Shown: positions 1 to 27,957 of the stretch, piece after piece | Layout: each line of letters begins with the position of its first letter | Position numbering within the stretch: position 1 is the stretch's first letter | Virus record (IMG/VR): IMGVR_UViG_3300027621_000028 | Span: 1 to 27,957 of that record | Reading direction: 5' to 3' (one strand) | Length of the DNA: 27,957 nt | DNA from: a virus | The notes under the pieces: generated by a model | What the model saw: the letters and a program-made list of their open reading frames with translations, nothing else | Told to the model about the DNA's origin: nothing | Database searches by the model: none | Program-made: the position numbers and the translations under genes

Positions 1-271
1 TAACATTAGTAAAATTATTTATTTCAATATTTTCTAAGTCCCAACTATATATTATTTCTTCAATTGGTTCAATAGAAAATATAGGTTTAATAACTCTTGT
101 TGTAGGTTTTACTTCTTTTGGTTTGGTTACTGTACTTTTTACTGCAACCACTGGTTTTACTATAATGGGTTCCTCAACCACAATTTTTTTAATTTTTTCT
201 TTTTTAAAAACTTCAGGTTTAATAATTTCTTTAGTTTTTAATATTTTGTTTGTTTTTTTTTTTATATTCAT
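1..271 (-). CDS. Partial Lys/Pro-rich protein, N-terminal 90 residues
   Basis: This gene runs off the left edge of the window, and only its first 90 codons are visible. It starts with ATG at 271, after an A/T-rich leader and 32 bases downstream of the preceding stop, with no Shine-Dalgarno site. The product opens with MNIKKKTNKIL and continues through a low-complexity stretch rich in Lys, Val, Pro and Ile (residues 4-65) that looks disordered. A more ordered acidic stretch with aromatic residues, around residue 75, follows. An 11-base poly-A run encodes the early lysines and could be prone to slippage. I do not recognise a family. Its place after the fibre genes suggests a virion or virion-associated protein, but this is inference only. 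Confidence 0.6.
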   Translation of the reverse strand, partial: MNIKKKTNKILKTKEIIKPEVFKKEKIKKIVVEEPIIVKPVVAVKSTVTKPKEVKPTTRVIKPIFSIEPIEEIIYSWDLENIEINNFTNV

Positions 272-303
272 AATATTAATGGTTTATATTAGATTTTTTG
301 TAT

Positions 304-792
304 TTAATCTATAATAGGACATATACCCAAATATTGAAAAGAACAACCTGCATCAATTATAGTCTGATAACCATATTCATTTCCATTTATGTAATATCCT
401 TGGGCAGCGCATGTTGCACAAGGATTAATGCCATCTTGATAAATAACCGTAGCTAAACTAAAATTAGCATTATTAAGACCATAAGTTTGTGATAAGTAAG
501 GTTGTCCACATGGATTTTGGTTTGCATCAAAACCAAGAAACATTGTAGTGCAAGCAACAGCTAGTTTATTATAATTATAAAAACTACTCATAGTTATAGG
601 CTGAGATACCGGAGGATGTGAAGGAGATGATAAATTTATTTGTGGATAAACCTCACCAGAACCATGTGTGTTGCCTCCAAATATTAAATCATATATGAAA
701 ATTGGACTGCTAACATTACCAGAACCATACGTACCGTATAAACACTCTTGAGCTAAACCAAGTAAATTTAATTGTCCTGATGATGGTACCAT
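304..792 (-). CDS. Small virion/fibre-associated protein, function unknown
   Basis: A 162-residue protein whose start lies one base after the stop of the large S74 fibre, so the two are almost certainly co-translated. The N-terminus (MVPSSGQLNLLGLAQE) resembles the short N-terminal segments I recall from phage tail-fibre and baseplate accessory proteins. The rest is rich in Gly, Asn, Ser, Tyr and Pro and low in charge, as extracellular beta-structured phage proteins often are. The C-terminal third carries a CATC motif and two further cysteines near the end (AGCSFQYLGICP), which could bind metal or form disulfides. There is no signal peptide or membrane segment. A fibre-tip, adaptor or assembly-helper role is inferred from position only. 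Confidence 0.75.
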   Translation of the reverse strand: MVPSSGQLNLLGLAQECLYGTYGSGNVSSPIFIYDLIFGGNTHGSGEVYPQINLSSPSHPPVSQPITMSSFYNYNKLAVACTTMFLGFDANQNPCGQPYLSQTYGLNNANFSLATVIYQDGINPCATCAAQGYYINGNEYGYQTIIDAGCSFQYLGICPIID

Positions 793-793
793 T

Positions 794-3481
794 TTATTTT
801 AAACTCTTTTTTAAGAAGTCTACTTCTGCACTTAATTCTTTTACTGCTTCAATAAGAACTCCTATTAATTGATTATAATCTACAGTTTTATATGCTACAT
901 CTTGATCAACCTCTTTTACCAATGGCATTTTGTGTTCTATAACAGCATGTGGAAAAACCTTTTCTACTTCTTGAGCTATTACACCTAAAGAATGTTTACC
1001 TTTTCGTGAGCCATATTTCCATTCATATTCTACACCTCTTAATTTTTTTACTTTATCAAGAGCATTATCAATTGATACTATATTTTCTTTTAATCTTTTA
1101 TCAGAAAAAATAGTTGAAAAAGCTACAACATCACCTAAAAAATCAGCTTTTCCTGCAACATCTATTCTTGCAACTTCAGCAAGATTAGAATATGTTGATA
1201 TATTTCCATTAGTATTATAATATGTATATGTATTTGTACTATTTCCAAAATATTGATTTGCTTGGGGAGTACAATATTGAGGAATAGAAAATACCGTACC
1301 TGTTAAATCTAGTCCTATACCTGCAGTATATGAACTACCACCAGAACCATTTGCTGCTAAGGTAATTCTACCTTGAGCATCTACTGTAATATTTGCGTTA
1401 GTGTAAGCTCCTGCTGTAACTGCAGTATTAGCTAAAGCAATTGTTCCGGTTGATGTTATTGTACCTCCACTTAATCCTGTTCCTGCTACAACGGATGTAA
1501 CAGAACCATTACCTGTACCTCTTGCACTAACCTGACCTTGCAATTTACCTAATGCTGCATTTAGAGTATCTGTTGCTGCTAGTGCTGTGTTTGCTCCTGC
1601 AGCATAACCTGTTATAGCAGATGATAGTGCAATATATGAATTCGGATTAGTTGAATTGTATGGTGTAAATCCTAAAGCTGCTTGTTTATTGTTAAATGTA
1701 GTCCAATCTGTACTACTCAAATAACCATTTACACTTGTTGTTGCTTGAGTTATTCCAATAGTACCAGTTGATGTAATTGTACCACCTGTTATTGGTGCTG
1801 TGGTTGCTATACTTGTAACCGTTCCTGTTGCTGAACTTGTACCAGCACCAATTGCTGAACGGAAAGTAGCAGCATCTAATGCGGTAACTGTATTATCTGC
1901 ATTAATTCTAGGGAATGTTATTGCGGTTGGATTTGTTAATATAAAGAAATTTTGTCCAACTGTTGTTCCTCCCAAAGAAGTTCTTCCAGTTGAAGCAGTT
2001 AGTCCTGTAGCTCCACCGTCCCATTTTAATCTATCTGTATAAGATGTATCCCAATTTGCTTGACTTGCTGTAGTAGGTATTGAATAACCTGCAGTTAAAG
2101 ATATAGCTAATGTGCCAGATGTTGTTATTGGTGAACCACTGACAGTTAACCCCGTAGGAACGGTCATTCCAACTGAAGTAACAGTTCCTGTATTAGATGT
2201 TTTGTTATTAAAGGTAGTCCAATCCGCTGCACTCAATGCACCACGATTAGCTGCTGATGCTGTTGGTACATTTAAAGTAATTACAGGCGTTGTTGTACTT
2301 GTTGCAACTGTAGAACTTAAATCTGTACCTGTTGTGCCTAATGTTAATGCAGCAACTGATGTTACTGTACCTTGTGGATTTGCAGCTGTTGTAATAGAAG
2401 TTACTCTACCGTAAGTATCAACTGTTACTACAGGTATTAAAGATGCCGAACCTGTAGTTCCTGGAGTTGCAATACCTGAAGTTAAATTAATTGTTGGAAT
2501 TCCTGAAGTACCAGCTATAGTTAAAGTAGTTGAAGTTATTGAAGTGACAGTTCCACTACCTTTACCATTAAAGATATTCCAATCTGTGCTTGTAAGGTAA
2601 CCGGATACACTTGTTGTAGCAGCAGCCATAGAAATAGCTGGAGTTGCACCTCCACTTGAAACTACTGGAGCAGTACCAGTTACAGAAGTAACTGGAGCTG
2701 ACCCGCTTGATACTGCAGTTACTAAACCTTTACCATTAACTGTTACGCTAGCATTTGTAAATGATCCTACATTGGCATTTACAGTAGCTAATGTACCTAC
2801 TGCAGTAACATTGCCAGATCCGTTAAATGATGGGCTTGTATAAGTTAAATCACCTGTAATAGCAATCGTCCTACCAGTTGTCAATGAAGCAGCATTACCT
2901 GTAATTGATATTCCCCATGTACCAGTTGCTCCTGTACCACTGTTTAAAGGATATCTATCATCTAAATCTACAGTTAATGAAGCTAAACCAGTTCTACCTA
3001 AAGTTAAAATACCAGTTCCTGTATCCCAAGCTAAACTTGATGGATAATTGTTAGTATCTGTTGCAGCTATAGTTATTGTATCTGTTGAAGTATTAGTAGT
3101 AATGGTAATATTAGAACCATTTGCAAAATTTAATGTATCATTATTAATATTAGCAGTTACAGTAGTTTGACCAGAAACCGCAATATTTTTAAATATTGCT
3201 TGAGAAGAACCCAAATCTGTATTTGTAATAGTGAGTGTACCTGATGAAGTAACTGTTCCTCCACCACTTATTCCTGTACCGGGAGTTATTGTAATAGATG
3301 TGACCGTGCCACTTCCTGTACCTGCTCCAATATCAGAGCGTACTTGAGCAGCAGTTCTATATTTAATTAAACCACTATCTGAAACTAAAAAAGTATCTGA
3401 TGCTGTAGCTAAATTAGATATAGTTGATACAGTTAATGTACCAGCTTGTATGTTTTGACTATTTAAAAATCTTATTGCCAT
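794..3481 (-). CDS. Long tail fibre/spike with C-terminal S74 self-cleaving chaperone domain
   Basis: An 895-residue protein. Residues 1-15 (MAIRFLNSQNIQAG) match the start of the neighbouring 748-residue fibre, suggesting a shared virion anchor. Residues about 50-700 are built from Gly/Thr/Ser-rich repeats (GTVTSI, GGTITSTGT and similar) plus three copies of a GYLSSTDWTTFNNK-like unit near residues 290, 415 and 585. A short distinct region (about 725-790) precedes the chaperone and may be the receptor-facing part. The final 103 residues begin with SDKRLKENI, the hallmark of the Peptidase_S74 intramolecular chaperone, which trimerises the fibre and then cleaves itself before the Ser-Asp step (Ser793-Asp794). 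GVIAQEVEKVFP and a C-terminal Leu-rich helix also fit the family. The gene follows a hairpin terminator and so probably has its own or readthrough transcription. Confidence 0.92.
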   Translation of the reverse strand: MAIRFLNSQNIQAGTLTVSTISNLATASDTFLVSDSGLIKYRTAAQVRSDIGAGTGSGTVTSITITPGTGISGGGTVTSSGTLTITNTDLGSSQAIFKNIAVSGQTTVTANINNDTLNFANGSNITITTNTSTDTITIAATDTNNYPSSLAWDTGTGILTLGRTGLASLTVDLDDRYPLNSGTGATGTWGISITGNAASLTTGRTIAITGDLTYTSPSFNGSGNVTAVGTLATVNANVGSFTNASVTVNGKGLVTAVSSGSAPVTSVTGTAPVVSSGGATPAISMAAATTSVSGYLTSTDWNIFNGKGSGTVTSITSTTLTIAGTSGIPTINLTSGIATPGTTGSASLIPVVTVDTYGRVTSITTAANPQGTVTSVAALTLGTTGTDLSSTVATSTTTPVITLNVPTASAANRGALSAADWTTFNNKTSNTGTVTSVGMTVPTGLTVSGSPITTSGTLAISLTAGYSIPTTASQANWDTSYTDRLKWDGGATGLTASTGRTSLGGTTVGQNFFILTNPTAITFPRINADNTVTALDAATFRSAIGAGTSSATGTVTSIATTAPITGGTITSTGTIGITQATTSVNGYLSSTDWTTFNNKQAALGFTPYNSTNPNSYIALSSAITGYAAGANTALAATDTLNAALGKLQGQVSARGTGNGSVTSVVAGTGLSGGTITSTGTIALANTAVTAGAYTNANITVDAQGRITLAANGSGGSSYTAGIGLDLTGTVFSIPQYCTPQANQYFGNSTNTYTYYNTNGNISTYSNLAEVARIDVAGKADFLGDVVAFSTIFSDKRLKENIVSIDNALDKVKKLRGVEYEWKYGSRKGKHSLGVIAQEVEKVFPHAVIEHKMPLVKEVDQDVAYKTVDYNQLIGVLIEAVKELSAEVDFLKKSLK

Positions 3482-3504
3482 CTATCTATTTTTTGTATTG
3501 GTTC

Positions 3505-3512
3505 CAAAAATA
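3505..3512 (-). promoter_or_regulatory. Possible Bacteroidota -7 promoter box (TATTTTTG)
   Basis: On the minus strand this reads TATTTTTG, fitting the TAnnTTTG -7 box known for primary sigma factor promoters in Bacteroidota. It lies 23 bases ahead of the S74 fibre start and just downstream of a terminator, where a new promoter would be useful. No clear -33 TTTG box sits at the right distance, so the match could be chance in AT-rich DNA. Confidence 0.25.
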
Positions 3513-3522
3513 CAATTTATTA

Positions 3523-3567
3523 TTTATTAAAAGAGGGAAATCACGGATTATTGTGAAATCCCTCTTT
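3523..3567 (-). terminator. Rho-independent terminator after the 748-residue fibre
   Basis: The minus strand forms a stem with AAAGAGGGA (3567-3559) pairing with TCCCTCTTT (3538-3530). It is extended inward by a two-base mismatch and a GTGA/TCAC pairing, and followed by TTTTAATAAAT. It lies in the 101-base gap between the two fibre genes. Because it also reads as A-stem-T on the plus strand, it could work in both directions. Confidence 0.7.
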
Positions 3568-3582
3568 ATAAATAAATATTAT

Positions 3583-5829
3583 TTATCCTATTTTTGTAAC
3601 TAATACTCTAATAGGATTTACAGGAGGTGTGCCAAATGTAATAGTTAATGTATTTGCACTTGTTCTAACAACATCTGCAAAAACTGTATCTAAAAGAATT
3701 GTATCATATAATTGAACAATTACATCTGCTGTATTTAAACTGTGAGTAACAACTCCTGTAGCAGTAACTGTTACTTTGTATTCTCTTGCAACAACAACAG
3801 CAGCAGAAAGTGTATTTATATTAGAAACTAATTGAGCTGGAGTTATAGCTTTAGTAGTAACTGAACCTGCAGTAGCTTCAGCATCACTAGCAATTAAAAT
3901 TACACCAGGATTTGCTGTAGTTGATGATTGAATGTTCTCACTGGTAAATGCTGTGATAACACCATTTGTTAATGAAACAGTATTAATTACCGCAACACCT
4001 GATGCACCATTGTTTCCAATATCAATACTTGTACTTGTACCAACAGTAGGGTTATATGTTCCTGTAGTTTGTGTACCTAAAATAACACCACCTGCTTTAA
4101 TGGTAACTTCACCACCCGCACTTACTGCAAAACTTGCAGCAGCAAAACTGGCAATACCCACTGTAGTTGTAGTAGCTAAATCAATATTATTTTGAACTCT
4201 TGTCCAGTCAGTTAATACTGTAGGTGTATTAACATTTGCAATAAGCAAATCACCTATTCTAACTTGTTCACTAAAGAAAGTACCATCTGCTGTAACAGTA
4301 TAAGTAAATCCTTTATTAACAGTGACTGTAGGAGGTACATCCAAGTTAGGTGTATTTGTAGAAGCATTGTAACCACCTTGATAAATTAAAGCACCAGAAC
4401 CAGCAAATGTAGTATCTACATAGTTTTTAGTAGCAGCATGTTGAGCAGAAGTAGGATCAACAACGTTTGTTAATTTAAATGTATTAATACTTAAATCTGC
4501 AGTTGGTACAGCTAATTGACTTAATGATAAACCTGAAATTAATGCTTTAGATGCATTACCTGTTGCAACATTATGAATAAAGATTGAATCCACACCAAGT
4601 GCTGTAGCAGCGGTAGCAGAATTTACAATGTTACTTGCTCCAGCATATAGAACAGAAAGAGTACCTGTAGAAGTAATAGTACCACCAGTTAAACCAGTTC
4701 CTGTAGCAACACTTGTTACAGTACCTAAATTTGATGCATTAATAGTTACAGTAGTTCCAGTTACAGAAGTTGTAATACCTGTACCTCCAGAAAATGTAAA
4801 TGTACCACTAGTTGTAAGTGCAGTACCTGTACCTGATCCAGCAGCTAATGTGATAGATGTAACTGTACCTCCAGAATTTGTGGAATTAATGGTATAGTTT
4901 GATTGTGAACCTGAGATTGTTATATTGGTTCCTGCAGTAAGTGCAAGTACACCAGTATTAGCAATAGTTACAGTTGGATTACCTCCACCTGCTGCTACTG
5001 TAGTTGTTATACCAGAACCAGCAAGAATACTTGCGGTTGTGCCTGTTGCAACAGCTTGAGCAACTCCAGTACTAGCACCTATATTCCAACCTGCATAACC
5101 AGCAGCAATAGTAGCCCATGTATTATCACCTCTTAAATAAGTAGATGCACTTGGTGTGCCTGTTGCACTTAAACTTACTGTAATAGCAGGTGTTGTTGTT
5201 GAAGTAGCTATAGAAGTTGAAACAAATGTAGAAGCAACACCAGTAACGTTTGTTACAGTACCATCAGCACCAAATCCAGGGAATGTAGAAATTAAAGCTT
5301 TCTTAATTGTGCTATCTGTAGCATCACTAAACCATAATGTATCTTCACCTAATGGAGTAGCCGCAGTAGCAGCTAAGATTGCATTGGTTGCACCTGCATA
5401 AAGAATGTTAACTGTAGGAGTTATGGTAGTTGTTCCTGTTACTGAAATACCAGTTCCACTAGATACAGAAGTTACTGTACCTGCAGCTGAATCAGTTCCT
5501 GTAATTGTTAATTGTGAAGCACTTGTTCTAGTAATAACAACTGTACCTGCACCTGTTAATGTAACATCATTAGTAGTAGAATCACTACCTGTTAATCTAA
5601 TTGCTGTTCCACTTGGAGCTGTAGCTAAAGTATAAGTTGTATTAATATCTGTACCAGAATTAATAGGAACCCAAGCACTAGCCGTTCTTAATTGTAACTT
5701 GTCTGTTACTGTGTCATAATAAATTTGCCCTTCCGTTGCCGTTGCAGGGACTGTGCCTAAATTCTGAATAACTGCAAATTGCAGTTCATTCTGATTCAGG
5801 TTAATACTACTTAGATATTTAATTGCCAT
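3583..5829 (-). CDS. Tail fibre protein with Gly/Thr/Ser repeats
   Basis: A 748-residue protein starting with MAIKYLSSINLNQNEL, the same opening as the downstream 895-residue fibre. The segment after it (TEGQIYYDTVTDKLQLR, about residues 33-50) is a motif I recall from the head-binding ends of many phage fibres. The middle consists of degenerate repeats (GTVTSV, GTGLTGGTITSTGT), as in the neighbouring fibre. At about residues 455-475 a stretch reading TNVVDPTSAQHAATKNYV occurs, common in long tail fibres. The C-terminal 60 residues hold an HSL...NTLTITF pattern also seen in the upstream 166-residue protein. There is no S74 chaperone, so trimerisation must be achieved otherwise. The leader AAAAAAACAAAAATC before ATG is a typical Bacteroidota A-rich start, and a hairpin terminator follows. 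Confidence 0.88.
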   Translation of the reverse strand: MAIKYLSSINLNQNELQFAVIQNLGTVPATATEGQIYYDTVTDKLQLRTASAWVPINSGTDINTTYTLATAPSGTAIRLTGSDSTTNDVTLTGAGTVVITRTSASQLTITGTDSAAGTVTSVSSGTGISVTGTTTITPTVNILYAGATNAILAATAATPLGEDTLWFSDATDSTIKKALISTFPGFGADGTVTNVTGVASTFVSTSIATSTTTPAITVSLSATGTPSASTYLRGDNTWATIAAGYAGWNIGASTGVAQAVATGTTASILAGSGITTTVAAGGGNPTVTIANTGVLALTAGTNITISGSQSNYTINSTNSGGTVTSITLAAGSGTGTALTTSGTFTFSGGTGITTSVTGTTVTINASNLGTVTSVATGTGLTGGTITSTGTLSVLYAGASNIVNSATAATALGVDSIFIHNVATGNASKALISGLSLSQLAVPTADLSINTFKLTNVVDPTSAQHAATKNYVDTTFAGSGALIYQGGYNASTNTPNLDVPPTVTVNKGFTYTVTADGTFFSEQVRIGDLLIANVNTPTVLTDWTRVQNNIDLATTTTVGIASFAAASFAVSAGGEVTIKAGGVILGTQTTGTYNPTVGTSTSIDIGNNGASGVAVINTVSLTNGVITAFTSENIQSSTTANPGVILIASDAEATAGSVTTKAITPAQLVSNINTLSAAVVVAREYKVTVTATGVVTHSLNTADVIVQLYDTILLDTVFADVVRTSANTLTITFGTPPVNPIRVLVTKIG

Positions 5830-5866
5830 GATTTTTGTTTTTTTATGTTATTGTTTATGTTATTTT

Positions 5867-6367
5867 TTAATTTAAATATGCATATCCTGCAAAAGCGGAT
5901 GTAAATGTTATTGTTAATATGTTTGAACTATTATATGTAATATCTCCAACAACAACTTGATTTAAATTATCAACTACTGTTACTGAAGGAAAGCTTCCTA
6001 AATTATGAGTTATTACCCAGACTGATAATGGTACATCTTGTGTATGTATAAATGTTCCTGTATTGCATAATATTTCTTCAAGATCTATTATTGTACAAAC
6101 ATTAGTTGGTATTACAGGACAAGACATACTTGCTGCAGCATTAATAGAAACAAGTGGTTCAATAAATATACCTACTTGACCACTATCAATAATTGTTTTT
6201 GTAGAAGCACTATTTTGCCAATCACATAAGTACTTATTTAAAGTAGCTGTTTCAAAGTCAATATAGCAACAAGGTGTTATGCCAAATTTAATTTCTTTAA
6301 AATTTGTATATGCTTGTATTGCAAAACTTTGCTCAGTCTTAATCCTTTTAATAAGTGTTTGCTCCAT
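5867..6367 (-). CDS. Small tail/fibre protein with C-terminal HNLG beta domain
   Basis: A 166-residue protein. Residues 1-100 contain seven cysteines (33, 34, 48, 83, 91 and 101 among them, including a CC pair) and no recognised domain. Residues 115-166 form a compact pattern, WVITHNLGSFPSVTVVD, then VVVGDITYN, then LTITFTSAFAGYAYL. I recall this pattern from the C-termini of many phage tail-fibre, baseplate and host-specificity proteins. The gene starts 3 bases after the stop of the zinc-ribbon gene and lies 37 bases ahead of the 748-residue fibre, so it belongs to the fibre operon. A fibre-base or adhesin-tip role is likely, but the exact place in the virion cannot be read from sequence. 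Confidence 0.78.
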   Translation of the reverse strand: MEQTLIKRIKTEQSFAIQAYTNFKEIKFGITPCCYIDFETATLNKYLCDWQNSASTKTIIDSGQVGIFIEPLVSINAAASMSCPVIPTNVCTIIDLEEILCNTGTFIHTQDVPLSVWVITHNLGSFPSVTVVDNLNQVVVGDITYNSSNILTITFTSAFAGYAYLN

Positions 6368-6370
6368 ATT

Positions 6371-6574
6371 TTATTTATTTCTAAAATCTCTTATTTGTTG
6401 AGCTGCTAATTCTAAATTTAAACTTCTTGTAGATAAAACTTCTTGTTGAGTATTACCACTTAATTTTTTAGCTTCCCATTCATTTACACATGTTTTACAT
6501 ATGGCTACACCTTGATTATCAAATGCTTTTTGACAACCACAAGTAAACGTTTTATTACAATTTGCACACTCCAT
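6371..6574 (-). CDS. Small zinc-ribbon-like protein
   Basis: A 67-residue protein with six cysteines in its first 29 residues: Cys3-x2-Cys6, Cys12-x-Cys14 and Cys26-x2-Cys29. The two CxxC pairs would form a treble-clef or zinc-ribbon site, with the CGC pair as an alternative ligand set. Residues 35-67 look like an amphipathic helix rich in Gln, Leu, Arg and Glu. It sits between two Cys-rich virion-type genes, 3 bases ahead of the next start. It may be an assembly factor or a small structural clamp rather than a transcription factor, but context is the only evidence. The family is not recognised. Confidence 0.7.
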   Translation of the reverse strand: MECANCNKTFTCGCQKAFDNQGVAICKTCVNEWEAKKLSGNTQQEVLSTRSLNLELAAQQIRDFRNK

Positions 6575-6616
6575 TTTTTTGGTTTTTGGTTTATTTAAAT
6601 GTCTATTTTTATACTA

Positions 6617-7189
6617 TTAGTATAAATATGTATGTCCACTGCAATTTCCAGTTGGACAAATTATTTTATTTAATCTTTGTTTTGCATAATTATATAGTTG
6701 CATTCCTTGAGCTGAAGATTGACAATATTCTACATTAGCTACTGCAGCATCTATCATTATTTTAATATAGCCCATTTCATCTAATAACTGTTGTTTATAT
6801 GTTTCTGGTTGACATGCTTGAATATCTAAATCACATAAGACTTCATAATATTTGGTTAATAACCTTGTAGTTCTTAAATGATTATACTCCACATATACTT
6901 TTAAATTTGGAGAAACACTATATCTAATTATGTAAATACCATCAGGAATTTCTTGTTGAGTAGTTCCGCAATTAACAGTTTGTAATGCAAGAGCACATGC
7001 TGTTAAACACATGTCAAAATCTTTATTTACTTTAAGTAAAACAGGAACGGTAAATCCAGGTAGTGTAATTAACAATTCTTCACAATCAACTGCAAGATCT
7101 GCAGAATACTGACTTGTATCTTTAATACATAAAAGATTACAATTAGAAACTGTTGGTATTTCTAAACTTAATATATGTTTATCTGCCAT
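6617..7189 (-). CDS. Cys-rich structural-type protein, function unknown
   Basis: A 190-residue protein with eleven cysteines (17, 21, 36, 61, 65, 74, 119, 126, 156, 178, 183), unusually many for a cytoplasmic phage protein of this size. Residues 1-110 alternate like beta strands (EELLITLPGFTVPVLLKV; DGIYIIRYSV). Residues 111-175 look helical. The C-terminus (CPTGNCSGHTYLY) has Cys-x4-Cys and a His that could bind metal. The gene is the first after a strong terminator and has a TATAGTGTA motif 16 bases ahead of its ATG. It therefore starts a new transcription unit leading into zinc-ribbon, HNLG and fibre genes. A tail or neck role is inferred from context; I do not recognise a named family. 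Confidence 0.8.
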   Translation of the reverse strand: MADKHILSLEIPTVSNCNLLCIKDTSQYSADLAVDCEELLITLPGFTVPVLLKVNKDFDMCLTACALALQTVNCGTTQQEIPDGIYIIRYSVSPNLKVYVEYNHLRTTRLLTKYYEVLCDLDIQACQPETYKQQLLDEMGYIKIMIDAAVANVEYCQSSAQGMQLYNYAKQRLNKIICPTGNCSGHTYLY

Positions 7190-7204
7190 TTTTATTTATT
7201 TTAA

Positions 7205-7213
7205 TACACTATA
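7205..7213 (-). promoter_or_regulatory. Possible promoter element TATAGTGTA ahead of the 190-residue gene
   Basis: The minus strand reads TATAGTGTA just after a run of alternating TA, 16 bases ahead of the ATG at 7189. The core TATAGTGT also occurs ahead of the 487-residue gene and the scaffold gene, in each case in a long intergenic gap. It may act as a -10-like box of a phage late promoter, though here it would leave a very short leader. Confidence 0.35.
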
Positions 7214-7242
7214 TATATATAATATACAAAAAAAATAGAATA

Positions 7243-7282
7243 AATAAAAAAAAGAGTAGGAGTTTTTTATTACCCCTACTCT
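7243..7282 (-). terminator. Strong rho-independent terminator after the 487-residue gene
   Basis: On the minus strand, AGAGTAGG (7282-7275) pairs perfectly with CCTACTCT (7260-7253) across a 14-base loop. A run of T (CTCTTTTTTTTATT) follows. It lies 34 bases past the stop of the 487-residue gene. Confidence 0.85.
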
Positions 7283-7315
7283 AATTTTATAACATTCTAT
7301 TTTTAGAGGTAAATT

Positions 7316-8779
7316 TTACCAGTAGCTATTTGTTTCTAAAGCAATAGGATTACCTGCGGTATTTGCTAAAGCAACCATTTTGTTAACCAATGCTAATACA
7401 TTTGTGTTAGCAGTTGTATCTGAACACTTAACATATATTTGGTATACATATTGGTCATTATCAAAAACACCAGTAGGATTATTAAATCTAGGAACAGTGT
7501 GTTGAATATAGTATGCTTTATAAGTAACAGCTCTATCAACAGAAGCTAAAAGTTCATCAGACATTTCAATTTCTCTAATTCTTGAACTATCAGTATTTCC
7601 TTGGTTAAAAGGAGATTGTCTGTATGATTCAGATAGAATTAAATCTCTAACTACACTTTCACCTTGAGTTTGTTGCATTTGACCAGGAGTGCTTGTAGCA
7701 ACACCACAATCATTACATGGGTTTCCAGTTTCATCAAGAATAGAAGCAATGATAACTACAGGTTCAGCGTTAAAATGATCTCTAGTATCAAATGAACAGT
7801 TACCAAATTTAGTATCAACATAAGCTCCTACAAAATGAACTGTAGCACTAACTTTAGTTGCACCATTAGGATCAGTTGAAGGAGTATAATTTCCAGAAGC
7901 AGCAGTACCTAAAGCTTGAGCAATAGTATATACAGTTTGTACACTTACACCTGCAGTAGTTAAAGTTACAACAACACCACCAACAGTAAGAGCAGTAACT
8001 GTAAAAGTTCCACCAGTACCACCAGCAACAGTTAATACATCACCTACAGTATATCCAGTACCACGTGCAGCAATATTAAATGTAGCAATAGCACCAGAAG
8101 TTACAGTTAAAATATTAACTTTAAATCCAGAACCAGTACCACCAGTAGTAGCAACACCAGAAGCAACAGAGTATCCAGAACCACCAGCCAATGTAGCAGT
8201 TTGAACACCATTAGGATCACCTTCAGCAACAAACGGTTTAATTAATGGATTAGCAAGAACCATTTGAGCCATTGCAGCTGAAACTAATGTAACATCTAAA
8301 AACAATTGATTATCAATGCAACAAATGTTTGCACTATCACCAATTGAATAAGCATTGTGATTTAAGAAACGTAATGTAGGAGAACCCTTAACATCCATTC
8401 TCATAAATTGAGTTTTTCCACAAGGAGCACAATCAGAAGCTAATGATAAAGTAGCAGTAGATTGTACTGCACTTATACAATTAGTTTCCCATACTCTTGA
8501 GATAAACTTAGGATTGATACCTTTTGATTTAACAGATTCCTTGTAACCACCGTTACCTGGATTGTTTCCAATTGTATCTCTAGTGTAATAGCTACCTTGT
8601 ACAAGATAAGCCAATGAGTTAGCTGGTAAAGTACCTCCGGAAATGGCAATTGTTTGCCATGTTGCATCAGTAACTATACCAAGTTGTCCAGCAGTTAATG
8701 CTGAGGTTGCAGTTCCGGCAGAAGCCTGTGTGGAAGTTGCAACAAACGTTTTGTAAAACGCATGATTAAAATAAGCCAT
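7316..8779 (-). CDS. Abundant virion structural protein (487 residues), identity unknown
   Basis: A 487-residue protein with the composition of a phage structural protein: no signal peptide, many Thr/Ala/Gly/Val, and few Lys clusters. Residues about 1-190 contain a region with spaced cysteines (101, 117, 120, 153, 154). Residues about 195-270 carry two GxGY motifs with GDVLTVAGGTGG, a beta-repeat type I recall from phage structural proteins, and they look like an inserted decoration domain. The C-terminal part (about 330-487) is mixed alpha/beta and ends NSYW. The gene has its own upstream gap with the TATAGTGT motif, the leader AAAAAAAACAAAAATT before ATG, and a strong terminator. It is therefore an independent, probably highly expressed unit. 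It could be an auxiliary head protein, a major tail-type protein or a cargo protein; I cannot choose between these. Confidence 0.82.
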   Translation of the reverse strand: MAYFNHAFYKTFVATSTQASAGTATSALTAGQLGIVTDATWQTIAISGGTLPANSLAYLVQGSYYTRDTIGNNPGNGGYKESVKSKGINPKFISRVWETNCISAVQSTATLSLASDCAPCGKTQFMRMDVKGSPTLRFLNHNAYSIGDSANICCIDNQLFLDVTLVSAAMAQMVLANPLIKPFVAEGDPNGVQTATLAGGSGYSVASGVATTGGTGSGFKVNILTVTSGAIATFNIAARGTGYTVGDVLTVAGGTGGTFTVTALTVGGVVVTLTTAGVSVQTVYTIAQALGTAASGNYTPSTDPNGATKVSATVHFVGAYVDTKFGNCSFDTRDHFNAEPVVIIASILDETGNPCNDCGVATSTPGQMQQTQGESVVRDLILSESYRQSPFNQGNTDSSRIREIEMSDELLASVDRAVTYKAYYIQHTVPRFNNPTGVFDNDQYVYQIYVKCSDTTANTNVLALVNKMVALANTAGNPIALETNSYW

Positions 8780-8824
8780 AATTTTTGTTTTTTTTGTTTA
8801 TAAATATATAATTTGTACTTTGTG

Positions 8825-8860
8825 TACACTATAATATAAGAAAATTTTTTTAATTTTCAA
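8825..8860 (-). promoter_or_regulatory. Candidate late promoter ahead of the 487-residue gene
   Basis: The minus strand has TTGAAA (8860-8855) and, 21 bases on, TATAGTGTA (8833-8825), which lies 45 bases ahead of the ATG. The TATAGTGT core recurs ahead of two other late genes. GTGTACAC inside it is an 8-base palindrome and could also bind a regulator. Confidence 0.45.
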
Positions 8861-9307
8861 TTATAATAAGAAAATTAATTTATATTTTGCTGTATTAATA
8901 GATTCTTTTACAAGATCTAAGTTATTTACAATTTCTGAATAAGGCATAATTGATTGTAATTCTGTTACTTCTTCAGTTAATTTTTTTAAATATATAATTG
9001 CTTCTTTTACATTATTTAAAACCACAGGTGCATCATTTTCATATTTTAATAATGTTTCTGATGCTCCTTGAAATCCTTCTGCTAATTTATCAGCATGTTC
9101 ATGCATATTATTATATAACTCATTTAAAGCTAAATGTTGAGCAAATGAACCAACACCTGAAACTTGTAAATGTAATTTATGCAAACTTGTTGTAGCATTC
9201 ATTAAAGCAGTAACCACTTGAGAAGTTTCTTGTGCTAATTCAGCACCAGGTCTTTTTAAAGTTTTTCCATTTTTTTCTTCTTGGTTTATATTTTTTAATG
9301 TCCTCAT
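8861..9307 (-). CDS. Ferritin/Dps-like helical protein in the neck gene cluster
   Basis: A 148-residue all-helical protein. The segment at residues 41-80 (HKLHLQVSG, FAQHLALNELYNNM, HADKLAEGFQG) resembles the first two helices of Dps/ferritin-like proteins. More specifically it resembles a phage-borne ferritin-like family I recall as DUF5856, where a His-rich helix 1 is followed by xAxHxALxxLY and ExxQG. His43, His46, His58, His69, His71, Asp73 and Glu77 are candidate metal ligands. Residues 95-140 form two further helices. The gene starts 3 bases after the connector-like gene stop, so it is co-translated with virion assembly genes. The family match is by eye; iron storage, DNA protection or a purely structural use of the four-helix bundle are all possible. 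The first 20 residues are Lys-rich and probably disordered. Confidence 0.72.
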   Translation of the reverse strand: MRTLKNINQEEKNGKTLKRPGAELAQETSQVVTALMNATTSLHKLHLQVSGVGSFAQHLALNELYNNMHEHADKLAEGFQGASETLLKYENDAPVVLNNVKEAIIYLKKLTEEVTELQSIMPYSEIVNNLDLVKESINTAKYKLIFLL

Positions 9308-9310
9308 TTT

Positions 9311-10018
9311 TTAATTATTTCTTTCAGCTTCTGATTGTCCCCTTTGTTGCTGATACATATTTTCAATATCTCCAGCAATAAGTGAGGCTGTATCATCTAG
9401 CATTAGTTCAACAACATCATCTTTAAATTGACAAGGAATATTAGTTATACTAACAATTCCTGTATATGGATCAACACAACCTAGTATCTGTATATATATT
9501 GGCTTTTGATAATATGTCAATACAGGATTCACAATATTAAAATTTGGGTTTCTATAAATTCTAATCTTATTACCCAACATTGTACAAAAAGTTTCACCCC
9601 ATTCAAAATCAGGATTTTTTAAAGGATCTCTTAGTAATAGATTTACATTAGCTTCTTCAGCTAAATAAACTGTCATTGATCTTGGATCTAAACAACATTC
9701 ACTAGTAGCATCTGTACTTATTCTTTTAAATTCTAAATATGTATTTACTGGAAAATTATTTGTTTCAAAATAATTATCTGTAACTGTTCCTGTTAATGAC
9801 AATTCTCTTAATAAAGGTTGTAAATCATCAATTCTTCTTTTAGATAATTCATCTCCTTCTTTATACATGTTGCCACCATGCAGATTTCTTCTACACCATT
9901 CTAATTGCACCTTGTTAAATGCTTCAACAAATTGCCAGCATTCTATATTATCATAGTCCTGGCTATCAAGTTTATTTAATCTTTGCTTTAATTTAATTAA
10001 AAGTGTAGCGTTATTCAT
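9311..10018 (-). CDS. Head-tail connector / neck ring protein (putative)
   Basis: A 235-residue protein. Residues 1-75 are helical and begin MNNATLLIKLKQRLNKLDS, followed by a Trp/Phe helix (ECWQFVEAFNKVQLEWC). Residues 80-190 alternate like a beta domain. Residues 195-235 form a helix with DDVVELMLDDTASLIAGDIE and a Gln-rich end (MYQQQRGQSEAERNN). This helix-beta-helix plan, with the AGDIE helix and a charged Asn-rich tail, is what I recall from conserved proteins in crAss-like neck modules (ring or P22 gp4-like tail-stabilisation proteins). The position after portal, scaffold and capsid genes supports a role in closing the head. It lies 10 bases after the upstream gene and 3 before the next. 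Confidence 0.65.
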   Translation of the reverse strand: MNNATLLIKLKQRLNKLDSQDYDNIECWQFVEAFNKVQLEWCRRNLHGGNMYKEGDELSKRRIDDLQPLLRELSLTGTVTDNYFETNNFPVNTYLEFKRISTDATSECCLDPRSMTVYLAEEANVNLLLRDPLKNPDFEWGETFCTMLGNKIRIYRNPNFNIVNPVLTYYQKPIYIQILGCVDPYTGIVSITNIPCQFKDDVVELMLDDTASLIAGDIENMYQQQRGQSEAERNN

Positions 10019-10028
10019 TTTTTATCTT

Positions 10029-11045
10029 TTAAGAATTCCAGTATGGCTCTACTTTATTAAGTAGTGACATTAATGCTTCTTCATTTTCTGGATTTTTCAA
10101 AAATTGTAAACATTCAGAAGGTGATTTACCTAACTTAATGCCACTATCAATTGGTTCAATCCAACCTCCAGCTTTTGTTGTTATAAATCTATAAAATAAA
10201 GAATCTTTTATTAATGCTTTTATTTTTAACTCTTCCATTGATAATGTGGCTACATCTAGGAATTGTGTTGCTGCTCTTTTCTTAGAAGACTCAGCTCCAT
10301 TTCCATTGATATACTCATCCATATTTTCATAAAGAATATCATTGGGTGTACTCTTAATATATTGTGCACTATCTGCATCACAAATTTTAGCTACATACAT
10401 TAATTTTGCAGCATTAGTATCATACATTTTTTGTAATTCAACTAAAGCTTTATTTTTTAATTTACTAAGTTCAGTTCTTGTACTTAATGTTTCTTCTTGT
10501 GTATCAAGATAAAATTTAGGTGGATTACCCATTTCTCTTGCTTCTCTCAATGATTTTGCTACTATAGAAAAACCACCTGCATAAATTGCTTGTAGTTTAA
10601 TTAAGTCATAAGGATCTTTATCTGGATCTAAAAATACAGGATCATTTCCACATCTTAAACTAATCTTATCCCAAAATTTTGAATTATCAGGTTTCATTAT
10701 TGTTAACTTATTCCAGAATTCTTTATCTGTTGGATCAACTACATTAGCAGCTAATTCAGCTTCTAATTGAGAAACAAGTTTTCTGATTTCATCAACTTTA
10801 ATTTTTCTTGCTTTGGGATCTAACATCTTTACTTCTGGAGCAAATTCATTAAGACCTGTAATGTAACGTTTAACTCCATTCATTTCTAAACAAGCTAAGT
10901 TTTCTTCATGGAATACTCCATCATGTAAGGATAGACCATAATGTTCTAATCCCATGTTTTCTTTACCCCTATTAAAATAAGGACGGACAGCAATAGTTTG
11001 ATTTTTTGTTTGCTGATACTTTTCTACAATTGTGTAATCGTTCAT
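10029..11045 (-). CDS. Conserved-type virion or assembly protein downstream of capsid gene, unknown
   Basis: A 338-residue protein, acidic to neutral and mostly helical. Residues 1-60 hold a compact beta-like segment (YGLSLHDGVFHEENLAC). A long charged helix follows (about 75-95, KARKIKVDEIRKLVSQLEAEL), then a Trp-containing helical core (FWNKLTIMKPDNSKFWDK). The C-terminal region (about 265-338) reads like a small helical domain with LSMEELKIKALI, GWIEPIDSGIKLGKSPSEC and NPENEEALMSLLNKVE. I recall similar proteins next to capsid genes in large Bacteroidota phages, but cannot name the family. It follows a 118-base gap with a hairpin, a 16-base palindrome and a TTGACA box, so it may be separately regulated from the capsid gene. 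Confidence 0.75.
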   Translation of the reverse strand: MNDYTIVEKYQQTKNQTIAVRPYFNRGKENMGLEHYGLSLHDGVFHEENLACLEMNGVKRYITGLNEFAPEVKMLDPKARKIKVDEIRKLVSQLEAELAANVVDPTDKEFWNKLTIMKPDNSKFWDKISLRCGNDPVFLDPDKDPYDLIKLQAIYAGGFSIVAKSLREAREMGNPPKFYLDTQEETLSTRTELSKLKNKALVELQKMYDTNAAKLMYVAKICDADSAQYIKSTPNDILYENMDEYINGNGAESSKKRAATQFLDVATLSMEELKIKALIKDSLFYRFITTKAGGWIEPIDSGIKLGKSPSECLQFLKNPENEEALMSLLNKVEPYWNS

Positions 11046-11059
11046 GTTTTGGTTTTTAA

Positions 11060-11104
11060 AATTTAATAATTGTTTCTATTTGTCAAAAGTACATAATTAT
11101 GTAC
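11060..11104 (-). promoter_or_regulatory. Candidate promoter with adjacent 16-base palindrome (operator-like)
   Basis: GTACATAATTATGTAC (11089-11104) is a perfect 16-base palindrome. Directly downstream on the minus strand comes TTGACA (11086-11081), and 15 bases further TAAATT (11065-11060), a weak -10-like box ahead of the 338-residue gene start at 11045. A palindrome next to a -35 box is the layout of a repressor or activator site. Confidence 0.35.
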
Positions 11105-11125
11105 AAGTTATTATTATTAATATTT

Positions 11126-11149
11126 CTAAAGCAAGATATTATTCTTGCT
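11126..11149 (-). terminator. Weak hairpin after the 75-residue gene
   Basis: AGCAAGA (11149-11143 on the minus strand) pairs with TCTTGCT (11136-11130) around a 6-base loop, just past the stop at 11164. The following T-run is short (TTTAG), so this may be a weak terminator or an RNA-stabilising hairpin. Confidence 0.4.
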
Positions 11150-11163
11150 CTAGTTTATTTGAC

Positions 11164-11391
11164 TTAAGGTGTATAAACAATTTTTAATGTTCCTGCGGTA
11201 TGATATAAATCACCATCCACTAATCCTGCCGCTTTTGCAGCTGCATTATCAGCATAGCTTACACTTACCGTATTTCTAACCCAACTAATTACTTCATTAA
11301 CATGGAGTAATTTTGCAAGGGCCGTTGTGTTTTCTTGACCTACATAAGCAGGGTCTTGAAATTTTTGAGTTACTTTTTTTATTTGTGCCAT
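11164..11391 (-). CDS. Small fibre/decoration-like protein after the capsid gene
   Basis: A 75-residue protein. Residues 1-40 are helical with a basic N-terminus (MAQIKKVTQKF). Residues 45-75 contain ADNAAAKAAGLVDGDLYHTAGTLKIVY. The pattern AAxxAGLxxGDLYxTxGxLKIV is one I recall from the C-termini of short phage fibre, head-fibre and decoration proteins. The gene lies 73 bases after the capsid stop, separated by a perfect 11-base-pair hairpin, so its dose relative to capsid may be set by partial termination. A head fibre or capsid decoration role fits the position but is not proved. Confidence 0.65.
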   Translation of the reverse strand: MAQIKKVTQKFQDPAYVGQENTTALAKLLHVNEVISWVRNTVSVSYADNAAAKAAGLVDGDLYHTAGTLKIVYTP

Positions 11392-11411
11392 GTTATTTTT
11401 ATTTTAAAATG

Positions 11412-11445
11412 ACTCAGGTGCTGATCTTACGGTAAGCACCTGAGT
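11412..11445 (-). terminator. Hairpin between capsid gene and the 75-residue gene
   Basis: ACTCAGGTGCT and AGCACCTGAGT form a perfect 11-base-pair stem (11412-11422 with 11435-11445) around a 12-base loop, right after the capsid stop. On the minus strand it is followed by CATTTTAAAATAAAA, a poor T-run. It may therefore act as a leaky terminator or a 3'-end stabiliser of capsid mRNA. Confidence 0.65.
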
Positions 11446-11464
11446 ACTGTTTTAATACTTAATG

Positions 11465-13084
11465 TTAGAAAGAACCACCTGTAATAGGATTTCTCATAAC
11501 AATTTTTAATACCTTGGTAGGATCTTTAACCCAGATTGCAGGCATAGTTTGTGACATCATTACACGGTATCCGTTAAAGTTACCTGTTGATGCAAAACCT
11601 TGTGTGCGTCCCATGTAATCCATAGTTCCATTTTGGTAGAACCATTTCAATTGATTATCCCAAGATAATTTCAACAAATGGATGTTATCATTTCCTTCAT
11701 CAGTTACATCAAAAATAATGAAACTATAAGAGCTCAATGGACGGCCATCAATTAATGGATTCTCAATATCATTAGTATTCAAGTTATCAAACGCTGGGTT
11801 CAATACAAACTTAACATTAGCTAAGAAAGGAATAGTAAATGAAGTGTAAGCAAATCCATAATCTAAATCCATACCAGAACCTTTAACAGCTCCAATATCA
11901 CTAGCATTTTGAACTAAACCAGAACCATATACTTCATCAGCAATAGCTTTGTTGATCAATTGCATTCCACCAATACCTGTTTGTACAACAAGTGATCTTT
12001 GTGGATCTGGACCTTTGAATTCAACTTTACCTTGATAGAAATTATACAATTCAGATTTAAACATATCAAGTGTAAATGAAGATTTGTTATATACACGTTT
12101 GAATGAGTTATCCAATTGTGACCACAAACCTACAGACAATCTGATATCATCAGGACCATCTTGCTTGATACGTCCACCTTTACCCCACATCAAATATGTT
12201 TCAATATCTGAAGCAATTTTTGATAAGTGAGCGGCTTCCATTTTTGTAAGAAATGTTCTAGAAAGAGAACCATTTTCAAAAGCTTCTCTAGCTCCAGCTT
12301 TACCCATGTTAGCAATTAAACCTTCAATACTTGGTACTGCAGGATCACTAGCATTTTGATTGAAGTTTCTCCAAATTTCAGTTACAGGAACAGTACCATC
12401 TGCATTCAAACCACCTTTGATCATAAGATCAGCACGGCTAGAAATAGAATAATGTACGTGTGCTTCAGCTCCTCCTACAAAGTTGTAGAATTCACGGAAA
12501 CCAGAACCTGTTTCAATGTCAGAAAAACGCTCACCATATTCTCCACGGGCAGAACCCTTACGGAAGAATTTGGTACCTTTAGCCAAATACTTATTATCTA
12601 AGCTGGCTACGTTGTTGTTGTTTACTAATTGAACTGTGTAAATAAAACCGTCACCAGCAGGAATGATATCATCAGCTGTGATGTAAAGTTCTAATCCATT
12701 GTACTTGTCATAAGTGATAATATCACCATGTCCAAATGTTCTTTTAGAAATTTTAATTTTGAATGTTGTTCCATCTACACCTTTAGTAGCATTAGATGGT
12801 TCAATGTCTGCCACAATGTAGGGAAGATCTTGCGCAATAGGAGTTTGCCATTTGTACTCACCACGTGCATTGTCCACCATGATTGTATTCTTTCCACCAA
12901 ACGAAGCCATTTGATAAAGAGGCATTTCAACTTTTTGAGTCATTGCCCATAAATCAACTGGTCCCATATCCATTGGTTCTGCTGAACCAAGCATTTGGGT
13001 TAAGTGATAAGAATCAACATGAGAACTTGCCTTGTAGCTAGTGTCTCTTAGGAAAATCCCATTATTTAATACTGGAGTTGCCAT
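11465..13084 (-). CDS. Major capsid protein (HK97-fold, crAss-like; putative)
   Basis: A 539-residue protein directly after the scaffold-like gene and downstream of terminase and portal, the usual place of the capsid gene. The size and balanced composition (no Cys-rich or repeat regions) fit a major capsid protein. The N-terminal part (ATPVLNNGIFLRDTSYKASS) resembles crAss-like capsid starts as I recall them. Glycine-rich beta stretches, a long central helical region (about 255-300, IEGLIANMGKAGAREAFENG) and a C-terminal beta end (about 515-539, WVKDPTKVLKIVMRNPITGG) fit an HK97 fold. Codon choice looks more mixed and less AT-biased than in flanking genes, common in highly expressed phage genes. 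The leader has three TAATTGTTTT-type repeats, and a strong hairpin follows the stop. Alternative: another major virion protein, less likely. Confidence 0.82.
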   Translation of the reverse strand: MATPVLNNGIFLRDTSYKASSHVDSYHLTQMLGSAEPMDMGPVDLWAMTQKVEMPLYQMASFGGKNTIMVDNARGEYKWQTPIAQDLPYIVADIEPSNATKGVDGTTFKIKISKRTFGHGDIITYDKYNGLELYITADDIIPAGDGFIYTVQLVNNNNVASLDNKYLAKGTKFFRKGSARGEYGERFSDIETGSGFREFYNFVGGAEAHVHYSISSRADLMIKGGLNADGTVPVTEIWRNFNQNASDPAVPSIEGLIANMGKAGAREAFENGSLSRTFLTKMEAAHLSKIASDIETYLMWGKGGRIKQDGPDDIRLSVGLWSQLDNSFKRVYNKSSFTLDMFKSELYNFYQGKVEFKGPDPQRSLVVQTGIGGMQLINKAIADEVYGSGLVQNASDIGAVKGSGMDLDYGFAYTSFTIPFLANVKFVLNPAFDNLNTNDIENPLIDGRPLSSYSFIIFDVTDEGNDNIHLLKLSWDNQLKWFYQNGTMDYMGRTQGFASTGNFNGYRVMMSQTMPAIWVKDPTKVLKIVMRNPITGGSF

Positions 13085-13090
13085 AATTTT

Positions 13091-13120
13091 TAATTGTTTT
13101 TAATTGTTTTTTAATTGTTT
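13091..13120 (-). repeat. Short tandem A-rich leader repeats before the capsid gene
   Basis: Three near-identical 10-base units (plus strand TAATTGTTTT twice, then TTAATTGTTT; minus strand AAACAATTAA) lie 7 to 36 bases ahead of the capsid start. They form an unstructured A-rich leader of the kind that promotes initiation without a Shine-Dalgarno site in Bacteroidota. Confidence 0.6.
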
Positions 13121-13135
13121 ATATATTTGTGATTG

Positions 13136-14428
13136 TTAAATCCTTTTGAAAATGTTATTGGTTCTTGGTAATTTTTTAGTTGGTTGTTTTCTTGTTTCTT
13201 CATCTTTATCATGAATGCCAATAGAACTTGAACTATGATTACCTTGTTCTGTTTTTAGTTTTCTTACTGTTTGTTCAACACTTTGTTGAGCTCCTTTATC
13301 CATGATCTTTGCTTTATATCCTTCTGGATCTTGCAATAACCATAATGCCTCAGATATCAAACCATAATTTGGTTCTACAAATTGGTATTTTTCAAGAAGA
13401 TGTCCTAACAAATTAGTATTTCTTCCACTTACAGAAGGATAACTTGGTTGAACTAAACCATTATATAACATGGCTTGAGTTTTTCTATCAACTTTAATAT
13501 CTCCCAAGTTGCCATCTTTTAAAGTATCATATACATTTTGCATATAATCTTTTGAAGCTTGTTCTTGCTGTTTTTGTTTTATTTGTTGTTCTTGTACTTT
13601 CTTGATAACAATTTGTTCTGCCATCTTATCTAATTTTGGTTTAAATTTAGATGCTTGTTGTTCAAGTTTTCCTAAATCTTTCCAAATTTCAATTTCTTCT
13701 TCTATTTCATCAGAAGTTCCATATCCTGTAGCATTCAAGTATTCTTTAATAATAATCTCTTGATCTCTTTCAGATTTAATATCTAAATCTCTGGTTTGTT
13801 CAACCTGTGCCAATGTAGAAAATAATCCTTTTAAATCAGTACCTCCATCTGCAACATATCTTGCTGCAATCTGTAATTCATCAGGTAAGCTGGCAAAAAA
13901 CTGTTTAGGTGTTTCACGTCTTACTTGATTTGCTTTTTCTTCTAAGTTAGCTTCAATTAATTCTTCCCAATCTTTTGCAGTATAATCATCAAAAGCTTTT
14001 TCATCATCAAAAGGAACTAATTTATCTTCCTTAATCATTTTTGAGAATACATCAGAAATTCCTGAAATAGCTTTTCTACCTCTGGTTTCTTTCTTATCAT
14101 CATCATCATCATCTAAACCATCTATGATACTCTTTGCATCATCTTTGGTAGTTTTAGAATTCAAATCTTCTTCATCTGCAAGAAGATCTACGGGTGATGC
14201 AACTGATTTAAGTTTATTAGTTAAATCATCTGTGTCATCAATATCAGGATCTGCAAATGTAAAATCTGCTTTTTTGTTTATTCCTGAAAAAATGTTGTTT
14301 GTAGTCTTTGCATTTTTTCCTGATGGTAAAGTAATGTCAGCACCACTTGGCGCTGCATTAAATATCTCATCTAGATTAATGTCTAAAGTTTCTACATTGC
14401 TACTCATTGTGTTGTTTTTGGTACTCAT
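13136..14428 (-). CDS. Scaffold-like acidic protein (putative)
   Basis: A 430-residue protein between portal and capsid genes, the classic place of a scaffold. It is strongly acidic in its first 130 residues, with runs such as GLDDDDDDKK encoded by an 18-base GAT repeat. The centre and C-terminal half are helical, with a Gln/Lys coiled-coil region (about residues 255-300, QIVIKKVQEQQIKQKQQEQ). The last 60 residues are basic (RKQPTKKLPRTNNIFKRI). An acidic, disordered N-terminus, central coiled coil and basic C-terminus are typical of scaffolds, whose basic tail docks on capsid protein. There is no protease domain. A second in-frame ATG at codon 8 is possible; the first is favoured by its A/T-rich leader and its position 60 bases after a TATAGTGT box. 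Confidence 0.72.
   Translation of the reverse strand: MSTKNNTMSSNVETLDINLDEIFNAAPSGADITLPSGKNAKTTNNIFSGINKKADFTFADPDIDDTDDLTNKLKSVASPVDLLADEEDLNSKTTKDDAKSIIDGLDDDDDDKKETRGRKAISGISDVFSKMIKEDKLVPFDDEKAFDDYTAKDWEELIEANLEEKANQVRRETPKQFFASLPDELQIAARYVADGGTDLKGLFSTLAQVEQTRDLDIKSERDQEIIIKEYLNATGYGTSDEIEEEIEIWKDLGKLEQQASKFKPKLDKMAEQIVIKKVQEQQIKQKQQEQASKDYMQNVYDTLKDGNLGDIKVDRKTQAMLYNGLVQPSYPSVSGRNTNLLGHLLEKYQFVEPNYGLISEALWLLQDPEGYKAKIMDKGAQQSVEQTVRKLKTEQGNHSSSSIGIHDKDEETRKQPTKKLPRTNNIFKRI
14096..14113. repeat. ATC/GAT trinucleotide microsatellite (six units)
   Basis: Six uninterrupted ATC units on the plus strand encode a six-Asp run in the scaffold-like protein. Tracts like this can expand or shrink by slippage without breaking the frame. 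Confidence 0.85.
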
Positions 14429-14490
14429 CTTATTGTTGGTTTAATAATTAATACTTTATATATATAATATAGTAAATCTTGAGTTATCTA

Positions 14491-14520
14491 ACACTATAAT
14501 AAACTTATTATATTTGTCAA
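14491..14520 (-). promoter_or_regulatory. Candidate late promoter ahead of scaffold and capsid genes
   Basis: On the minus strand TTGACA (14520-14515), a 16-base spacer and TATAGT (14498-14493) form a near-ideal sigma-70-like promoter. The -10 is part of TATAGTGT, also found ahead of two other late genes. It lies about 65 bases ahead of the scaffold start, in a 129-base gap with no ORF. Confidence 0.5.
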
Positions 14521-14557
14521 AATTGTAATCTTTTATGCAGTATATAGCTAACTTAAA

Positions 14558-17305
14558 TTATTTATCCTTTGGTTTTTTAACATCATACTTATTTTTATTC
14601 TGTATGGCTATATCTAACTGAGTGTTTGCTATCTGGGTTTGCGCTGCTATTCTTTCTCTTTCAACTTGAAGTTTTTGAGCTTCTGTAGATGATTTACTTA
14701 CCATTTCTTCACGCTTCATATTCATTTGCTCTCTATATTGAGTTGTTTGTTGAATATCTTTTAGTGTATCTTGGTAATCATTTACTTTGTTTTCATTTAT
14801 ATCAACACCAGCTCCGTATCCAGCAGCTCTAATTTCAGCAACCGTTATATCTTTTTGTCTATCTTTTTCTGACTCTGATTGTTCTAATTGAGCTTTCATT
14901 TGAGCTTCCTGCGCCTGTGCTTGTAACTGTTGTTCTTGCATTTGACGTTGTTGTTGCATCTCTTCTTTTCTTTGGTCAGCAATTCTTGCTTCAGCATCTT
15001 TAAGAATGTCTGTTACTTCAGCAATAGAATCAGCTTTAACAATATTTCCAAGTTCAAAAATACTTGCACCAGTTGTATTATTAGTTAAAGCCATTTGTTT
15101 TAATTGTTCAAGTATAGCCCTGTGATTTGTTTTGGTTGTGGCAAATACATTGAAATCTCTTAATAAAAGATCTGTACCATTAATAGTAAAGTTTACTTTA
15201 TCTGCCTCAGTAGACATATAACTTAATCTTATACTAGGTTTTGTACTACAATAGTATTGTGCTAAATCAGTTCTCATCTGATGAATTCTTGGCATTAGTT
15301 GATCAGAGTGTTGTGTAAAATAAATCTCTGTTTGTGCATATGACTGTTGCATAGCATTAATAACACCAGTGGCTGTTTGTGCTGATACAGCACCACCAAG
15401 TCTTTGTGGATTAATACCTATTGCATCAAAACATTGTTGTTTAAAATAATTAGCTAATTGTATTCTACTCATCAATCTACTAGTTTGCTCCATGTTTAGA
15501 GTCTGGTAGTGTTGGAAGTTTACAGCATTTTCTGTATTAGTAATACTTGTATCTAATGGAAGCATTTGAAAATCCTTCATTGCTACGTATGCTTTAGCAT
15601 AATTATTTTTACCCCAATCTTCACCCATTGAGTGACGTGGTAAAGCATTCTGATCAAACATAATTACAGTACCTAATTCATCTATAAGGATATCTGCAAT
15701 CTGATTGTTAACCATATTATATCCTACTTGATAGGCTTTCATTAAATCTACTAAAGAAGTAGATCTTGTATTTCTATCTGAAAATACCCTTCCTTCTACT
15801 GGAAGTTTGCAACCATATAATGAATTATTGCCTTTAAATTGAAAAGGTAATCTTCCTGGTTTAGTTCTGTTAATACCTAAATAAATAGGATTCAGTCCGT
15901 CAGCTGTTGTACCTACCCATGTAGCTGGAGTATTAGGTCCAACTTTAACACCTCCCCAAACTTCATTTATCCAAATCCAATCAATGTGTTCTCCTTGTAA
16001 TAAAGTATCCTTTGATTTGTTTTTAAATATTGATGTATCATAAATAGCTTTCTCAGTTATTCTAAATGTTTCATCTATAATTTCTTGAGTAATTTCACCA
16101 TCTAATTCAACCTTAGTTAAATGACCAACCTTTCTTTGAGTTTTCCAATAAATTGTACATACTCTCATTAAATTACTATCACCAAAATAAGCTAAGTCTT
16201 CACTTTGATTTAAAATCTGTGTTAATATATCCCCACCTTTAACAGGATCTGCCATGTAATTACTTGTATATTGTCTATATGCTAATCCCGGTGAATTTGT
16301 ATTCCATGCATGTGACTTAGTAGCATCATAATAAGAACCATCATTTTGGTACCCATTAACCCTATATTGAGCAGAAGTTAAAGGTTGAATTTGTTGTAAT
16401 GATTCTAATTGTTTATAATCCATTAAGTATCCATATCTATCCACTACATCAGATACAGTCATTAAATCAATCTTACCTACATAGGCAGAATCTGATATAT
16501 ATCTTTGATCTGGTGATTTTTGGTAGAATGTTAAAACAGGATTCCATAATTCAACATCATAATCATCTTCTAACATACGGAAATGCCAAAATTCCCTATC
16601 AGCAATAAGCATATCTCTAAAGCCTCTTTCTTCAAGTTCTTGCATTTTGAATCTTTCCTCATCAATATTAAGTTGATGTGAGGCCCATTCTTCAACAGAA
16701 CTTCTATATGACTTGCTAAAAAAATCTTGAATTTCAGGTAATGTCTTAATATTTTCAGGAGCAAGTTGTTGTTTAGCTTCATCAGATGCCGGGTCCATTC
16801 CCATTTGAATCATCTTTTGTACTAACTTTCTTTCAGCATCTGCAAGTAAAGCTTCTTCAACTTGCATTTTTTTCTGTTCAAGCATCTCATTATAAGACTT
16901 GTCATCAACAGCTCTGAATTGAACTTTGTTGTATCTTTTGGAAAACTCTCCACTCAATACATTAATTACATTAGGAACAATAGGATAAAATTTAAGTTCT
17001 AAAGCAGAATCATTCTCCTTAGTTAAAACGTCCATTAAATCTTTATAGTCATTATCAGGCTCAACTATGTAGTCTGATTTATCTATAATACCTTTAGCTA
17101 ATTTATAATTTTTTAGAAGCCTTCTGGCATTAACTCTTAAAAATTGTATTCCTTGTAATTCTAACCAATCTAAATTCCAAGAGGCCCAATCATCTGTTTT
17201 TTCAGCATATGGTAAAAACTGAATAGGTTGTGTAAGATTAGAAAAGGATGCACCTTGTTCTTTTCTTGCACCGGCTTTCAATTGCATTGCATTAAGTACT
17301 TTCAT
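14558..17305 (-). CDS. Portal protein (crAss-like; putative)
   Basis: A 915-residue protein starting 21 bases after the large-terminase stop. The N-terminal 300 residues are helical and aromatic, with WASWNLDWLELQGIQFLRVNARRL and YPIVPNVINVLSGEFSKR; the latter type of motif (pi-N-v-i-n-x-l-x-g-x-x-x-k-r) is common in large phage portals. Residues about 210-330 (ERGFRDMLIADREFWHFRML, ELWNPVLTFYQKSPD) and about 600-660 (GINPQRLGGAVSAQTATG) fit the portal wing and stem. The C-terminal 150 residues are a Gln/Glu/Lys coiled coil (EEMQQQRQMQEQQLQAQ), matching the extended crown of crAss-like portals as I recall it. Size, position and these motifs agree. The portal forms the dodecameric DNA channel to which the terminase docks. 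Confidence 0.85.
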   Translation of the reverse strand: MKVLNAMQLKAGARKEQGASFSNLTQPIQFLPYAEKTDDWASWNLDWLELQGIQFLRVNARRLLKNYKLAKGIIDKSDYIVEPDNDYKDLMDVLTKENDSALELKFYPIVPNVINVLSGEFSKRYNKVQFRAVDDKSYNEMLEQKKMQVEEALLADAERKLVQKMIQMGMDPASDEAKQQLAPENIKTLPEIQDFFSKSYRSSVEEWASHQLNIDEERFKMQELEERGFRDMLIADREFWHFRMLEDDYDVELWNPVLTFYQKSPDQRYISDSAYVGKIDLMTVSDVVDRYGYLMDYKQLESLQQIQPLTSAQYRVNGYQNDGSYYDATKSHAWNTNSPGLAYRQYTSNYMADPVKGGDILTQILNQSEDLAYFGDSNLMRVCTIYWKTQRKVGHLTKVELDGEITQEIIDETFRITEKAIYDTSIFKNKSKDTLLQGEHIDWIWINEVWGGVKVGPNTPATWVGTTADGLNPIYLGINRTKPGRLPFQFKGNNSLYGCKLPVEGRVFSDRNTRSTSLVDLMKAYQVGYNMVNNQIADILIDELGTVIMFDQNALPRHSMGEDWGKNNYAKAYVAMKDFQMLPLDTSITNTENAVNFQHYQTLNMEQTSRLMSRIQLANYFKQQCFDAIGINPQRLGGAVSAQTATGVINAMQQSYAQTEIYFTQHSDQLMPRIHQMRTDLAQYYCSTKPSIRLSYMSTEADKVNFTINGTDLLLRDFNVFATTKTNHRAILEQLKQMALTNNTTGASIFELGNIVKADSIAEVTDILKDAEARIADQRKEEMQQQRQMQEQQLQAQAQEAQMKAQLEQSESEKDRQKDITVAEIRAAGYGAGVDINENKVNDYQDTLKDIQQTTQYREQMNMKREEMVSKSSTEAQKLQVERERIAAQTQIANTQLDIAIQNKNKYDVKKPKDK

Positions 17306-17326
17306 TCTAATTTTTAATTAGTTAAT

Positions 17327-19513
17327 TTATTTATAATTCTTGAAGCCTGATCTCTTAATTGTTTTGTCAGTATTGTTTCCATTACGCCCAATATTTTTAA
17401 AGGGACTATACATTAATTTATACAAATTTTTTGAATTATCCAAAGATTTCTCTTCAGATTCACGTCTTTTTGAAAAACCTCTATTAGATTGTTGTATTTT
17501 TACAAAAGCAACTAATGCTCCAAATGCAACTAATCTATCTACGTTAAGTCCGGGGTAGTATGCTAACATCTCTTTTATTAACATTCCATCTGGTATTCTT
17601 TCTACCCCTAATGTTTGTTTTGTAACAACACCATTAAGATCACTTTCCTCATCTATAACCTCTCTTAAAAATTCAATTGCATATGAAATTAAATGGCTTT
17701 TAAATAATACGCCTGTATTTTTCCAGCCATACTCTTGATATACAGTATTGTTTGAACCAAGATCTTTTAAAAATAATATCTGTTGTTTAGGAACTAAATA
17801 TCTTTGTTTTTTTCTAGCAATCATATGTTGAATAAATAGAGATATATTATTTTCCACTATTGTCCATGCATTGTACCATTCTATAATTAATTCTAATCTT
17901 TCATGTGTTTTATTTATATCATCAAATCTGCCACACCATGATGCTACAATTTTATCTTTCTCTAGAAATTGTTCTACATCTCCAGATATCATAGTTCTTG
18001 TAACCTCTGTTGCATTCTTATAAACAAAAATACTACATAAAGAATCTGATGTTGTAGTCTTACCTTCTGATACAGGGTCAATAGAAGCATAATAGGCTCC
18101 AAACTCTGGACTTTTAATAGGTCTTTCCCAAACCACAATACTTCCTGTTTTATCCACTTGTTTTTTATCTACAGGAAACCTGCTTATTGGTAGCTTACTT
18201 GTTCTTTTAGCAAAAACTCCTTTTTCATCTCTATCCAATTCTAATAATTCATATGGATATTCTTTCTCTTCTATTTTTTTTGCTTGTCTAGATAATATTC
18301 CTTGTGGAAATATTGATGCTTTTCTATAGGCAAATGCTTCTGCTATATTTAATGGTTTTTGAGATATTCTTAATTGAAACTGTTCACCATTTAATTCATT
18401 CTTCCATCTTTCTCTTTCAATACGTATAGCCTCTTCTGCTTCTTTTACTAAAGAGTTTCCATAGTCATCAATAAAAGGAGGCATTGACCATTGTTCAGGA
18501 ATAAATAAACCAGCCATACCTATTGTTCCATCTGCGTCAATTAAATCTGTTTCTACAGCATATATATCATTTGCTACTGGATTAGAAATCATTTCCTTTA
18601 AAGGATTACATTGTTCTAAATCTCCAACAGATCCTGCTGCTATAAACATACCTGTAGTCATCATACCAGATGACATTGCAGGACGTAAGTACTCATATGT
18701 CTCAGACATTTTTGGTGCTATCCCTGCTTCTTCATGAAAGAAGTATGTACACGGTCCACCTACTCCGGTAGTTGCATTTTTTTCAAAAGAACCCCCTTGT
18801 ATTTTTGACTTTAAACCCCTTGCTGTTTTTCTATTTCCAATTTTTACTTCAATCTGCTGTTGCCAAAGAAGAACTTTTTCTGGATTACTTGGTCTATACC
18901 AAGCAGTATGCTCATTTAAGAATGTCTTGTATTCATCTAAAAATTTCCAAGAACCTTTATCATTAATAAAATCTTTAAGAGATGCACCAATCTTGCAAAT
19001 ACTTCCTTCCTCAAACCAATACGTATTAATAATTTTACCCATGTGAAAATAAGAGGAAGCTATCTGGCGTTTTTTTAATATTGCTGAATGCTTGTCATGT
19101 AGTTCTGCAAGTAATTCATATAATGCCATGTGATATTGAGCATCTCTTATTTTTGCAAATCCGTATTTTTTTTCTTCTTTATCAAAGATGGGAAGAAAAT
19201 TTAACCACATGTAATAATCTCTAGTTAAATACCAGCTTTTATTTCCATCATTATAAATGACTCCATGTCTACATTTATTTTTTTGATCTTCCCAATATGT
19301 AGTAAAATCCTTTGACCTAAATGGATTATTACAATAAAACCCTTGTGCATTAAACTTTTTAGCTTCCTCATTAAATTTATATGAAAGCTTATTAAATTCA
19401 TACTGACCAGGAACACTAAATATACTTAAAACATATTCAATGAACTCTCCTTTAGTATTAAAGTCCGTGTTGGTCCAATTACCATCTTGATATGTTGGTA
19501 TTGATTTATACAT
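17327..19513 (-). CDS. terL: Terminase large subunit
   Basis: The DNA-packaging motor: an N-terminal ATPase and a C-terminal RNase H-like nuclease, 728 residues from the chosen start. The Walker A region is a degenerate KKRQIASSY (147-155). Walker B with the catalytic acid is CTYFFHEEAG (255-264), followed by a coupling motif AAGSVGDLEQ (292-301). Nuclease acids are likely Asp479 in ASIDPVSEG, Glu554 in IVENN and Asp659 in NVDRLVAFGAL. I chose ATG 19513 over the ATG 30 bases upstream because it overlaps the previous gene by only 8 bases and follows an A-rich leader. It is followed within 21 bases by the portal gene. The Walker A Gly-Lys-Thr/Ser core is not visible in canonical form, which is odd and noted separately. 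Confidence 0.9.
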   Translation of the reverse strand: MYKSIPTYQDGNWTNTDFNTKGEFIEYVLSIFSVPGQYEFNKLSYKFNEEAKKFNAQGFYCNNPFRSKDFTTYWEDQKNKCRHGVIYNDGNKSWYLTRDYYMWLNFLPIFDKEEKKYGFAKIRDAQYHMALYELLAELHDKHSAILKKRQIASSYFHMGKIINTYWFEEGSICKIGASLKDFINDKGSWKFLDEYKTFLNEHTAWYRPSNPEKVLLWQQQIEVKIGNRKTARGLKSKIQGGSFEKNATTGVGGPCTYFFHEEAGIAPKMSETYEYLRPAMSSGMMTTGMFIAAGSVGDLEQCNPLKEMISNPVANDIYAVETDLIDADGTIGMAGLFIPEQWSMPPFIDDYGNSLVKEAEEAIRIERERWKNELNGEQFQLRISQKPLNIAEAFAYRKASIFPQGILSRQAKKIEEKEYPYELLELDRDEKGVFAKRTSKLPISRFPVDKKQVDKTGSIVVWERPIKSPEFGAYYASIDPVSEGKTTTSDSLCSIFVYKNATEVTRTMISGDVEQFLEKDKIVASWCGRFDDINKTHERLELIIEWYNAWTIVENNISLFIQHMIARKKQRYLVPKQQILFLKDLGSNNTVYQEYGWKNTGVLFKSHLISYAIEFLREVIDEESDLNGVVTKQTLGVERIPDGMLIKEMLAYYPGLNVDRLVAFGALVAFVKIQQSNRGFSKRRESEEKSLDNSKNLYKLMYSPFKNIGRNGNNTDKTIKRSGFKNYK

Positions 19514-19910
19514 ATTTAAACTTAGCAAACACGTCTCCCTCATGTATTAACAAATGTTCTTCATCATTATGCATCATGGTTGTTGGTAGACAATGTTCAC
19601 TATATTGAATCACATCTCCTATCTCAATCTCTGTGATTCCTACACCTACAGCAATTACAGTTCCTTTATTTTCATTTTTTTGAGATGCTTCAGGTATAAT
19701 TATATTAGTATTTTTAAAATAAGCATTAGCTTTATTTTGTTTTATTAATAATTTTTTTCCTACTGGTATTACTTGTTGTATCATTTTTTTAGTTTTAATA
19801 TTTATTTTATCATCAATTGGTTCATCAATTGGTTCATCAATAAGCTTTAGCTCTACTGTAATTGGCTCATCCCAATAAAGAAAGGTCCACTTTTCTATCT
19901 TCTCTTTCAT
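19506..19910 (-). CDS. GroES-like co-chaperonin (Cpn10 domain)
   Basis: A 134-residue protein. Residues 44-134 align by eye with GroES/Cpn10: IPVGKKLLIKQ (strand 1), a mobile-loop region with TNIIIPEASQK, GTVIAVGVG, IEIGDVIQYS and the C-terminal HLLIHEGDVFAKF, equal to the GroES stretch around VLIMSESDILAIV. The N-terminal 43 residues are an extension with a repeated DEPIDEPID encoded by a 12-base tandem repeat. Co-chaperonins cap GroEL; phage versions (T4 gp31, RB49 CocO) replace host GroES to fold the phage capsid protein. The gene overlaps the upstream stop (TAATG) and the terminase start (8 bases), so it is locked into the head-assembly operon. The match is strong in pattern, but the mobile loop IIIP replaces the usual GGIVL. 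Confidence 0.8.
   Translation of the reverse strand: MKEKIEKWTFLYWDEPITVELKLIDEPIDEPIDDKINIKTKKMIQQVIPVGKKLLIKQNKANAYFKNTNIIIPEASQKNENKGTVIAVGVGITEIEIGDVIQYSEHCLPTTMMHNDEEHLLIHEGDVFAKFKYV
19811..19840. repeat. 12-base tandem repeat (about 2.5 copies)
   Basis: CATCAATTGGTT is repeated twice, with a partial third copy. It encodes the IDEPIDEPID segment in the N-terminal extension of the co-chaperonin gene. Confidence 0.8.
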
Positions 19911-20428
19911 TACACCTGATCATATGCTAAACCAGCTCCTCCACGCACAGAACTTTCTTGTTCTATTTTCATATCTATTAATGTACCCTTATATGACAAC
20001 CTAATTTGGTCAAATTTAGATGCTGCATTTATCATTGAGTTTATGTTACCATCCCTACCATGTTCAATAGCGGTTACTTCCATATATTTGGCAAGTCTAT
20101 CAAGCATTGATTTAATCCCTTTGTATGCTCTGAATGTTGGTGTTTCATATAATTTATAACACATATCTAAAGCATATCTTATTTTAATATCTTCAGGAGA
20201 ATCTTCTAATTGAACTTCTTCAATAATAATATCTTCTTTCTCATGTTCTGGAATATTAAAAAAAGGATTCATATCTGGGTTAGGACAACTCATATAAAAT
20301 ATGTATTGGTAAACTTTTAAATATGTATCTGGATATTCATCCATTATAATTTTTAAGAAAGGTAAAGCATAGCAATGTTCTGATGGAATTACTTTACTAT
20401 TTTGTATATCAAATAATCTTATTAACAT
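19910..20428 (-). CDS. Conserved-type helical protein before terminase; possible small terminase
   Basis: A 172-residue mostly helical protein. Residues 1-60 include a Tyr-rich helical segment (YPDTYLKVYQYIFYMSCPNP). Residues 75-170 are charged helices (IKIRYALDMCYKLYETPTF, GIKSMLDRLAKYMEV) ending with an SYKG stretch and a short tail with RGGAGLAYDQV. The position just ahead of co-chaperonin and large terminase is where a small terminase often lies, and the helical, charged character would fit. I see no helix-turn-helix clearly enough to call it so. Its stop overlaps the co-chaperonin start (TAATG). Confidence 0.7.
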   Translation of the reverse strand: MLIRLFDIQNSKVIPSEHCYALPFLKIIMDEYPDTYLKVYQYIFYMSCPNPDMNPFFNIPEHEKEDIIIEEVQLEDSPEDIKIRYALDMCYKLYETPTFRAYKGIKSMLDRLAKYMEVTAIEHGRDGNINSMINAASKFDQIRLSYKGTLIDMKIEQESSVRGGAGLAYDQV

Positions 20429-20437
20429 AGTTTATAT

Positions 20438-20698
20438 TTAAGAGTTCATATATGTGACTATTGACGCATAAGTATTTGTGGAATATATTGGTGTTGGAAT
20501 ACCAGCAATATATATCTGCACAATTCCTGATATATATGCATTAGCTACTGTATCCCAAACATATCCAACACTTAAAATATTAATTGCATCAATATACATA
20601 TTTGATTCACTTGCTAAACTATAATAATAATTTACAGGTATATTGGAGTTGTTAGTTTCAGCTGTTAATTGAACTTGTGTAATTGTTACATTTGCCAT
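20438..20698 (-). CDS. Small beta-rich protein, unknown
   Basis: An 86-residue protein of alternating hydrophobic and polar residues with many Tyr, Asn, Thr and Ile and almost no charged residues. It begins MANVTITQVQLTAETNNSN and ends YSTNTYASIVTYMNS. The composition suggests a small all-beta virion protein. No signal peptide is evident. It lies 9 bases ahead of the next gene and 3 bases after the previous one, so it is part of the operon. Family not recognised. Confidence 0.65.
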   Translation of the reverse strand: MANVTITQVQLTAETNNSNIPVNYYYSLASESNMYIDAINILSVGYVWDTVANAYISGIVQIYIAGIPTPIYSTNTYASIVTYMNS

Positions 20699-20701
20699 AA
20701 T

Positions 20702-20950
20702 TTATTTTTTAAATAGTTCTTTAAAATCATCATATTTAATTTTAAGTGTAATTGGGGTTGACAATCCTCTTAATAATACATCAGTATATTCTTTTTGGAA
20801 TTTATCTGTATTATAGTGAAAATATTCTTTAAAATATATCACATCATCTAATTCAAGTGTAATCTTAGTATCTTCAAATCTAAAGTCTGTTGGGACTCTA
20901 GACTGTTTAGATTGGATTGCTACTGATACTGTAAATTCTTTTTTTGCCAT
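20702..20950 (-). CDS. Small protein, unknown
   Basis: An 82-residue protein, Lys/Asp/Phe-rich, with an apparent beta pattern (EFTVSVAIQSK, TKITLELDDVIYF, PITLKIKYDDFKELF). It reads as a compact mixed alpha/beta domain without cysteines. It starts 4 bases after the nuclease stop and ends 3 bases before the next start. The leader AAATAATAAAATT before ATG is Bacteroidota-like. Function unknown. Confidence 0.65.
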   Translation of the reverse strand: MAKKEFTVSVAIQSKQSRVPTDFRFEDTKITLELDDVIYFKEYFHYNTDKFQKEYTDVLLRGLSTPITLKIKYDDFKELFKK

Positions 20951-20954
20951 AATT

Positions 20955-21767
20955 TTATTTATTATCTTTTAACCACATTATTAATGAAGATACTTCATCT
21001 TTTAAATATGGGACTTCATATATTTTAATTTCATCTAAAACAGGTTCTCCATTTATATGTTCATTTATAGGATATCCGTTTTCATCTTCTCCCAATTGTT
21101 TAAACTTTACATGTTGTATTGTTAGCTTTCCTATCTTAAGTAGAGGATTATGCTTTTTAATAATATACGCATAAATACTGAGTTGTAGACTATAGTGTAT
21201 TAAATTGCAATCATCCAAATGACTAATAGGTTTATACATTTTATTTGTAACACCATCCCAATTAGTAAATCCTTTTTCTTTAATTTCCTTATTTGTCTTA
21301 TAGTCATTAATATTAATATACCCATCTATAATTTCTACCATATCTGCTTGTCCACATAAACCCGCTGATTTTAAATAAACCATATGTTCTGGATACATTC
21401 CTGCTAATAAAGTTTGTTTAGGTGCTAATTTCACACCCTCTTCATTTATAAGAGGTTTGATTATGGGTAGTTCTGTTCCATTACGTTCAATTGTATTAAA
21501 ATCCAATATATCAGATTCCCTTTGACCATGATAAAAATTACCAAGATTAATAGCTCTTTCTGTCTCATTATCCCATGCACTGATTATTTCTTTTTCAGTC
21601 ATGCCATACCATTTAGAGTGTTTATTCTTAGCAGATTTTTTTGCTTGTCCTTCTTTATCAAATTTGGGTTTAAGCATTCCTATAAATGAAGTGACACTCA
21701 ACCATTTGATGTTGTCATCTTCTATACTTTCATAAGTATGTCCATCTTCTTTGAATATAATAGCCAT
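20955..21767 (-). CDS. PD-(D/E)XK nuclease, RecB/exonuclease type
   Basis: A 270-residue protein with the ordered motifs of the RecB-like PD-(D/E)XK superfamily. LGNFYHGQ carries the motif I histidine (His80). GLCGQADMVEI gives motif II with Asp142. INDYKTNKE gives the motif III D-x-K with Asp155 and Lys157. LQLSIYAYII gives the QxxxY motif IV (Gln195, Tyr199). These residues coordinate metal and cut DNA. Such nucleases act in recombination, replication or DNA processing for packaging. The start overlaps the preceding stop (TAATG at 21767), so the gene is coupled to the 79-residue gene. Placement inside the packaging/late region rather than a replication module suggests a link with packaging, which is inference. 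Confidence 0.85.
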   Translation of the reverse strand: MAIIFKEDGHTYESIEDDNIKWLSVTSFIGMLKPKFDKEGQAKKSAKNKHSKWYGMTEKEIISAWDNETERAINLGNFYHGQRESDILDFNTIERNGTELPIIKPLINEEGVKLAPKQTLLAGMYPEHMVYLKSAGLCGQADMVEIIDGYININDYKTNKEIKEKGFTNWDGVTNKMYKPISHLDDCNLIHYSLQLSIYAYIIKKHNPLLKIGKLTIQHVKFKQLGEDENGYPINEHINGEPVLDEIKIYEVPYLKDEVSSLIMWLKDNK

Positions 21768-22006
21768 TACCCTGTAGTTAAAGTTTGTGGTGCTTCAGCC
21801 CCAGTTATTTTACACAATGGATCATTTGTTGTTGTAGATATATAGGGGTTTGTTGTTATGCTTGGATAAACATTATACACATGATGCCCATTATTTCTAT
21901 TATCATATAAATTAGCTTTAATGTCTGCTTGCAAAAGCACTTGAGCTGCTTCTGGAGTAATCATTTTATAAGTTAAAAGATCCTTTACTATTTCTGATAC
22001 TGTCAT
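21767..22006 (-). CDS. Small protein, unknown, coupled to the nuclease
   Basis: A 79-residue protein. Residues 1-30 are a helical segment with TVSEIVKDLLTYKMITPEAAQVLL, resembling a short anchor or interaction helix. Residues 31-79 are Asn/Thr/Tyr/Pro-rich and probably disordered, ending in a Thr-rich tail. Its stop overlaps the nuclease start. A partner or regulator of the nuclease is possible but not shown. Family not recognised. Confidence 0.6.
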   Translation of the reverse strand: MTVSEIVKDLLTYKMITPEAAQVLLQADIKANLYDNRNNGHHVYNVYPSITTNPYISTTTNDPLCKITGAEAPQTLTTG

Positions 22007-22010
22007 AATG

Positions 22011-22331
22011 TTATTTTTTAATTTGTTGATTTACTTTTTCTTCTAGTTCTTCAGTCATTAATGAATCCCAAAAACCTTTAGGGCAAGAGGTTGACAATGA
22101 CCGCACCTTAAATGCAAGACTGCATCCACAATCTGAGCAACAAGGTTGTGTACCAGGAGCTAAACAACTATCTCCAGAAGCATCAAATAAAGAACACTGT
22201 ATGCAAACTTGAAATCTATCTGTAGCTACAGCTTCAATGTGCTCTTGTTTAAATATATTGTTTTTAATTCCTTCAACAATATGATCTGCATTTTTAAATG
22301 CGTTTAAGTATTTTTTCCATTTACCGTTCAT
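22011..22331 (-). CDS. Cys-rich zinc-binding protein
   Basis: A 106-residue protein with a CIQC pair (Cys43, Cys46), Cys56, then CCSDCGC (Cys64, 65, 68, 70) and Cys83 in SCPKGFW. The series CxxC, CC-x2-C-x-C and CPxxxW is a small zinc domain I recall as recurrent beside IHF-like and terminase genes in large Bacteroidota phages. The N-terminal 40 residues are helical and basic, and the C-terminus is a charged helix (EELEEKVNQQIKK). It starts 1 base after the IHF-like stop and ends 4 bases before the next start. Zinc binding is very likely; a role in transcription or DNA contact is inferred from the neighbouring DNA-binding genes. Confidence 0.78.
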   Translation of the reverse strand: MNGKWKKYLNAFKNADHIVEGIKNNIFKQEHIEAVATDRFQVCIQCSLFDASGDSCLAPGTQPCCSDCGCSLAFKVRSLSTSCPKGFWDSLMTEELEEKVNQQIKK

Positions 22332-22332
22332 A

Positions 22333-22686
22333 TTACTTTGCTTTAAATTCTTTTTTCTTTAATATATCTGCTTCCATTTGCTCTAATGCTTTAGACATTT
22401 GTTCAATATTATTCTGTATAGTTTCACTTTGAGCATAACCATTATAAGTTCTTTTAGTTAAATTACCCAATGTACTTTTATTTCTTTTAATTGAATTTTC
22501 TAATTTAGTCTTTCTTAAATAAAATGTTCCTAATCCATCTATATTAATCCTTGGATATTCTAATTCAGATATTTTTTTTCTAAGTTTTCCATAATAAAAA
22601 GATATAAAATCATCCACTACTTGTGGATGCACTCCCACTTGTTCAGCTATATCTTGTTTAAATTCTTTATATTTTTTGGGATTCAC
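22333..22686 (-). CDS. IHF/HU-like DNA-bending protein
   Basis: A 117-residue protein. The N-terminal part (MNPKKYKEFKQDIAEQVG, then VVDDFISFYYGKLRKKI) forms the two helices of HU/IHF. RINIDGLGTFYLRKTKL (about 46-62) matches the conserved I-x-G-x-G-x-F beta core, leading into the DNA-contacting arm. The C-terminal 45 residues are helical and Lys/Glu-rich. HU/IHF-like genes near packaging genes are a hallmark of crAss-like phages as I recall. The protein would bend DNA in replication, transcription or head packaging. It starts 20 bases inside the end of the upstream winged-helix-like gene, so the two are translated together. Length is about 20 residues above a normal HU. Confidence 0.85.
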   Translation of the reverse strand: MNPKKYKEFKQDIAEQVGVHPQVVDDFISFYYGKLRKKISELEYPRINIDGLGTFYLRKTKLENSIKRNKSTLGNLTKRTYNGYAQSETIQNNIEQMSKALEQMEADILKKKEFKAK

Positions 22687-23038
22687 GTCCTAATATTTTA
22701 TAATCCAACAATACCAACCCGTTTGTCTGAATATTAATGTCTTTATTTAAAGAGATAGTTTTTTTATTTATACCATTTTTTACTATCAGTTTTTTCTTTT
22801 CTGCTTTAACCAAAGCATTTCTAGCTGATTGTGGACTTTTAAATATTTTTTCATCAGCTAATAATATACAAAATTTAGTTAGCTCCACTTTTGTATGTTT
22901 TGCTAATTCAGACAAACTTATAAGTTCTGAGGCACCAATAAGTATGTTATTAAAAAAACAATACGTGAGTATTTGATATTTAATAGTATCATCAATATCA
23001 ACCTGTAGTTTTAAATCTACTTTATTTACTATTGCCAT
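22667..23038 (-). CDS. Winged-helix-like DNA-binding protein (putative)
   Basis: A 123-residue protein. Residues 1-35 are a hydrophobic N-terminal segment (VDLKLQVDIDDTIKYQILTY). Residues 38-85 hold two or three short helices (SELISLSELAKHTKVELTKF) and then SPQSARNALVKAEKKKLIV. This reads like a winged helix-turn-helix, with strands LIVKNGINKKTISLN as the wing. The start overlaps the amidase stop (TAATG) and the end overlaps the IHF-like start by 20 bases. A transcription or DNA-organisation role together with the IHF-like protein is inferred; the family is not named here. Confidence 0.65.
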   Translation of the reverse strand: MAIVNKVDLKLQVDIDDTIKYQILTYCFFNNILIGASELISLSELAKHTKVELTKFCILLADEKIFKSPQSARNALVKAEKKKLIVKNGINKKTISLNKDINIQTNGLVLLDYKILGRESQKI

Positions 23039-23961
23039 TATTTTAAACTTATTATCATATCAACTAAGTCAGGATGTGGATAGCAATCTGATTTATCCTT
23101 TCTAACATTGGTATGTGTGAGTAATCCTTTTATTTTACCATAGCATGCATCCTCATGATAATCAAATGCTTTTTTTGGACCATGCTTTTGTATTAATTGT
23201 TTTAATCCCAATCTGATATCAATCTGGTCTCTTTCACCAACATATTTAATCCATTTCTCAATTTCTTTAATCTGATTGTCTGAATAAGAATGCCAATTGG
23301 TAAATCCTTTAAATGGTTCTTCCAATATTGTTACTTCATCTGTTTGAGTCACTGTTCCCACATAGGTTTTATATTCCTTAGTTAATGGGCCCATACAACA
23401 AACTTCTAATCCAACAGAATGTCTATTCATCCAGCCAGATTTAGTTGTTCCTAAATGCCAACCTTGATTTCCTGTTGGAAAAGCTTGAACCATATGACCA
23501 TCATATTTAGCATCACCGGTTGTATGATTTCTACCCCCTAAAACAAATTCTGTACCAACAGCCCCCCGGTCATCTTTATTCCACATATCAATAGTAGCAT
23601 ATGGATTATTATTTCCAGCTGTGTGATGTAAGAATATATATTCATTTTTAATAGGCCCTTGAATATATTCACCTTTAGATAAATAATGTTTATGAATTAA
23701 CTGATCATAATTGGTCTTAAAGTATTGACCATATATATCACTATCTTCATCAATAGCTTCTTGTAATGCTGGAGTTTTATTAAATAATAAAGTCCACATA
23801 TCTGAATCTACTATTCCTGTTGGTGGAATATTATTAGATAGTTGGAATCTAATTACAGCTTTTTCTGTTGCTGGTCCAAACTGTCCATCTTGTTTTAACA
23901 AGAGTTTGGATTGAAGAGTCTGTACATCTAGTCCAGTACTCCCCCTTTTTAACATTTGCAT
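23038..23961 (-). CDS. N-acetylmuramoyl-L-alanine amidase with peptidoglycan-binding domain
   Basis: A 307-residue lysin-type enzyme that cuts the amide bond between muramic acid and the peptide stem. Residues 3-60 form a PG_binding_1 domain (GSTGLDVQTLQSKL, FGPATEKAVIRFQ, GIVDSDMWTLLF). Residues about 105-300 form an Amidase_2 (T7-lysozyme-like) fold. FLHHTAGN carries the zinc ligand His112, with a further His in LTHTNVR (His283) and Cys293 in KSDCYPH, the last in the place of the T7 lysozyme cysteine ligand. The region GWHLG and VGLEVCC also fit the family. No signal peptide, so release would need a holin or virion association. It is followed by a coupled gene and preceded by a 1-base gap. 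Confidence 0.88.
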   Translation of the reverse strand: MQMLKRGSTGLDVQTLQSKLLLKQDGQFGPATEKAVIRFQLSNNIPPTGIVDSDMWTLLFNKTPALQEAIDEDSDIYGQYFKTNYDQLIHKHYLSKGEYIQGPIKNEYIFLHHTAGNNNPYATIDMWNKDDRGAVGTEFVLGGRNHTTGDAKYDGHMVQAFPTGNQGWHLGTTKSGWMNRHSVGLEVCCMGPLTKEYKTYVGTVTQTDEVTILEEPFKGFTNWHSYSDNQIKEIEKWIKYVGERDQIDIRLGLKQLIQKHGPKKAFDYHEDACYGKIKGLLTHTNVRKDKSDCYPHPDLVDMIISLK

Positions 23962-23962
23962 A

Positions 23963-24265
23963 TTATTCTATACTAGCTGCAGCATTTTCCATAGCTTCTT
24001 TAAAAGCTTGTGCCTCTGCAGAATTAACAGGAACTTGACCACCCTCTTTTTGAGCAGCATAAGCCTGGGCCATAAACATTTGTGCTTGAAGTCTTTCAGC
24101 TCTTGATTTTTCAATTGTAGCTAAAAGCATCTCATACTCTGCCTGAACTTCTAAATGTGGGATGTTGTCTTTGTAGAATGAAGAGATTTCTTCTCTACGT
24201 GCATTCAATTCTTCTTTTGTTAAGATGGGATCTTTCTCATCTAACGGGTTGTTGTTTTTTGCCAT
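23963..24265 (-). CDS. Small helical protein, unknown
   Basis: A 100-residue protein, strongly helical and Ala/Glu/Gln-rich. It runs from a Lys/Asp-rich N-terminus (MAKNNNPLDEKDPILTKEEL) through a long amphipathic helix (about residues 35-75, EYEMLLATIEKSRAERLQAQM) to an Ala/Glu tail. It may form a coiled coil. It is the first gene after a 72-base gap holding a possible promoter and lies 1 base ahead of the amidase. I recall similar short helical proteins beside lysis and packaging genes of crAss-like phages, but cannot assign a function. Confidence 0.7.
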   Translation of the reverse strand: MAKNNNPLDEKDPILTKEELNARREEISSFYKDNIPHLEVQAEYEMLLATIEKSRAERLQAQMFMAQAYAAQKEGGQVPVNSAEAQAFKEAMENAAASIE

Positions 24266-24294
24266 TTTAATTTTTTTATTTAAACGTTATACTG

Positions 24295-24302
24295 CAAACA
24301 TA
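24295..24302 (-). promoter_or_regulatory. Possible Bacteroidota -7 box (TATGTTTG)
   Basis: On the minus strand TATGTTTG fits TAnnTTTG, 29 bases ahead of the 100-residue gene start, in the only sizeable gap (72 bases) of this part of the operon. A -33 TTTG is not clear. It could start the amidase-IHF-packaging transcript. Confidence 0.35.
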
Positions 24303-24337
24303 CAATAATAGTTTAAATAAAAAAAGTTTAATGACTT

Positions 24338-24586
24338 TTATTTTATTTCATTCTTTTTAAACAACCCAATTACGGTTTTCAGTTCTGACGCTTTATCAAA
24401 AACAACGCCTCCCTCTAAAACTTCTACTGTCCAATTTCCATTCATACTATCATCACTATCATTAGATATAAATCCAATATTCCCAATGCTTAAAGTATAA
24501 TAATACCATGGTGCATCACTTCCACTTGATTCTGGAGTTTCATCAACACGTTCAAATCCTAATTTAGTTAAATCAATTTCTCTCAT
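24338..24586 (-). CDS. Small acidic protein, unknown
   Basis: An 82-residue acidic protein with a pattern of aromatic and beta-prone segments (LGFERVDETPE, PWYYYTLSIGNIGFISND, NWTVEVLEGGVVF) and a C-terminal amphipathic helix (LKTVIGLFKKNEIK). The LGFxxVD...YYYTLxIGxxxFISN pattern is one I recall from short hypothetical proteins of Bacteroidota and their phages. The start lies 14 bases inside the end of the upstream 52-residue gene. It is the last gene of the small-protein chain. Confidence 0.7.
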   Translation of the reverse strand: MREIDLTKLGFERVDETPESSGSDAPWYYYTLSIGNIGFISNDSDDSMNGNWTVEVLEGGVVFDKASELKTVIGLFKKNEIK

Positions 24587-24731
24587 CTGGTTCTAATTTA
24601 AACATCACTAATTTTTTCATGTACTCAATTGCACTTTCTTGATCAGGAAATTTAGCCACTAATTCTTGATTAGCGTAAACCCTAAACTCCTCCACATCAT
24701 TAACCCAAGCCTGTGTAATATTAATTTTCAT
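24573..24731 (-). CDS. Very small protein (52 residues), unknown
   Basis: A 52-residue ORF with ATG at 24731 sharing one base with the stop of the upstream Lys-rich gene (TAATG), and ending 14 bases inside the next gene. It reads MKINITQAWV at the start, then a beta-like stretch (EEFRVYANQELVAKF) and a helix (DQESAIEYMKKLVMFKLEP). The coupled start and overlap, plus the lack of other coding potential here, support a real gene. Function unknown. Confidence 0.6.
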   Translation of the reverse strand: MKINITQAWVNDVEEFRVYANQELVAKFPDQESAIEYMKKLVMFKLEPDERN

Positions 24732-24976
24732 TACTTTTTCTTTTTCTTTTGAGTTCCTTTAGGCATTGGGGGATTTTCTTTGTGCCATTTCTTTGTTGCT
24801 GCTACACCTTGTTTAATAGTTTTAGCCCCAGCTTTTTGGGTAAGATTAATTTTATCCCACTTACCTTTATCTGTATTAGGATGGTCCACAATGATATCCC
24901 CCGGTTTACCTTTACCTACTTTTTTGGCTTTTTTGTAAACCACATGCTTTTCATTTCCTGCGGTTAACTTAGCCAT
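24731..24976 (-). CDS. Lys-rich basic small protein
   Basis: An 81-residue, highly basic protein, with Lys making up about a quarter of residues. It contains a VYKKAKKVGKGKPGDIIVDHP segment, a DKINLTQKAGAK stretch and a poly-Lys end (GTQKKKKK). Both start and stop overlap neighbours by one base (TAATG). The basic tail could bind DNA, RNA or negatively charged capsid interior. Families of this kind (short, Lys-rich, no known domain) are common beside one another in environmental phage genomes as I recall, but have no described function. Confidence 0.68.
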   Translation of the reverse strand: MAKLTAGNEKHVVYKKAKKVGKGKPGDIIVDHPNTDKGKWDKINLTQKAGAKTIKQGVAATKKWHKENPPMPKGTQKKKKK

Positions 24977-25617
24977 TACTTCTTCTTTGTTTTTGTAGCT
25001 CCACCCATCTTAGCTTTCATTGCACCGCCCATTCCATACTTCATAGATCCACCCATTCCGTATTTCATAGAACCGCCCATGCTATCTTTAAATGCAGAAC
25101 CTCCCATTTTTTTCTTAGGAGCAGCACCACCCATACCATATTTTATTGCACCACCTTTGCTTTTCATAGGCGGAGCAGTAGTAGTATCCTTTGTTATTCT
25201 AGGAGCAGAATAAGTATTCATACCCATTTTACCATCCATTTGTGTTTTAGATTTATTATCTGTTGGAAAATATTCATCAGGTTTTCTATTTAGGTTTTCT
25301 TTATTTTTTTTTTGTTGAGCTATCCTAATTTCTGTACCAACTTGTGCTTTGCCTGTACCACCACCATATTTTTTGTAACCCATTTTGTTTCTAACTTCTG
25401 TTGGAAGTTTAGCTAATCCTTTTTTACCAGCGGGTACATCTTTCATTGCTCCACCCATAGCCATCTTAGGTTTTTTACCTGCAGCTTTCATAGCTATTGC
25501 AGTAGCAGCTTGTTTCTTAGCTTTTACGGCACCACCTTTTTTCATCATTGAATCTCTCTTCATTGTTGAGTCAGACATCATTGTTCCGCCCATTTGCATT
25601 TTCTTTACAGTTTTCAT
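24976..25617 (-). CDS. Lys/Met/Gly-repeat protein with MGG motifs
   Basis: A 213-residue low-complexity basic protein. The last 60 residues contain six MGG motifs in units such as KYGMGGSMKYGMGGAMK and KKKMGG, and two more occur near residues 10 and 55. Between them lie Lys-rich linkers and a short ordered-looking segment (LAKLPTEVRNKMGYKKYGG, about 69-87). The MetGlyGly-Lys pattern is unusual; repeated Met and Lys could bind soft metals or nucleic acid. Similar short-repeat proteins occur in environmental phages, as I recall, without assigned role. The leader AAAACAAAAATT before ATG is a strong A-rich start. The stop overlaps the next start (TAATG). Confidence 0.75.
   Translation of the reverse strand: MKTVKKMQMGGTMMSDSTMKRDSMMKKGGAVKAKKQAATAIAMKAAGKKPKMAMGGAMKDVPAGKKGLAKLPTEVRNKMGYKKYGGGTGKAQVGTEIRIAQQKKNKENLNRKPDEYFPTDNKSKTQMDGKMGMNTYSAPRITKDTTTAPPMKSKGGAIKYGMGGAAPKKKMGGSAFKDSMGGSMKYGMGGSMKYGMGGAMKAKMGGATKTKKK
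25024..25085. repeat. Degenerate in-frame repeat encoding MGG-Lys units
   Basis: The plus strand has closely similar units, each around CCACCCATTCC followed by ATACTTCAT or GTATTTCAT and AGA. They code for successive GMGG(S/A)MK units in the Met-Gly-Gly protein. Confidence 0.6.
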
Positions 25618-25634
25618 AATTTTTGTTTTAAGTT

Positions 25635-25766
25635 TTATTTTTTTACACAGTTATTGTATGTCTTACCATACATTTTTTTTGTCCCTTTTTTTTCATAGCC
25701 TGGCCAGCATTTCTTTGCAGCACCTTTTTTAGGAGTGCCCATATTTATTTTATTCTTTAGTGCCAT
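25635..25766 (-). CDS. Tiny Lys/Cys protein (43 residues, or 35 from the second ATG)
   Basis: A 43-residue ORF starting 1 base after the previous stop. A second in-frame ATG at 25742, preceded by AAGAATAAAATAAAT, gives a 35-residue form with a better A-rich leader, and either could be used. The core KKCWPGYEKKGTKKMYGK, then a C-terminal cysteine in NNCVKK, is a motif I recall recurring in environmental phage contigs: two Cys separated by a Lys-rich loop. It may form a small metal-bound or disulfide-linked peptide. Too short for routine gene callers, but supported by composition and tight spacing. Confidence 0.65.
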   Translation of the reverse strand: MALKNKINMGTPKKGAAKKCWPGYEKKGTKKMYGKTYNNCVKK

Positions 25767-25767
25767 G

Positions 25768-26004
25768 TTATCTATATTTTGCAGCTTTCTTAGCTACGGA
25801 TTTTGGTTGTTTCACGAATTGTTTTCCTTTAGCATTACCTGCTGCCTTGGCTTTATTAGTAGCTGCTTTCTCAGAAGCACTTAATGCATCCCATGCTGCA
25901 GAAGGCAAATACCTTTTCTTACCTTTAGACGGTTTTCCGTCTGAGGTCTTCCATTTCTCATTACCCCACTTCTTAAGTGACTCTTGTGATTTAGCTAGTG
26001 CCAT
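25768..26004 (-). CDS. Lys/Ala-rich basic small protein
   Basis: A 78-residue highly basic protein. MALAKSQESLKKWGNEKW leads into KPSKGKKRYLPSAAWDALS and an Ala/Lys tail (KAAGNAKGKQFVKQPKSVAKKAAKYR). The pattern WxTSDGKPSxGxxRYLPxxAW...LSxxEKAATNKAK is a short phage family I recall without assigned function. The tail resembles histone H1-like Lys/Ala tracts and could bind DNA. The start overlaps the previous stop (TAATG). Confidence 0.72.
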   Translation of the reverse strand: MALAKSQESLKKWGNEKWKTSDGKPSKGKKRYLPSAAWDALSASEKAATNKAKAAGNAKGKQFVKQPKSVAKKAAKYR

Positions 26005-26174
26005 TACTTTTTCTTTATTTTATTCTGAACTGTTTGAGACAGTTCTTTCAAATGAAATAACTTTACACTTGTTTTACCATGTGTCTTTCCAGAAAATAAT
26101 GTACCATCTGGCATTTTATGATTACCACCATTATATAGTGTACCATCTTTCTTATAGTGATTTACGCCTTTCAT
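26004..26174 (-). CDS. Small basic protein (56 residues), unknown
   Basis: A 56-residue ORF with start ATGA overlapping the stop of the upstream gene and stop overlapping the next start (TAATG). It reads MKGVNHYKKDGTLYNGGNHK, then a repeat-like MPDGTLFSGKTHGKTSVKLF, and a helical Lys end (QNKIKKK). The doublet DGTLYNGGNH / DGTLFSGKTH looks like an internal duplication. It fits the family of short phage peptides in this cluster; function unknown. Translational coupling on both sides supports reality. Confidence 0.65.
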   Translation of the reverse strand: MKGVNHYKKDGTLYNGGNHKMPDGTLFSGKTHGKTSVKLFHLKELSQTVQNKIKKK

Positions 26175-26344
26175 TTGTATCCTCCTCCTGCTTTTTTATA
26201 TTGAACAGCAAGTAGTTGTGCTTTACGTGCAGACCACTCACCTGGATCACCACCCTTTGTACCCGCTTTAATCTTATTAAAGAGAGTCTTACGCATTCCT
26301 GGTTTGGTGTAATTACCGGCAGCGTTTACTTTTGATTTTGCCAT
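26171..26344 (-). CDS. Small basic protein, DUF5872-like (57 residues)
   Basis: A 57-residue protein. NYTKPGMRKTLFNKIKAG, then GGDPGEWSARKAQLLAVQY and a C-terminal KKAGGGYK match the short family I recall as DUF5872: KPxLRxxLxxxIxxGxKGG-xPGxWSARKAQLLxxxYKxxGGGY. No function is known for it. The start shares a base with the upstream stop (TAATG), and the stop forms ATGA with the next start. The C-terminal Gly-Gly-Gly codons produce AGGAGGAGGA just ahead of the next ATG, which happens to be a Shine-Dalgarno sequence. Confidence 0.75.
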   Translation of the reverse strand: MAKSKVNAAGNYTKPGMRKTLFNKIKAGTKGGDPGEWSARKAQLLAVQYKKAGGGYK

Positions 26345-26628
26345 TACCATTTAACTTTATCTGCCCAATAAGCAGCACTCATTTTACCTTTACTAATATT
26401 TGCTGCGTGTCTAGCCTTAAAAGATTTTTGTCTAGCCTTATCTTTTGGTGTGCTAGGATTTGCCCCGGCACCACTTACACCTTGCTGACCAAATCTAATA
26501 GTCTTTACACTATCACCTTCTTTTGCCACAACAACATGTGACTTAGTTGGATGTGAGGGAGTACGCTTTGGTGTATTATAACCAGCTACCCCTGCACTTG
26601 CTAACCTAGAGTCTTTTTTAATTGCCAT
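26344..26628 (-). CDS. Basic small protein, DUF6321-like (first gene of minus-strand chain)
   Basis: A 94-residue basic protein. The order is RLASAGVAGYNTPKRTPSHP, KSHVVVAKEGDSVKTIRFGQ, a linker, KARQKSFKARHAANISKG, and the ending MSAAYWADKVKW. This series closely follows a phage family I recall as DUF6321 (AGVxGYNxPKRTPxHPxKSHVVVAKEGxxxKxIRFGQQGV...SFKARHxxNIxKGxxSAAYWAxxxKW). Its biochemical role is unknown. As first gene of the minus-strand chain it follows the divergent promoter region. The stop overlaps the next start (TAATG). Confidence 0.78.
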   Translation of the reverse strand: MAIKKDSRLASAGVAGYNTPKRTPSHPTKSHVVVAKEGDSVKTIRFGQQGVSGAGANPSTPKDKARQKSFKARHAANISKGKMSAAYWADKVKW

Positions 26629-26682
26629 CTTTTGTTATTTATTAATAATCCTTCTATAGGAATAATATACAAATTTCTGAGA

Positions 26683-26690
26683 CAAATATA
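26683..26690 (-). promoter_or_regulatory. Possible Bacteroidota -7 box (TATATTTG) for the small-protein operon
   Basis: On the minus strand TATATTTG fits TAnnTTTG, about 55 bases ahead of the 94-residue gene in the divergent gap. A matching -33 box is not evident, so confidence is limited. Confidence 0.35.
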
Positions 26691-26785
26691 AAATAAATTT
26701 TTATAAATTGCTCAGGAAACTTAAAAAAATTTTTTGTCCCCAAAAAAAATAATGTGTATTGCATTGGTTGTACCTTCTACTGAAT

Positions 26786-26801
26786 TGCTCCCCAGCTAAT
26801 T
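26786..26801 (+). repeat. 16-base element shared by two leaders, copy 1
   Basis: TGCTCCCCAGCTAATT occurs here and identically at 27364-27379, each time in the leader of a 109-residue paralogue. Its C-rich core stands out from the AT-rich background. Confidence 0.75.
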
Positions 26802-26811
26802 TTTGCGGTGA

Positions 26812-26836
26812 GGGTACCCCCGCTTCTGTGGTACCC
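26812..26836 (+). promoter_or_regulatory. Inverted repeat GGGTACC/GGTACCC in the first paralogue leader
   Basis: A perfect 7-base stem (26812-26818 with 26830-26836) around an 11-base loop, ending 23 bases ahead of the ATG at 26860. It could be an RNA hairpin that gates translation or a protein site on DNA. The second paralogue lacks it. Confidence 0.45.
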
Positions 26837-26859
26837 AAAATTAAATAAAATACAATATT

Positions 26860-27189
26860 ATGAGCGTTTATTTCAGAAAATTAAGAATCAATGAGACAAC
26901 TGGCACAGCCACAATCATTGCAACAGACTCACCAATCGTGAGCAAACAAACTACACTGGCAGGCATGCCCGTGGGCACACGTACACAAGGTAGTGTAGTC
27001 TTTGGAGTGCTAAGCCTTATTGACCCTGCAACTAATCAGGTGATGAAGGCTAACCATCCAACCATCACTGCCTTGCAGAAAAAACTAAATGCTGGTGATG
27101 AAATGCCAGGATTCCAAATGAGTAGCAACTTTGTAGTTGACATTCAAACTGGTGAGCTAACAACCCTTAAATGGATTGAGGCTGTGTAA
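26860..27189 (+). CDS. 109-residue protein, first paralogue, unknown
   Basis: A plus-strand gene encoding 109 residues; it starts MSVYFRKLRINETTGTATII and ends LTTLKWIEAV. The centre holds FGVLSLIDP, KANHPTI and QKKLNAGDEMPGF, all conserved in the second copy at 27419. The fold looks mainly beta with a short helix (TALQKKLN). I do not recognise the family; a small nucleic-acid-binding or regulatory protein is possible. Codons are richer in G and C (GGC, GTG, ATC) than the second copy and most neighbours. It has its own A-rich leader, leader hairpin and perfect terminator, so it is a single-gene transcript and likely made in quantity. Orientation opposite to the late genes suggests early or separately timed expression. 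Confidence 0.8.
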   Translation: MSVYFRKLRINETTGTATIIATDSPIVSKQTTLAGMPVGTRTQGSVVFGVLSLIDPATNQVMKANHPTITALQKKLNAGDEMPGFQMSSNFVVDIQTGELTTLKWIEAV

Positions 27190-27200
27190 CATCAGAACAA

Positions 27201-27231
27201 GAGAGGAGTGTAAAAGCTCCTCTCTTTTTTT
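27201..27231 (+). terminator. Rho-independent terminator after the first paralogue
   Basis: GAGAGGAG (27201-27208) pairs perfectly with CTCCTCTC (27217-27224) around an 8-base loop, followed by seven T. It lies 11 bases past the stop. Confidence 0.93.
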
Positions 27232-27326
27232 AACTGTTACCAATTCTTCTTTTTCCTTTCTGCTGATCCAGCATAACTTTTAACAAGGTTATTTTTTCCC
27301 CTAACCAACTACTTAGCATACCTTTC

Positions 27327-27376
27327 TGCTCTCCCAGCTGGCTTCGCTGCGCTCAGCCCACTCTGCTCCCCAGCTA
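27327..27376 (+). promoter_or_regulatory. GC-rich leader block with imperfect and perfect copies of the shared element
   Basis: This 50-base block is far richer in G and C than its surroundings. It holds an imperfect copy of the shared element (TGCTCTCCCAGCTG, 27327-27340), an 8-base palindrome CCAGCTGG and a GGCT/AGCC stem (27340-27358). It runs into the perfect copy at 27364-27379. It may fold in the RNA or bind a protein; its role is unknown. Confidence 0.45.
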
Positions 27377-27379
27377 ATT
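27364..27379 (+). repeat. 16-base element shared by two leaders, copy 2
   Basis: TGCTCCCCAGCTAATT, identical to 26786-26801, 39 bases ahead of the second paralogue start. Confidence 0.75.
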
Positions 27380-27418
27380 AATGCACTATTGCACAAAACA
27401 AATAAAATAAAATTAATT

Positions 27419-27748
27419 ATGTCAGTATTTTTTAGAAAATTGAGAATTAATGAAGTAACAGGAACTGCTACTATCATTGTAACATCCAAACCTATTCTTA
27501 GTAAAATAGGTACATTAGCCGGATTATCAGTAGGCACAAGAACCCAAAACAGTATTACATTTGGTGTTCTTAGCTTAATTGACCCGTTAACTAATTCAGT
27601 AATGAAAGCCAATCATCCTACAATTGCACAACTTCAAAAAAAGTTGAACGCAGGTGATGAGATGCCGGGCTTTAAATTATCTGATAATAAAGTAGTTGAC
27701 CTTGTAACAGGGGAAGAAACAACACTTTATTGGGTGGAAGCAGTGTAA
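27419..27748 (+). CDS. 109-residue protein, second paralogue, unknown
   Basis: A 109-residue product, same length as the first paralogue and identical at about 83 positions by hand alignment. The start MSVFFRKLRINEVTG was chosen because it aligns exactly with the first copy and follows the leader AAATAAAATAAAATTAATT; an in-frame ATG 30 bases upstream adds ten unrelated residues. Differences cluster at residues 21-31 and near the C-terminus (KLSDNKVVDLVTGEETTLYW). Codons are AT-rich, matching the rest of the genome, unlike the first copy. Its own leader and terminator make it an independent unit. The function is unknown, as for the first copy. Confidence 0.8.
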   Translation: MSVFFRKLRINEVTGTATIIVTSKPILSKIGTLAGLSVGTRTQNSITFGVLSLIDPLTNSVMKANHPTIAQLQKKLNAGDEMPGFKLSDNKVVDLVTGEETTLYWVEAV

Positions 27749-27763
27749 ACTGCTTAAAATTAA

Positions 27764-27798
27764 AGGGGATGGTTACTAATCATCCTCTTTTCTTTTTA
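27764..27798 (+). terminator. Rho-independent terminator after the second paralogue
   Basis: AGGGGATG (27764-27771) pairs with CATCCTCT (27781-27788), with one G-U pair, around a 9-base loop, followed by TTCTTTTT. It lies 15 bases past the stop. Confidence 0.85.
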
Positions 27799-27957
27799 CT
27801 TCAAGGAATTTTGTATTCATTTGTGTGTTACTTATTTTGTTGGTGCCCTTATTCCACTCATATAATACTCTTATAACACTCATAATTACAAACACCTCTT
27901 ATAATATATATAGCTATCATCACTATTATTGTTACTCATACATAGTCTTCTTCCTCT

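Follow-up and report, generated by a model that had tools for sequence, protein, structure and literature searches.

Nine ORFs lie in a head-to-tail row on the minus strand of IMGVR_UViG_3300027621_000028, at positions 24338-26628 of the window, by which we mean the whole 27,957-nucleotide stretch of viral DNA that was analysed. In the order of transcription (p9, p8, p7, p6, p5, p4, p3, p2, p1), the members of this cassette are as follows.

26344..26628, minus strand: p9, 94 aa, net charge +14; predicted Tlr6F/DUF5754-family protein; phrog_7595; AF2 mean pLDDT 87.7
26171..26350, minus strand: p8, 59 aa (57 from the second ATG), +11; predicted N-terminal half of a split DUF5872; phrog_17747
26004..26174, minus strand: p7, 56 aa, +9; small basic module
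25768..26004, minus strand: p6, 78 aa, +16; predicted C-terminal half of a split DUF5872; phrog_14910; obligate companion of p8
25635..25766, minus strand: p5, 43 aa (35 from a later ATG), +12; Cys-containing CWPGYEKKGT..NNCVKK module
24976..25617, minus strand: p4, 213 aa, +37; MGG-repeat protein with 8 MGG
24731..24976, minus strand: p3, 81 aa, +17; basic module
24573..24731, minus strand: p2, 52 aa, -3; acidic; few relatives have p2
24338..24586, minus strand: p1, 82 aa, -7; acidic, fast-evolving; accompanies the gene g23963 in the window's phage clade

A first-pass annotation of this DNA had listed the same nine short genes, all of which are present, and its description of their junctions agrees with the spacings that we recomputed in transcription order (-7, -4, -1, +1, +17, -1, -1 and -14 nt, where the p9/p8 value becomes -1 if p8 starts at its second ATG). 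Overlaps occur at 6/8 junctions in the cassette versus 4/23 elsewhere on the minus strand (Fisher P = 0.006). However, gaps of no more than 20 nt are found at 12/23 of the other same-strand junctions, and because the genome is compact everywhere, the tight packing of the cassette is only mildly unusual. The ORFs are judged to be real genes because dN is low relative to dS for p6, p8 and p9 in relatives (approximately 0.005-0.05 versus 0.2-0.9), and because hundreds of unrelated viral contigs carry homologs of the cassette genes. The products had also been described as mostly Lys-rich. This holds for p3 through p9, which are basic (net charge +9 to +37, 15-30% Lys), whereas p1 and p2 are acidic, and we consider these two to be lineage-specific companions that stand outside the basic set. 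A scan for Bacteroidetes-type promoters upstream of p9 gave a result no better than chance.

Judged from its predicted proteins, the window derives from a marine crAss-like phage. Its terminase large subunit (TerL), portal and major head protein all fall in crAss-like clusters, and the major head protein shares 23-29% identity with those of csAssE-Sib, Cellulophaga phi4:1/phi17:2 and Lbo-JY46. Other features relevant to the cassette are given below.

23963..24265, minus strand: g23963, conserved; borders the variable cassette slot on its downstream side
23038..23961, minus strand: endolysin, with matches to phrog_1224/1493/1794; downstream of the cassette
22333..22686, minus strand: HU/IHF-like protein, weak PF00216 match (15.9 bits)
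17327..19543, minus strand: terminase large subunit, phrog_6681
14558..17305, minus strand: portal protein, phrog_6547
11465..13084, minus strand: major head protein, phrog_11589, crAss-like
10029-11045, minus strand: c5, capsid-side gene that adjoins c11 in the window
9311-10018, minus strand: c11, capsid-side gene that adjoins c5 in the window

Profile and pairwise comparisons assign p9 to the Tlr6F/DUF5754 family (PF19058). Matches to PF19058 at E <= 0.1 were obtained for 22/41 members of the p9 family, the best being 6.4e-13. The likeness is that of the family, since p9 of the window scores 15.9 bits when searched alone, which is under the cut-off of 27.4, and is linked through a passing homolog (L250) that scores 49 bits and aligns to p9 by BLASTP at 2e-15. 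The AF2 model of p9 predicts a compact fold. Tlr6F has been described as a small single-domain protein of polinton-like viruses, virophages and giant viruses, and the family was already noted in ‘some poorly characterized phages’ (PMC4642659, PMC12220804). The label ‘minor head protein and DNA pilot’ carried by phrog_220 was dropped for p9; it has no functional weight because the match in other phages is the p9 gene itself.

The suggestion that one of the cassette proteins resembles DUF6321 (PF19846) did not hold for any of the nine. The score of p9 is 17.5 bits against a PF19846 cut-off of 28.5, and an hhalign comparison of p9 with the DUF6321 type yielded no significant profile match (probability 7.6), with a short RRxSFxAR motif common to both. 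Rather, DUF6321 is a small basic protein, absent from the window, that in other phages is found in the slot of p9 beside the same companion genes. Of the 164 distinct loci with the p8/p6 pair, p9 is present in 88 and the DUF6321 type in 60, and none has both; the corresponding counts for 54 whole records are 27, 25 and zero. The DUF6321 type is a separate family that occupies the slot of p9 in other phages. Five changes between the two labels map onto the TerL tree, at least four of which are forced, such that phages with terminases >80% identical to one another have undergone the swap on at least four occasions. Across phages whose major head proteins and portals are unrelated, p9 retains 60-77% identity.

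DUF5872 (PF19197), the other family named in the first-pass annotation, fits p8 and p6 jointly and neither alone. Profile alignments support these proteins as the two halves of a split DUF5872. Some phages and bacteria encode this family as a single protein, whereas here it is encoded by two genes and, in the window, p7 is inserted between them. When p8 and p6 were joined in silico, the product scored 18.8 bits (cut-off 27.5), and the two proteins align in order along the single DUF5872 model, with the aligned region (21-86 of the join) crossing the p8/p6 junction. A natural p8-p6 fusion (L161) covers 4-99 of the 116 model positions and scores 24.9 bits, also under the cut-off, and a Methylobacterium protein found with the fusion profile (L512) exceeds it at 28.2 bits. 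The two genes are nearly inseparable, as they co-occur in 78/80 and 78/78 loci, respectively, and in 16/17 phage records that have p8. An AF2 model of a relative's p8-p6 fusion predicts a compact fold for the p6 half, where pLDDT is about 80-93. DUF5872 is also encoded on the chromosomes of Methylobacterium, Sphingomonas, Roseomonas and Pseudomonas. Because it stands alone and lacks any phage context in such surface-dwelling bacteria, its biochemistry cannot require a virion.

The remaining basic modules recur in other arrangements. In podovirus-like contigs, p7 homologs are flanked by the portal and scaffold genes, and p3 is fused to p5 in one locus (L483) and to DUF6321 in two others (L448 and L479). 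An AATAIAMKxAGKxPK motif is common to p4 and the c7 family, whose gene adjoins p3 in sister phages. A search for phrog_4359, considered for p5, found nothing in nine phage records.

These modules are drawn from a pool common to unrelated phages, and some also occur in giant or polinton-like viruses. The nine genes had been proposed to undergo lock-step joint translation, an arrangement that is not conserved, given that the order and content of the cassette are reshuffled among close relatives. However, the set itself recurs in other phages. Independent scattering of the genes in relatives had been named in advance as evidence against a joint task; the lack of a conserved order counts in that direction, and strong co-occurrence counts in the other. 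Compared with one relative (L010), dS is 0.04-0.18 for p8 through p2 versus 0.5-0.8 for most backbone genes. The module set is kept by purifying selection and exchanged as a block. Small genes within two positions of a module are basic in 56% of cases versus 9% further off. We hold with high confidence that the locus is a mosaic cassette of swappable modules from a shared pool, together with the family assignments given above.

In unrelated phages, the modules have head or lysis genes as neighbours. Flanking clusters in unrelated contigs include major head (phrog_1357, phrog_267), portal (phrog_1216) and scaffold-like (phrog_19777) proteins as well as TerL, and the head operons of unrelated phages hold the modules either in the portal-scaffold interval or next to the gene for the major capsid protein. 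A head-type gene is present in 236/398 module loci, always on the same strand, and lies within eight genes in 229 of these. In all 43 sister crAss-like loci, the modules are located next to the major head gene, in a spacing of 0.8-5.1 kb that separates the capsid-side genes c5 and c11 and holds p3 with or without p8/p6. In contrast, all 29 loci from the clade of the window have c5 and c11 side by side. Several isolates carry the modules near an endolysin or terminase gene rather than the capsid gene. A role in lysis, suggested by nearby endolysins, was rejected because many phages have modules that are far from lysis genes and adjoin head genes.

The initial guess of a head or virion function agrees with these neighbourhoods, and gene context makes an association of the cassette proteins with the head or virion probable. 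The most likely reading, to which we give roughly even credence, is that the cassette encodes late, head-associated, nucleic-acid-binding proteins that would be packaged with or near the genome. That their task is nucleic-acid condensation is somewhat more tentative. Under such a scheme, small basic proteins would be made late, together with the phage head, and their basic surfaces may bind nucleic acid. They would then enter the head alongside or attached to the packaged genome, and could help to condense or organise it and perhaps shield it on entry. Tlr6F or DUF6321 would serve as the core piece and p8-p6 as its usual partner, while the MGG protein and further K-rich proteins would be variable accessories. 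The features that bear on nucleic-acid binding are charge and conserved basic residues. PDB sequence and fold searches returned no usable match and none giving DNA binding, an NCBIfam search gave nothing useful, and our literature search, within the papers accessible to it, found no virion proteomics covering a carrier phage or any homolog. Moreover, simple charge condensation is not obvious for p9 and p6 because these have predicted compact folds rather than protamine-like tails.

Those same folds are among the reasons to weigh a role in capsid assembly or decoration, wherein p9/DUF6321 and p8-p6 would bind the major head protein, portal or scaffold as the procapsid is built, and their basic charge would meet an acidic scaffold or capsid instead of DNA. 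In unrelated phages, modules are placed precisely in the interval from portal to scaffold or next to the gene for the major head protein, which fits this explanation, as does a single copy per genome with an exclusive alternative, which suits a defined structural slot. We nevertheless consider it rather unlikely, given that conservation of p9 across unrelated head proteins and portals is hard to square with tight binding to a single capsid partner, and that basic charge is a general property of the small proteins nearby.

High basic charge would also suit proteins that act on host nucleic acid or ribosomes in the infected cell, whether by coating the nucleoid, binding RNA, shutting off the host or protecting phage DNA. 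Such proteins could be made late or injected, and proximity to head genes would reflect late transcription only. Chromosomal DUF5872 genes indicate that a cellular role for that fold exists, and an HU/IHF-like gene is nearby in the window. However, host take-over genes usually sit in early regions, and the modules are consistently placed among late genes in unrelated phages, leaving this explanation unlikely. Finally, the genes might share no task and simply gather, as unrelated small accessories, in a recombination-prone intergenic slot. The reshuffling among close relatives would be expected from such a slot, and non-basic genes do enter it in some phages (for example, L016). We disfavour this explanation as highly improbable in view of the p8-p6 pairing, the exclusivity of p9 and DUF6321, the dN/dS values and the reappearance of this set in phages that are unrelated.

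The preferred reading of packaged, genome-associated proteins can be compared with known systems. T4 internal head proteins and the basic core proteins of adenoviruses and baculoviruses are small basic proteins inside the head; these provide a working analogy for the cassette, with no sequence relation claimed. Closer to the window, crassviruses package non-shell proteins with DNA, as exemplified by gp45, gp46 and RNA polymerase subunits in PhicrAss001, although the cargo covered in the portion of that report consulted consists of large proteins of 60-277 kDa, and no small basic set is described there (PMC10172136). A broader proposal, which we regard as speculative and rather improbable, is that Tlr6F/DUF5754 and DUF6321 can stand in for each other as a single core component of the head in many aquatic tailed phages, with Tlr6F also serving polinton-like and giant viruses, and that together with the DUF5872 pair and variable K-rich proteins they organise the packaged genome, constituting a packing system common to bacterial and eukaryotic viruses. 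Since at least 2013, Tlr6F has been recognised as a protein of no known function that some phages have in common with polinton-like viruses, virophages and giant viruses (PMC4642659, PMC3671162). The current study would place several function-less DUF families and PHROGs in a common late, head-linked set. To what was known of Tlr6F it adds that the gene is tied to phage head operons, keeps steady partners and has a DUF6321-type alternative that excludes it, all of which lead to concrete hypotheses on function that could be tested in the cultured phages CRP-9, HMO-2011, ICBM2, HTVC034P and MEP402.

The window is identified as a genome fragment from an aquatic crAss-like phage, because three of its genes match PHROG families:

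17327-19543: TerL, matching PHROG 6681
14558-17305: portal, matching PHROG 6547
11465-13084: major head protein, matching PHROG 11589

and because the major head protein shares 23-29% identity with those of Leptolyngbya phage Lbo-JY46, Cellulophaga phi4:1/phi17:2 and gut phage csAssE-Sib. For comparison, 80 TerL relatives were retrieved; another record (L409) is essentially identical to the window across the cassette region. A long repetitive fibre-like protein is encoded at 794-3481 (minus strand), and its C-terminus, judged by eye only, resembles an S74-type intramolecular chaperone.

The row of nine short minus-strand ORFs described in the first-pass annotation (24338-26628; p9 to p1 in transcription order) was confirmed in the window sequence. 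Its junctions measure -7 (or -1 from the second ATG of p8), -4, -1, +1, +17, -1, -1 and -14 nt. Overlaps occur at 6/8 cassette junctions versus 4/23 elsewhere on the minus strand (P = 0.006), an enrichment tempered by tight gene packing across the whole genome. The products had been called mostly basic, which holds for p3-p9 (net +9 to +37) but not for p1 and p2, which are acidic; by composition, the MGG-repeat protein p4 is the protamine-like member. Since all identified structural genes lie on the minus strand (~304 to 26628), the cassette forms the upstream end of the structural block. Plus-strand genes start at 26860, divergent from it, with tandem paralogous proteins of ~110 aa encoded at 26860-27189 and 27389-27748; an NCBIfam search with the former product gave no match above cut-off.

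The p9 protein belongs to DUF5754 (Tlr6F, PF19058), whose profile matches 22/41 p9 homologs, the best at 49 bits (above cut-off) and aligning to window p9 at 2e-15. According to PMC12220804 and PMC4642659, Tlr6F lacks a known function and is conserved among polinton-like viruses, virophages and giant viruses as well as some phages. The p8 and p6 proteins form one unit: p6 is present in 78/80 p8-anchored loci, p8 in 78/78 p6-anchored loci, and p6 in 16/17 p8 records of annotated phages, even with ~2 kb separation, as in HMO-2011. Fused p8-p6 forms occur in phages (L161, L163, L333), and fused DUF5872 (PF19197) forms in Methylobacterium, Sphingomonas, Roseomonas, Aureimonas and Pseudomonas chromosomes. 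Against the DUF5872 cut-off of 27.5 bits, joined window p8+p6 scores 18.8, a phage fusion 24.9 and a Methylobacterium homolog 28.2. In ten Pseudomonas loci (L533, L559 and similar), the chromosomal DUF5872 gene is followed by a conserved ~130-aa gene. The p3, p5, p7 and MGG proteins recur as modules elsewhere; L483 carries a p3-p5 fusion, L448 and L479 carry a fusion of p3 with bona fide DUF6321 (PF19846; 71-85 bits), and an MGG family (c7) adjoins p3 in 34 p3-anchored loci.

A DUF6321-type basic protein is common in cassettes without p9. Because an 84-aa DUF6321-like protein (MATPRKGKAKVK...) occupies the position of the missing p9 in L042, L064, L074 and related loci, we tested whether the two ALTERNATIVES exclude one another from one slot. 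Of 164 distinct loci where p8 and p6 are paired, 88 carry p9, 60 the DUF6321 type, 16 neither and none both (Fisher 3e-30, kinship among loci ignored); the median distances to p8 are similar for p9 (406 bp) and the DUF6321 type (422 bp). Whole-record searches agree (27, 25, 2 and 0 of 54), with p9 in isolates CRP-9, HMO-2011, ICBM2, S-CBS2, C72C1 and S-EIV1, and the DUF6321 type in MEP402 and HTVC034P. Across 36 closely related crAss-like loci, placing the p9/DUF6321 label on a TerL tree takes five changes, of which well-supported branches force four or more. We claim functional equivalence and not proven homology, given that the families have only a short RRxSFxAR motif in common and hhalign of one against the other gave no significant match.

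Directly downstream of the cassette slot lies a conserved block of g23963 (a gene at 23963-24265), endolysin, g22667, an HU/IHF-like gene and g22011:

22333-22686, minus strand: HU/IHF-like protein beside the endolysin, with a weak hit to PF00216 at 15.9 bits

In L077 (2895-3814), the endolysin homolog is broken across two frames at ~3272. The slot itself varies among close relatives: L010 holds a nearly identical set in the same order, and others hold subsets in altered orders or replacements. The order of the cassette genes is not conserved, but the p8/p6 co-occurrence is strong. Between the window and L010, dS is 0.04-0.18 for p8-p2 and 0.5-0.8 for most backbone genes, so the p8-p2 stretch was recently exchanged as a block. 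For more distantly related pairs, dN/dS for p6, p8 and p9 is well under 0.15, similar to or lower than that of TerL. The ORFs are thus genuine genes under selection that move between phages.

In unrelated contigs, the modules are located within head operons. Siphovirus-like contigs have the order major head protein, p9-p8-p6, phrog_7578 protein; podovirus-like contigs have TerL, portal, p9-p7, scaffold-like protein, major head protein; and sister crAss-like phages have major head protein, c5, modules, c11 (c5 and c11 being capsid-side genes). A head gene was scored in 236/398 module loci, in every case on the same strand and in 229 within eight genes; many of the remaining loci are short contigs or belong to unscored groups. 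Isolates carry modules near endolysin and/or terminase. Because c5 and c11 are separated by 0.8-5.1 kb holding modules, with basic small genes, in 43/43 sister loci (e.g. L412, L425, L451) and neighbour each other in 29/29 loci of the window's clade (9311-11045 in the window), the cassette has switched sites, from capsid locus to endolysin slot or the reverse.

Our best reading is that the cassette encodes late, head-linked proteins that would bind nucleic acid and be packaged with the genome or around it. Gene neighbourhoods in several unrelated groups of phages support late production and head linkage; nucleic-acid binding is suggested by charge and conserved basic residues, and packaging is putative. 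For p9, AlphaFold2 predicts a compact domain made of a helix, a beta hairpin (31-46) and helices at 61-78 and 85-93 (mean pLDDT 87.7); in a natural p8-p6 fusion, it predicts a confident, mostly helical fold for the p6 half, so neither is modelled as a disordered protamine-like tail; neither model matched a solved structure. The main rival is that these proteins act in capsid assembly. However, near-identical p9 (60-77% identity) is kept alongside unrelated capsid proteins of different PHROG head families, which favours, but does not prove, a partner common to all carrier phages, such as DNA, rather than a specific capsid surface. In the open-licence literature, we found no description of the combined cassette, of DUF5872 split into a gene pair, of mutual exclusion between Tlr6F and DUF6321, or of a head-operon location; the component families themselves were already on record, each under a DUF number or as Tlr6F.
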